A stretch of 64,000 bases of DNA from Crossaster papposus (taxonomy: Eukaryota; Echinodermata; Asteroidea; Velatida; Solasteridae), in contig JBAIAA010000408.1 in NCBI GenBank assembly GCA_037893245.1, positions 124,001 through 188,000 of the forward strand, written 5' to 3'. The notes beneath the pieces were generated by a model. That model searched no databases. It was not told the DNA's origin and saw nothing but the letters and a program-made list of their open reading frames with translations. The translations under genes and the position numbers were made by a program. Positions 1-64,000 of this stretch are shown in pieces (position 1 is the stretch's first letter; the number at the start of each line of letters is the position of its first letter).

Positions 1-265
1 AAGCCCAGAATAACAATCAGCATTTGTTTCTGTCAGAATTCCCTTCGTTTATAGCCACAATTCCTTGCAAAAGTACAGTTAGAACACTTTCGATTTTACA
101 CTTTAATCATCTCCTAAATAAAAAATAATAACCATTTCCGTGTTCGATCTTTTAAGCGGCCAACACAACACAGGAAAGTTTGTTTCCCCGTGTAACAAAT
201 TAAAAAGATTTAAAAAATGGAGTTTAAACATATCTGGTTATAGGTCATGTTCAGAGTGGGCTCAT

Positions 266-469
266 TATAGACCATAATGCCCTCTGTTTACAGCTATTGT
301 CCATGCGGTGTTTTACATAAATTTGGTTTAAGGTGACGCCAGAGGTCACATAATTCAAAAGCAATGTGACCTGTCACGTCACTCCTCAACCAATTGTTAT
401 GCAAAACACGATGCGTGCGCATGCCACTTGGCACATTTGAATATAAACAGACGGCACATCGTCTATATA
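266..469. repeat. MITE copy, TIR family 'GATGTGCC'
   Basis: Starts ATGCCCTCTGTTTAC and ends with GGCACATCGTCTAT, with internal AAAACACGATGCGTGCGCA. The same layout occurs at 19506-19736, so this is a dispersed non-autonomous element about 0.2 kb long. Confidence 0.6.
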
Positions 470-493
470 TTTTGAAGCTTTCATCAGAGTTTG

Positions 494-790
494 TGTCGAG
501 TCTCTGCAAGTCCTTTTCACAAGTCCAGTCACAACTTCACGAGTCCTTTCATAAAGCAAGTCACAAGTAACTAGATGAACAAAGATAAAGGAATGTATTT
601 GTCAAAGCTCATTTGAATAGCTTGTGATTATAGACTGCATGACTTGCGATGGACTTACAGGGACTTGCGATGGACTTACATGGACTTGTGATGGACTTAC
701 AGGGACTTGTGATGGAATTACAGGGACTTGTGATGGAATTACAGGGACTTGTGGTGAACTTATGATGAACTCGACTACATCCCTGGTTTT
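494..790. repeat. Dispersed element built from AAGTCC/GGACTT units
   Basis: Left end GTCGAGTCTCTGCAAGTCC, right end GGACTTGTGG..ACTCGACTACATCCC. The ends are inverted repeats enriched in a 12-base degenerate unit. Sister copies lie at about 9040-9385, 35178-35420 and 40236-40465. Confidence 0.65.
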
Positions 791-1108
791 ATTCTCAAAC
801 GAATAAATCTCTATGTTAGTTCGTTGTATCAGATTATTGTAAGTTTATGTCAATCCAAAGTTATTGAATATCAACAATGTTACTACTAGCAGTTGCAGTC
901 GACCAGGAGATATGGCACAGTTTATATTTAGACTTATGGTGTAACATAGCAATGTACACGCACAAAAAGAGCAGAACAACAGAGCGACAGCGCAGAAGTA
1001 GTAAACAACAAGAACGACTGACTGGCAGCAACAAATCGGTTGTGCGACAGCAGTATTACAAAAGCAGGGTTTTTGACAATCAGGGTTTATAATAATTAAG
1101 GAACTTAC

Positions 1109-1216
1109 TCTTTCGCCGTTTCCAGACGACAATCGACGCCACGAAAAGGAGCAGAAGTACAGCTGTGATAGCGACCACAATGTAGATCAAAGGTAACCGA
1201 GGCTCTATCAACGGGT
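1109..1216 (-). CDS. Ig receptor exon 6: transmembrane helix
   Basis: A 108 bp phase 1-1 exon encoding PLIEPRLPLIYIVVAI then TAVLLLLFVASIVVW and the basic stop-transfer KRRK. Donor GTAAGT at 1108. It is the last exon that can be supported inside the window. Confidence 0.8.
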
Positions 1217-4200
1217 CTAAAATAAATTTATACAAATTAAACCCAAACAAACTTTGAAACAGTCTTGATATATAAAGTCAATAATCCGAATGCGCATTAC
1301 GGTCAAGGCAATACTAGCATAATGTGTCCATAAATGTCAAATCACTTTGACACTTTAAAATGAACAGTCGAAATGCGGAAAGCAAATATTATATTTATAT
1401 TATCGCTAGATGGTTGCAAGTGCGGATCCAGAGGGGGGAGGGACCTCTTGTCTGACAATTTGTATTTGTTTATATAATAATGAAAACGATAACAGTGTAA
1501 TACATTACACTTACTGAGCACTTGGGGAGACAAATTAGCGTAAGTTTTTAGGTAATAAGAAGACAGTGACACTTAGGGAGACATTTCAGTGTCTCCCTAA
1601 GTGTCTATAGCTACCTTAATAACGACATTTGGGAGTTATTTCTGTCCTAGAACGACAGATTGGGGTCTAAATAGCATAAATCTCGACGGACCTGACCACA
1701 CCCTGCACGCATTTCTGGATCCGCCCCGATTCCTTGTATTTAAAAAGAATATGTGGTGTGTATTATTTTGTTTAGATCGCCCTGATTAGTGCGGGACAAT
1801 TCTGAAAATGCTTCAAACAAGATCAATAATGTCCGTACACAGTACTTCATTGTACATGTATGTGCTTGACATTTGTCTCAAAAAGGCAAAGTTCAAGGTA
1901 AAATTTTATTTGAAATTTTTGATTTTCTTTTTGTTTCTGGTCTTGTTTTATTTCCATTTTTTAACCGATAAGGCCACCCATGTTAAATAAAACAAAAAAA
2001 TACATAAAAACATCCAAACAAGGTCATCCCAATATTATTAATATTGATACAGACTTATGTTTTAATTAAATTATGTTCGAATAAATAAACTCACTCGGTG
2101 GGTTAAATGTCGATCTGGAATCTCCGTTGTCGTTTTGAAATGGCCCTGTCGGTTCAAACTCCCCCCTTCCATCTTAAACGCGTTAATCGGAATCAAGTTA
2201 AAATGTTAAAGAAAATAACATTACCTTAAAATTACTGACGAAAGTAATTGTGGATGGCTTATTTCAATTCAAATTAGATCCTGATGTACTGTGCGCTACG
2301 ATTTCATATACTTGATAATTAGCATTAACTTACAATCAAGTAGGATATTTTCCTACCAATGTAGCTGTTGCGTTTCAAATGAAAAAAAACGTTATACCTG
2401 TGTGTTTTGTGTAGCGTCTGAGCAACCGTATACTCGTGCGCACCTCCCCGCCTGCCCCTGTGGCCGTGCACGTGAGATTCCGCCGTTGACCGGGCTGAAA
2501 CGCCGGCACAGTAACGCTACTACTAACGTTGCGCAGCCCCATCCCGGCTGCGCTGGTCGTCACCGCGCTCACCACGTTCTGCTCGGCGAGAGTCCAGGTG
2601 AGATCTGCCGGGGGTTTGGTGTCCGAGGCAAGGCAGGTGAAAGTGTGGAGGGTGCCCGGTCGGACGTACACCTCCCCGGTAAGAACGTCGCCGGTAACCA
2701 CGTCGATGATGTACACATTCTTAGGTGGCACTGTTAAAAAAAAATCAGTACAACATCACGACCACACTAACTAAAATAGAAATACATATTGAAGTGAACC
2801 AAAAAACTGACAGGGGCGGGATTCGAACCTGCACCCTCCGGAATACCGTACCGGCGCTCTATCAATTCAGCTATCTTGCTCTATATTTTTGGTCTCTCTA
2901 GCTATCAGTATCTTCGTAAGTATATTTAGTAATATTTAGGAAAGACGTTATGACCACCACAAATCAGTAGCTACCTCATTTCACAACAAAGTTAACCCTA
3001 ACCCTGCCAGATCCAGCACAGTGCATCTGTGGCGACTGCTGACCTTGCTGCACTCTGCACACAAGTCAATATGATAAAGTATGCAATCTGTTGCGTCTGG
3101 CAGGGTTTCTAGCCAAAATACCCTGGAGGGTTAGTTAATTAATATAATTTGTTGGGATAATTATCAATGACAAAGGCACACTTAGTCCTTGAGGCTGGTT
3201 TTCATTATTCGCTTCAGGGAGTGCACGCATTGCTGTACAGCAGCCGTACTGCACAATGGACCAGAGAGTGCAGCGGTGGCAATGTATTGGCAACATTGGG
3301 ATAAACTGAGAAAGAGTAGTAGGCATTATACCAGGCCGATACTGATCGTGGGTCATAAACTTGGACCCTCCTAAAAATGCGACCTTTTAACCATTTTAAA
3401 GACCTTATCTGGGATGTGATTTTGTAATAAGATGTGAATTTGGAACTTTAGGATGTGATTTTGGAAATCTTTTGTTGAAATCACATCCTCTATGCAAAAT
3501 CACATCATTTACATTCCTATAGCGTCTGATATGCAGAATCCCTGTTTGGTCCTTTAAACGCGTCATTGATAAAAGCTTTTAAAAAATGTGGTGCAAAAGC
3601 TTAATTAAAAACCAAACATACAATTCACCATGTAATTTTGTATTTAATTAACAAATTGGCTGAACCCATTTTTAACTTACCATTAACTGTCAAGGACGCA
3701 TCTTTCCGAACCGTCGTAGCCGAATACTGAGCTTCGCATCTGTAGAGTCCCTCGTCGGGTAACCCAAGGTTGTTAATCGTCAAATTGCAACCGTGGTTGT
3801 CATGGTAATAGCCATACTCTCCCGCCTCGGTACTGCCCTCATTCCTGCACCCATCATGCAAGGATTTGTTGCCAAGCAACCATTTGAAGTTAATAGTTGG
3901 AAAGCCGGGTGGAACACTTTCGAAGAAACATTCGAGGGTGATGTCTTTCTTCAGATTCCCGTTCACAGAAACCTTCCCACTAATCTCTATTCCTGTAAAC
4001 AGAGGAACATCAAGACTTGTAACACAGCAAAATAATGTGCAGTTCCATGCAAGACTTGTAGTAAACGACTCGAAACGCGGCCATGAAAGAGGCTCACCTA
4101 TAGGAACGGCCATGATGTGATTTTGCATTCAAAACGGACACGGCCAGTGCGATTTCAACAAAAGATTTCCAAAATCGCATCCAAATGCTCCAAATTCATA

Positions 4201-5257
4201 TTCTTTTCCAAATTCACATTCTAAATGAGGTCGTTAAAATGCAAATTCACATCCAATTGTGAATTTGGTAGAGAATGGGAATTTGGAGCATTTGGATGTG
4301 ATTTTGGAAATCTTTTGTTGAAATCGCGTCCTGCTAAAGATTGTGTCCGCTTTAAATGCAAATTCACATCATGCCCAATCCTATAATGTTATTAATTATA
4401 TAACGGTTCATGATTTTCCTTTATTTCCATGACTAACGGAATTTAAAATAAATACTTACTACTGAAAACGATAAGTTCTACTCTAGAACGGCTAACTTGT
4501 CCTGCTCTTAACTTCTGACAGCAGAACTCTGTTCCATTGAAGTACCCAGGAACGTGCGAGATCGTTAAAGCCTCACTTGTCTTGTCGAGTACAACTGTAT
4601 AGTTCACCGAGGTCTCATAACAGGCAATGATAGTTAATTCACCGACAAGAAAATCGACTGTGACACCGGTTTTATTGCAGGGTGGGGTCTCAGAGTCATA
4701 TGTTTCGAATTTCACGTCCTCTCCCTCCACAACTGTCAAAATAGTTCCTATGACAACACATGATCAAAACAATACTAAAATCAGAACCAAAATGTCAACG
4801 TTCTAATTAGGCTACACTATAGACATGGCGTAAACTGTGATTTTGCATTAACAACGGACGCGGCCGTTTGTGTGCTATTACACATTATTTTATTTTTTTC
4901 AAAATGGCCGCCAATATGCTTGTTACCGAATTAATTATAATGTGGTAACAAGCATATTGGCGGCCTTTAAAAAAAAAAACTCAAAAAGCTGCCACCGCCG
5001 CATTGCTATCACATATTTTCCAACAACATGGGTGCATACCTTGCCAAAACTAACCACGAGCTTTATTCCCCTCATTTGATACAGAACAACCCCCAAGCTG
5101 ATGGCCTATTTTGGCATTATTCTGGGGATAAACAGTAGTGAAAAAGTTACAACATTTTTATAATTGAAATCTGTTTTCATTTAATTAACTTACCTCTGGA
5201 AAGTTGAAATGTGGTACCAAACACACAGAGACAAATCAACGCGTACGTCTGACCCAT
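1109..5257 (-). CDS. Immunoglobulin-superfamily type I membrane receptor, 3' partial
   Basis: Six exons read in frame on the minus strand (5257-5194, 4747-4460, 3992-3681, 2730-2398, 2172-2095, 1216-1109) and give about 394 residues: a signal peptide starting MGQTYALICLCVFG, three Ig-like domains, a short stalk and one transmembrane helix followed by the stop-transfer WKRRK. Every intron is phase 1, the classic arrangement of exon-shuffled Ig receptors, and all inner exons are multiples of three (288, 312, 333, 78, 108 bp). No cytoplasmic exon or stop codon was found between 1 and 1108, so the gene probably runs out of the window. Known Ig receptors of this plan include adhesion molecules and receptor kinases; the missing tail decides which. 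The RTK at 34759-49297 has a similar ectodomain, so a kinase tail is possible but not shown. Confidence 0.8.
2095..2172 (-). CDS. Ig receptor exon 5: extracellular stalk
   Basis: A 78 bp phase 1-1 exon between TTTAAG and GTGAGT, open in the single frame that joins both neighbours (..GEFEPTGPFQNDNGDSRS..). It has no domain; length and position suggest a juxtamembrane stalk. Confidence 0.6.
2398..2730 (-). CDS. Ig receptor exon 4: third Ig domain
   Basis: A 333 bp phase 1-1 exon, GC-richer than its flanks. Cysteines in FTCLASD and LTCTATG with the tryptophan in LTWTLAE. The acceptor is a long T-run then AACAG; the donor is GTATAA. Confidence 0.8.
2812..2890 (-). repeat. tRNA-like SINE head or tRNA relic
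   Basis: On the minus strand it reads an A-box-like TAGCTGAATTGATAGAGC and a B box GGTTCGAATCC. The acceptor stem does not pair and the T stem has a mismatch, so it is not a working tRNA gene. Confidence 0.5.
3681..3992 (-). CDS. Ig receptor exon 3: second Ig domain
   Basis: A 312 bp phase 1-1 exon. It has the full Ig signature: ITLECFF (first Cys), FKWLLG (core Trp), then LTINNLGLPDEGLYRCEA (D-x-G-x-Y-x-C). Acceptor ..TTTACAG and donor GTAAGT. Confidence 0.85.
4097..4387. repeat. MITE copy, family 'GGGCATGATGTGATTTTGCAT', in Ig receptor intron 2
   Basis: Long imperfect palindrome. The left end reads GGCCATGATGTGATTTTGCA and the right end GCAAATTCACATCATGCCCA. Other copies are at 8468-8748, 15100-15336, 20625-20830, 25228-25298 and 36720-37010. 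Parts of the same sequence sit at 3370-3540, 45225-45330 and 48890-48960. Confidence 0.75.
4460..4747 (-). CDS. Ig receptor exon 2: first Ig-like domain
   Basis: A 288 bp phase 1-1 exon with acceptor ..TCATAG and donor GTAAGT. Begins TILTVVEGEDVKF; cysteines sit in IIACYE and TEFCCQ, and there are NKT, NYT and NGT glycosylation sequons. It is a diverged V-like Ig fold without an obvious core tryptophan. Confidence 0.75.
4899..4970. repeat. Perfect short inverted repeat (hairpin) in intron 1 of the Ig receptor
   Basis: Arms 4906-4927 and 4944-4965 are exact reverse complements over 22 bases, with a 16-base AT-rich loop, and are extended on both sides by A- and T-runs. It may be the two ends of a collapsed MITE or a transcribed hairpin. 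Confidence 0.7.
5194..5257 (-). CDS. Ig receptor exon 1: start codon and signal peptide
   Basis: ATG at 5257 opens a hydrophobic leader (MGQTYALICLCVFGTTFQLS). The donor GTAAGT follows at 5193. The 64 bp exon ends in phase 1, matching the next exon. Confidence 0.8.
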
Positions 5258-5861
5258 TTCTGTAGAGAGTCAGTAATATCCGATAGTCACCAAATCTGTG
5301 AAGCACATTCACCGCGTCGCAGCGAAGTAAAGAACTAAAGCCGAAATATGTGCGGATGTCACGCGAGAATTATTATCATTTCAATTAGGTAGTCACGAAC
5401 AAAATTAACATCTATGGCTCCTAAAAAAAACATTCCCTGCATGCCGCCGGTTTATGTTCGTTATAAATGTATTATTTTGTCCGTGCGTGCAAAGGGCGCC
5501 TATTCATAATGAAAGTGTAGATTTGAAGTGTTTATGGTTGTTGAAAAGGAAAACCAAAATTATGGAAACCCAAAGTTTCACCGATTTGCCGGAATTGAAA
5601 GTGCAAGTCGGTCGATGTTTATTTCCGGAAGACAGCGTACGTGAGTTATTTGTAGTTCAATGTACGTAGGCCTATACCTGCCACCCTGAGCCCAATATAA
5701 GACAGCGAGATACAACCCGCGTGTTGCTGGCACAGTGCACTGAAGCGCTACTTTCGAAATAACATAGTGAAAACCACTCAAATAAAGTGGGGTTTGCCCG
5801 TTTTTGTTTCACTGTGTTGAAGTGAAAGAGTGAATTTACTTCAACTCTCTTAGTAATAATC

Positions 5862-6222
5862 ATAATAATGTGCGGTGCTTATATAGCGCTTTATCACCAT
5901 CGGTAAAGCGCTTTGACATTACTACCCCTGTTATTGGGCTCATAAAACATTCCAAATACCATCTCAGCTCCCTGCGGAGTATACAGCTAGATGCTGCCAT
6001 TTCGGCGCAAAGCAGCTAAAATCAACCACAATAACCATCTCTGCCCTCACAGGTACCATTTACTCCTTGGTGGAAAGAAGCAATGAGTGACAAAGTGCCT
6101 TGCCTAAGGGCACAAACACCATAGTCCTATGCCGGTCTCGAACCCACAACCTGCAGCTTTACCTACATTTAAAAAAATTCAATGCTCCAGACCACGAGAC
6201 CACGGCACTCCACACAAAAAGG
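5862..6222 (-). repeat. tRNA-derived SINE
   Basis: On the minus strand: a tRNA-like head with B box GGGTTCGAGACC, a body with CCCTTAGGCAAGGCACTTTG, and a tail with GCGCTATATAAGC followed by ATT-rich sequence. This is a common marine invertebrate SINE layout. It fills most of the gap between the Ig receptor and the GABA-B gene; 5258-5860 shows nothing else recognisable. Confidence 0.7.
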
Positions 6223-6721
6223 GCACCAGATGAGAACAAATCTAGAGTCTTTTTTCTCATTTTACTCTTTTACATTAAACAAAGGCGCGGATTCGGGGTG
6301 GGGGGTTGTGGAGGTTCGAAACAGCGCCCCCGCTACGACTCCAAAAACATACGATTCCTCGGTAAATATACTTGTTTAAAAACCGGCCAACCACAGTTTT
6401 ATTCTCTTAATATTAATTTCAACTCAAATTGTGAAATATGCAAATGTCTGTGCCTGAGAAGGTAAAATAAAAACAAACCCGTTCGTCTAAATCAGTTGAA
6501 AGGTCACACTTCACTAGTAACAATGTCCTCATAATTATTATTTTTAAATAGCCGGACATAGACACACACAGTTTACAATCTAAGTGTGTTCATATTTTCT
6601 CCGTAAACAGAGTTTATACAGTTATTGTGGGGGTAGACGGTGGGTGATTTGTACGCCGTGACGGTGTCAGTTCCTCATCCTTCCGTCAATAGAGCCAGGG
6701 GCCGGGGGCAACGATCAGCCT

Positions 6722-6784
6722 CTACTCCTGGGTCAGTCTTCCCTTGTCGATCAGTTCCAACAATCCTTGCAGCTTACGCTCCTT
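6722..6784 (-). CDS. GABBR2-like: GABA-B exon 17: last coiled-coil turns and stop
   Basis: 63 bp including TAG at 6722-6724. KERKLQGLLELIDKGRLTQE continues the heptad pattern of exon 16 without a break, after acceptor ATTATCAG. The region below it to about 6223 is the likely 3' UTR; an AATAAA on the minus strand lies near 6400. Confidence 0.75.
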   Translation of the reverse strand, partial: KERKLQGLLELIDKGRLTQE

Positions 6785-9700
6785 CTGATAATATAAAAAT
6801 AAACAAATATGTAAGAAATATTAAAAGTAACATTATGTAACAGTACGGGAAACGTATATTAAAGGTAGGATACACCATTGGTAATTGCTTAAATTATCAT
6901 AAAATGGGAGGATTTGGGGGATTGTTTGTTTTCAACCGGCGTCGGGCAGTTATTCTTATGTTATTCTTGGGTTTTTTTCGCGATCGCCGTCCGCGATCCG
7001 TTCTCACGCTAAGTGTGTTTAGCATGTAAACATGTATACAAATCGACAGAAATAAAGTTTTTAGAAAAGTGTTTACTCGCTAAACTGCATTTTTGCAGTG
7101 TTGTATATATCCAAAGATTTGTCTCCAATAAAATCAAGGTGCACTTTCAGAAGTGGATGCTTAATTACATACAAACACACAATTTTGGTTCCTCTGTCCC
7201 TTCAGTACAGGGACCAATTTTGCTTAAGCACAAAAAAACTTGCTTGGTAAATCAGGCTAGAAGCTAAAATTCCATGTGACCGTTATGCTAAGCTAACAAC
7301 AGCTAAATACCAATCACAAATAATATACATCACATGGAGTGTTGGCTGGTAAGCTGGTTTTACTAAACATGTTTTGTATCACACTTCCTTCCCTGTCCAT
7401 GCTTATTTAACCCGACGCCCACGCAACCATATAAGGGAGGAGAACGGAGCGAGGCCCTAACTCTTGCTGCCTATGCGAGCAAACGAACTCCGTCCCTATA
7501 CGAAGGTGCAAACCTGAACTCCGCGGACAGTCCGAGTCTGGCGAATTAAGCCGTTTAGCTAACTCCGGTTGGTATTTAAAGACGATAAATAAATTCTTTT
7601 AAAGATAAGATTGCGAAATCGCAAGCGTTAAAACTGAGGAAAAAAACAATTTGTATGCTTAAGCTGAGCAGCTCTATGAAATTGGCCACTGGTACTTTGC
7701 TTGTCACCTGTGCCAACTGTTTCTTGAGCTTCTCGATTTCGTCGTCCCGTTTCCTCAGCGCCGCCACTGTGCTGGCGTCAACGCTCCGGTTGATGGTAAA
7801 TGCCTTCTGTGATGGGGCGATCTGGTTGTTGGTTGTGAGGAGGCCCTGGTTGTCCTGTAGCGTCTCGCCGTGTCTCTCATGCCACAGCCCGACGATCTGT
7901 TAAAGACATACATGACTTGTACTGCTGCTGAAGTACACCTTCTAAACAAAAAGTTAAAAAGCTTACTGTTCAATCCAGTGAAAAAAAAGGGTTTGTAAAG
8001 GGGTACTCGATTGGTCCACATATTATCACACTACAATCGCAAAGTGTCATCGCAGCTATAACAGTATAGTTGATCTTTTTCCCACTTGCCTTCAGAATAA
8101 ACCTGAGACCAAACAGTTAGTGAAAAACGTTCACTCACCTGAAGGCCGACCGTGAGAAATGTGGGCCTCTGAGCTAAGCCCCGTTCATCTGTGTACAAAC
8201 TCACCTTAGGAATAAAGATCAAACAGTTGGTGACAGTCGTGCCGAAGATGATACATGACGCCGTGAGGACGTAGGACGTGCCGGGCATGTCGCTGCTGAT
8301 GAAGGTGACCAGAGGTGCAACGATGATGCTTGGAACAGCCACGTTGTAGATGGCCACCGCAATGTACTTGGAGTCGTTCAGTTGAGGCATGGTCACTTTC
8401 CTGCAACAAATGCGACCGAATCCCTTTGAAATAATTACGAGTCCTCAAGACAAGTTTCAAGCTATTACACTAGGAATGGGCATGATGTGATTTTGCATCC
8501 AAAGCGGACACGGCCAGTAGCAGGATGTGATTTCAACAACAGATTTCAAAATTCACATCCAAATGCTCCAAATTCAAATCCTCTTCCAAATTCACATCCT
8601 GGGTTAAGTCGTTCAAGTCCAAAATTCATATCTACTGAATGTGAATTTAGAAGGGGTGTGAAATCGGAGATTTGGATGAGATTTCGGAAATCGTTTGTTA
8701 AAATTACAATCTGCTTTGAAAGTACAATCACATCATGCCCATCCATATAGTATTAGTTTTTCACATTTTGAAAAACTAATACTCCTCATTTGCTCTTCAT
8801 TTTGATGTATCACTCGGGTTGACACCTTATAATGTACAGTTGTTATTTGGTTGAAAGTGTCGATTGTTTTCGTTGATTTCGGTTGTGTATAGGACACTGT
8901 TAAAAGGTGCATTACTCAAAAGTAGTTCCAGCGACTCGCCACTCGTTTCGTTTGGGTTAGGCCACAAATAAGTTTTGAGTAGGTGTTGACAAAGATGTAG
9001 ACGAGTTTATCGAAAGACTCAACACAGTCCTTGCAGTGTTGTATTCGAATCCCAGCAAGTCCAGTCACAAGTCCTTTCACAAGTCCTTTCACAAGTCCAG
9101 TCACAAGTCCTTTCACAAGTCCTTTCACAAGTCCAGTCACAAGTCCTTTCACAAGTCCTTTCACAAGTCCTTTCACAAGTCCAGTCACAAGTCCTTTCAC
9201 AAGTCCTTTCACAAGTCCAGTCACAAGTCAAGTCACAAGTCAAGTCACAATTCTTTCATAAAGCCAGTCGCAAGTAACTGGTTGAACAATGGCAAATGAA
9301 TGCTTTTGTTAACAGTTCATCTGAATAGCTATAGTAAACTTGCCTTGAGACTTGCAGGGACTTGCAGGGACTCGAATACAACTCTGAATCATTGTAATTG
9401 TATAAATGTCCCTGTAAGTCCATCCCAAGTCCCCCTTGCATACCTACCTCGTTTCCCACGCCAGGAAAGCCCCGTACATCAGTAGGATTCCCTTCCAGCA
9501 GAATTGAATGCCAATCCACAGAAAGGTAGGCGATTTGGGCGAGTCGCACTTATCGAATGTCCGCTCGATGATTTTATCGGCCTCCTTATCAAGCTAATCA
9601 GAAGTCGATAAAAACACACACAAATCTTAGCAAATCGGACTTCAAGACGTAAACTATAATAACAAAAACACAGACCTTAGAAATAGTCAAAAATAAAAAG

Positions 9701-12700
9701 GAAGATAATTTTACTGACATTATTTTTAAACATTAGAAACTCGGTTTGTTTTTACCTGAAATATAGATTAAATTGTTTTAAAGTAGCAATATCATCATTT
9801 CGTCAGTTCAAAATTATCATATCGGAGTTTTTTCAAAAGCCTTTGAAAAATACAACTTGTCACATGACACCTGTTGATGTTATTATTCGGCAATCATCCT
9901 CAGTGATCAGTCGTTGCTCGTCTAAAATTCAGATCAGATTTATATAGTCCAAAGTGAACAAAGTAATTGGCAAGGCGGGACTCGAACCTGCGACCTCCCG
10001 ATTGTGTAAAGCATAAACAAATGTTAAACTTAATTTAGTAAACAGTTAAAGCAATGAAATACGATCTTCAAAAATATGTTCATTAAAGTTTGTTTATTTT
10101 GGAGTGTCACATTAAACGAGAAAGCATTGAGTCAATATGCCAATAAAAATTGTCGGCCTCTACCAACGGAAAATAATATTTCTCAGGTTTACCGATCAAT
10201 TTACCTGGTCGGCAAGGGTGACCTTAACCAGTCGGCTGGGGTCGTAGACCGTCCAGGCCGTGTTAATGATAATATCCACAGCTACTACAACACCGATAAT
10301 TGCGAAGAGATGATAGTCAACGATCTACGGTGAAAACATTGCCATGTTACAATTAGTCATTGCAAAAGGTGCATTAATACTGATGCTTAATTAGTCTGGC
10401 TCCCTCAAACCTGATTTTTTTTGTATGGCCAGGCGTTTGAATTGTAGGTCAGGTATATAGCGACTGGCGACACAAATAGATCATGACGCACTGTGCAGGT
10501 AGCGTAGTTGTATAAGGGGGTTCAATAAGCAAGTAAAATAAGTTTTGCTCTTTCGCTGTAAAGCACAGCGTGAATACACGTTATAATAATTCGATTTAAT
10601 ATAATTATGTGGCTTGACCCAACGAAACTAGTCGTAAGTTGCCATAACTACCTTTGAGTAATACACAGTTTAACCAGTTCGCGCCAGATAACGTATATAA
10701 ACGCAAAGGTTTATCCAGATTCAAACGGATGACGCATAAACACGCCACGAGCAAGGCCGGAAATATCTGTCAGCAGCGAGCAAGGCCGGAAATGCGTGGG
10801 TGTGCTTCCCGGTACCATCGGCCTGAACCCGCCGCGGATCGAATTTCGTTAACAATAATGCCGCCGCAAACTGGTTAACATTGTCCTACACAACAGAAAT
10901 CAATGGAAACAAAATAACAACTGTACATTATAAGCTGTCAACCCGGGTGAGGCACCAAAATGAAGAGCAAATGATGTGATTTCTACTGCATGTGGAAAAC
11001 TAATCTTTGTCTTTGAGACTCATTTCGGTGACATTAATTTCATTAATGTTATGCATGGCCATACTTTTGTTCTCTTGGTCTTGTTGCTGAAGATGACGTG
11101 GACTCGCCAGGTTTTGGCAAAAAGCCCGCCAAACGCCAGAGAGAAAGCGATGGGTAGAATCCAGACCTGGGCCTGTGAACAACAGACGGACAAGAAAAAT
11201 AGCACAGAATTCCTCAGGAACACTTTCTATCAGATAAACATGGGAAACTCTAAAACCACATTTTTTGTTCACACCAGCAACAATTGAAAGTTACACAAAT
11301 TATTGGCATTGAGTATTTTGGTAACATTTGTGTTGGGGCCTTATACAAATTCCACCGTGCATTCATTTATGAAGATCATTCCATATGACAATTACAATTT
11401 AATCCAATTATCACAATGTTTTCAAGTTGATCATAAGTCGTACCAAGCAGGCGCCATTGACAATCGCCTCAGGAACAAGATGCTGGTTCAAGCCACCCAC
11501 AATTACGTCCATGTAACACATTAAGCAGCCCACGGCTATCACGTTGTTCACGTTAGGACACGAGAGCTTCACCAACCTATAAAGATACAAGTTATTAATG
11601 GGTAAAAGTTAGAAAACATGCAGCTAAAGGACTCCTCTATACTAGGATATCATATATTACACGACTTAAGCTGGTCTAACACGTGTATAAAACCTGCTTT
11701 GTTTTTTAAACCAATTAGTCACTTTTGAATCTCAGTCACGAGCAACGAGTCACTAGTGACACAACGGAAGTTGTCAAGGTTAATCTGAGTTACTTAGGTG
11801 TGTGGAGGATTTGGGGGTGGACCCATGTGGACTCGCAATAGACTCGTGGTGGCCTCGTGGTGGCATCGTTATGGACTCGTTATGAACTCGTAATAGACTC
11901 GTTATGGACTCGTGATAGACTAGTGATAGACTTGTGGGGACTCGTGATAGACTCGTGGGGACTCGTGATAGACTCGTGATTGACTTGTGGGGACTCGTGA
12001 TAGACTCGTGGAGACTCGTGATAGACTCGTGGGGACTCGTGATAGACTTGTGGGGACTCATGATAGACTCGTGGGGACTCGTAGGGACTCGTGATAGACT
12101 CGTGGGGACTCGTGATTGACTCGTGATAGACTCGTGATAGACTCGTGATAGACTCGTGATAGACTCGTGATAGACTCGTGATAGACTTGTGATAGACTCG
12201 TGATAGACTCGTGATAGACTCGTGATAGACTCGTGATAGACTCGTGATAGACTCGTGATAGACTCGTGATAGACTCGTGATAGACTCGTGGGGACTCGTG
12301 ATTGACTCGTGATTGACTCGTAGAAATTCGGATGGACTTGTGACTCTTGGGAATTCGTGGTGAACCCATGTGGACTTGTGATGGACTCGTGATATACTCG
12401 TGCTGACTTGTGAGTTACTTAGGATAGACTCCCGACTGGGTCGCGATTGTCTCGCAACTGACTTGCGATTAACTCGCGATTAACTCGCGATTAACTCGCG
12501 ATTAACTTGCGATTAATTATCTTCCGATAAACATTAACCGATCTGAATAGGGCGAGTATACCTTCTGTGCCTGTAGAGGATGTTAACGATCAGGAAGACA
12601 GTCGTCATGGCCATCCCAAGCACGGCTAGCCCCGCGAACACGGCGAAGGCCGATGTGTTAATGCCTAAGTAGACCACCTCCCTAACCGGACCATCCCGGG

Positions 12701-15700
12701 GAGTACTGGTTCCTAAAAGAAAATGATTTGAAGATGATTTATATCATTATTATCTCCTTGACGCCGGGCAGCGGCTATAGCCGCGGCCCGCTAATCCGTC
12801 CGGAATACTGTTGTCCGTTGTGTTACGCCGTATAACACGACCTGTGTCATAGCTGCACGCTCGGGTGCATTGCAGTGAGAAATTATGACCAAGGTCAAGG
12901 GGTTAGACGTATAGGGTGGTAACTACTTCAAAACGTGCAGATGGTAATCACTGTTTTTGAACGTGTAGTTTGAACGTGTAGTTTAACCACATTATTGGTG
13001 ACGTCTGCACTGCTATGTCAAATCGCTATTAAATGCATCGAAGGCGTTCCATACTTAATAACAGTATACCAACCAGTTTACCTGTGAATGAGAGCTTTTC
13101 GGGCAGCAACCACCGCAGACCTTCGGAAGGAAAATAAATACCAACATCCCTCTCATCTCCATCTATAAAATAAAATAAAATAAAATAAGACTTGGTATAT
13201 GAATTTCACACCAGGGCACAATTCAGTTCACGGTTCTGCTTACCTTAAGCAAAATATCGCAGGCTAACGGTTAACATATTTTAAGAGTTATCATCATGGA
13301 CTTCAATGTGTTAATGGTGTGTGTTTTAGGATGGTAAGCTGAGAACTTCTGCGCTGGATTAGTTAGTGTAAGTGCAAAACTTTGCCATTACCATTAACAG
13401 GATGGGTTAATACAGTTCTCACCTATAAGTTGTTCGATTTTGAAGGGCGCCAATCGATTTCCTGATTTGTCAAAAGACACGGATCCCTGGGGGAAAAAAT
13501 AAAGAGAGCCATCATCCAAAGTAACACGGGCTTATATCTACTATCTAAAAAGGCTATAGCCCTGTTCGCACTGGACTTAATTTAGGCAAACTAACCGAGC
13601 CAATGGGTAACTTACCCATTTCAAGTCCAGTGCGAACAGCCTGGGTAACTTTCCTCACAGGTAACTTACCCACGCCGCGTGGGTAGTTTAACCAAGCCAA
13701 AGGTGCCCAGGAAGATTGACCAGGTCAGTTTAACCGAGCCAGAAAATTCAGTGCGGACGCGACGTCTCGGTTAAATCTTCCATCACCCGGTCGAATGACC
13801 ACAGGTCACATCAGCCAGTGACCTTTCACGGTTAGTTTACCCATGGTCTCGGCAATTCTACCCGCGTCAATTAACTTCCAAGTGCGGACGGTGAGAAGAT
13901 TAACCCATCGGAATGTTACCCGGCGTCATGTTAAAGTTACCCAAAATGTTTATCCAGTGCGAACACGGCTTAATCCAGTTTTACTGAGCTGAAATAATTG
14001 TTCTGTATACAGATTTATTGCGTGTCTTTTCAGCATTTTGGCGGTTTAAACAAAAACGCAACGAAATTAACAAAATTCAAACGATAGTGCGTACCAGGGG
14101 CCGATTTCACAGAGCTGCTTAAACATACAAATTGCTTAAGCACAAAACATTCTTGCTTAGTAAAACCAGCTTACCAGCCACAACTCAATGTGATGTATAT
14201 TGTTAGTGATTGGTACTTAGCTGTTGTTAGCTTAGCATAACGTGGAATTGTTGCTCCTTATATGATTTACGAAGCAAGGGTTGTTGTGCTTAAGCAAAAT
14301 GTTGTGCTTAAAGGGATCGTATACGTTTGGTAATTACTCCAAAAATTAATGGCAATAAAAACCTATTGGTAAGAAGTACAGCAGCTTTGGATAGTATAAT
14401 GCATTTTTAGAAACTGTTCACTTCGAAGTACTGCGGTTATGGAAAAAGATATCACTTTTTATCCCAAAAAATTTGAATCTGAGAAGCGTTACTGCAGTGA
14501 CGTTTCTCAGACTGTGTATTCCAATGCAGATTATTCTTCCTGCGTGAACATAACCGCTCCAGATTTTCGGCAATATCTCAAAATCGCTACCACCTTTTGA
14601 AATGAAATTTTTACAGGTTAGTTTTATGGTATATATCTATAACTAGATAGGATTGAAACAAACAGTGGGTTCCAATTACCAAACGTGTACGATCCCTTTA
14701 AGCAGCTCTATGAAATTGGCCCCATGCCATTGAATGTACATTCCTCTATTTTACAAAAACTTACCGTGATTCCCTCGAAGGAGAGACTATCCAGTGCATC
14801 CACGAACCTCTCCTTGAGATTCCGGGTGTTGTCGTAGTCGAAGTCTTCGATCCTGACGGAGGAATTCTCCGAGGCCAGTCCCTCAGCCGCGGCGTGCAGG
14901 ACCAGCGCCACGGCCCAGACGGCGTCGTAGCCGAACGGGGCGAAATCCTTGCCTGCGTAGGGTTCTCCGCGCGTGAAGGACGCGTAGGCGTGCTCGTACT
15001 GGCTGGCCGCCGTCTGTATAATGGTACAGCGCGGTGACGGAATCCATTGATTTGGGAAGGAACACAAAACGGAGACGGTAAGGATGTTGCAACGAGCATG
15101 GTTTGGCATCAAAGATTTCCAAAATCACATTCAAATGCTCAAAACGTACATCCTCTTCCAAGTGGTTAAAGTCCAAATTCACATCGATAGGATGTGAATT
15201 TGCATTTTAACGACCTATTCGAGGATGTAAATTTGGAAGAGGATGTGAATTTGGAATACTGGGATGTGATTTTAGAAATATCTTCTTGAGAACACATCCC
15301 GCTAAAGGCTTCGTTCACGTCATGCACATTCCTATTGTAATGCAATACAATTTGGTAATGACGACATGATTCGTCATTCATTTGGCGAGCCGATTTGCGA
15401 CGATATTTTAGAGTTATCTCTAAATCAATTGAAGATATTTCTAAATAACTCTAAAATAACTTTCCCAAAACAGTTAGGGTCACCCAAAACGTACAGGGGG
15501 TGTCGAAAAAGTTCAAGATTCATAACTTATTTCACAATGGTAAATAATAACTTTAAATCCGACTTAATCATTAAAATTTGTCACCAATCGACGCATAAAT
15601 TATCAAAGTCCTACCCATTGTTCCATTTTATCCTGAAACTCCAATTAAGGAGTGGCACTTCCGAGCTCTCGTTAAAATCTCGTGAATTCTCGAACGCACA

Positions 15701-18700
15701 AGACTGCCAACTCGCTGCAAATAAAACTTTGCTGTGTACGTCATTACGTGATCTGCGCTCTGATTGGTCGGTTTCCTCTGTAGCGTTAGCATCAGTGGAT
15801 TTGACCAGTGTCCTAATATTAGGTGTTTGCTTCAAAATACGATACCAACTTGAAGTTTTCATATCAATTATACGTTGGGGCATTTCAAACTTAAAGCTAA
15901 CAACAAAAGTCACAGTCGGAGCGAAGCCAATGTTTCGAAACCTGCTAACGTCTTACCAGCCCGGATCGTGTTGGCTTATCGTCGGTCCGTAGGTTCATAA
16001 ACACCGTTCCCACGTAGTTCTGGGCAACTGCGTACATCTGGGCGTCCGTGCAGCCCAGCCACGTGACATTTTTTAACCAATCACGGCTGTTCCAACTCTC
16101 GATCATCCAGACGTACCGTGAGCCGTACATTCCCAGGTGGTAAGCCTGTTGAATCAAAATTAAAACAAGATTTTAAGAACCAAGAAAAAGTGTTTCTTCA
16201 AAAGATAGCGTAGGTAGGTTTTGCCATCAGCTCAGACAAATAACAATTGTCCACAAAAAGGACGTTTCAACCTAAACAGCAATTTCATCTGTTTCACCTT
16301 AGTTCAGGGAAGTTGGGTTCTTTCATCACCTTCCACCGCTGCGACCCGGGTTCGAATCCCGCCTGGGCCAACATGTGGATTGGGTTTTCAGTTCCTTACC
16401 TCATTGTGTACGTTTTTTCCCAGGATGTTCTCCTGGGTTTTTTCTCCAAACTCTAAAATATCTTCTCATTGTCTTCTTTCTGGAAGTTTCTTCAGGCTTA
16501 CGAGCTACAGTGCCAAGGGCGCTTTTAAGAAATTCTCGGTTCCATTAACAGAAACAAATTAATAGTAATAATCATAAATGTTGTGAAAATAAACTGAACA
16601 AATTTGCTATAAATACTGCTTCCAATTACACATGAACCTACACCGATGTTGGTCTTATTGTTATTGTACTACTTAAATTGGGTCAAAATAATAGATGGAG
16701 GCTATAGACAGCGGGCTAGCTGACAGATCTATCCGACATCCCCCCCGCACCCCCCCCCCCCCCCCTCTTAATTACCTCGCAAAATACTCTTCTGAGTCCA
16801 TCCTCGTACGCACTGGCCACGATGATTCGCGCGTCTTTATTCTGCAAATTGGGGAAAGCCAATCAATGTGACATTTCGCAAAACCAATCACAAGTCGAGT
16901 TTTTCTTATTTTCCAAAAGACAACAACCTGGGATATATAGATAGCCGCCATTTTCCCAAATTGGAACGTGATGTACAAGGTCGAGATTTTGGAGACAGAT
17001 TGGAGATTAAGAGGGACAGATGCCCGGATGATAGCATAACGAGGACGTCAAAAATAGTCCATTAAGAATATACCTCTTCTTCTGTACATAGGAAGACACG
17101 AAATACATAGGCTCGTTTTGTTGAATCTGGTCTCATAAATTTCTATAGTCGGCGTCTTGTTTAAAACTATATTACTGTCAACATATATTAGACAATAATA
17201 AATTTGTCATATGAGGCATCATTTTGACTGAAATTAGTCAAAATGATGCCCCATATGACTAATTTAAGTTATTTTAACTGATAATTTGTGTTGACATAGC
17301 CACAATGTTAGTGAATGAATATCTTTAAATAACAAAGGCAGGCAAGTGTATTATTTAAGATGTCGTTTTGTCGGTTAATAATTACCACGTACAACCAAGC
17401 TGTATAGAGTACATGTTCACGTAAACATTTGTTGTCATTTTAGTGCAGGATGTGCACTACTTATGAGTTTCGACTGGTGCGGCGGGAACCAGACTGTTCG
17501 AAATTATATGGAATTGGCAAAACCAGAAAACGCCATTTTCGTTACATGCGAGGTTTTAACCAATTTTACGCGCGTAATATTTAAAGAAAAATGAACTTTA
17601 ACCACTAATCGCCGGTAGGCGCACCTACCTTAATGTTTTGGAGTTGCACCGTGGGCTTATCTCCAGCCGGAAATGACTCCTTCGCCACGAGAGTCAGATT
17701 GTTCATGGATAGCTCTTCCGAGAAGCCGTTAATCGCCTAGAAAAGAGACAAACGAGAGGCCACATCAACAAAAGGCTCCCACAAACATTCATTTGTGGAC
17801 AGTGACGCATCTTTGTCATGTTCTGTTGAAGGAAAATAAAATGTGGTTATTTTTAGCTGCATTCTAAAAACTGTGTTTGGCGAGAAAACACTTTTCTTGC
17901 TATCAGTTTATAAACATATAGAAGCTAAACGCACGTATTCGATTCCTAAACATCAATGTTCAATGGCTAAACACTATCTATCCTCATGCTAAACATGTTT
18001 AGCATGTAAACATATTTACAAACTGATAGCAAGAAAGTGTTTAGAAAAGTGTTTACTCTTACTCGCTAAACACAGTTTTTGCAGTGTGGTTTTAGGGGTG
18101 GGAGATGATAGGCGCGTGGGCGCGTAATAAGACAATGAGAGTGGACCCATTGGTTGTTTTGCGCATGCGGTGGGAGGTTTTAACCAATGAAAAGGTCACA
18201 AAACAGACTTTACAGAAGTCCAATTAAATGTGACACCGAAAAGGCGTTTACAACTGGTTGAGCCATGTTTGATAGGCCGTTTAAACACAATACGTATTGA
18301 GCTCTCGACCAATAAGAATGGCTAAATTGTATCGGGTATTTATGAATATTTAATAAAGTGCTGTAAAAAATGGGTGAGGATTCTCATACGCTCGTGAAAT
18401 ACTCGGAACTGTCGTGAATGACAGCCACCCGGTTCCATCCGTACTCCTGCATGATGGCGATCCGGGGCGTGTTCAAGCCGGACTGGGCCGGATTCGTCCG
18501 GTAGAAGTAAGGAAAGCGCCCCTTGAAGGATAGGACGTCTGACGCGGAGCTGAAAGACATCTGGAAAACAATTCAAAACGAAATAAAGTTTTGAAAGAGC
18601 TTTAACTCCGCGTGGGCGACCTACAATTAGAAACGGAACCAGATTATGAATAATAACAAGAGTTTACCAACCTCGAACAATCATTAGTTCCAATATTAAT

Positions 18701-19171
18701 ATTAATATTATTAATAATTTAATAATAACAATAATATCTAAATAGGCACTTTACCTCCAAATAAGCACTTGGGGAGACAATCCCATAGAGATGTACACAA
18801 ACTAAGATCTTCGAGATTTATGCTATTTAGACCAATTTTTTTAAGGTAGCTAGACACTTAGGGAGACACTGAAATGTCTCCCTAAGTGCCACTGTCTCCT
18901 TATTATCTACAAACTTACACTAATTTGTCTCCCCAAGTGCCTATTTGGAAGAAAATGGGTTCTTTTGGAGGCATCTACAAAGACGCGTGCACAATTTTTT
19001 TTAAATTTACTGTAACCAACCCGTTTTTCCCTAGTGCTTTTTTCCCCACGAAATTTGATATTTTTACAGTTTGGACCGCTACGCTATCGATATAGACTGT
19101 TTCGACAGTAACAATGTTTCTCCTTCAAGAAGTTAGAACACTAAGGAGACATCGAAATGTCTCTCAATGTT

Positions 19172-19208
<37 letters not shown>

Positions 19209-21159
19209 ATGTCTCCCTAATGTCACTTGTCCCCTCAATAGTAATAATTACCGGCGACGGGTCATTTTGGGAGATATCTCCAACTTATACTATCACCCAA
19301 CTCATTTTCCCCGTTTTTTTTCGAAATTCTGTATTTTTGACTTGTTGGACCCTGTTCTATCGATCAAACTGTTTGCGACAGTAAAATGTTGTCTCCTTCC
19401 TGGGTACTAGTCATTAGGGAGACATCGAAATGTCTCCCTAATCTCACTATCTCCTTAATAGCATAAAACTTACGCTACATCGGCCCAATTCATTTCAATT
19501 AAATGATAGACGATGTGCCCTCTGTTTACACAGTATTCAAATGTGCCAGGTAGTATGCGCACGCATCAAGTTTTACATACATTTGGTTACATCAGAGGTC
19601 ACATAATTCAAAGGCGATCTGACCTGCGACGTCACTCTTTAAGCAAATGTTATGTAAAACACGATGTGTGCGCACACTGCCGGGCACATTTGAATACAGA
19701 TGTAAACACGTGACGTCAGAGGACACATCGTCTATAGTACGGTGATAGATTGCAGTACTGTAATGTCAGATTAAATTAAAATGCAAATGAAATATTCGCA
19801 TTAACGACAGCCAACGAGACTACGGAGCAATAGCTTGTCCCTATACCTGTACGAGGTTCCAGTGTTGGCTAGTCTCCGCTACAGGCTGGGAAACCACGGA
19901 ACAGCTAGCTCCCAGGATCATTAACTTAATGGGCTCTTCGTTGATGAGGTGTACGAAGCCTTTCATACCTTCACCCGGCCGGCACTACGCAAGATTGAAA
20001 ATTCAGTTGGGAAAAAAACAAATTGTGTTCCTTAAAACAGCCTACACACACTATTTGTAAGTTTAGTTATGCCAGCGTTGGAGTCTTGTTGTACTGTGTG
20101 GGGAGGAAGGTACATATCACACGATAATATGTTAAACAAATGTCTCAAAAGAGCCGTGCAGATAATCCTTAAATGTACCTTCCTCACAGGATATGTTTGA
20201 TGGTCTTAATTTAACTATTTATTTCTAAAAGAGTTAAGTCTTCTTGTCTTTAAAAGTCTTAACAAATATAATGACTCCTTTGTTCATGACCCATGGGCGT
20301 AGATTTATTGGTAGAGGAGGGGGGGTGGTCAATTCCACCAACAATTGACGAAGAATGGGAAATGGGGATATTTCTCATTCTTAGTCAAATATGTCTCATT
20401 CTTAGTCAGGTATATTTGGGGGATTATATCCCCAACCTAAAAAACAACTACGCCAGTGTACATGACAATATGTTCACACCACTTACAGTTATTCGCGAAA
20501 CAAGGCAATCAACCCACACTGCACTGAAAGTTCTTTCCGCCAAAAGAAAATGCTACGCCATAAGTTTCGCTGTGAGTGGTGCAATTATTATTTGGAAAAA
20601 CGCTAATGGTTTGACACTTTGCTAAATTTCCAGTTACATGTCATTCAAATTCAGATTGTGCATTATAACGACCTTGTCCATGATGTAAATTTGGAAGAGG
20701 ATGGAAATTTGGAAGAGAATGTTAATTTGGAGCGTTTGGATGTGTTTTTGGAATATTTTCAGTTGAAATCAAATCATGCTAAAGACCGTGTCTGCTTTGA
20801 ATACAAAGTCACATCATGCCCATTCCTAGTGTTGAAGCCGCAATTTTCTGTTGATTTTCCTTTGATGGTAAAAAATCGTTAATTGACCAACAAAATTGAA
20901 ACATTCCTACCTTGGAGTTCTTGACTTCGATATTCAGGCGGTATCCGGGTAACACGGTAGGGTCGTCGTTCACGTGTTGCAGGGCCATAAGCGAGGCCTG
21001 CAGGATCGCACTGCCGTCCCAGTCCGAGCCCGCACCGCCTAGGCTGAACAGACCGCCCAGGGTGATGTTGGTGAGACACGAGGCCCCCGTGGTGAGGAAC
21101 ATCAAGTAGGTCAGGGTGGTGACGACCAGGAGATGAGGCAGCCGTGATGACGAGACCAT
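6722..21159 (-). CDS. GABBR2-like: Metabotropic GABA-B receptor, subunit 2-like (17 exons)
   Basis: Seventeen exons join in frame with consensus splice sites to give about 806 residues. Order: signal peptide; Venus-flytrap ligand-binding domain (exons 1-9); seven TM helices (exons 10-15); a C-terminal coiled coil (exons 16-17). There is no cysteine-rich linker, as expected for GABA-B and unlike mGluR-type class C receptors. Subunit-2-like signatures include WNLVQMSF, FPYFYRTNP, RVFCEAY, YGSRYVW, FAKTWRVH and MPQLNDSKYI. In vertebrates subunit 2 pairs with the GABA-binding subunit 1 through the coiled coil and couples to Gi/o. Here the tail is short, ending LTQE soon after the coiled coil. Whether this copy binds a ligand itself cannot be told. 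Subunit assignment rests on remembered family patterns, not an alignment. Confidence 0.9.
7011..7110. repeat. Relic of the 'CTAAACACAGTTTTTGCAGTG' MITE
   Basis: It shares GTTTAGCATGTAAACAT..AAAAGTGTTTACTCGCTAAA with the complete copy at 17862-18088. It lies in the last intron of the GABA-B gene. Confidence 0.5.
7500..7691. repeat. Relic of the GGGGCCAATTTCAT element touching GABA-B exon 16
   Basis: The right end GAGCAGCTCTATGAAATTGG lies 17 bases from the exon 16 donor. The left limit is uncertain. Confidence 0.45.
7708..7896 (-). CDS. GABBR2-like: GABA-B exon 16: cytoplasmic tail and coiled coil
   Basis: 189 bp, phase 0-0: a polar linker, then AALRKRDDEIEKLKKQLAQ, a heptad coiled coil. Donor CAG|GTGACA. 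If that donor is skipped, the frame stays open to a TAA at 7576-7578 through a relic of the GGCCAATTTCAT element. That reading is disfavoured because exon 17 continues the heptads. Confidence 0.85.
8205..8400 (-). CDS. GABBR2-like: GABA-B exon 15: TM6 and TM7
   Basis: 196 bp, phase 2 to 0: KVTMPQLNDSKYIAVAIYNV, TM6 into TM7 (TSYVLTASCIIFGTTVTNCL), then IFIPK. The P-x-LNDSKYI motif matches subunit 2. Confidence 0.93.
8468..8748. repeat. MITE copy, family 'GGGCATGATGTGATTTTGCAT'
   Basis: Near-complete copy: left end TAGGAATGGGCATGATGTGA, right end TCACATCATGCCCATCC. It sits in GABA-B intron 14 and is about 280 bp long. Confidence 0.75.
9040..9385. repeat. AAGTCC element with an expanded 12-bp minisatellite
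   Basis: Perfect to near-perfect CAAGTCCTTTCA units fill 9056-9262, alternating with CAAGTCCAGTCA. It then continues as in the other copies to GGACTTGCAGGGACTCGA. Intronic to GABA-B; open frames across it are artefacts of the period-12 repeat. Confidence 0.8.
9448..9593 (-). CDS. GABBR2-like: GABA-B exon 14: loop and TM5
   Basis: 146 bp, phase 0 to 2: DKCDSPKSPTFLWIGIQFCW then KGILLMYGAFLAWETR. The TM5 'KG(L)L..FG.FLAWETR' pattern is well conserved. Confidence 0.92.
10205..10324 (-). CDS. GABBR2-like: GABA-B exon 13: TM4
   Basis: 120 bp, phase 0-0: IVDYHLFAIIGVVVAVDIII then NTAWTVYDPSRL, matching TM4 and its 'W..VDP' exit. Confidence 0.9.
11065..11172 (-). CDS. GABBR2-like: GABA-B exon 12: TM3 and intracellular loop 2
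   Basis: 108 bp, phase 0-0: AQVWILPIAFSLAFGGLFAK then TWRVHVIFSNKTKRTK. FAKTWRVH is a hallmark of GABA-B receptors. Confidence 0.92.
11444..11576 (-). CDS. GABBR2-like: GABA-B exon 11: TM2 and start of TM3
   Basis: 133 bp, phase 2 to 0: LVKLSCPNVNNVIAVGCLMC then YMDVIVGGLNQH. The NN-(L/V)-I pattern is typical of GABA-B TM2. It ends VNGACL, holding the conserved Cys before TM3. Confidence 0.88.
11825..12520. repeat. 11-bp minisatellite GACTCGTGATA in GABA-B intron 10
   Basis: Over 50 units of GACTCGTGATA and variants (GACTCGTGGG, GACTTGTGATA), grading into AACTCGCGATT units at 12470-12520. Long uninterrupted runs at 12128-12290 point to recent expansion. Confidence 0.9.
12562..12712 (-). CDS. 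GABBR2-like: GABA-B exon 10: TM1
   Basis: 151 bp, phase 1 to 2. A short linker (TSTPRDGPVREVVYLG), then TM1 (FAVFAGLAVLGMAMTTVFLI) and the loop start NILYRHR. Confidence 0.88.
13082..13162 (-). CDS. GABBR2-like: GABA-B exon 9: end of the extracellular domain
   Basis: 81 bp, phase 1-1: DGDERDVGIYFPSEGLRWLL then PEKLSFT. Its acceptor is preceded by a short AAAAT repeat at 13165-13188. Confidence 0.8.
13423..13486 (-). CDS. GABBR2-like: GABA-B exon 8: flytrap domain
   Basis: 64 bp, phase 0 to 1: GSVSFDKSGNRLAPFKIEQL. It completes the F-x-G-(V/I)-T-G-x-V-x-F motif begun in exon 7. Confidence 0.88.
13562..13967. repeat. Non-autonomous DNA transposon with TIR CTGTTCGCACTGGA
   Basis: The left end CTGTTCGCACTGGACTTAA is mirrored at the right end TATCCAGTGCGAACACGG, with another partial copy of the terminus at 13620-13645. 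Lies in GABA-B intron 7. Confidence 0.6.
14097..14723. repeat. GGGGCCAATTTCAT MITE split by a TTAA-type MITE
   Basis: Left part 14097-14311 starts GGGGCCGATTTCACAGAGCT; the right part ends GCTCTATGAAATTGGCCCC at 14723. Between them lies the element at 14312-14697. Other copies: 27749-27963, 36457-36702, 42438-42665. Confidence 0.8.
14312..14697. mobile_element. piggyBac-type MITE, TTAA target site, copy A
   Basis: Begins AGGGATCGTATACGTTTGG and ends CGTGTACGATCCCT, directly flanked by TTAA on both sides (14308-14311 and 14698-14701). 386 bp with no ORF. TTAA duplication is the known signature of piggyBac transposases. Confidence 0.8.
14765..15013 (-). CDS. GABBR2-like: GABA-B exon 7: flytrap domain
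   Basis: 249 bp, phase 0-0: TAASQYEHAYASF, APFGYDAVWAVALVLHAAAE (the family's Y-D-x-x-W motif), DFDYDNTRNLKERFVDAL and SFEGIT. GC-rich compared with its intron flanks. Confidence 0.9.
15100..15336. repeat. Truncated MITE, family 'GGGCATGATGTGATTTTGCAT'
   Basis: The inner GATGTGAATTTGGA..CACATC body and the right end CATGCACATTCCTA are present; the left end is missing. It abuts GABA-B exon 7 on the acceptor side. Confidence 0.6.
15957..16145 (-). CDS. GABBR2-like: GABA-B exon 6: flytrap domain
   Basis: 189 bp, phase 0-0: AYHLGMYGSRYVWMIESWN, then an NVT sequon, LGCTDAQMYAVAQNYVG and FMNLRTDDKPTRSGL. It follows the KYVW..GWY and C-T-x-x-x-M pattern of GABA-B receptors. Confidence 0.9.
16283..16480 (+). 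repeat. tRNA-derived SINE in GABA-B intron 5
   Basis: B-box sequence GGGTTCGAATCCCGCCTGGG followed by a body CATGTGGATTGGGTTTTCAG and a second half TTTTTTCCCAGGATGTTCTC, a common invertebrate SINE body. Confidence 0.65.
16776..16841 (-). CDS. GABBR2-like: GABA-B exon 5: flytrap domain
   Basis: 66 bp, phase 0-0: NKDARIIVASAYEDGLRRVF then CE. This matches the family's '(D)xRII..F......VFC' strand and helix. A C-run at about 16744-16765 lies just inside the following intron. Confidence 0.85.
17176..17296. repeat. Palindromic MITE with perfect inner hairpin
   Basis: Ends TGTCAA and TTGACA. The inner arms 17215-17229 and 17236-17250 pair over 15 bases around a 6-base loop. In GABA-B intron 4. 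Confidence 0.65.
17629..17736 (-). CDS. GABBR2-like: GABA-B exon 4: flytrap domain
   Basis: 108 bp, phase 0-0: AINGFSEELSMNNLTLVAKE then TVQLQNIK, with an NLT glycosylation sequon. Acceptor TTTCTAG, donor GTAGGT. Confidence 0.85.
17862..18088. repeat. MITE with TIR 'CTAAAAACTGTGTTTGGCGAG'-like ends
   Basis: The left end (AACTGTGTTTGGCGAG) mirrors the right end (CTCGCTAAACACAGTTTTTG). In GABA-B intron 3. Confidence 0.6.
18390..18560 (-). CDS. GABBR2-like: GABA-B exon 3: flytrap domain
   Basis: 171 bp, phase 0-0. MSFSSASDVLSFKGRFPYFY leads into RTNPAQS and YGWNRVAVIHDSSEYFTS, the hinge and second-lobe start. Donor GTATGAG. Confidence 0.88.
18745..19475. repeat. Cluster of GTCTCCCTAAGTG elements
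   Basis: Repeated CACTTGGGGAGACA, ACTTAGGGAGACA and TGTCTCCCTAAGTG termini, at least two nested copies, interrupted by a (TCA)n run at 19171-19208. In GABA-B intron 2. The same family is dense at 49965-50850 and occurs at 1535-1600 and 48680-48720. Confidence 0.65.
19506..19736. repeat. MITE copy, family 'GATGTGCC', with TIRs
   Basis: Starts ATAGACGATGTGCCCTCTG and ends AGAGGACACATCGTCTAT. Includes AAAACACGATGTGTGCGCA, as in the copy at 266-469. Confidence 0.7.
19847..19984 (-). CDS. GABBR2-like: GABA-B exon 2: flytrap domain
   Basis: 138 bp, phase 0-0. Reads CRPGEGMKGFVHLIN, then LMILGASCSVVSQPVAET and WNLVQ. The GxSCS segment corresponds to the ligand-pocket serine loop region of GABA-B subunits. 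Confidence 0.88.
20065..20290 (+). pseudogene. LINE reverse transcriptase C-terminal relic
   Basis: A short open stretch reads PALESCCTVWGGRYI then LKRAVQIIL, the usual C-terminal 'P.LEY...VW......QK.A.R.I' region of LINE ORF2, with stops downstream. In GABA-B intron 1. Confidence 0.6.
20625..20830. repeat. Truncated MITE, family 'GGGCATGATGTGATTTTGCAT'
   Basis: Contains GATGTAAATTTGGAAGAGGA and ends GTCACATCATGCCCATTCCT. The left end is absent. Confidence 0.6.
20911..21159 (-). CDS. GABBR2-like: GABA-B exon 1: signal peptide and start of the flytrap domain
   Basis: ATG at 21159 opens a hydrophobic leader (HLLVVTTLTYLMFLTTGASC), then ITLGGLFSLGGAG and a helix ending MALQHVND, as in the first lobe of GABA-B receptors. 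Ends phase 0 at donor GTAGG. Confidence 0.88.
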
Positions 21160-21699
21160 GATGGGTCTTCACGCGCGGTGGCTTTCAACTGCGTGGGAAC
21201 GACGACTTTCAACTGCTTGGGAACGATGACAATGAAGTGCACACCCGTTTCACATACGGAAACAAACTGATCCTAATTCTTCTAGCCTGACTAGACCGAT
21301 ACGTTACACGAACTAGCAGTGACGATGATTGAAAGGCACAGTTTGACTACAACCAAAACGACATCGTCGTGCGGCGTATCAGTTAGTTTTATGGTAGCCC
21401 CGCTATTGTAGCATGGGTTAGAGTTGTCATTTTGGTTGCTTTCTGTAAGTGCTTACCGCGATTATTTCTCTTCCTGTTATGCCATTGGTGAATGCGGGTC
21501 ACGTGGAGCTCGCGCGTTCTCAACAATAACGTAGATTCAGGTGCTGAATCCAACTGGGTAGATGTCACTCAGTCAGTCCCATACAACTCTTTCCTTTATT
21601 GATTTACTGCTGAACTGCCGAACATAATCAAATATCCGCTACCTCAGTATATGCAGTCGCGCACGTCACACGGTCAAGAACTACTTATTGTCTCCAAGA

Positions 21700-21960
21700 T
21701 GCAGAACATCTAGAAGTGGTATAGTGTCGCATAAGTATCTTGGTATTATCTTAAGGTTCAAATGGTTCGCTCTAAATGTTCTCGATTGTCTGGTTTCACT
21801 CGCCGTACAGTTATAAATCCAGAAATCCAGAGGTCCTCTTGAAACTTTTCTGTTTTCTCTGCAGGTCATTAATGGAATATGCCGGTTCCCTTTTAGACGC
21901 ATCATCAGAAAAAACATATCGAGAGTATCGAAGACGTACAAAGACGTTTCACTAGATCAT
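21700..21960 (+). pseudogene. LINE ORF2 relic
   Basis: Frame-broken coding: YLGIILRFKW, then in another frame RSLMEYAGSLLDASSEKTYR. Both match the end of LINE reverse transcriptase ORFs. It lies upstream of the GABA-B gene; 21160-21700 holds its likely promoter but no element I can name. Confidence 0.6.
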
Positions 21961-22574
21961 CATCATCATCAACATCATATTTATTTTAACTTAATCAAAA
22001 CATGATTTACAGACGGTATAAATAAACGACGTATACGATTAAGCAGTGGGCTTCTCCAAAAAGCAAGCTTGTCAAGTGCAAAGGCCCTTGATGTGTAGAA
22101 AGAAAGTAATTATGTCATGATAAATGTGACCGGCTCTACAAAAAGGTGTATTATGTCGCAAAAAAAGAAATTGAGTTATATACATGGTTAAAAAGCCCAC
22201 AATGTAAGCTATCATTTGGTATATAATATAGCTCCACAGCCCCTCTTATTTTGGAGATATGACGTGTTTACATATTGATTACTTCCTTGGAGTTCAATTT
22301 ACACAACTGAGAAAACGGGCTTTGAAATAGCCGGCTCTGTTGTACTACAACAGAACGATGCACACAAAATAGTATTTTTTTTCACTTTATTTATCAAAAT
22401 CAACATTTCTTTGAATAAAACCTAAAACTGTAGGTATTAAAGATGTCATTCATGACAACAAATAACAATCACATTTTGATGAAATGCTTACCCTCTTAAC
22501 GTTGAGTAGGCCATTACATGATAGTACATAGCGTGACTTAACACACCTTTTTGTAGAGCTGGTCACAAATAGAG

Positions 22575-22990
22575 ATTACACGGGTTCCGAGGCCAGAATA
22601 CCGTTGAAGACATACGGCAACATTAACGCATTATAAATATTGTATAAAATATTAGAGGGACACAAATATTTCAATTTGTTAATAATACCAATTGTTCCTG
22701 AAATTAATTCACATAGAAAATTTACATGACATTTCCATGATAATTTTTCATCAATAAAAACACCCAGAAATTGAGTAAAGTTGGTTTAATTAACAAGATA
22801 ATTATCGTACAGAATATCAGTAGGAATTGGACTGGCTGTATTGCTAAACAACATAAAATGTTTTATCAATGTTGGGAGATAATTTGTTGGCTTTGATTCA
22901 TTTAGAAACACAAACAAGTTCTGTATTAATGACGTTAACCAGTTTACCCAAATTGTTATGCGAGTAAAATAAATTTAAGTCATCCTAAAA
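22575..22990 (-). pseudogene. CR1/L2-like LINE reverse transcriptase relic
   Basis: On the minus strand, across several stops, it reads DDLNLFYSHNNLGKLVNVIN, then FLGVFIDEKLSWKCHV and IGIINKLKYLCP, matching the region after the (F/Y)ADD box. The intact LINE at 56940-61766 has the same order of motifs, so it belongs to a related but older family. Confidence 0.65.
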
Positions 22991-23339
22991 AACAATGAGA
23001 TAAAATTTACACAGCACAACACATGTTTTTAATCAGGAAAAGAAATTCAGCAGAACCAGCAAATAAACTGGATCAAACCCTATCCGCCCCCGCCCCCCCC
23101 CCCCCCCCCCCCCCCCCCTAATCAAGTTGATACGTTACAACCACTTAAATTCACCCATTTCTGATGATTTAAGCAATTGCCAATGGTGTATCCTACCCTT
23201 AAACTTGACTGTTTTTTAAAAGTTGATTTTAGGTACCCGATGAGCTGATAACAACGTCCAATTTCGTAGCATTTTCTTAAAGTTCAATTTCTTATCCGTC
23301 ATGCAAACGACAAACCCGAAACCGCTAGTGAACCTCATC

Positions 23340-23860
23340 CCAAATGCTGTATTTTAATCCGGGTTCGGACATATTGAGAATTGCATTATTTTCCAGAAGT
23401 GATTTTTTTTAAAGTGTGTCTTCTGCTAACTTCCTGTCCTTAGCGCAGGAAATGCTATATTCTAATCCAAGTTCGGACATATTGAGGAGTGCATTATCTG
23501 CATTGTGTTGAGGACTGCATCTCTGTTGCTGCAAGACCCAAATGGAATGTATTCGTCGTGCAACCTTTGTATATATGCAATCTCCTTAAAGTGATTCTTT
23601 TAAAAGTATGTCTTCTGCTAACTTCCTGTCCTTAGCGCAGGAAATGCTATATTCTAATCCGAGGTCGGACACAACGAGAAAATACAATGATTGCATAGTG
23701 TGGAGGACTGTGGAGGTTTGCTGCAAGACTGAATGGAATGTATACGTCATGCAACCTTTGAATACAACTATGGAATCTCTAAAAGCTTTTTTTGTTTAGT
23801 ATTATCTTCTGCTCACTTCCTGTGTCTTTGGCGCACGACCAAATCATCTTGTAATTCCTT
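23340..23860. repeat. Tandem repeat, ~190-200 bp unit
   Basis: Two and a half diverged units share GTCTTCTGCTAACTTCCTGT, CCTTAGCGCAGGAAATGCTA and a GGAATGTAT..CGTCATGCAACCTTTG segment. A C-run at 23089-23118 lies just upstream. Beyond it, 23860-25225 shows no gene or element that I recognise. Confidence 0.7.
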
Positions 23861-25227
23861 CTGATTGCCGTATATAATTTTTTTTTTAATATAATTTTTT
23901 TAAATTTAATTAATTTAATTTAATCCTGGTTTTGGTGTGGCATGCGTGTACTATGATATAGTCGTGTATGCGTAGTTTAAGTACGTTGTACCATACGCTC
24001 TTATATTACATGGACTCTCAAAGAAATCGCAAATCGCCGTGTACTATACATGAAGCCTGTATTGATAGCTATTATGGCCTAAGGTGTATTACAAACATAA
24101 TACATCCGAAGGAATGCGAGGCTATCCATCATGCTGTCAGTGTTGCTCGGTTAAAGCTTTTGGGTCCACAACCATTAGTCGCTTAGCTAATCAGCAATGT
24201 CTTAAAAACATCCTTTATTGCATGTGATCCATCTATAGGCCTGTTTAAAGTTGAGGTCCTGTCAGTCCTGTGGTCAAGGAGTCCTTTCTGATCGTTTGGT
24301 AATCGCTAGCATGCTAACCAAGCATTAGCAACGGGGCGATGTGGTCTAAGAACATCGGCTACTCGTGATGGATGGGGGCGATTATTTGTGACATACGTGC
24401 CTAACGATCCATTCGCTCAAAACAAGTATTCGATCAGAGTCCAAGTCCAAAACACTACGGTGTCCCAGATATACCGTCCATGTTGTTTTGAAGAAAAACA
24501 TTCCAATAAAATGAACATTTGGCGGTGAGAAAATTGAAACAAGGATTAGAAAAGGTCAAATTTGTCCGCAAGTCGTGACAACATTTCACCCGATATGGTT
24601 CACTGAGTACGGCGAAATGACAGATTATGTAACACTATATTAGTGAAAATTCCACCCATTCCAAGTTTCGAAGAACATTAGTAAAAACACAGTGCGCTCG
24701 TTTACTAATCCAGCTTCTTTTATTAATGATAAAACCTTGTTTGGTTTCTGCTTTTCCATGTTATCAGTTACAGATCTGAAATATGACCTAACCAACACAT
24801 TGATTGACAAGAAATCAGAGGAATGCCTAGTCGATGCCCATGAGTTATGTTAATTCGCAAAAAAAGGAACGAAACAAATAAATTCCATTAAACACGTGCA
24901 TCTTCTACTACGAGGTAGTCTTTGCCGAAGACGTTATTGTTCACGCTGCCCCACTCATACTGGTCTATATAATCGTGTCGTTTCGGACGCACTGCGTGAT
25001 CAGATTTTACGCGACGTGCACAATATCCATTACTGTCGCCTTTTAGTAAGACTTAGTTTGACTGAGGTTATCGATCCAACTCGGAATGAGTATGATTTCC
25101 ACTTGCGTTGTCTAATCAATCATTTCGTCGTGTTCATTGAATCGTATCGGGTGAAATGTTATCAAGACTTGCAAGAAGAATTGAGCTTTCCAATCCTTGT
25201 TTCATTATTGTCTTGCCAATTGTATAC

Positions 25228-25298
25228 GCTAGCAATGGGCATGGTGTGACACTAGTCGTGTCCGCTTTAAATGCAAATTCACATCTTGCCTTTTTCTA
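25228..25298. repeat. Short internally deleted MITE, 'GGGCATGATGTG' family
   Basis: Only the two ends remain: CAATGGGCATGGTGTGA and CAAATTCACATCTTGCC. Confidence 0.55.
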
Positions 25299-25351
25299 AA
25301 GTGATTCTTGTTTGATCAAACCGAGCTGGTCGGTAATACATCCAGGGTATA

Positions 25352-25800
25352 CAGGGTGGTCCAAAAAAAACTATACCCAACTTTGGAGGCCATTTTCTCC
25401 TAGATGATAAAATATTTTAGTAATTTGGTTTGCCTATTATTAAAGCATATATCGTTGAGCATTATTGGTGAAAATAGGGAAGATATTACATTAATATTTT
25501 TGGAGATATTCCTATTTTTAGCGAGTATGTGTAAAAATGGCTTTTCCACGGGAGCTGTCAATGCATCAACATGTTTGAATATGATATGACATAATAATGT
25601 AATGACGCGATAGTCCTTTGACAAATGTTTTTGCGAGAGCTTCTTTTATTTACACTAAAATGGATAAATAATACTTTTTAATAGATAGGCTTCTGGTTTT
25701 GTTCATTTCAGTTAGTTCAACAAATGATATACTAAAATATTTTATTATCCAGGAGAAAATGGCCTCCAAAGTTGGGTATAGTTTTTTTTGGACCACCCTG
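25352..25800. mobile_element. mariner-like non-autonomous element with long TIRs
   Basis: Starts CAGGGTGGTCCAAAAAAAAC and ends with its reverse complement, flanked by TA on both sides (25350-25351, 25801-25802). The TIRs extend about 75 bases through ..GGAGGCCATTTTCTCCT... It is 449 bp with no transposase. TA target and CAGGGTGGTCC ends are known from mariner elements. Confidence 0.85.
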
Positions 25801-25868
25801 TACATCCAGAAATTACAGGGGCGTGAACTAGTGTGATTGACAGTAAATATCAGTTGTGGCGATCTTAA

Positions 25869-26255
25869 AGGGATCGTATACGTTTGGTAATTACTCCAAA
25901 AATTAATGGCAATAAAAACTTACTTGGTAAGAAGTACAGCAGCTTTGGATAGTATAATGCATTTTTAGAAACTTTTCACTTCGAAGTACTGCGGTTATGG
26001 AAAAAGATATCACTTTTTATCCCCAAAAATTTGAATCTGAGAAGCGTTACTGCAGTGACGTTTCTCAGAGCGTGTATTCCAATGGAGATTATTCTTTCCG
26101 CGTGGACATAACCGCTCCAGATTTTCGGCAATATCTCAAAATCGTTACCACCTTTTGAAATGAAATTTTTACAGGTTAGTTTTATGTTATATATCTATAA
26201 CTATATAGGGTTGAAACAAACAATGGGTTCCAATTACCAAACGTGTACGATCCCT
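25869..26255. mobile_element. piggyBac-type MITE, TTAA target site, copy B
   Basis: Nearly identical to the copy at 14312-14697 along its whole 387 bp and again directly flanked by TTAA (25865-25868 and 26256-26259). Confidence 0.85.
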
Positions 26256-26857
26256 TTAAATACCCTCCCCGCGGAAACATGAACACAATAGAGACAATAG
26301 GACTGATTACGTCACCGCAGGGTCATTTCTATAGATAAATACGTCTCCAAAATAATTTCTATGGATTAATCCAACAGATATATATAGATTTTACTCAAAA
26401 ACTAGGGTTGGTATTTAGGTTAAGGTTAGGGTATAATCAGAGTATATTTGGTCAAAATTTCAACCCGGGAATGTAATTGTGGTTCAGGTAGGAGCATTTT
26501 GAAATGTTGAACAAACCTTTTGATAGTCCCCATATGGTGTACACAAGAACAATGTCATAAATTATGTCTCCATAGTGATACAAATTCGCGGGAAGAGAGG
26601 AAAGAGGGGGGGGGGAGGAGGGAGGGGAGGGAGGAGGAGGAGGAAGGCTCACGTCTCGCTGTGACAGTTGACGCATGGGTCTGAGGACCGCAAATCTCAA
26701 GGAGACGAGGTTACTGCACAAAATACAGAAGCACACATCACTCTTCGCATAATCGTTACAACATCTCGTGTACAACATTTGTGGAATGTCAAATATTCTC
26801 TTCAAAATGCTAAATTTTGATACCCTATATTACACCCTAACCCAAACACTAACCTTT

Positions 26858-27080
26858 GGAAGCTTAAAGTGACCATCCGCGTTTCCGCGTTTCTGAGATA
26901 ATTTATCTCGAAAAGACAGAATACTGAGATAACAATATGTCTTTCCGTGATATTGTATCTAGGAAAGACGTCTTTTCTTGATATCGTATCACAGAAAGAA
27001 TTCTTTCTGAGATACGATATTAGGAAAGACATAATTTTATCTCTAAAACGCGGAAACGCGGATGGTCACTTTAAGCTTCC
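26858..27080. repeat. Long palindromic MITE, TIR GGAAGCTTAAAGTGACC
   Basis: The ends GGAAGCTTAAAGTGACCATC and GATGGTCACTTTAAGCTTCC are exact inverted repeats that extend through CGCGTTTCCGCG. The body is made of GATA(T/C)CGTATC-like half sites. Confidence 0.75.
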
Positions 27081-27407
27081 GTTGAATACTGACCCAGTGA
27101 AAAACCTGCGTTGATTTGATATCAGATGGGGGCTTTGTAACCGATATGGTCGATTTAAGATTCGAGTTCAGTTCAACAAACAAAACATTTGAAGCGTGAT
27201 ATGAAAATAACAAACCTTTGTGGTGGTCACTGTGGTTTCTCAAGAATTATTATTATTATTATTTTAAACATTTCTTTTTGGGGGGAGGGGGAATAGGTTA
27301 CAATAGGGACCATTCGATTTGATACGTATACGAGATACGTATGCGGCTCGGAATTACTCGCCTATAAAATCGCCATAATATAATTCAACATTATTTAGTA
27401 TGATAAG

Positions 27408-27963
27408 TAAAAAATTAATGACAATAAAAACTTACTTGGTAAGAAGTACAGCAGCTTTGGATAGTATAATGCATTTTTAGAAACTGTTCACTTCAAAGTA
27501 CTGCGGTTATCCCAACAAATTTGAATCTGAGAAGCGTTACTGCAGTGACGTTTCTCAGACTGTGTATTCCAATGCAGATTATTCTTCCTGCGTGGACATA
27601 ACCGCTACAGATTTTCGGCAATATCTCAAAATCGCTACCACCTTTTGAAATGAAATTTTTACAGGTTAGTTTTATGGTATATATCGATACTATATAGAAT
27701 TGAAACAAACAGTGGGTTCCAATTACCAAACGTATACGATCCCTTTAAGCATACAAATTGCTTACGCACAAAACAATCTTGCCTAGTAAAACCAGCTAAC
27801 CAGCCACAACTCCATGTAATGTATATTGTTTGTGATTGGTAATTAGCTGTTGTTAGCTTAGCATAACAATAATGGAATTTGGGCTCCTTACGTGATTTAT
27901 TAGGCAGAGGTTTGCGTACTTAAGCAAAACTGTGTGCTTAAGCAGTTCTATGAAATTGGCCCC
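27408..27963. repeat. TTAA-type MITE copy C (5' truncated) joined to a GGGGCCAATTTCAT MITE
   Basis: 27408-27744 matches the right 85% of the elements at 14312 and 25869 and ends CGTATACGATCCCT then TTAA. 27749-27963 is the rest of a GGGGCCAATTTCAT element, ending TTCTATGAAATTGGCCCC. The junction (CCCTTTAAGCATACAAATTG) shows the same kind of nesting as at 14097-14723. Confidence 0.7.
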
Positions 27964-28296
27964 AGGCAGCACAAATATATGAGTGGGTACTATTACAATC
28001 GTATTATTGTCAACAATCAATAGGTATTATATACCACCAATAGAGCGTGTATTACACCAGTAATCGTGACCTCAACAACTTGCCCCAAGATTGGATTCAA
28101 AGCAATTCTTCCAGGGACGATGTACAGGTACGGAATTTTGCCCTTTGATTGGCGCACCAATCTCCCGCAGCAATCGAAATATAGTGCCAATTTTTGTTCT
28201 CAAAAAATGGAATATCCCCAGCAAGATATGGGACTGAGGGACTCCCTCCTTAGTTCCCCTATTAACAGCTTCATGTCTTAATAGTGTCACCATTTA

Positions 28297-28479
28297 GTCT
28301 TGTTTGCAAGACGACCTAATCGCAGTTCTGCTCGGAATTTTTGAGCGATTATCACGTATACAAGACGATCGTATCGAAGTTTGCATGGCGTGGTACGGTG
28401 TACGGATAGAGGGCGACCGCATCGGCGGCCTACGTGCGCTGTATACTGTACCGCGATTAGGTAGTCTTGCAAACAAGAC
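28297..28479. mobile_element. TA-flanked MITE, TIR GTCTTGTTTGCAAGAC
   Basis: The left end GTCTTGTTTGCAAGACGACC is mirrored by GGTAGTCTTGCAAACAAGAC, bordered by TA at 28295-28296 and 28480-28481. 183 bp. Apparent ORFs here are by-products. Confidence 0.75.
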
Positions 28480-28961
28480 TATACACCATTTTGCCTTGAC
28501 ATCTGATTACAGTATCTCAATAGACCGTTGTCAGTGTCTTCGTGGTATCCATGCTCTGAATATTCCCTTTACGCGAGCACGGGGCAGACTCTACACGAAA
28601 ATAATAGCTGTCATTAACAAGTTGCTAATTAATTCGATTGAATCAGGTGTTTTTTTAACGAAGCACACGCACAATGCAAGTCCACTTATGGACTACAACA
28701 ATTATTGTTTACGCCACTGAATGTTGCTGTGATAAGGCCCACCGCGGCTTGTAGACTTGGTTAAAGCCGATTCCCAACAGAAATTCAACGTGACTGTATT
28801 ATGACCAGGTATGGAGTCTTTCGCTTGATGTTAATACAATAAATGACCATCGGAAAAAGTTTCTGCATTAGATTGGACATTATTCACATGTTATCGAAAA
28901 TTTAAATGAATCGAACAAGTTATTGGTTAAAAGCCAATTGATTTTGTCAAAGCAATTGAGA

Positions 28962-29693
28962 TTAATGGGCCAGTCACAAATCAGTTGCGATGCGTCGGCG
29001 ATGGGTAAAACCGGGAAATTTGAACAAAATCTTGAGACAGATCTCACGATTTTGCACCCGTCGGAGGCGCTCTCCGGACGCCTGCGGCTTGTCGCAGATT
29101 TTTTAGGCATCGCCACACCCGTCGCGGTCCCCAACTTTGAACTTAAAATTTTAAGATTGCTCGCAAGATTTTTCACCCATTTTGGGCATCCCAGACACAA
29201 TCTCCGATGACCTACGATGCCCTCCGATTAATCGGAGGCGTCCTCCGAATAATCTGAGACTAGTCGCAAGATTCTGTGTGGGATTGGAAATTCAGGTTGA
29301 GATTCAATGTCTGCGAGTGGTCTCCGGCGCCCTCCGACTGAATCGGAGGCGCCCTGCGACGATTCGTACGCTTTCTGTGATCGTCTCCGACGAATCGTAC
29401 GGTGGAATCGTAGTAAATCGCCGTGTATATAAGGGCGCCTCCGATCGGATCGCTAAAAGTTTGAGACGCTCTTGCTGCAGATATCGTCTCCGATGCAATC
29501 GGAGGCGATCGGAGGCTAATCCCACGATTTTTCGACAAAACCGGGTCAAAATCCTTGAAAAAATCTCAGACAATGTGACTGCTCCACTTTTATTAGGATT
29601 ATTGCTAGGATTGTTCAAGGATTCTTTATTTTCTACGACGACCCCCGGCCAAACTAATCCCCGACAGATCGCCGACATTGTGACTGGGCCATT
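28962..29693. repeat. GC-rich palindromic element with CCTCCGATT/AATCGGAGG units
   Basis: Ends GGGCCAGTCACAA and TTGTGACTGGGCC-like sequence are inverted. The interior has many AATCGGAGG / CCTCCGATT inverted units. The 218-codon frame across 29182-29838 follows this repeat and has no protein signature. Confidence 0.6.
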
Positions 29694-29719
29694 AGCTATC
29701 AAGCGGGGAGCTCTAAATA

Positions 29720-29966
29720 CAGTCCGGTGTAATTCCAAATATAGTATCTCATTGTTCATTATTCATGAAGACGTCGTTCATCCAATCAGCGCGCTTAGAA
29801 ATAACATCACGTGCATGCTAATATTACTCCAGTCATGAAGTGTGTGCACAAACAACCGCACGCGACCTCTGGTCACATTTTGCTGTCACTGATTGGTGGT
29901 ATGGTACCATGTGACAGGATTCATGAATATGTAATAGGATACCATATTTGGAATTACACCAGACTG
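29720..29966. mobile_element. MITE with TIR CAGTCCGGTGTAATT and AAATA duplication
   Basis: The left end CAGTCCGGTGTAATTCCAAA mirrors the right end TTTGGAATTACACCAGACTG. AAATA precedes and follows it. 247 bp. Downstream, 29967-31132 shows nothing I can name. Confidence 0.75.
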
Positions 29967-31132
29967 AAATACGACAAACAAAATGACAAAAGCAAAAGCT
30001 TGTTTCTATGTATACGTTTTTAAGCAATTACTAAATAATTCTGCTCAAAGGCTTACAAGAAAAAAGCTTTTTTTAGAAGCTTTTGCTTGTTAACTATTTC
30101 ATTTTTTTATGTATAACAATGTAAACAAAGGCCTTAAAACAAAAACAATAATTGCTAGTCTGTATGTATTGGGACCAACATTTTGCACACTATAAAATTA
30201 TGTATTTTTTACAGATAATCCGATCTCAAAGTGGTATGTTTGTTATTCTGTTCACTGTCGCGTAGGCGTACTTGAATGTGTATTTTGGACTTGGGTAAGG
30301 TTCTATGTATCATTATTGTAATCAAAGTTCCAATCGATCTCTGGCCGGCTGTGCTCCGTGATCATGTGGGGTCGTATGGCGACTGTCTACATGCCATCGA
30401 CTCGAATACGTTGTAGCCGCGTCCTTTCAACTTTAGTTTATCAGCAGCGAGTAAGAATGATTATAATCCTTCCATTCTTATCTCCCATTGTTACCATTAC
30501 TGTTGTTATTGTTATAACATTAAACTTTTCTAGGGTTTTAAAGGTTAAAGGTTATTTAACTATTATGCAACTATGCAACTTACAATAAATATTTGATTTG
30601 ATCAACCACGATTTCAACTGGCATATCGATAATTGTATACATGCCATTAACCCAAAGAAAATTAATTTTAAGCTATAGATTTTACTATATACAAATGCAA
30701 TTTTGAACAAAATTTTTATTAAATTTGCTAGTGGAGGTAAAATTACCAAAACAAAAATGTTTCTGTTGTGTTTGTTAACACCAGGAAAAGATTCTACAGA
30801 GCTATAAAACGGGAGAAAAGCTAATTGGCATGGCTTTTCGTTTTATATCTACATTATAGTATATTAGTGGGAACAGGCAGAGAGCTGAGTTTAACCATGA
30901 AACATCCTAACCGGAGGAACCAATTTGCTCAGTCCTTATCCAGGTCAAAATGGCACTCTGCTGGGTCAAATGACCTAGAAACATGTCAGTTTGACCTGCA
31001 AATAGATTGAGCAAATCTGGATTCACTGTCTTGGTCAATCTGACCCAGGAGTTTATGGAGTGTTGTTACTGGATTTGTGCTGGATTCTACGACATCCTTA
31101 GGATCCGGGCTTATTATCTATGGACTTGGTCT

Positions 31133-32047
31133 TTAGATGCTGTAATTGACGGTGCCGCCCAAGTTGTCTGCACCGTACAATTCCACGTCAGGATAACCTT
31201 CGTCTAAATCCTGCCTTCCGAGGCATTGACAACACACCAGGCGCTTCAAGCCGTCACGGAACTCAGCGATGCGCCACCAGTAGATGAAAGGATTGATGAG
31301 CGAGTTGACCATTAGGAGAAGAAGGAATGCCGTGAACATAATCTTAAACTCCTCGCTTTGGCCCCCGTAGTACTTGCCGCTGAAGTAGATGTAGAAGTTG
31401 GCGCAACAGAACGGCAGCCAGCAGACGAGAGAACTGACCAGGATGATGGTGACAGTCACCATCGTGCGGCGGGTTTGAAGCATCCTGGTACGGGTGACTT
31501 CATCGGCGTCCTGAGGAGCAGGCGTGGACGCCAGTGGGTTATAGCGGGAAATCTTCCGGAAGACGATGTAGTATAGCACCGAGGTGACTGCAAAGATGGT
31601 GAGAGTTATCAGAGGCCTGACCAAGTGGATGACGACGTCGTTGTAGACGTAAGTGGAAGGCACGTAGATGGCGGCTGAGATGATCCACAGCAGCAGGCAA
31701 GCCGCGAACAGGCACCAGCTGGTCATCAAGAAGTCATAGCGGGAAGGTGGAGTGATAGACAGCGCCAGCAGGAGGTTAATGGCAATGGCCAGAAGGTTCA
31801 ACTCGGCCACGAAGAGCGCCGTCCGGAGAAGAGCCAGGAAGATATCATTCTCGTAGTATTGGTAGATAAACAGCATGATTGGATGGAAGAGATTGGCAAC
31901 GACGAGATTGATGACGAAGGCGTAGTATTTGACGCGGAGCTTCTTGGTCCAGAGGAATATGACCAGGGCCAAGAGATTGCAGACTATAGTGACGGAGCTT
32001 CCGATCTGCTGAGCGATGCTTGTGGCTTGCCACGCCCAGCCGTTCAT
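31133..32047 (-). CDS. Atypical class A (rhodopsin-like) GPCR, intronless
   Basis: 304 residues from ATG at 32047 to TAA at 31133; an in-frame stop just upstream supports this start. Seven hydrophobic segments are visible. CWLP (209-212) marks TM6 and NPFIY (252-256) marks TM7, followed by a helix-8-like basic stretch and a Cys cluster VCCQC (271-275) suited to palmitoylation. The TM3 end reads SRY (102-104) instead of DRY, and no Cys is seen at the start of TM3, so the usual TM3-ECL2 disulfide may be missing. The extracellular N-terminus is only about 15 residues and has no sequon. Class A membership is known from the TM6/TM7 motifs; the ligand is unknown. It could be one of the lineage-expanded orphan receptors of echinoderms. 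32048-32290 is its likely 5' flank. Confidence 0.85.
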   Translation of the reverse strand: MNGWAWQATSIAQQIGSSVTIVCNLLALVIFLWTKKLRVKYYAFVINLVVANLFHPIMLFIYQYYENDIFLALLRTALFVAELNLLAIAINLLLALSITPPSRYDFLMTSWCLFAACLLLWIISAAIYVPSTYVYNDVVIHLVRPLITLTIFAVTSVLYYIVFRKISRYNPLASTPAPQDADEVTRTRMLQTRRTMVTVTIILVSSLVCWLPFCCANFYIYFSGKYYGGQSEEFKIMFTAFLLLLMVNSLINPFIYWWRIAEFRDGLKRLVCCQCLGRQDLDEGYPDVELYGADNLGGTVNYSI

Positions 32048-32867
32048 GTTGTGATTGAAGTACAACAAACCGTTGGTATATTATTCACAACTGTGTAAAG
32101 AAGCACATATTAATTAGGGAATAACAGTGTGAGGACCCAGTCTTCACTGCCAGATAATAACCGCACACTCCCGCCGCACGAGTCTGGCTACCATACTCGT
32201 CAGTATAAGAGCAGACGCCGAAGCAGAAACAGAAGAACGTGGTTGGGGGATGGCCGCTCTTAATGGACCGATCGAGCCGAAGTAACAATTTGGTTGCTGG
32301 CGTTTAGTGACTTTTGCGCCTTAAGTCTTCATTTAGTTTCTAATAATTCAAGAATATACTTTCACCATTTTCAAGTCTCTTTCTGATTGCTGCAATCAAC
32401 TTAAAAGTCGTCGAAGCTTACAGGATCTTCTATCTGCTTAGGGTTTTCTTGTTTGTTTAGAGTTAATCTGTTGTTCAATTCAGAAAGCGAAGCGACAAGT
32501 GTGATTCGGTTCTATGTTTCACGTGTCCTTAGCTCACGTGGGTTAAGGACTTTACCCCACAATGCAGACTGATAGAGACTAATCAGTATATGATTCTGAT
32601 TAGTCTTTATTCCGGATCAATTTAGCAGTTAAAATCCCAGCAGGTTAAATACTAGCTTAATACTAACGCACCCCAAGTGTGCAAAACCATTGCTACCCCT
32701 AGGGGAAGACACTTAATACTAACCAGTGTAGCGGTTCGCGATATGTTTTCAGGGGCTGGGTGGAGCGTGCGTCAATGAATATATTCATGAGAAAGAGCAA
32801 TGGCAACTCGTATACATTGAAGAACTATAAAGAATTATAAAGAACGAATAATTCAACCAACTCACCA

Positions 32868-32945
32868 TTTACATAGTTGGTAGGGAAGAGAGATATGGAT
32901 CAAAAGGTCTGTGGTTCGAATCCGACTATCGTTAACGTTCGTCTT
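32868..32945 (+). repeat. tRNA-like relic
   Basis: Reads TAGTTGGTAGGGAAGAGAGA..GTGGTTCGAATCCGACTATC: a B box is clear but stems do not close. The surrounding 32290-34758 is intergenic with no gene that I can support. Confidence 0.4.
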
Positions 32946-34758
32946 TTTCTTCGACACATTTTCTTATGGGTTATTTTAACCATTGAACAAGAAAAAACTA
33001 AGTTAGTACCTAAATGCCTTGAAAAATACAACAACAACCGCTACACTAGTTAGTTTTGAGTGACTTCCACTATACGGGCTCCCTGTGGGCGGAGCCTATA
33101 AGCTGGATGTATTCAATATCACACGCCTAGTTTAGTTCGCAAAATAACGTGCCATTCAATGGCCGGTTTAAACAACAAAACCATGACAGAGATTAAACCT
33201 GTCTGTTACTTCTTGACATACTCACTACGCGGTCACACTCTAGATGATCCGGGAATTTGTCTCGTTTTATGAAATAAATTGGTAAAAACATTCCCGCCCC
33301 GCAGACTACTAAACGCAAGAATGAGCACTGAGCAAACATGGCCGACAAGATGAGTTCACGTGCACTAAAGGGGCGCGTTCGTTTAACTCACCTGATTTGA
33401 CACGGTTTGGATTATAGCCCAAATCGCGTATTTGTTTTCCAGCACAAATGAGGCCACTTAGCATAAATGGGCGTATTTACACCATACTGAGGGGAAGACA
33501 CTTAGGTTCTCAGATCCTTTAAATTAAACTCACTCCAACAACAAACTTGGAGATCAAAATAGTCAATGAAAAATGAGCAGAAACCAAATTTGAAACTCAG
33601 TCGAACGATCTATAACCTAACCCATTATCCGCTAAGCTACTGTGAGATGTCGACAGAAGCCGTTTTTTTCCCCTCCAAAGTGATTTAATGTACCTCTGAG
33701 CTACGTGTAACTAGTTGAATGAGCAATAACAATATATTAGCGTCATTGCTAAAACTACTGAATAATCATGACGCGAGGGGTCTCGAGCCGCCTATGATAA
33801 TTACCCCTGGTGACCATCCTAGGGACAAAATATACGCGGCCAGTTGCTTCCGAGCTCCGGCCTGGCGCGTGGCCAATACACCGATTCAGTAGGCCACGCC
33901 CACTATAGCAACTACCTATAGCAACGTTCTGCTTGCCTGGGTGATGTAACGGTCTCACTTGGTCTGGCGTCCAAACTTATCCGGTGGCATTCAGCGGATT
34001 ATTGAGCACGTTACACGTTCGTTTAGATCTGACGTCATACTCGGTGTCCCACAGTGCAACAAAACTAGTAACGCACGGAAACTTGGTAATGACGTCAGCT
34101 CCCATGATTCGACCTATTTTCAAACACTGCCCCCAATTTGTTGAATTCGTCTGAAGGAATTTAAAGATTCATACCGCAATAACAGCACTTTTGTTTTTAT
34201 CGTCTATAAACACAACACTTTAAACAGGTCAGTTTCACAACAAAATAATATGAATCCCCTAATCCATCCATTTTCGAAAATTACAGAGAAAGCAAATGAT
34301 GTATACTACCTTAAAATAATTATGAGACATAATTATAAAGTACATTTAGTAACTATTTATGTTAGTCGAAAAGACAACAAACATTATATACAACGACTAT
34401 ATGCTATTCATCGTTCGAATCAAAATCTATGTCGAGCTATTTTACAATTATTAAATGTTAGTTCTGCAAGGTTTGTCTGTAATACTTTAAAAACCAAATC
34501 CTACTAATAACATTCGACCATAATCCCATTGTATAAGTCAGTCCAAAGGCTGGCTAATGCCAAGATAATGAATTAAACACTCTAAAAACACCCGGGTCAG
34601 ATTTGACCCGGATTCCGTGTTGTACATGTATTTGACCCGACATTTTCATCATCCGGGTCAAAAAAGGCATAGCTTTTTTGGATAGTTGCAAAAGGTACAC
34701 TGTGCCTCGAATAAATGAAATCTCGCGGTTTGAAAGGATAAATCTATACTGCCGAACA

Positions 34759-34836
34759 CTAAATATCTACGCCGTCTGAACTGCCAGAGTACGTGTAGTC
34801 GTAAAGGTGCTCATCGAAGTCCAGAACCAGGTAATT
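34759..34836 (-). CDS. RTK exon 18: cytoplasmic tail and stop
   Basis: 78 bp, 25 residues ending DGVDI then [23 protein letters not shown]. Three or four tyrosines could be phospho-docking sites, as in FGFR (YLDL) and Cad96Ca tails. Confidence 0.85.
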   Translation of the reverse strand, partial: NYLVLDFDEHLYDYTYSGSSDGVDI

Positions 34837-37800
34837 CTGTAAGGAATACAACAAGGACAACATATTATTAAGATCCTTATTCACAGAAAGGTGATGGAAT
34901 TGTGCATTTGATGATACAAGCATGTATAAGAGGAACTAATACCAGTCAGAGTATGTCATTAGAAAGATGTTTTTGCCAATATAGGCCATTGTAGATTTGT
35001 AGGTAGGTAGGTAGAATAACAGCAATAGCAGTAATTTTTAAACTGTTGAAAATTGCTCGTTATTCTATATTTCTTTAAAGGACAAATCTGCGATGGCCCT
35101 GTGTAAAGTATTTCCGTAAAATTTACAGTCGAAAGTCGATCAGCGAGATGCCAGGATTCGACCGTATTAAGTTTCAGGGTTGTAGTCGAGTCCCTGCAAG
35201 TCCTTTCACAAGTCCTTTCGTGAATCCAGTCACAAGTACTTTCATAAGGGCAGTCACAAGTAACTAGATGAACAATGACAAAGGACTGCTTTTGTCAAAG
35301 CTGATTTGAATAGCTTGTGATTTGAATTGGAACTGAAGGACTTGTGATGGACTTGCAGGGATTTGCAGGGACTTACAGGGACTTGCAGGGACTTGTGATG
35401 GACTCGACTACATCCCTGGTATCAGAGGAATTAATACCAGTTAGAGTATGTCATTAGAAAGATGTTTTTGCCAATATAAACTATTGCAGATTTGTCCTTT
35501 GAAGAAATATAGGTAGAAAAACAAGCGATGGCAGTAATTATGAAACTTTTGAAAATTGCTCGATATTTTATACCTATATTTCTTCAAAGGACAAATCTGC
35601 GATAGCCCTATGTAATATATTTCCGTAAAATGTACAGTCGAAAGTCGATCAGCGATATGCCAGGATTCGACCGTATTTGTTTACGGGCAGACCGCTAGTG
35701 GTGTTTACTAATATATTGAATTGTTTACGATGAATATTTGTTTAATCTGCCACTTTACATATTTATTTGTAAAGTGGCAGACTTTTCTCCGTAAAAGAAA
35801 AATTTGAAAAAATAAAGTCAAAAAGGAGTCCCTGTCTCTTACTCTAGATTCGATGAGGATTGCCTCCAGTCTGTTTCTCAGTTTCTCAAAAGTTGGCCGA
35901 CTGGCCGGGTCCTCTCTCCAACAATCTATCATCATGTCGTACCTGTGACGAAAACAGAACCAATGGTCTTACCTCAATGAGCTTAAATCAAATGGCAAAG
36001 TCAATGTCAATACTAATCCCGGCGCAAACTGGCTAAAGCAAGATGGCGCGCAATGGCCCGTTAGAATTGGTAATATTGTTATTTTCACCGATGAGGGGGT
36101 ACTGTACACTGAGTCAAGATGCGATGACCTTTCAAAGACAATCAAAATACAATCTCGTTTGTACTTGGTGTCCACCGTATATGCACATTCTAATAATCTA
36201 ATTGATAACGATAGTGGTGATCGACATACACGTCCCCGCTGCAGTGGTCTGGTCTAGGCATTCTGTAGCCTCGCTGTAGTTCCTTGATGAGTTGTTTGGA
36301 AGACATGCCGGGGAAGGGATACGATCCTGCAGCCGAAAAACAAACAAAAGCCCCAGAAGAATCAAAATACACTTCTGTCGATAAGACACTTTAATGTTAA
36401 GCACTCAAACTGACATCCGATCAGAAATGTAGTGTATAACCATAGAGAAAGGGACAGGGGCCAAATTCATAAAGCTGCTAAGCACAAAAATTTGCTTAGC
36501 ACAAAAAAGTCTTGCTCATTAAAAACAGGTTACCAGCCAAAATTATACGTGTTGTTCATGCTAAGCAAACAACCAGCTAATTATCAATCAAAAGCAATAA
36601 ACTGGATCACGTGAAAATTTGGTCTGTAACCTTGTTTTTGCCAAGGACAAATGTTCATGCTAAGCAAATGTTTGTGCTTAGCAGCTCTATGAAATTGGCC
36701 CCTGGTATAATAACCTAACACTAGAATTGGGCACGATGTGATTTTGCATTCAAAGCGGACACGGCCAGGCTAGCAGGATGTGATTTCAACAAATTTTTCT
36801 AAATCACATCCAAAATTTTCCCGGAATTCACATCCACTTCCAAATTCACATCCACTTCCAAATTCACATCCACTTCCAAATTCAGATCCACTTCCAAATT
36901 CACATCCTTGGTATAAGTTATTGGTATAAGTCCAAATTCACATCCACTGGGTGTGAATTTGAATTTAAACCACATTTGAAGGCAAAATTACATCATGACC
37001 ATTCCTAGTGTAAACCCCTTTGGTTTCTGCTCCCTTTCTCTACTTTGCCCGCGGGAGAGGGCGCACTAGGTCAACAGCGCCCTCTTTAATTAAAGGAAGT
37101 TAATGAAATTACCGATGGTTACGATTTCCCACAGAAGCACTGCGAAGGACCAGACATCGCTCTGAATGGTGTACACGTTGTCAAGTAGAGACTCCAAAGC
37201 CATCCATCGGATTGGAACACGACCCTGGGACAAACAAAATAAAGAAACACCACCGGAATATGTAATTATAAAGGAGGGAAAACGTGTGCTTGGAAACGTT
37301 CAACTGTGATACAAACTTCGGTGTGCATATTTCCCCACTTGCCTGCGTCTTTCTTTGGTAGATGCCTCCATTGACGACATCGCGGGCCAATCCAAAGTCA
37401 GATAATTTGCATACCCCGTCACGTGACAACAGGATGTTACGGGCGGCAAGATCACGATGGATGCACTATTAGGAGGTGAACAAATAGAACATCGTTGAAT
37501 CGCTTAGGAAAACAAGACTGTGAAGAATTGCAATTGTTTATCGTACAATGGAACTTCCCATTGCCTCGCGAGGGTGTATTTTGTGTATCACCTCGGCCCC
37601 TGGACTCTTGGTTTTACTGTTAGGCATTAACAGTTCAGAGAATGACCTGTGTTCAGTGCAGTTTTCCCAGCTTGTGTAATTCTTCTACGATTTGGATAAT
37701 TATATACAAAGTCATGTACTGTAAACTGGCAGAAAATCACACAGCACACAGCTAGCTAACTATAATGGAATACCCCATCTGGAATTTGGTGTGGCGTGGA

Positions 37801-40800
37801 AATCACCAAAACAAGGTACTACATTGGTTTTGTTTAACATTAATCTGTGGTTTGAATTAAGAAAAAAAGAAAAAAAGTGGATATTTAGCCGGCACCGCTT
37901 AAACTTCTGTTCACGCTATTTCTAGCTTGTACAGCGCCCTCTACATTATACAATAACCACCATCATTCGAGCAAGACCTATGGCCTATTAAAAAACGCTT
38001 TTTTCCTAAAATATGTTCTTCTTAAATATAATTGTTAATTGACTTACAATTTACAATTACTTCCTCTTGATTCGTACCTGGGACAACTCTTAACTGGGAC
38101 AACTCGTACCTGGGACAGCTCATAACTTGAGCAACTCGTACCTGGGAGAACTCGTAACTGGGACAACTCGTACCATGGACAACTTGTACCTTGAACAACT
38201 CGTACATGTACCTAGTTTGTACTTCACCAGCTTGTATAGCCCCCCCCCCCCTAAAGAAACACCGTGTTTCATGACGTAACATTTTTATAATTGAATAAAA
38301 TATTCCCATAAAAAAAATACATGTATACAAATATTAAACAAAAATATAAATACTAAGACCAACAAATACCAATATACTTAACATTCCAAAGAGCAATTAT
38401 TTGTTTAATGTACACTGTGTTCGTGTCAAAAAGTCGAGATATAACCGTCACTCCTTAATACTCCTTAAGCACTAAAATGACACTCCTAACCCTAGCCACA
38501 CTGGTGGGGCTACCCTAACCCTAACCCTAACCCTAACCCAAGCCCAAGCAGTATTCAAACCTGCACGACGATGTCTTAGCCAAAGCCACACCACGATATT
38601 GCTTTAGTTGTAGTCGAACAGTGCGTTTATATACTGCAAACTATCAGCCGAATATGTTATTATCAGGGTGCACCACCCTAATTGAAAGGAGAATTTCTAC
38701 GCGAGGTCATTTGCATGAAATGTGCCCCCCACAATTTCTTTTGAAAAAGGATGCCGTTTGGTGAAAGAAATGATGGGATTGTGTAAATATAGGATAGGAT
38801 CAACTCCCTGGTTTTTGAGCTTCAATCTGAGGGCAGATTTGACAAAATTACGGTTGAAAAATGGGTCCTAATTGCCCTAGAACGTGCAGGGATGCCATTT
38901 GTAAAATGGCTGCTTGCAGGCTCGGGAAGTATCACTTTTCGGAAGGTGAGTTTTTTTTAGTGTGAATATTAAAAAATGTAATTGGCTAACCTACTAAAAA
39001 TTGAAAAGAAATGGAAAGATAAAGACCAAGACAATAATCTGATTGTTGTTTGAGAAACCCCAGTGATGTCGGTGTGCATGAAACTTGGTCGTGAACATTG
39101 TTGATTTTACACTGTTTCCAATAGGCCTTGAATTAAGATGGTGCACCCATCATCATTACCATCATGGATGCCAGGTACGTCATGCCGTTAGCTATCTCGT
39201 ACGCGTATCGTATGAGGTCCGTAGGTGACATAGTGGTGCGTATGCTGGCGCGGTGCGTCTCTGCGTCCTGTACGCGTTGTCGGCTGTTACGGAGATGCTC
39301 TATCAGATTGCCGTTCGGGAGGTACTCCATGATGATCAAGGGAGGATCTGGGAGAGAAAAAAATAGTTGTTTTAAAGATAGATTGGTTGTATTTTGTTGT
39401 TCACATTGATCTGATGTTTCACATCGAAATGTTTGTTTCATTAGAGAGCGCCCTCTATTGACAGTTCTTGTATAACCAACGTAAAACAATGTAGTGTTTA
39501 TTTTAAAAAGTCATCAACAAATTTGTAAAAACCTTTTTGGCAAAAAAACATAGCAAGATAAAAACTGTTTAAAAACCATTTTTTTTTTTTAATAAATGTG
39601 TATAATTTATCACAAAAAATACTTGTACCCGCCGTACCAGGTCAAAATGCCATGTTACAAACAAATTGGAATGGCGTAGTATGGCTAAAGAAAAGCATCG
39701 GTGTTCAGAAGGTACGTGGTTCGAATCCAGCCATATACTTCTTTTTTAATGTTCTTCAAAAACTTGTACCATCAAAGTTGTTTATTTCAAGGGAGAAAAA
39801 AAGACCACTTTTTGCATAGTGTTAAAGTCTACTGGCTTCGCTTATTAGCGTGGCGATTATAACACTGTTACTGTAATATACTACCGGCATGCTTGCAACG
39901 TGACACTAAGACGTAAAAAAAGCCTTGCTTATTAATGAGGTTAGTCGGATCGGCTGTTGCGTCATTCGTCATTCGTATTCGCGGGAAACTCAAGCATGCC
40001 AAAAGAAGACAACCTCTCAATATGTTTCTGCTGCATGTACAATTATTACCTTCTCCAGTGCAACATCCGAAGAGCGTCACGATGTTTGGGTGGGGCTTTA
40101 GGATCTTCATGACCCCGAGCTCCTTCAGTAAGTCTTGGTGGTCATTCGAGGTAGAGTTTTCTGGAGGGATGTCAAAATTAACATACGTTTACAAATTCTC
40201 AATGAGATTTTATACCTGTAATGCCAGGTCAAATCCAGGGATGTAGTCGAGTCCACCACAAGTCCCTGCAAGTCCCTGCAAGTCCCTGTAAGTCCCTGTA
40301 AGTCAATCACAAGTCCTTCAGTTCCAATTCAAATCACAAGCTATTCAAATCAGCTTTGACAAAAACATTCCTTTGTTATTGTTCATCCAGTTACTTGTGA
40401 CAGCCTTTATGAAGGGACTTGTGACTGGCTTCACGAAAGGACTTGTGAAAGGACTTGCAGGGACTCGACTGGTCAAATCTGATCCGAAGTCAGCTCCGAT
40501 TCTGACCCGGGACTTACATTATATTTGCGGCTCGATGCCAGTTGTTGTATGTAGACAAACATTGGAATTTCAATTCGGCTTCTCTTTACCTTTTAGCGTT
40601 TTAATAGCGACCACGCTCTTCACGCCCGGTCTCAATATACCGTCGGCTTCGCCTCTCACCACCTTACCGAAGGACCCGGTACCCAGGACCGTGCCAAACA
40701 CCAACTGGTACCGTGGAAATTCAAATTCACCTCGGAGAAGGCCGGGCCCACAGGTCATAGGCATCACGTCATATTGCTGTGGGCGAAAAACAGTCAAAGT

Positions 40801-43800
40801 TATTACATGTATTGTACGATGATGTCTTCAGACATGTTCTTTTCATGAGATTATTTTATTGCCCATCAGCGTTGTTTGTCATGTTTGGCAGTAGCTGGCG
40901 TGATGGGGTTTGTGTATAACCAACAAAAATACTTTTAAAAGGTCAGTCATAAAATGGCCAGATTTTAATTTAACAGTAAAATTAATAAGATATAATTAAT
41001 ATGCTTATCGATTTTAAACTGTACCCAAAGTGCCGTATTCATGGTTCAACGAGGGCGCTGTATTCCGACGCCATTTTTTTTCGGTACCAACACCATCAAT
41101 CACGATATAATTGTGAATAGTGAATGTAGTTTATTAACTTTATTTGTATATACAAATTAATTTTTGAGCTGTAGGAATGTGTCAGTTTTCTTCGATACAC
41201 CATATCCAAAATGCAGTAGTTACCGCCGCCCCCTCCCCCGCCTCCCAAAGTACGTTTGCATTAATTACGCACTTAACAAATAATTAATATTTTCGACCCG
41301 GAGTATGGATAAGAATTGACCTCATAATGTTTAGTGTCATGTTTTGCGTCATGAGATGTGATATTTTAGATTCAAAAACATTAGGTCAAGCATCAAGATT
41401 CTGGGTTAAAATCTCACTCGGAACTTCTACAGTGTGGGCTTCAAACTTGGTATGTACAACCGCCAGTGTCTATAGTTCTGTGTGTATTCTGTTGCATGCT
41501 TACCACGCTTCCTCGTCTCAGCTGGAACAGCGAACCTTCGCTGAATATCGAGCTGGGCCGGTTCCGGCAGAGATGTTGTTCCTCCAATCAAACAAAATAT
41601 GTTGACTCATTATTGCTTAGCTATAAATGGATTTGCGGCTACGTTAACGTTACAACACGACTTTAACCTTATCTGGTACATAACGCAGTTTCTAAACTGC
41701 TAGATAAAGAAATGCATGTTTTAACACCATGTGAAGGTAGAGACCACATGCGCTGATCTTGAGCTGCTGCAGAAATGGTCTCGTTCCTGGTGAACAGGGA
41801 TAATAGTTGTAAACAGGCCTGTTCTATAGTGCTTGTTTCCTTTTGCGATTGAGGATCGAAAAACAAAAGAAAACAAAGGGAACAAAAGATCCTCGAAGGA
41901 CGGTTTCTTTGTCCTCGATCGCCAGGATAAGCGCAAAGCAATGGGGTTAGGTTTCAGTAAAGGAATAAAGGAAAACACAATAGGGGATCCTCGGTCGTAA
42001 TGGAAATTGACGAAGTAAATCGCTTTGATACAGCCACATTGTGGGAGTCTAAAGCGCTATATAAAAAACGAACATTAACCCCAAAATGGGTTTAGTCCAT
42101 AAAAGGGTAATTTTAAGCATATCCTAGCTGTGTAGAGTCCAGCGCCTTACCTCTGTCGGTCGTTTCTTGTGCAATTTCAAAATGCGCAGTGACGCGACAA
42201 GAAAGATCAGCACTCCGCTGAGAAACACGGCCACCAACGCACCGATGACGATAGCGAAGGGAGACGGTCCCCGCACTCCGGGCTCGAAGTCGACCTCGGT
42301 AGTGTTGTTGTCCGCGTCGGGGCCGCGCGGGAGACTGTCGTTACGCGGCCAGAAACCGGACGCGGGGTGCGTCGCGTTAGGATCGAGGGTTGTCATTCCC
42401 GGGCCGGATGCGTCTGAACATGGAAGCAAAGAGACCAGGGGCCAATTTCACGGAGCTGCTAAGCACACAAATTTGCTTAGCACAAAAAACGTCTTGCTCA
42501 TTAAAAACAAGTTATCAGCCCAAATTCTACGTGTTTTTTATGCTAAGCAAAAAACCAGCTGATTATCAATCAAAAACAATAAAGATCACGTGAAAAAAAA
42601 TTTCCAAGGACAAATTTTCATGCTAAGCAAATTTTTGTGCTTAGCAGCTCCGTGAAATTGGCCCCTGTCCATTTAGTAGAGAGGTGGGACCGCTAGTCTG
42701 GTTTCCAGACCAAAATGATTCTGACTGTTTCTGATGAATCGTTAGGTCCGAAAATTACCGAAAATGTTCCTGAATACATTACATACGAAAGCCGTACTAC
42801 AAAAGTTTGTTAATAGCGCAGTCAAGTATTTTATTTTTGAGAAAAGTGTGGAAGAACCAGCCCTCGATCACGCTGAAACAAAACAATCTGATCTCTTCAC
42901 AGTATGAATAGGGTTGGTTAACGCATGAATAATGCCTCTACCCATATTAGATGTAGAAGTACCATAGCCCCGGCTGGGTTCGAACCCACAACCTGAGGAA
43001 TTACCCGCAGACCACACATTCAATAAAACCATTAGGCCACGGAGCTTCCACAACTTTAACTGCCGTTAAAAGAAATACAAATAAGTTCTGGGTCTCAAGT
43101 CCAAACACCAATGTCTCAAAATAAAACCACGAACTCCGGAATATATTATTGACTCTGGTATACAATTTATTCTTGACTTTCTTACTGTTAAAAAGGCTAA
43201 ACATGGTTAAGACTAAACGAGGGGATAATGTGTGTCTACAGAAAGGTTTAGATTCTAAGGACCAATTTTACAGTGTATGAAACTCAATACCAAGGAGCAA
43301 AATGGACAAAAACAATTGTCACTTTTAAGCCAATATGGCTTCAAAGAATTTATTACCCCGAGACGGCTTGTTATGCAGGTGTTTGGCTGTCGCATGGGGG
43401 AATAATAAGGAGCAATAAAAGGTACACTCACATTGTGTCAGTGTGGATATCTGGATTACATCGGAGTGATTACCGAAGCCCACTGCGTTGCCTGCCGCTG
43501 CCTTGAACTGGTACTCCGTATCTGGTTTCAGACCCGTTATGATGGTATCCTGGTCTGTGTGTACGTGTTAAAGTAGTGTGGCTATAAATATATGAATCGG
43601 CTCCCGGAACCAGACTCAATTGGTCATAATCATACCATTTCCGAGTTCCTTATGTGTTCTGTTGTTCTTTGATTCAACTGTGATCATAGAGGGAGGAATT
43701 CCCTCAATTTAAAGGAACAACCTGTACCAGACACGTGGGCTTGGACAGGATACGTGAAATTGATTGGAGGGGAAACACCTCCCGTTGGCTTGTGGGTTAT

Positions 43801-46800
43801 AATTTGTTCGCTTTAGTCGGGTAATTCAATGAAATGAATTCAATGAATTGTTTGGACATTAATTGACTTTTTCCAAAATGTATTTTTAGATCGGGCTGCG
43901 GGGAATTTATAATATGCGACATTGGTCCAATTCACCGCGGGTTAACAAGAAACGCGATGGAATAGTCGCATTTAATTTTGAAGAAACTGTTGTAGTCATT
44001 GTCGTCTAATCTATATAGGGCTAATTGGCCTACAAATTTAAAAGTTAATCGGGCCCAGTATACGGACTCATCGTTAAAACCAACTTCGGTGCAATGACTC
44101 ACGCTGTAAACAAAAGTGTGTTTAGAGTTTAAAGACAAACACACGTCATAATATTTGATGACGTATACGCACTTTTTACCGCAGTGCATCATGGGGGAAA
44201 TTGGGAGTCACCGTCACATTTTAGTAAACTTTAGTGAACTACTTCAAGGATTTTAACCACCCCCTCACCCATCCCAATGGCGTCGCCACAGCGCCCTTAA
44301 AAATATGACCTATTAAACAAATCTGAGTGGGCTAGAGGTTCAATTTCTCACCAATCGGAAACTTTAGGAGTTTCCATGGCAGCAGGTCCGACGCGCTGGT
44401 TTCACGGTAGCTGACGCTGTGGTCCGTCACGGCAAGGCCGCCGTTAGATGGCGGTGGGTCGATGAGGAGAACAACGGTGTCTTGAGTAACAGACGCGGCA
44501 CGTATGTTGCCTGGAGCGCTGGGCGTGGCTAAACGAAGCAGAAGGGGGGAGGGGATAACAGATGGAGGAATCATGGGTAATCCGGTTTTGATGTCTGTAC
44601 ATTCTGGCGACGTGCCCTCTCTTTGGAAAATGCATGAACTTGACTTGCACGTTCTAATGTATGCAAACGGTAGTGAGACTGATGGACAGCCTCAGAGCTT
44701 GACTTTGCCTTGGATGGACCTGAAAATGAGACTGAATACGAGACTGCAACTTACCAGCCGCATCAAGCGCAACAGTGTGCGCCGCTTCACCCCGTATGTT
44801 GGCGACGAAACAGCGGTAAGTTCCAAAGTCCGCTGCGGTGGGACTGACCTTGAAACAAAAACAATTAACCATTGAGCTTTTTAGGTTTTGTTTTGTTCTC
44901 TGAACCATAAAGTCGGGGTTTCGTAAACGCCTATTATGACGCAGCCATGTTTAGTTGGTTCCCAATGCAGGTTCCCTATACCTGTAACACGCTGATGCTG
45001 CCCCTGGTAAACGTCCTGACCCGAGTCGGATCCACGGTGGCCCCTTTCCGGTCCCAGCTGACCAGAGCCGTCGGGTAGGCGCTCCACGAGCAGGTCAGGT
45101 TGACCGGCAGATTGATCCAACTGACCACTCTGTTGTCCGAGAGGGTGGTGTCGATTACTGGAGCGTCTGGACGAAATATAAAAGAGGGCGTTTTATCGCG
45201 ATTAACTACTTTGGATTGTAACGACTTTTTATTCAGGATGTGAATTTGGAAGAGAATGTGAAAATTGTTGAAGACGTTTGTTGAGTTGGCATCCTAATGA
45301 CAAAAAAATCACGTCCATGCCATTTTATACACTGTTAAAATGCTGTTTAAACTTTTTTAACAATCGCCCCGTTTTGTTTAAGTCGTTTAAACATTTAAGT
45401 TTAGCAGCGTTTTAAGAGTGTAGTGTCAATGCGAACTAAAACATTTGTTACCTTACGTGAACCGTTTTAATCACGATAAACTCCAACCTAACTCCATTCA
45501 CTTACGGATGACACTGACCGTCACGTGACCGACTACAGTCCCCAACACGTTGGTTGCCACGCACTCGTACACCCCTCCATCCTTCGCTGTCATTACCCTG
45601 AAACTGAGGGCGTTCGTTATCGGATTGATGCTGGCACTGCCCGATAGAGGTCGCTCTGGTTTAGCCTTGCGCCACATCACCACGGCATCGGGCTCCGCTG
45701 AAACGTTGCAACGGAGTTGAACGTAGGATCCCAGGGTCGTCTCGATGTCCCTGGACATGCTGACAATACTCGGCACTGCTTACATGTAAACAAAAAATGG
45801 ACAAACTTAGATTTTTCTTGAAAAAAAATATTGTCACTTTTAAGCCAATATGGCTTCAAAGAATTTATTACCCCGAGACAGCTTGTTATGCAGGGGTTTG
45901 GCTGTCGCATGGGGTAATAATAAGGGGTTAGCCTTGCATTTTAATTAAAATTTACCAACATATACCAAATTGTTCAAAAAAATGTATTGACAAGAACAAA
46001 AACTTTACAAAATAAGCAATTTTAATAACACAAAACTTAAATCCACAAAAATATATATTCTCATTTGTGTCTTAAGTCGATAAATGCTGTAATTGCGTTT
46101 TCAGCCTACGATAGAAATAAAGTCAAGTAATAAAAGTGATAAGTAATAGTGAAATGTGTCGTTTTAGAGATAAACGCTTGGTGGCGCTGTTCACCCCTGT
46201 AAGTGTTAAAGACAAACGCTTGGTGGTGCTCTTCACCCTGGTCTCTTACCGCCTATTTTCAGCTGCGTCTGTGTGCGGGCTGACCGCAGTGATTTGAAAG
46301 GCGGGAACTCTGTCTCACAACGCCACGTGCCAGCGTCCGTGTTCTTCGCGGATGAGATCATAAATCTATCAAGACATGAATGATAACATTGACCAAATTA
46401 CAATAAAAACAACATTTTGTTTGACCTGCATTTTATGAATTTATGAAAAACCGTTGCAAGTAATTATGTATACTGAACATTCCTTATTTTCTTTTTGTCA
46501 CGACCTTGGTATATCGGGGTCATCAATGATTTTTTGTTTGTATAGGTACTTTATATCTCCAAAGATATCGTGTATTCTTATCAAATAAGCCACAAAGGAA
46601 AGGTGACTATGTACACAAGCTGCACCCTGAATACGGTTTCAACCTGCGACGTCAGGGTTGCCGTTCAATAATGCTTCACTAACTGAGCTTTTCAACCATA
46701 TGTTGGCGGTTTCCCATTCTGTCAATATAATATGTGACCCGATCCTTCGAAATGAGTCTAAGGGGCAAGTTTTTCTGTTATTTGTTTTTCACATGCAGTA

Positions 46801-49297
46801 GAAAGCACATCATTTGCTCTCGGTTTTTGGTAATCCACTGAGCCGCCATCTTATTATAGACGGTTGTTATTTGGGTGAAAGGGTCGACTGTTTTTATTGA
46901 TTTGTATTGTTTAGGATAATGTTAGAAGGCCTTTTTAAAAAAAATAGCTCTGGTGACTTAATTGAGACTCATTTTGCTGGATTGGGTCATATGTTAGTTC
47001 AAGGGATGCTAGCAGGAAAACCGTATAATAATAGGGATCACTTTGGAAAATTACACAAGTCATAATGGCGAATGTCGTGCACAGAGCGTCTTAGCCTTTA
47101 CCTCCATGTCCCCGCCCCGGGTGCGTCTTCCCTGTACCGGTCATTGGCGTCCATCAGTCCGGCACGGTACCCGAACACACGTGCGTCGTTTCGGTACCAT
47201 CTGACCCCCGAGCCGTACCCAGCCTTGTCCATGTGGCACGTCAGGGTGATCGAAGCGCCCAGCGGTACCGTGTCCTTCGGATGCACGCTCATACGAACGA
47301 GGTTTCCCGTACCCACGACTGAAAAAAGAGTAAACAGTGGGTACAGGCTTCAACTAAACAGGACACTTCGGTACGGTCATTCACCGCGGTCATCCCATTC
47401 CTGACAAACAGACATTCCCTGAACTACAGAACGTTCAATGCATTGCACTTGTAATTGTACTAAATGGACCAACATTTACACTGTTTAATGTTTTAGTAAA
47501 GCACCTTCGGCTCATGATTTGTTTTTTTCTTAAATTAATTTACACATCAATTTAATTCAAAACTGATAAACGGAAACATGCATCTTTGCCTTTATTTACT
47601 TGTTTAATTTAATTATTAAATTGTCTTCTCTCTCTAGAAATAGTTCAACTGTTTTTTGTTTTTTTACAACGGGAAATAAAACACAGGAACATACCCATTG
47701 CCGTACCAAAAAGGCCAATTTTTATTTTATAGTATTAATTATATACCGCAAATGGATTTATAACTTCCGTACCTGATTAATTTTAATTTAAGACTTCCTT
47801 TCATAATGACCATCTCCATTAAATGTTATTTCATGCCTGACTCGTTAAAATGTATTGGGAGAGGGGAGGGAAAAGGGGGGGGGTTGGACAGTGTTTCCCC
47901 CTCCCCCCCCCCCCCTTTCCCCCCCCCCCCCCCCTTTCCCCCCATCTGCCATTGACTCACCCCCTTACAGTGAGAACTATGACTACCCCGCTGGCGATAA
48001 TTTTGTCTGCAGGTGGGTTGGTACATTAGCCAATCAGAACACAGATGGTGTTGACGTCATCGATGATGTTAGAGTCATCTGGGACAACCATAACCCTAAC
48101 CCCTAGGGGGGGGGGGGGGGTTGTACAGTGTTGCCCCCCCCCCCCCCCCCCCCTCCCCCATCTGCCATTGACTCACCCCCTTACAATGAGAACTATGGCT
48201 ACCCCGCTGGCGATAATTGTATCTGCAGGTGGGTTGGTACATTAGCCAATCAGAACACAGATGGTGTTGACGTCATCGATGATGTTAGAGTCATCTGGGA
48301 CAACCCTATCCTATAACCCTAACCTTAACCCTAACCTCTAACCCTAACCCTAACCCTAACCCTAACCCTAACCCTAACCCTAACACCTAACCCTAACCCT
48401 AACCCCTTACCCCTGTCAGAGCCCAGACAACTTGAGCATCATCGATGACGTCAACACCATCTGTGTTCTGATTGGCTAATAAAGGTACACTATGTACCAA
48501 CCTACCTGCAGAAAAAAATATCGCACCCCGCTGGGTGACCCATCCCATCCCTAATTTAGCCATTGACCTATGTTATGATATGAGTAAAACACTGACAATT
48601 ACCCAAGAAACATCTTAGAATAGAGGGGAAAGCAGAGTAGATTTCATAATTTCCTAGGCGGTCACTAATTCTTCCAAATAGGCACTTGGGGAGACAAATT
48701 AGCGTAAGTTTTCAGGTAATAATAACGCAGGGCCCACTCCCAACTCTTGACTTGATTTACCCTATGGCATAGAATGGAGTGGCCCTGTATTCTTTGGGTA
48801 TTGGGGTATATGGGATAGAGTCAGTCCATTCTATGTCCTAGGGTAAATAAAGTCGAATGTTGTGAGTGGGCCCTGCATTCTATAATTGCTCCTCGCATCC
48901 TCTTCCAAATTCACACCTTGGGTTAAGTCGTTAAAGACCAAATTCACATTCCTAGTGTAACGCTTATTAAAAAGTTATGTCTCTGAAGAAGATCTTGTTA
49001 AGATCGAAATATTAGGCCCTCTTAACTTATTTGATTTGCTTATTAAAAAGGAAATAATCTTACAAACACCCAGCTCAAACACCTCATACGAGGATCGTGG
49101 CTTCTAAATTAGTCGCTATAAAATGTCATGTTGACAACACATCAAATACAATGCAGTACTTTTTGTAAGGTTCTGGTTTTTTTGTTAAACCTCAGAACCA
49201 CAATTTCGTAAAGAAAAGGAGACCTACCTAATGTTAGCAGAGCTCCCGCTGTCACAACGACACGCAGCGCCGCGCGTACTTCTCGCACCGACGCCAT
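34759..49297 (-). CDS. Receptor tyrosine kinase with 3 Ig + 1 FN3 domains (FGFR/Cad96Ca-type kinase), 18 exons
   Basis: Eighteen exons join in frame for about 862 residues. Order: signal peptide ([15 protein letters not shown]..); Ig1 (exons 2-3), Ig2 (4), Ig3 (5-6); one fibronectin III domain (7-8); stalk and TM (9); juxtamembrane (10); tyrosine kinase (11-17); short tail (18). All catalytic marks are present: glycine loop [13 protein letters not shown] lysine, alpha-C glutamate in [33 protein letters not shown] and [15 protein letters not shown]. The kinase pattern ([21 protein letters not shown], tail NYLVLDF..LYDY) recalls FGFR and insect Cad96Ca/Stitcher kinases, while the Ig-FN3 ectodomain differs from both. 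Known RTKs of this build signal by ligand-induced dimerisation and trans-phosphorylation. The ligand is unknown. The borders fit GT-AG except one GC-AG intron. Confidence 0.9.
34931..35168 (+). repeat. Direct repeat, left copy, downstream of RTK exon 17
   Basis: About 240 bp starting GAGGAACTAATACCAGTCAG and ending GCCAGGATTCGACCGTATT. It is repeated at 35426-35674, and an AAGTCC element lies between the two copies. Confidence 0.75.
35178..35420. repeat. AAGTCC element between direct repeats
   Basis: Starts GTAGTCGAGTCCCTGCAAGT and ends GGACTCGACTACATCCCTGG, an inverted terminal pair. Same family as 494-790 and 40236-40465. Confidence 0.75.
35426..35674 (+). repeat. Direct repeat, right copy
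   Basis: Matches 34931-35168 over its length (GAGGAATTAATACCAGTTAG .. CCAGGATTCGACCGTATT) with small differences. Confidence 0.75.
35843..35942 (-). CDS. RTK exon 17: kinase end
   Basis: 100 bp, phase 2 to 0: [20 protein letters not shown] then [13 protein letters not shown], the usual last kinase helix. Confidence 0.92.
36230..36326 (-). CDS. RTK exon 16: kinase C-lobe
   Basis: 97 bp, phase 1 to 2: [20 protein letters not shown] then [12 protein letters not shown]. Confidence 0.9.
36457..36702. repeat. GGGGCCAATTTCAT MITE, complete copy
   Basis: Inverted ends GGGGCCAAATTCATAAAGCT and AGCTCTATGAAATTGGCCCC with inner TGCTAAGCACAAA repeats. In RTK intron 15. Confidence 0.8.
36720..37010. repeat. 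MITE, 'GGGCATGATGTG' family, with internal CACATCCACTTCCAAATT array
   Basis: Left end TAGAATTGGGCACGATGTGA, right end ACATCATGACCATTCCTA. Four 17-bp CACATCCACTTCCAAAT units at 36830-36900 show internal tandem growth. Confidence 0.75.
37113..37224 (-). CDS. RTK exon 15: kinase C-lobe
   Basis: 112 bp, phase 0 to 1: [20 protein letters not shown] then [17 protein letters not shown]. Confidence 0.92.
37343..37465 (-). CDS. RTK exon 14: catalytic and activation loops; GC donor
   Basis: 123 bp, phase 0-0: [38 protein letters not shown]. It ends CAG|GCAAGT: a GC donor is needed, since the only GT nearby breaks the join to GRVPIRWMA. Confidence 0.9.
38069..38228. repeat. ~17-bp minisatellite in RTK intron 13
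   Basis: Degenerate CTCGTACCTGGGACAA units, about nine copies. A C-run follows at 38240-38250. Confidence 0.75.
38513..38539. repeat. Interstitial telomere-like repeat (CCCTAA)n
   Basis: Four and a half perfect CCCTAA units inside RTK intron 13. Confidence 0.85.
39160..39347 (-). CDS. RTK exon 13: kinase hinge to alpha-E
   Basis: 188 bp, phase 1 to 0: [20 protein letters not shown], a short kinase insert, then [19 protein letters not shown]. Joins directly to CIHRDL in exon 14. Confidence 0.9.
39660..39735 (+). repeat. tRNA-like relic in RTK intron 12
   Basis: GTATGGCTAAAGAAAAGCAT followed by GTGGTTCGAATCCAGCCATA: a B box and a loosely tRNA-like body. Confidence 0.4.
40050..40160 (-). CDS. 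RTK exon 12: kinase alpha-C helix
   Basis: 111 bp, phase 1-1: [20 protein letters not shown] then [10 protein letters not shown], with the conserved Glu. Confidence 0.9.
40236..40465. repeat. AAGTCC element, RTK intron 11
   Basis: CCAGGGATGTAGTCGAGTCC at the left and GGACTTGCAGGGACTCGACT at the right; opposite orientation to the copy at 35178-35420. Confidence 0.75.
40590..40776 (-). CDS. RTK exon 11: kinase glycine loop and catalytic lysine
   Basis: 187 bp, phase 0 to 1: [20 protein letters not shown] then KVV, and VVAIKTLK. The EFPR lead-in resembles FGFR kinases. Confidence 0.92.
41504..41581 (-). CDS. RTK exon 10: juxtamembrane segment
   Basis: 78 bp, phase 0-0: [20 protein letters not shown] then LRRGSV. 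No domain; chosen because both splice sites and phase fit between exons 9 and 11. Confidence 0.65.
42151..42413 (-). CDS. RTK exon 9: stalk and transmembrane helix
   Basis: 263 bp, phase 1 to 0. A GC-rich extracellular stalk with NAT, NDS and NTT sequons, then [28 protein letters not shown] and the stop-transfer KLHKKR. Confidence 0.87.
42438..42665. repeat. GGGGCCAATTTCAT MITE, complete copy
   Basis: Inverted ends GGGGCCAATTTCACGGAGCT and AGCTCCGTGAAATTGGCCCC match exactly. It lies just outside RTK exon 9. Confidence 0.85.
42955..43045 (-). repeat. tRNA-like SINE head
   Basis: Minus strand: AGCTCCGTGGCCTAATGG .. GTGGGTTCGAACCCAGC .. CGGGGCT. A 7-bp acceptor stem can form, but the T stem is imperfect and the D arm is too long for a working tRNA. 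Confidence 0.5.
43316..43410 (+). repeat. ~95-bp direct repeat, copy 1 (RTK intron 8)
   Basis: Starts TTGTCACTTTTAAGCCAATA; almost identical to 45831-45924. Confidence 0.8.
43432..43554 (-). CDS. RTK exon 8: fibronectin III C-terminal part
   Basis: 123 bp, phase 1-1: [20 protein letters not shown] then AVGFGNHS, the canonical 'GL.P.T.Y.F.V.A.N..G.G..S' FN3 ending. Of two adjacent AGs, only the one giving DQDTIITGL keeps the phase. Confidence 0.85.
44352..44528 (-). CDS. RTK exon 7: fibronectin III N-terminal part
   Basis: 177 bp, phase 1-1: [37 protein letters not shown], a typical FN3 A-C' strand pattern. Confidence 0.82.
44755..44848 (-). CDS. RTK exon 6: Ig3 C-terminal part
   Basis: 94 bp, phase 0 to 1: [20 protein letters not shown] completes the D-x-G-x-Y-x-C motif. 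Confidence 0.85.
44982..45166 (-). CDS. RTK exon 5: Ig3 N-terminal part
   Basis: 185 bp, phase 1 to 0: [41 protein letters not shown]. Confidence 0.82.
45506..45775 (-). CDS. RTK exon 4: Ig2
   Basis: 270 bp, phase 1-1, a whole I-set-like domain: [43 protein letters not shown]. Confidence 0.88.
45831..45924 (+). repeat. ~95-bp direct repeat, copy 2 (RTK intron 3)
   Basis: Same sequence as 43316-43410 with a few changes. Two near-identical intronic copies suggest recent dispersal or local copying. Confidence 0.8.
46250..46365 (-). CDS. RTK exon 3: Ig1 C-terminal part
   Basis: 116 bp, phase 2 to 1. [20 protein letters not shown] holds the D-x-G-x-(W/Y)-x-C motif; ends TQTQLKIG. Confidence 0.82.
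46720..46990. repeat. Diverged repeat with ATATGACCC ends
   Basis: Contains ATGTGACCCGATCCTTCGAA at the left and TTGGGTCATATG at the right; the middle CAGTAGAAAGCACATCATTT matches sequences near 8790-8960 and 10940-11030. A worn MITE in RTK intron 2. Confidence 0.5.
47102..47318 (-). CDS. RTK exon 2: Ig1 N-terminal part
   Basis: 217 bp, phase 1 to 2. [20 protein letters not shown] then TCHMD (first Cys) and VRWYRND (core Trp). Confidence 0.82.
47950..48512. repeat. Compound block: two direct copies and one inverted copy around a telomere-like array
   Basis: CAATCAGAACACAGATGGTG units with TGACGTCATCGATGATG occur at about 47953-48090 and 48166-48305 (direct) and 48417-48512 (inverted), with poly-C runs before each direct copy. 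In RTK intron 1. Confidence 0.8.
48314..48408. repeat. Interstitial telomere-like array (CCCTAA)n
   Basis: About fifteen CCCTAA units with a few variants, between the second direct copy and the inverted copy of the flanking block. Confidence 0.9.
49228..49297 (-). CDS. RTK exon 1: start codon and signal peptide
   Basis: ATG at 49297 in a GC-rich patch; [20 protein letters not shown] then LTLG is a plausible signal peptide. Phase 1 donor GTAGGT. Intron 1 (47319-49227) carries poly-C tracts and telomere-like repeats. Confidence 0.75.
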
Positions 49298-49430
49298 ATT
49301 GTCCAATGACTTGTTTTTCAAGAAAAGAGAGATTTATTGTGAACTTCCCGTGTTTGTTAGTACAGTTTATACAATCCGAAGAGAAGCGAAGAAACAAAAT
49401 GCTGCCGCCTTAATAATGCAGAGGAGTTAC

Positions 49431-49593
49431 CTTTCCGCGCTGTTTCGCTGTATTAATGACCCGTCCTTCCTGTAAGCGTCGCGCAGGTCATCCAGGATAG
49501 GAGATGAGTCAGAAGACACCACGGTCTGTTGTCCTGCGTCCTCTGAGCCGACAGCTGTTGTCTGCATCCTCTGAGCCCGACGGCTGGGTCCGT
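49431..49593 (-). other. Candidate upstream exon of the RTK gene (coding status unknown)
   Basis: A GC-rich 163 bp block between acceptor TTTAG and donor GTAACT on the minus strand, open in one frame (SEDAGQQTVVSSDSSPILDD, DAYRKDGSLIQRN). Its phases (1 in, 2 out) do not join RTK exon 2. It may be a 5' UTR exon or belong to another transcript. Confidence 0.3.
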
Positions 49594-49925
49594 CTAAATA
49601 GATGAGATCGTTGCGAGCGTTTTGAACTCGTGAGCAGATTTTGTGAAAGAGTCATTCGGTTGACGGTTGGCGGATGTCGTCGAAATTATCGCGACATGAC
49701 AATCTAATTCGGATTGTCCATGACGTCACGTGTACCTTAAGTACTATTAGAGTCAACGACTGTCTTGTGAAGCAAACCGGAAATAAATAAGCCGAAGATT
49801 TGTTTTTCTTAAAACGTTAAATGTACAGTTGAGGATTTGCATCTATCCAAAAAGATAATGAACACAATTAAGTTGGACACTTGGCACAAGACGCACTTTA
49901 TACGACGAACTGGCTAAAACCTTTT

Positions 49926-49957
<32 letters not shown>

Positions 49958-49964
49958 TCACTAA

Positions 49965-50850
49965 ATGAGCACTTAGGGAGACAATCCCATAGAGTCGTGC
50001 ACAATCTTTATTGTAACCTAACCCGTTTTTACCTGGAGCTTTTTCCACGAAATTTCATATTTATGCTATTTAGACCCAAATCTGTCTTCTCCGAGCAAAA
50101 ATAACTCCCAAATATCGTTTTGTGGGGTAGCTAGACACTTAGGGAGACACTAAAATGTCTCCCTAAGTGCCACTGTCTCCCAAGTGAATCAAAACTATCG
50201 CTAATTTGTCTCCCAAAGTGCCTATTTGGAAGAATTTAGGTAATAAGGAGACAGTGACATTCCAGTGTCTCCATAAGTGTATAGCTACCTTAAAAAACGA
50301 CATTTGGGAGTTACTTAGGGAGACAATCCCATAGAGATGTACACAAACTTAAAACAAACCTAAAAACTTACGCTAATTTGTCTCCCTAAAAGTGCTCATT
50401 TAGTGAAATAATAGTAATAATAATAATACCCGAAAATGGGGCATTTGGGAGACATCTCCATAGAGACGTGCACAAAATTTTTCATTCTTTATTGTAACCT
50501 AACCCGTTTTTACCTAGAGCTTTTTCCACTAAATTTCATATTTATGCATTTTGGACCCTACTCTATCGATCTGGACTGTTAAATGTTTAAAAATGTATCT
50601 CCTTCCTGTAGTTGGAACGTTAAGGAGACCTCAAAATGTCTCCCTAATGACCATGGTCTCCCTAATGTTGTTAAACTTACGCAAAATGGTCTCGCAAAGG
50701 TACTTATTCCAAGATAACCGAAATAGATCTTTAGGGAGACATCTGCATAGAGACGTGCACAACCATTTTCATTCTTTACTGTAACCTAACCCGTTTTTAC
50801 CTAGAAGAGCTTTTTTTCACGAAATTTCATTTTTATGCATTTTAATAATA
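49965..50850. repeat. Dense cluster of GTCTCCCTAAGTG elements
   Basis: Repeated ACTTAGGGAGACA and TGTCTCCCTAAGTG termini, three direct copies of ATTGTAACCTAACCCGTTTT, and (AAT)n runs at their edges. Fills much of the gap between the RTK and the GPCR array. Confidence 0.75.
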
Positions 50851-51297
50851 ATAATAATAAAGGCCGAAAGTGTCGCGGAAAGCTTTCGCTCAGCCGCGGA
50901 AGGTTCTCGACACCAGCAATGTGTGACATTCTGCCAGCTTTGCAAGGCCCAAAAAACATTCCGTCGCGTGAAAAACATAGTCCCAGTGGCCGCACGGTAG
51001 AATTACGTAAAGGCCTTCATGTCGCAGTAAGTTTCTACGAGGCCGCGGACGAAAACAGTCTAATGAAACGGGAGCACGCGCAGCATCCTTGACGTAAAGA
51101 TATTAAAGATGTAATTTTGAAAAAAATAAGAAAACAAGTCGGACTCTACAGATGCGATCAAGGCACGTGGAACAGAAGCAGAGCAGGTGTGTGTAAAAAC
51201 TATAATCATCCGCTATTTTGCCACAACATCCGCCTAGCAAATTAACGAGTGTACGGGCGGAATGAATTGCCTTGGGAGCATCTGCAGCAATGTACGA

Positions 51298-51928
51298 TTT
51301 TGATTGGTCGAAAATTGGTGACGCGGACTTGCGCGTACGCAAAAGAGCAGATATAGTAAACCCTTTATTGGATTCTAACCGCTGACGTAACTATTATGGG
51401 CGGGTTGTACAATTCGCCCTCGGTGACGTTTTTTTCTCGCTCACAAGGCTTCGATATTTATCAATCTTGTTTCCTTGAGTCGAAATGAGTCCTTGCGATG
51501 GGCAAAATTGCCTGGAAAACTGATTAAAAAACTGTAACATGAACGAAATGTTATTAAATTAGTTCGGTGGTTACATAATGACGGCTATTTGAGGACGGAG
51601 CAGTGCGTTGGTGAAGGGCAAAAATCGAATATTGCATTTACATCTGCCGACGCAAAATTCCGTCTTATGAGGACTCGGTGATTGAAATCACTAGTGACGT
51701 CAGAGGTTGACATCCAATCAAAGCGTACCATTCTGCACTTTTGCATACGCGCAATGTTGTTTTTTGTTAATCTTAATCTGCACATTGCCTACATGTTACA
51801 CACATAAAAAGCCCCGCACAGGGCACAGGATGGTTAGATAGTAACAGCAAACCGAGCGATTTGGGTGCATCCCGAGCAACGAATTCAAGATACAACAGTG
51901 AATCTGGTCTCTTCGGTACATCCTAACG
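51298..51928 (+). promoter_or_regulatory. Putative promoter of GPCR copy 1
   Basis: ATTGG (inverted CCAAT) boxes near 51302-51320, a full CRE palindrome TGACGTCA at 51695-51702 and a TATA-like ATAAAAAG at 51804-51811, about 118 bases before the start codon. The same elements recur at the same spacing in unit 2. That repetition may reflect only the recent duplication. Confidence 0.5.
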
Positions 51929-53143
51929 ATGGCAAGCACTGAGCTCACCCCGAGCTCCATTCGTCCTCCTTTGTCAGAGATTGACGGGATCGGGAACGAA
52001 GTGACAATCTATAAAGTAATTCTCAACATATTCATCGTCATCTTCGGGACATTCGGCAACTCCTTAATCCTGCGGGTTTACTGGGGTAAGATGCGCAAGA
52101 CCAGCACCCACGTTCTGGTCATGGGGCTGGCGGGCGTCGACCTAGCGGTGTGTCTGCTGCGGATCCGCACCGTGATCAAGTTGGTTTGTGTCCTGGCGGG
52201 AATGGATTCCCCCCTGAAGCCTAAGATATTAGGGGTGCCGGTGAAAGTCGCGCTGGCGATGTCGTGCGTCTTTACGGCCGTTATAGCCTGTGATCGTTAC
52301 GACAGCGTCTGCCGGCCCTACAAGCGACTCTTCAACAGCCGCCGGGCCAAAGTGGCTATCTTCGTCTCCTTCGTTGTCGCGTTTCTACTGGAGTCGCCGA
52401 ATATCCTCAGTTTGATCTTGGCATCTCTGACCCTGCGCAAACTCTCCCACATCATTCAGATCTGCGTGTATTTGACAGTTCTGCTCACAACCGTCGTTTG
52501 TTACGGGAGAGTGTACGTGGCTGTGAGAAAACGAGCGAGAGTTCGCATTGGAGCGGTGGTGACAAAAACTGACGTAGCGACCGTGCCGAGTATCAGCAAA
52601 AACATCCCCACTAGGCTTATCAGAAAGGCTGAACTAAATACAGCCACAACTTCAGCACCGCGGCCCAAACAAACAGCTTCGTCAAATGTCCAGACACCAA
52701 TGTTCACTAATCACTCGCCTAATCAGCGTTTGAACCCATTCGAGAAAGTGCCGTCTCTCAAACCGTCATCAGCATGGGGCGATGTCCAACGGCAACGGAG
52801 CGTTACAGAGACAGACACCTTTAATCGCATCCAGTTGCGGGAGGGCAGATCTGGTAACCTGCCTCCAATGAGGCAGGTGATGCAGAGAAAGGTAACCAGA
52901 ATGCTGTTCATCACCAGTATGATGTTCCTGGGGACCTGGTTGCCCTATTGGATCTACATCGCTGCGGATCTCCACGTTCTGAACGGTGGGACAATCGGAG
53001 AGGGCGTGCGGGACAAGATTTTTGCCGCAGCGGTGTTGGTGCCGTTCAACAGCGTCATCAACCCTATTATCTATGGTTTAGCCAACAGCCAATTTCGTAA
53101 AGATTGCGCGGTTGTTTTCAAAAAATGGCACCTGTGTTGTTGA
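51929..53143 (+). CDS. Class A GPCR, array copy 1 (intact)
   Basis: 404 residues, one exon. Visible: TM1 with GNSLILRVYW, TM2 with LAGVDLAVCLL, TM3 ending CDRYDSVCRP (DRY at 122-124), a long polar third intracellular loop (about 203-320), TM6 with TWLPYW and TM7 with NSVINPIIY (NPxxY at 378-382), then helix 8 and a terminal CC that could be lipidated. Motifs place it firmly in the rhodopsin class; the ligand is unknown. The first-loop basic patch and the loop of ~118 residues rich in Ser/Thr would allow G-protein coupling and phosphorylation. Similar intronless tandem GPCR families are common in echinoderms. This start is the first ATG after the TATA-like box and is shared by copy 2. Confidence 0.9.
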   Translation: MASTELTPSSIRPPLSEIDGIGNEVTIYKVILNIFIVIFGTFGNSLILRVYWGKMRKTSTHVLVMGLAGVDLAVCLLRIRTVIKLVCVLAGMDSPLKPKILGVPVKVALAMSCVFTAVIACDRYDSVCRPYKRLFNSRRAKVAIFVSFVVAFLLESPNILSLILASLTLRKLSHIIQICVYLTVLLTTVVCYGRVYVAVRKRARVRIGAVVTKTDVATVPSISKNIPTRLIRKAELNTATTSAPRPKQTASSNVQTPMFTNHSPNQRLNPFEKVPSLKPSSAWGDVQRQRSVTETDTFNRIQLREGRSGNLPPMRQVMQRKVTRMLFITSMMFLGTWLPYWIYIAADLHVLNGGTIGEGVRDKIFAAAVLVPFNSVINPIIYGLANSQFRKDCAVVFKKWHLCC

Positions 53144-53799
53144 ATGACAAAACACTAATTAGCCCTTCACTTTGTCGTAGTATTGGTCTTTTTAACGTTA
53201 CTGGACCTCACCTTACCTCCTCAAGAACACCTGGAAAATTATCACAATTTCAAGTAAGAATGTAGTACAAGATGTAGTCACATAATCGTACATGTACAAT
53301 TAGTCCCGATCGTGCACATTGTTGTTATTTAGATTGATGGTAATTACCAATAGCCATCTCCGCGTTAAAAAAGACATCGGTTCAAATTATGTATGTACCA
53401 AGAAAAGGGTAACCGAGTCGATACAATTATTAGGTTAAATAAGAATTTAGTACTAGATTTTGCAGTGATGACGTCACTGATGTTAACACGCGCTCTCTTA
53501 TAGGAGCCAGTACGGGCGATCGTTTCGTAATCCCGTCAAAAATCTCGAATGTAAACAAAATGTGACTTCGCCAGTACACAGGCGTATTTGTGTTACTTGA
53601 ACATTAATGTTTAGTCTATCAAAAAAAAAATCTAAAGTGTAAACACGTTTTTGTGAGATAACTATTGCACGAGTATTACCTGTATGTAACAAATAGTTTT
53701 GACGTAATAATAAAATAAAAACACCACTCACCCACATACAGTGCGTATGCAGTCATGTTTCACATATAAAGATATAAGACAGACGAATCAACGGGGTCT

Positions 53800-54320
53800 G
53801 TTCGTTAGTCAGAAGGTTTATTGGTCCAAAGGTTCGATAGCCAAAACACACAAATTTCCCAAAGCGGAGGTTCATTAGTTCGAAAACGAAAAATAAATTC
53901 GCTAATCCGAACATTTGATGCGATTGTCCGAAAAGGTTAAAGTCCGAAAAGGTTCAACATTCCGAAGGTTTGATAGTCTGAATTTAGAATGAGATTAATC
54001 CGTACGAAGGTTCATTAGTCCTGCAAAGAAAATAAATGTGAAATAGTCCGAGGGTTCATTAATTCCAAAGCACACATAATTCATTAAGGTTTTTTATTGT
54101 CGATTCGGACTACCGAACCTTGTTGTTATTTCAGACTATACCGAGCCTTCGGATTATTTTAACCTTATTCTATTTTTGGACTAATGACAGAACCCTTCGG
54201 ACTATCGAACCTTCGGAATATGGAACCTTCGTACTAACAAACCTTCGTACTAAACAAACCTTCGAAATAACAAACCTTTGGACGAACGAATCTTCGGACT
54301 ATCGAGCGGCCCCCGAGGAA
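53800..54320. repeat. TTCGGACTA-rich degenerate repeat, unit 1
   Basis: Many GGTTCATTAGTCC, GAACCTTCGGACTA and GAAGGTTTGATAGTC variants on both strands. The same block recurs in unit 2 at about 62500-63000. Confidence 0.7.
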
Positions 54321-54495
54321 ACACCCCCCCCCCCCCCCCATACCCCCCCCCCCCCCCATATCCCCCATACCCCCCCCCCCCCCATATCCCCCCCCCCCCA
54401 TATCCCCCATACCCCCCCCCCCCCCCATATCCCCATACCCCCCCCCCCCCCCATATCCCCCCATATCCCCCATACCCCCCCCCCCCCCCCTGCTG
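54320..54495. repeat. Poly-C / CCCATA tract, unit 1
   Basis: C-runs of about 8-14 separated by ATA; the other strand is G-run DNA able to form quadruplexes. A G-run at 54604-54640 follows. Proline- or glycine-rich frames here are not genes. Confidence 0.85.
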
Positions 54496-55157
54496 TATGC
54501 CACTAATGCGAGGCCTGATTAAGATGAAATGCCGTTCCCCTGCGAGCGCACGCATTTCTTGATGTTCTTGCGCAGGAATAAATACAAACAACAACATCGG
54601 AACGGGGGGTGGGGGGGGGGGGGGGGGGGGTGGGGGGGTCAGCCATCCACTAAGCCTGGAACGCGCCATATGCTGTGTACTTCTTTGTTATCTAAATGTT
54701 GCGTTCCGCCGCGGGCAGGTCATTAGCAGCGGAAACACGATCTGAAAAGGTAAGAAATAAACGGAGGCCAGGCGTAAAGAAAACCACAAATGATTAGTCT
54801 GAGATGTGTTTTATAGGAATGATCCAAAATCGGTCCAAACCTCTACAAGGATTGTGTGTGGTATACATGTACATGTACTGGTTTATTTTCAGGTAGTGTC
54901 ACACCGTAGCGAGTAATCATTGATGTTGACACGAATTGTTTTTGTCCGCTATCGATGTTTTGTTAATAACAAGTTTAAGGTCACATAATTGTTTTGGGGG
55001 TTTTTTTTCTCGTCTTTTAATAATAGGTTCCGGCAGACGTGCCAAGCCTGCTTTTTTTTAATTTATGCATTCATGTAGACAGTGTGCAGATTTTTCTTTG
55101 TTGATTGAGTTGATCGAGAGGTATATTGTGTCACCTTTCGCCTAAAGGAATTAGTCT

Positions 55158-55797
55158 TTTTGATTGGTCGAAAATTGGTGACGCGGACTTGCGCGTATGC
55201 AAAAGAGCAGAATCAGTACGCTTTTATTGGATTTCAACCGCCTACGTCACTATGATGGGCGGGTTGTACAACTTCGCCCTCAGTGGCGTTTTTTTTCTCG
55301 CTCTCAAGGCTTTGTGGTTCATTAATTTTGTTTTCATCATTAGTCGAAATGAGTCCTTGTGATGGGCAAAATTGCTTGAAAAAAAACTGATTACAAAACT
55401 GTAACATGAACGAAATGTTAGTAAATTAATTCGGTGGTTACATAATGACGGCTATTCGAGGACGGAGCAGTGCGTTGGTGAAGGGCAAAAATCTAATATT
55501 GCATTTACATCTGCCGACGCAAAATTTCGTCTTATGAGGACTCAGTGCTTGAAATCACTAGTGACGTCAGCGGTTGACATCCAATCAAAGCGTACCATTC
55601 TGCGCTTTTGCATACGCGCAAGGTGTTTTTTATTCTCAATCTGCACATTGCCTACATGTTACACACATAAAAAGCCCCGCACAGGGCACAGGATGGTCAG
55701 ATGGTAACAGAAAACCAAGTGATTTGGGTGCATCACGAGCAACGAATTCAAGATACAACAGTGAATCTGGTGTCTTCGGTACTTTGACTTCCAAACG
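55158..55797 (+). promoter_or_regulatory. Putative promoter of GPCR copy 2
   Basis: TGACGTCA at 55562-55569 and ATAAAAAG at 55667-55674, spaced as in unit 1 (105 versus 109 bases). Confidence 0.5.
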
Positions 55798-56976
55798 ATG
55801 GCGACCACTGAGATCACCCCGAGCTCCATTCGCCCTTTTTTGTCAGAGATTGACGGGATCGGGAACAAAATGGCAATCTTAAAAGCTATCCTGAACATAT
55901 TCATCGTCATCTTCGGGACATTCGGCAACTCCTTAATCCTGCGGGTTTACTGGGGTAAGATGCGCAAGACCAGCACTCACGTTCTGGTCATGGGGCTGGC
56001 TGGCGTCGACCTAGCGGTGTGCCTGCTGCGGATCCGCACCGTGATCAAGTTCGTTTGTGTCCTGGCGGGAATGGATTCCCCCCTGAAGCCTAAGATATTA
56101 GGGGTGCCGGTGAAAGTCGCGCTGGCGATGTCGTGCGTCTTAACGGCCGTTATAGCCTGTGACCGTTACGACAGCGTCTGCCGGCCCTACAAGCGACTCT
56201 TCAACAGCCGCCGGGCCAAAGTGGCTATCTTCGTCTCCTTCGTCGTCGCGTTTCTACTGGAGTCGCCGAATATCCTCAGTTTGATCTTGGCATCTCTGAC
56301 CCTGCGCAAACTCTCCCACACCATTCAGATCTGCGTGTATTTGACAGTTCTGCTCACAACCGTCGTTTGTTACGGGAGAGTGTACGTGGCTGTGAGAAAA
56401 CGAGCGAGAGTTCGCATTGGAGCGGTGGTGACAAAAACTGACGTAGCGACCGTGCCGAGTATCAGCAAAAACATCCCCACTAGACTTACCAGAAAGGCTC
56501 AACTAAATACAGCCACAACTTCAGCACCGCGGCCCGAACAAACAGCTTCGTCAAATGTCCAGACACCAATGTTCACTAATCACTCGCCTAATCAGCGTTT
56601 GAACCCATTCGAGAAAGTGCCGTCTCTCAAACCGTCATCAGCATGGGGCGATGTCCAACGTCAACGGAGCGTCACAGAGACGGACACCTTTAATCGCATC
56701 CAGTTGCGGGAGTGCAAATCTGGTAACCTGCCTCCAATGAGGCAGGTGATGCAGAAAAAGGTAACCAGAATGCTGTTCATCACCAGTATGATGTTCCTGG
56801 TGACCTGGTTGCCCTATTGGATCTACATCGCTGCGGATCTCCACGTTCTGAACGGTGGGACAATCGGAGAGGGCATGCTGGCCAAGCTTTTTACCGCAGC
56901 GGTGTTGGTGCCGTTCAACAGCGTCATCAACCCTATTATCGATGAGGGCGCTGTCATGAGCTTGACACGAATTTAG
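55798..56976 (+). pseudogene. Class A GPCR, array copy 2, truncated by LINE insertion
   Basis: Nearly identical to copy 1 (scattered changes, e.g. around residues 16-30 and 358-365) up to NSVINPII, where the LINE 5' end enters. The frame then reads DEGAVMSLTRI and stops, so NPxxY, helix 8 and the Cys tail are lost and the protein would be 392 residues. The remaining codons survive in frame beyond the LINE at 61774-61846. A receptor cut inside TM7 is unlikely to fold or signal normally, though a dominant-negative role cannot be excluded. Confidence 0.9.
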
Positions 56977-57114
56977 TACACGCTATCAAACAGACCGGAT
57001 TTTCTTGAATTTTATCTTCTTTTTGTACTGCCGCTACTTCTAAAGTCTGCCAACGTTTGTATTGTCTACTGTAGTACACTATTAGTGATAAATTGGCCCA
57101 GAGGAGTACTCAGA

Positions 57115-58038
57115 ATGCCACCTAAACGTGATAAAAAATCCGATAATGCACGATCTCCGTCCAGCACTGAATCAACCACATCCAAGATGGCGTCTTGCGC
57201 TAAATCTCCAAAAATGACAACACGTGCACGAGTTGGTACAGTTGCAATAGACGAATCTCCAACCTCACGTAGTGAATTCGACATTCTTCGAGACGACTTG
57301 AGATCTATGACTGGTGACATCCATGCTAAACTCGATAAAGTTATTCTTAACCAGGAAAGTTTGCTCGGCAGAGTTGATATTGTCGAGGCCAAACAGGTGG
57401 AGTTTGAACGATCACTTAGCTTCACCGATGACTCGGTTGAGAATCTTCGTCAGCAAGCTGCTACATCTTCTTGTGTTGTCTCCAGAACTGAAACGCAACT
57501 TCAGATGGCAGTGAGGAGTCTCGAAAAGGTGCAAGATGAGGTGCTTCAACTCGAGAGATATTCTCGGAGTTATAACCTGCGTTTCGGAGGTGTTCCTGAG
57601 GTACATGTATCATCTGAGCACCCTTCACATGCACTTCAAGCTGTGAAGGATATATTGGCGGATAAGTTTAAACTTCCTGACATCATCATTGAGAATGCTC
57701 ATCGTACTGGTTATAACAAGCCTAAATCACCTTCAGATAAACCCCGACACATCATTGCCAAATTCATCCATAGACCAGAAAGGCAAGTCATCCTGAGTCA
57801 AGCAAGGAAAGCACTTCGAGACACAGATATTTTTGTGATACAGGACTTGCCTCAAGCTGATGCAGCCAAGAAGCGATCACTCAGTGACGTCATGAAACAA
57901 GCCTATGAAAAGGGCCACCAGGTTGTTTTCCGTAACGGCAAGCTCTACATTGATGGTAAGGAGCATCGCACACCTCCCCCTACCGTGCCTGCAGCTAGAC
58001 CTACTCCCCCTACCGTGCCTGCAGCTAGACCTAACTGA
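57115..58038 (+). CDS. LINE ORF1 protein (RNA-binding, coiled coil)
   Basis: 307 residues from the ATG at MPPKRDKKSD. A basic N-terminus; a coiled-coil stretch (about 65-155, DILRDDLRSM .. LEKVQDEVLQLERYSR); then an RRM-like start SYNLRFGGVPE and a C-terminal domain with HIIAKFIHRPERQVILSQAR and VFRNGKLYIDGK. This matches L1-type ORF1p design, which coats LINE RNA and chaperones nucleic acid. The end carries a 36-base duplication giving PPTVPAARP twice. A longer GTG-initiated frame from 57085 is not needed. Confidence 0.85.
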   Translation: MPPKRDKKSDNARSPSSTESTTSKMASCAKSPKMTTRARVGTVAIDESPTSRSEFDILRDDLRSMTGDIHAKLDKVILNQESLLGRVDIVEAKQVEFERSLSFTDDSVENLRQQAATSSCVVSRTETQLQMAVRSLEKVQDEVLQLERYSRSYNLRFGGVPEVHVSSEHPSHALQAVKDILADKFKLPDIIIENAHRTGYNKPKSPSDKPRHIIAKFIHRPERQVILSQARKALRDTDIFVIQDLPQADAAKKRSLSDVMKQAYEKGHQVVFRNGKLYIDGKEHRTPPPTVPAARPTPPTVPAARPN

Positions 58039-58356
58039 ATATTCATCTGATTCATCTTGTCTGGCATTCATTGAGGATTGTTCCTCTTCTTGTAGTACAT
58101 GCATTTGTGCTATTTCATATATTCTGTATGGTTATAAGTCGATTAATACCGGTTCTGTTTGATAGAAGTTCGAATTATTTTTTCTTTTTCTTGTACGTAG
58201 TGACTAGTGCTCTATAACTTTGTATTTATTTATTCATGTGTGTGAATTGTGTTGTATTTTGTGATATGTTGTGTATTATATGTGTGATACAGGTTGGCAT
58301 AATTGGTTATATCAAGCATCTCAGGGTATTGAATTCAACATTTTTCAAATTGTAGT

Positions 58357-61300
58357 ATGATGACAGGTATTGAAACTGAAAGCAATGAGCATGTGATAAA
58401 TATTGACGATGAGGATGTTGATATTATTGACAATCCATTCTCCTTATCCAATAACTCCCAGTATTATTCTGCTGATCAATTTCCTAGGACTGTTAATAAC
58501 AATTGTATTTCATTACTGCATATTAATATAAGGAGCCTCCACAAAAATTTTGATCAACTAAATATCCTTTTGCATTCTATTAATTATAAATTTTCGGTTA
58601 TTGCACTCTCTGAAACTTGGTTAAAAACTGCCCCTCATAGTTACTATTGTTTGCCTGGTTATGAGCTCATTGTGAATAATAGACAGGGTGCTAAAAGCGG
58701 TGGTGGAGTTGCCCTTTATGTTTCTTGTGATTTGAATATTGTTAATAGGGAAGATCTATTTTTTTCAGATAACTCCCTTGAATCCTTATTTATTGAGATT
58801 TTAATTCCCAAAGCCAAAAACATTATAGTGGGTGTTGTATACAAAGCACCCTCTGTTGTTCACTGTGAGTTTATGAACACTTTTCAAAGCGTGTGTTCTC
58901 GTATTGCATGTAATAACAAACCTTGTATAATTTCTGGAGACTTTAATGTTAATTTACTCAACCATGCCAACGCTAACTCGCAGGCCTTCGTTGATTTAAT
59001 TACATCTTATTCCTTTCTTCCCTTAATTGATAAGCCCACTCGCATAACTGATTCTTCTGCGACACTTATAGATAATCTCTTTTGTAATATTCTTCCTTCC
59101 CCCAAATCAGGTGTTTTATTATCCGATATTTCAGATCACTTTCCAATTTTTATGTTTGTACACTCTCCTACCTCAACCATTACCCATGATAGCAACATTT
59201 ATAATTCTTCTTTTTTTCGTAAATTCACAAATGTCAATCTCCAAAGCTTTAATAATGATTTATACTCTAGTGATTGGGGGGATGTGATTTCTAGTGATAA
59301 TCCAGAAGTTGCTTTTAATATGTTTATGGATAAATTCAATTATATATATGATAAAAATATTCCACTTATTCAAAATAAACGCAAATCTAGAACTAATCAT
59401 AAATCGAATTCACCCTGGATCACCAATTCACTCCTTAAATCCATAAATAAGAAAAATAAATTGTATCGTCAATATTTGTCGCATCCCACGAATACACACA
59501 AAAGCAAGTATACTAAATATAGAAATATTTTAACTAGTCTTTTACGTACATCCAAAAAAAAATACTTTGCTCGTCAGTTTGAACAGGAAAAAAACAACAT
59601 TCGTAATACCTGGAAAGTAATTAATTCTGTTTTAAACAATAAGAAGTCTTCCCATACTATTAGTAGTATCATTTCTGATGGCAAAATAATCAGTGATCCT
59701 AATCAAATTGCTAATTGCTTTAATGATTACTTTGTAAACATAGGACCTAATCTTGCAAGTGACATTCAATCTACTCGCCCATCTAGTAGTTTTACAGATT
59801 ATCTGATTCATCCTAATCCAAATTCTTTATTCTTTGTTCCGACCACTGAATATGAGATAGTTGATATTGTTCACAATTTGCAAAATAAGAAAAGCTCTGG
59901 TCATGACTCAATTAATATATCTATTATTAAGAATTCTATTAATGCCATATGTAAGCCACTTGCTCACATTGTTAATGCCTCATTTTTAACTGGTATTGTT
60001 CCCTCACAAATAAAAATTGCTAAAGTTATTCCAGTTTTTAAAAAGGGAGATCCTAATTGTGTCAATAACTACAGACCTATCTCTGTCCTCACATGCTTTT
60101 CTAAGATTTTTGAAAAATGCGTTTATGTCCGTACTGTACGTTTTTTGGATAAATTTGATATCTTGACAAGTTCACAATTTGGATTTCGTAGTAAACATTC
60201 TACTACTCATGCTCTCCTTGATTTTATAGACAAAGTTTCCAATGCAATTGATGACTCGAAACACACTATAGGAATGTTCCTCGATCTGTCAAAGGCATTT
60301 GATACAATCGACCATAATATTTTATTGTACAAACTTTCTTTTTATGGCATTCGTGGAACTTCCCTAGAGTGGTTTAAGAATTACCTATCTAATCGATCTC
60401 AATATGTGTCTATCGATGGTAGTAATTCAAAATATAAGGAATTAACATATGGTGTACCCCAAGGATCAATTCTTGGACCATTACTTTTTTTAATATATAT
60501 TAATGATTTTACAAAATGTTCTAACGTACTTTCGTTTATATTATTTGCAGATGATTCAAATTTATTTGTTTCACATAGTAACCCCAGATATCTTATTGAT
60601 ACAGTCAACACTGAACTCAAATCTGTTGCAAATTGGTTCAACGTTAATAAGTTGTCCCTCAATATCAGTAAAACCAACTATATGCTGTTCAGTAATTCTA
60701 TTAGTGACCTTCCTGGTGATGTAGAAATTAATAATGTTATCATTAACAAGACCGACTGTTGTAAATTCCTGGGACTGTTGATTGATTCTGGATTAACATG
60801 GAAATTTCATATTAACAATGTGTGTAAAATTGTTGCCAGGAATGTTGGTGTGATAAATAGGATCAAACATTTTTTTCCTGAACCAGTTCTTGAATCTCTG
60901 TATAATACTTTAATTTTATCATATCTTAATTATGGAATTCTTGCATGGGGGAATAGTTCTGTCACAAATTTAAACAGGCTACTCCTTTTACAGAAACGGG
61001 CTTTACGTTCAATTAATTATGTAGATTTTTGTACGCACTCGGACCCTCTTTTTGTTAAACATAGGATTTTAAAATGCAAAGATGTATATAACCATCAGCT
61101 TGGGTCCCTTATGTATCAATCCACCTGTAATACTTTACCATTAACAATTCAGAGTATATTTACTCGGAATCGTGAAATTCATACTCATTTTACTCGTCAA
61201 GCTTCCAACTTTCACATCCCATTTACTCGCACTTCTTTTGCTCATAAAACTATTAAATATGAGGGACCCAGACTTTGGAACTCATTTGATGAACAACTTA

Positions 61301-61368
61301 AAACATCTAAAAATCTCTTCATTTTTAAACGTGGGTTTAAATCTGTCTTGCTGAAATCCTACTGTTGA
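58357..61368 (+). CDS. LINE ORF2 protein: endonuclease and reverse transcriptase
   Basis: 1003 residues. N-terminal apurinic-type endonuclease: LLHINIRSLHKNFDQL, ALSETWL, SGDFNVNL (GDFN at 194-197) and SDISDHFPIF (SDH at 259-261). Reverse transcriptase: KVIPVFKKGDPN, NYRPISVL, FLDLSKAFDTIDH, PQGSILGPLLFLIYIND (from 701) and FADDSNLF (ADD at 731-733), then FLGLLIDSGLTW and the C-terminal LSYLNYGILAWG and LQKRALRSI. No stop or frameshift, so it could still be active. It makes target-primed cDNA from LINE RNA. Confidence 0.95.
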   Translation: MMTGIETESNEHVINIDDEDVDIIDNPFSLSNNSQYYSADQFPRTVNNNCISLLHINIRSLHKNFDQLNILLHSINYKFSVIALSETWLKTAPHSYYCLPGYELIVNNRQGAKSGGGVALYVSCDLNIVNREDLFFSDNSLESLFIEILIPKAKNIIVGVVYKAPSVVHCEFMNTFQSVCSRIACNNKPCIISGDFNVNLLNHANANSQAFVDLITSYSFLPLIDKPTRITDSSATLIDNLFCNILPSPKSGVLLSDISDHFPIFMFVHSPTSTITHDSNIYNSSFFRKFTNVNLQSFNNDLYSSDWGDVISSDNPEVAFNMFMDKFNYIYDKNIPLIQNKRKSRTNHKSNSPWITNSLLKSINKKNKLYRQYLSHPTNTHKSKYTKYRNILTSLLRTSKKKYFARQFEQEKNNIRNTWKVINSVLNNKKSSHTISSIISDGKIISDPNQIANCFNDYFVNIGPNLASDIQSTRPSSSFTDYLIHPNPNSLFFVPTTEYEIVDIVHNLQNKKSSGHDSINISIIKNSINAICKPLAHIVNASFLTGIVPSQIKIAKVIPVFKKGDPNCVNNYRPISVLTCFSKIFEKCVYVRTVRFLDKFDILTSSQFGFRSKHSTTHALLDFIDKVSNAIDDSKHTIGMFLDLSKAFDTIDHNILLYKLSFYGIRGTSLEWFKNYLSNRSQYVSIDGSNSKYKELTYGVPQGSILGPLLFLIYINDFTKCSNVLSFILFADDSNLFVSHSNPRYLIDTVNTELKSVANWFNVNKLSLNISKTNYMLFSNSISDLPGDVEINNVIINKTDCCKFLGLLIDSGLTWKFHINNVCKIVARNVGVINRIKHFFPEPVLESLYNTLILSYLNYGILAWGNSSVTNLNRLLLLQKRALRSINYVDFCTHSDPLFVKHRILKCKDVYNHQLGSLMYQSTCNTLPLTIQSIFTRNREIHTHFTRQASNFHIPFTRTSFAHKTIKYEGPRLWNSFDEQLKTSKNLFIFKRGFKSVLLKSYC

Positions 61369-61773
61369 ATCTAATTGTTGAATCATTTTAATTAAACGTC
61401 AAATCCCTATAATGTAGTAGATGTACATTGCTATAACCTCTTGCTGACCTGTTAGTCTGTCCAGTCCTTGTCTATTGTTAGTGTCCGAGTGTACGTGTAT
61501 TATGTAACTTTCCTTATTGTACATGTACATGCCATGCATTGAGTCCTATTTACAGTAGTTTTGCAGTTTTGTTCTATTAACATTCCCCCCTTAGGCCTCA
61601 ATGCATGTGTATGCTAGGGGCCATGCTTATAAGCTTTGCTTCATAATGAGCCCCTCCACAATATTACTATATGTTCGATTTAATTACATTTTGTAAATTA
61701 AGACTCTATTCGGTGTTCTTGATAATATTTGATATTGTGGAAATAAAATGAACTATGAACTATGAACTATTAT

Positions 61774-61846
61774 CTATGGTTTAGCCAACAGCCAATTTCG
61801 TAAAGATTGCGCGGTTGTTTTCAAAAAATGGCACCTGTGTTGTTGA
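61774..61846 (+). pseudogene. Orphaned C-terminal codons of GPCR copy 2
   Basis: Continues the GPCR frame after the target-site duplication: YGLANSQFRKDC .. KKWHLCC then TGA, unchanged at the protein level from copy 1. No sign of long decay. Confidence 0.9.
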
Positions 61847-62499
61847 ATGACAGAACACTAATTAGCCCTTCACTTTGTCGTAGTATTGGTCTTTTTAACA
61901 TTACTGGAACTCACCTTACCTCCTCAAGAACACCTGGAAGATTATCACAATTTCAAGTAAGAATGTAGTACAAGATGTAGTCACGTAATCGTACATGTAC
62001 AATTAGTCCCGATCGTGCATATTGTTGTTATTTAGATTGATGGTAATTACCTATAGCCAGCTCCGCGTTAAAAAAGACATCGGTTCAAATTATGTATGTA
62101 CCAAAAAAAGGGTAACCGAGTCGATACAATTAGTTAGGTTAAATAAGAATTTAGTACTAGATTTTGCAGTGATGACGTCACTGATGTTAACACGCGCGCT
62201 CTTATGGGAGCCAGTACGGGACGATGGTTTTGTAGTCCCGTCAAAAATCTCGAATGTAAACAAAATGTGACTTCGCCAGTACACAGGCGTATTTGTGTTA
62301 CTTGAACATTAATGTTTAGTCTATTCCAAAACAAATCTAAAGTGTAAACACGTTTTTGTGAGATAACTATTGCACGAGTATGTAAACAATAGTTTGACGG
62401 AATAATAATAAAAAAACACCACTCACCCACATACAGTGCGTATGCAGTCATGTTTCACATATAAAGATATAAGACAGACGGATCAACAGGGTCTGTTCG

Positions 62500-63000
62500 T
62501 AAGTCCGAAGGTTTATTGGTCCAAAGGTTCGATAGCCAAAATACACAAATTTCCCAAAGCGGAGGTTCATTAGTCCAAAAACGAAAAAAAAGTTCGCTAA
62601 TCCGAACATTTGATGCGATTGTCCGAAAAGGTTAAAGTCCGAAAAGGTTCAACATTCCGAAGGTTTGATAGTCTGAATTTAGAATGAGATTAATCCGTAC
62701 GAAGGTTCATTAGTCCTGCAAAGAAAATAAATGTGAAATAGTCCGAGGGTTCATTAATTCGAAAGCACACATAATTTAGTAAGTTTTTTTTATTGTGGAT
62801 TCGGACTACCGAACCTTGTTGTTATTTCAGACTACCGAGCCTTCGGATTATTTTAACCTTATTCTATTTTTGGACTAATGACAGAACCCTTCGGACTATC
62901 GAACCTTCGGAATATGGAACCTTCGTACTAACAAACCTTCGTACTAAACAAACCTTCGAAATAACAAACCTTTGGACGAACGAATCTTCGGACTATCGAG
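62500..63000. repeat. TTCGGACTA-rich degenerate repeat, unit 2
   Basis: Same block as 53800-54320, with only small differences. Confidence 0.7.
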
Positions 63001-63015
63001 CGGCCCCGAGGAAAC

Positions 63016-63116
63016 ACCCCCCCCCCCCCCCCCCCCCCCCATACCCCCCCCCCCCCATATCCCACATACCCCCCCCCCCCCCCCCCCCCCATATCCCCCC
63101 CCCCCCCCCCCCCCCT
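63016..63116. repeat. Poly-C / CCCATA tract, unit 2
   Basis: Shorter than its unit 1 counterpart by roughly 70-80 bases, which explains most of the length difference between units. Confidence 0.85.
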
Positions 63117-63770
63117 GCTGTATGCCACTAATGCGAGGCCTGATTAAGATGAAATGCCGTTCCCCTGCGAGCGCACGCATTCCTTGATGTTCTTGCGCAG
63201 GAATAAATACAAACAACAACATCGGAACGGGGGGGTGGGGGGGGGGGGGGGGGTCAGCCATCCACTAAGCCTGGAACGCGCCATATGCTGTGTACTTCTT
63301 TGTTATCTAAATGTTGCGTTCCGCCGCGGGCAGGTCATTAGCAGCGGAAACACGATCGAAAAGGTAAGAAATAAACGGAGGCCGGGCGTAAAGAAAACCA
63401 CAAATGATTAGTCTGAGATGTGTTTTATAGGAATGATCCAAAATCGGTCCAAACCTCTACAAGGATTGTGTGTGGTATACATGTACATGTACTGGTTTAT
63501 TTTCAGGTAGTGTCACACCGTAGCGAGTAATCATTGATGTTGACACGAATTGTTTTTGTCCGCTTTCGATGTTTTGTTAATAACAAGTTTAAGGTCACAT
63601 AATTGTTTTGGGGGTTTTTTTTCTCGTCTTTTAATAATAGGTTCCGGCAGACGTGCCAAGCCTGCTTTTTTTAATTTATGCATTCATGTAGAAAGTGTGC
63701 AGATTTTTCTTTGTTGATTGAGTTGATCGAGAGGTATATTGTGTCACCTTTCGCCTAAAGGAATTAGTCT

Positions 63771-64000
63771 TTTTGATTGGTCGAAAATTGGTGACGCGGA
63801 CTTGCGCGTATGCAAAAGAGCAGAATCAGTACGCTTTTATTGGATTTCAACCGCTCACGTCACTATGATGGGCGGGTTGTACAACTTCGCCCTCAGTGGC
63901 GTTTTTTTTCTCGCTCTCAAGGCTTTGTGGTTCATTAATCTTGTTTTCATCATTAGTCGAAATGAGTCCTTGTGATGGGCAAAATTGCTTGGAAAACTGA
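63771..64000 (+). repeat. Start of tandem GPCR unit 3
   Basis: Matches the first 230 bases of unit 2 (TTTTGATTGGTCGAAAATTG onward). If co-linear, the third GPCR start codon would lie roughly 410 bases past the window end. Confidence 0.85.

Follow-up and report, generated by a model that had tools for sequence, protein, structure and literature searches.

The 64,000-nucleotide stretch of Crossaster papposus DNA analysed here (the window; contig C408, positions 124001–188000) holds a receptor gene interrupted by a mobile element. The locus raises the question of what entered the gene, whether it did so before or after the gene was duplicated, and what the interruption means for the receptor. 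The insertion in the second receptor copy is confirmed as an observation, taken as a whole, and we consider it very probable that target-primed reverse transcription placed a LINE, recently active and probably an L2/CR1 member, within the TM7 codons of copy 2 in a three-copy array. All features described below lie on the forward strand and are numbered from the start of the window.

Junctions of the insertion in TM7

Copy 1 (51929–53143) is an open, single-exon gene for a rhodopsin-type GPCR of 404 amino acids (PF00001, E = 9.3e-23), uninterrupted at the site, which covers positions 1–260 of the 260 in the 7tm_1 profile; copy 2 covers positions 1–259. The nearest receptor among the matches scored (7997 candidates scored) is from Patiria miniata, with 65% identity. 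In the assembled sequence, whose junctions were read directly, a LINE of 4.83 kb interrupts copy 2 past codon 381 and divides the motif as NPII/YG, which is where the original prediction had put the break, inside the NPxxY codons of TM7. Codons 1–381 of the broken copy are found at 55798–56940, and its detached end (the last 23 codons and the stop, from Y382 of NPxxY to the C-terminus) at 61775–61846.

The sister copy had been proposed as the empty site and serves as such, since the unduplicated target CTATTATC (53064–53071) occurs there once, in the context AACC-CTATTATC-TATGG (53060–53076). The left junction in copy 2 reads AACC-CTATTATC-GATGAGGGCG, with the first copy of the target at 56933–56940 and the element beginning at 56941; the right junction reads ATGAA-CTATTATC-TATGG, with the second copy at 61767–61774 and the host codons restarting at 61775. 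A short flanking duplication had therefore been called correctly, but its length had not: the junctions show 8 bp on the maximal reading, not 7. Because the CTAT of the right-hand copy can also be read as the tail of the element, the duplication is 4 to 8 bp long, the certain part being the 4 bp TATC. With its position set by the empty site, identity at eight of eight bases has a chance of about 1.5e-5. The site is contiguous in all nine full-length receptor matches listed, namely copy 1 and eight elsewhere (two on contig C1003, three on C360, one on C78 and two on C561), and is split in copy 2 alone. The frames are open in all five of the matches in which they were read (copy 1, two on C1003 and two on C360).

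The inserted LINE and its age

The element (56941–61766) contains two ORFs, both uninterrupted, as the original prediction had stated: ORF1 (57115–58038; 307 amino acids) and ORF2 (58357–61368; about 1002 amino acids). A reverse transcriptase domain is found in ORF2 (PF00078, E = 2.6e-32), which also matches L1 ORF2p chains in the PDB (E = 6.3e-18). Its putative endonuclease scores 19.6 bits against PF03372, under the Pfam cutoff of 24.5, and many of the listed relatives of ORF2 carry this domain. At the 172 columns that are invariant among 21 relatives ORF2 differs twice, and each relative taken in turn differs at 0 to 12. A Pfam search of ORF1 gave no confident sequence match (PF02994 reaches E = 0.057 only). 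Its predicted structure consists of a coiled coil (residues 54–151) followed by an RRM and then a C-terminal domain, as in L1 ORF1p, and in a structure comparison the model matches human L1 ORF1p (2yko, E = 1.3e-8). Relatives of ORF1 were found in Asterias, Patiria and Holothuria. The 3′ tail (61748–61766) is built of 7-base repeats, (ATGAACT)n, which are present in other copies also.

It is the reverse transcriptase domain, together with a target-site duplication for which the empty site is known, that identifies the element as a LINE. Within the Jockey superfamily it probably belongs to the L2/CR1 group, a label that we take from motifs and from a published description. In that description (Metcalfe and Casane 2014, PMC4120745), L2/CR1 lineages of the Jockey superfamily likewise have two ORFs, with reverse transcriptase and endonuclease (here a putative one) in ORF2 and a type II ORF1 made up of coiled coil, RRM and C-terminal domain; type II ORF1 is reported there for the L1, CR1, L2 and R1 clades, and the ORF1 predicted here is of this type. 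L2-clade elements are also described with 3′ repeat units (PMC4176376), as found here. The comparison, made by description at the level of these lineages, reveals no defined difference between the element and the L2/CR1 lineages. A 3′ RNA stem-loop of the kind known from L2-clade LINEs was sought and gave z = −1.85 over 131 nt and 0.19 over 81 nt. As for the insertion reaction, a nick at the target would have bared a 3′-terminal ATAG, complementary to CUAU in the LINE's repeat tail, and the paired end may then have primed cDNA synthesis.

The original prediction had proposed looking for near-identical copies elsewhere, and the 1.02 Gb assembly (1841 contigs) returned at least 50 LINE match rows, with 40 of 796 candidates scored. 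These rows gave 29 loci besides the window copy, the remainder having no locus. Seventeen of the loci entered the divergence comparison, which excluded L004 and L015 because they duplicate L003 and L014 at the same sites, and L013, L019–L022 and L025 because they are fragmentary or more diverged; L027–L030 were not entered. Among the other insertions, the first query base is 4 in L010, 5 in L003/L004 (one site) and 15 in L002, the window copy having three extra bases (GAT) at its 5′ junction relative to the start of L010. Since two independent insertions start no more than 5 bases from its 5′ end, the window copy is full length, in agreement with the original description of the element. The 5′ end is reached by four of the nine longest loci (L001–L009), and among these four the window copy and L002 hold both frames at approximately full length, while ORF2 is broken in L003 and L004.

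The element is also young, as had been proposed. It differs by 0.39–1.67% from the 17 other copies, the closest of those compared being 0.39% away, and it carries 12 private substitutions at 4813 sites (0.25%, against 0–0.54% in the 17 others), which were counted only where all other copies agree and may include changes in the source lineage. The open ORFs bound its age at 0.44% if the indel/substitution ratio is 0.2, at 0.71% if it is 0.1 and at 1.87% if it is 0; between the tandem units that carry copies 1 and 2 this ratio is 13/49. Three pairs of contigs that share one LINE insertion, and are possibly alleles, are about 0.02–0.3% apart.

Divergence within the receptor array

Self-comparison divides the locus into three tandem units: unit 1 (51298–55157), with the intact receptor and its flanks; unit 2 (55158–63770), with the LINE; and the start of unit 3 (63771–64000). 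The receptor of unit 3 lies past the window (L031:1412–1582) and retains its 5′ flank and 57 codons, after which it joins the equivalent of position 53331 across a deletion of some 1.2 kb, AGA being common to both sides of the join. The array thus contains one intact receptor, one with the LINE and one whose body is deleted, so that two of its three copies are broken. The phrase "gene loss in progress" in the original prediction is fair on this showing but needs qualifying, since what the insertion struck is a single redundant copy, and the third receptor of the array is already lost by deletion.

Receptors are likewise laid out in tandem on C1003 and C360. Putative olfactory GPCRs of the crown-of-thorns starfish are described as rhodopsin-type receptors in tandem arrays (PMC5442662); the apparent likeness to copies 1 and 2 is one of receptor type and layout, as read from sequence. 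C1003 carries two open-frame receptors without the LINE, and its homology spans some 19 kb of the extended window (50714–69530, gapped). It was considered as the other allele of the C408 locus and rejected: beyond short repeats the homology stops on both sides within the fetched stretches, C1003:190001–197500 (the one distant stretch compared) shares short repeats only with the window, and the 1.2 kb stretch 31000–32200 (the one gene compared) occurs in full once in the assembly, so C1003 is more likely to be a paralogous array.

Between units 1 and 2 the divergence is 9.4% as far as position 52025, that is in the 5′ flank and the first 32 codons, and 2.2% beyond it, the 3′ flank included. The log-likelihood gain for this changepoint is 34.7, compared with 11.3 or less in 1000 shuffles. 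The 5′ part gives a tree in which unit 2, unit 3, C1003b and C360b form one group (support 93), and unit 1 and C1003a another (support 82). A tree constrained to unite units 1 and 2 is rejected (AU 2.7e-6), and so is one that unites C1003a and C1003b (9e-6), but the pairing of C360a and C360b is not (0.055). In the body tree, C360a and C360b group with support 100, units 1 and 2 with 64 and the C1003 pair with 45, and no two bodies other than those of C360 lie closer than the bodies of units 1 and 2 (2.3%). Grouping the bodies by position is rejected across the three arrays (AU 6.5e-8), mainly because of C360; for C408 and C1003 only, the rejection is marginal (AU 0.026), and neither half is rejected when taken singly (0.08 and 0.45). 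The distances of unit 1 in the 3′ flank are 2.4% to unit 3, 2.9% to C1003a and 3.4% to unit 2, and neither alternative tested there, units 1 and 2 or unit 1 and C1003a, is rejected (AU 0.10 and 0.085). The body is also the less diverged part in the other two arrays, with the best break near codon 120 in C1003 (gain 9.8, matched in 1 of 500 shuffles) and in the 5′ flank in C360 (gain 37.2, matched in 0 of 500). A single crossover at codon 32 was considered for the mosaic; the C1003 and C360 breaks lie elsewhere.

The simplest account of the break is conversion or unequal crossing-over among receptor bodies. Judged from these divergences and trees, such exchange is the likeliest cause of the step between 9.4% and 2.2% in units 1 and 2, although it is weakly resolved for C408, and it is likely, not proven, to have taken place within the C408 array. 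Homogenisation within arrays is firm for C360 only, because the body and 3′-flank trees resolve C408 and C1003 poorly. The weak resolution of the body grouping in these two arrays leaves some room for there having been no exchange, the 5′ flank and N-terminus merely evolving faster than the rest. We think this improbable, since the noncoding 3′ flank differs by 2.3% where the noncoding 5′ flank differs by 8.5%, and since the C360 bodies group together so strongly that, mainly through them, positional grouping is rejected.

If unit 2 is recombinant, as it looks, the LINE might have been carried into it from another chromosome by exchange or unequal crossover instead of inserting there. This is quite unlikely: the element's private divergence comes to roughly one quarter of what each lineage of the bodies has accumulated (about 1.1%), and the LINE is absent from all other full-length receptor matches listed. 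Less probable still is that units 1 and 2 are alleles of a single receptor gene wrongly assembled in tandem, with the LINE as a heterozygous insertion. Some sea stars are very heterozygous (figures reported are 5.16% for Patiria pectinifera, 0.96% for Asterias amurensis and 0.32% for Zoroaster) and the receptor bodies are only 2.2% apart, but units 2 and 3 have upstream sequence in common that is missing from unit 1, the 5′ parts are 9.4% apart, the possibly allelic contig pairs that share an insertion diverge well below the level between units, the receptors on C1003 and C360 have a similar tandem layout, and a nearby gene is present once in the assembly.

Order of events and the loss of copy 2

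Returning to exchange followed by insertion in place, before the LINE arrived the body of copy 2 was probably exchanged with that of a receptor closely related to copy 1, and the 5′ flank and N-terminus of copy 2 would have kept another type; the break itself is seen directly and the exchange is our interpretation of it. The order would then be the original duplication, a probable exchange of the body (2.2%, or about 1.1% per lineage) and finally the LINE insertion (no more than 0.25%). That the insertion is later than the duplication or exchange follows from the comparison of the last two figures. The claim that duplication came first and insertion later accordingly holds as to order. The 2.2%, however, dates the last duplication or exchange, whichever is later, and with bodies 2.2% apart and 5′ parts 9.4% apart the sister probably dates a later exchange and not the original duplication.

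The frame of copy 2 remains open for its 381 codons, continues through 11 codons of the element and stops at 56974–56976. The complete NPxxY motif and the next helix are present in copy 1 and absent from copy 2, which ends after NPII. Helices span 371–385 and 387–403 in the structure predicted for copy 1 (mean pLDDT 75), and Y382, G383, N386, F389 and R390, all past the insertion, are invariant in 25 aligned receptors. With Tyr382 and the following helix lost and 11 LINE-encoded residues gained, the truncated copy is, going by its sequence, probably non-functional. Ka/Ks between the two copies is 0.61, and the 23 amino-acid differences between them comprise 4 changes derived in copy 2, 9 derived in copy 1 and 10 that are ambiguous. 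Although the frame that runs into the LINE, the smaller number of derived residues and the shorter body branch of copy 2 (0.010 versus 0.015 for copy 1, with no acceleration) would fit a truncated receptor, extended by 11 residues from the LINE, that is still made and functional (perhaps as a decoy or in a dominant-negative role), the five invariant residues are lost and branch lengths cannot speak for so recent an insertion, so that we regard this as very improbable.

LINE insertions are known to break duplicated genes, and redundant copies to be lost through mobile elements. A young full-length LINE in a redundant receptor copy is in this respect a textbook case, of an ordinary and well-documented kind; what the present locus has beyond LINE-broken duplicated genes in general is signs of exchange between receptor bodies. 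A literature search, judged by title, found no paper on the subject of this analysis. We entertain, as a rather doubtful extension, that the bodies in an array replace each other's sequence but leave promoters and N-termini distinct, which would make gene death partly reversible. If this were true, exchange in the array could erase a LINE insertion or spread it, and a LINE-broken body would be no dead end.

The locus offers a datable death of a redundant receptor copy, with a LINE no more than 0.25% diverged in a receptor body 2.2% from its sister. Because it combines this with a second mode of loss, a deletion with three shared bases, and with probable exchange of bodies, it makes a compact natural case, and the array is suited to measuring duplication, exchange and loss together.

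Repeats and LINE-related sequence in the window

Distant reverse-transcriptase fragments lie on the minus strand at window positions 22591–23071, with approximately 41% identity to ORF2 of the LINE inserted in the unit 2 receptor. The 3' end of ORF1 of this element contains an in-frame repeat of about 30 bases (57970–58033), in which PPTVPAARP is encoded twice. A run of telomere-like TAACCC repeats flanked by inverted-repeat arms is found at 48289–48424. The window also carries a repeat of approximately 485 bases (38665–39150) with 33 near-identical places elsewhere among the matches listed, 27 of which are located on a further contig of the same assembly (C414) with partly regular spacing.

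Further receptor and candidate receptor sequences

A 315-residue frame on the minus strand at 31133–32080 was judged by eye to be a candidate seven-helix receptor, and its full-length sequence occurs only once in the assembly. In unit 3 of the tandem array, 57 codons of the receptor are left (L031:1412–1582; extended window 64412–64582), the remainder having been removed by a deletion whose join displays AGA common to both sides.

Divergence along the receptor units

The divergence between units 1 and 2 shifts abruptly at window position 52025, at about receptor codon 32. The receptor bodies and the 5' ends seem to have had different histories, most clearly so on C360, another contig with a receptor array.
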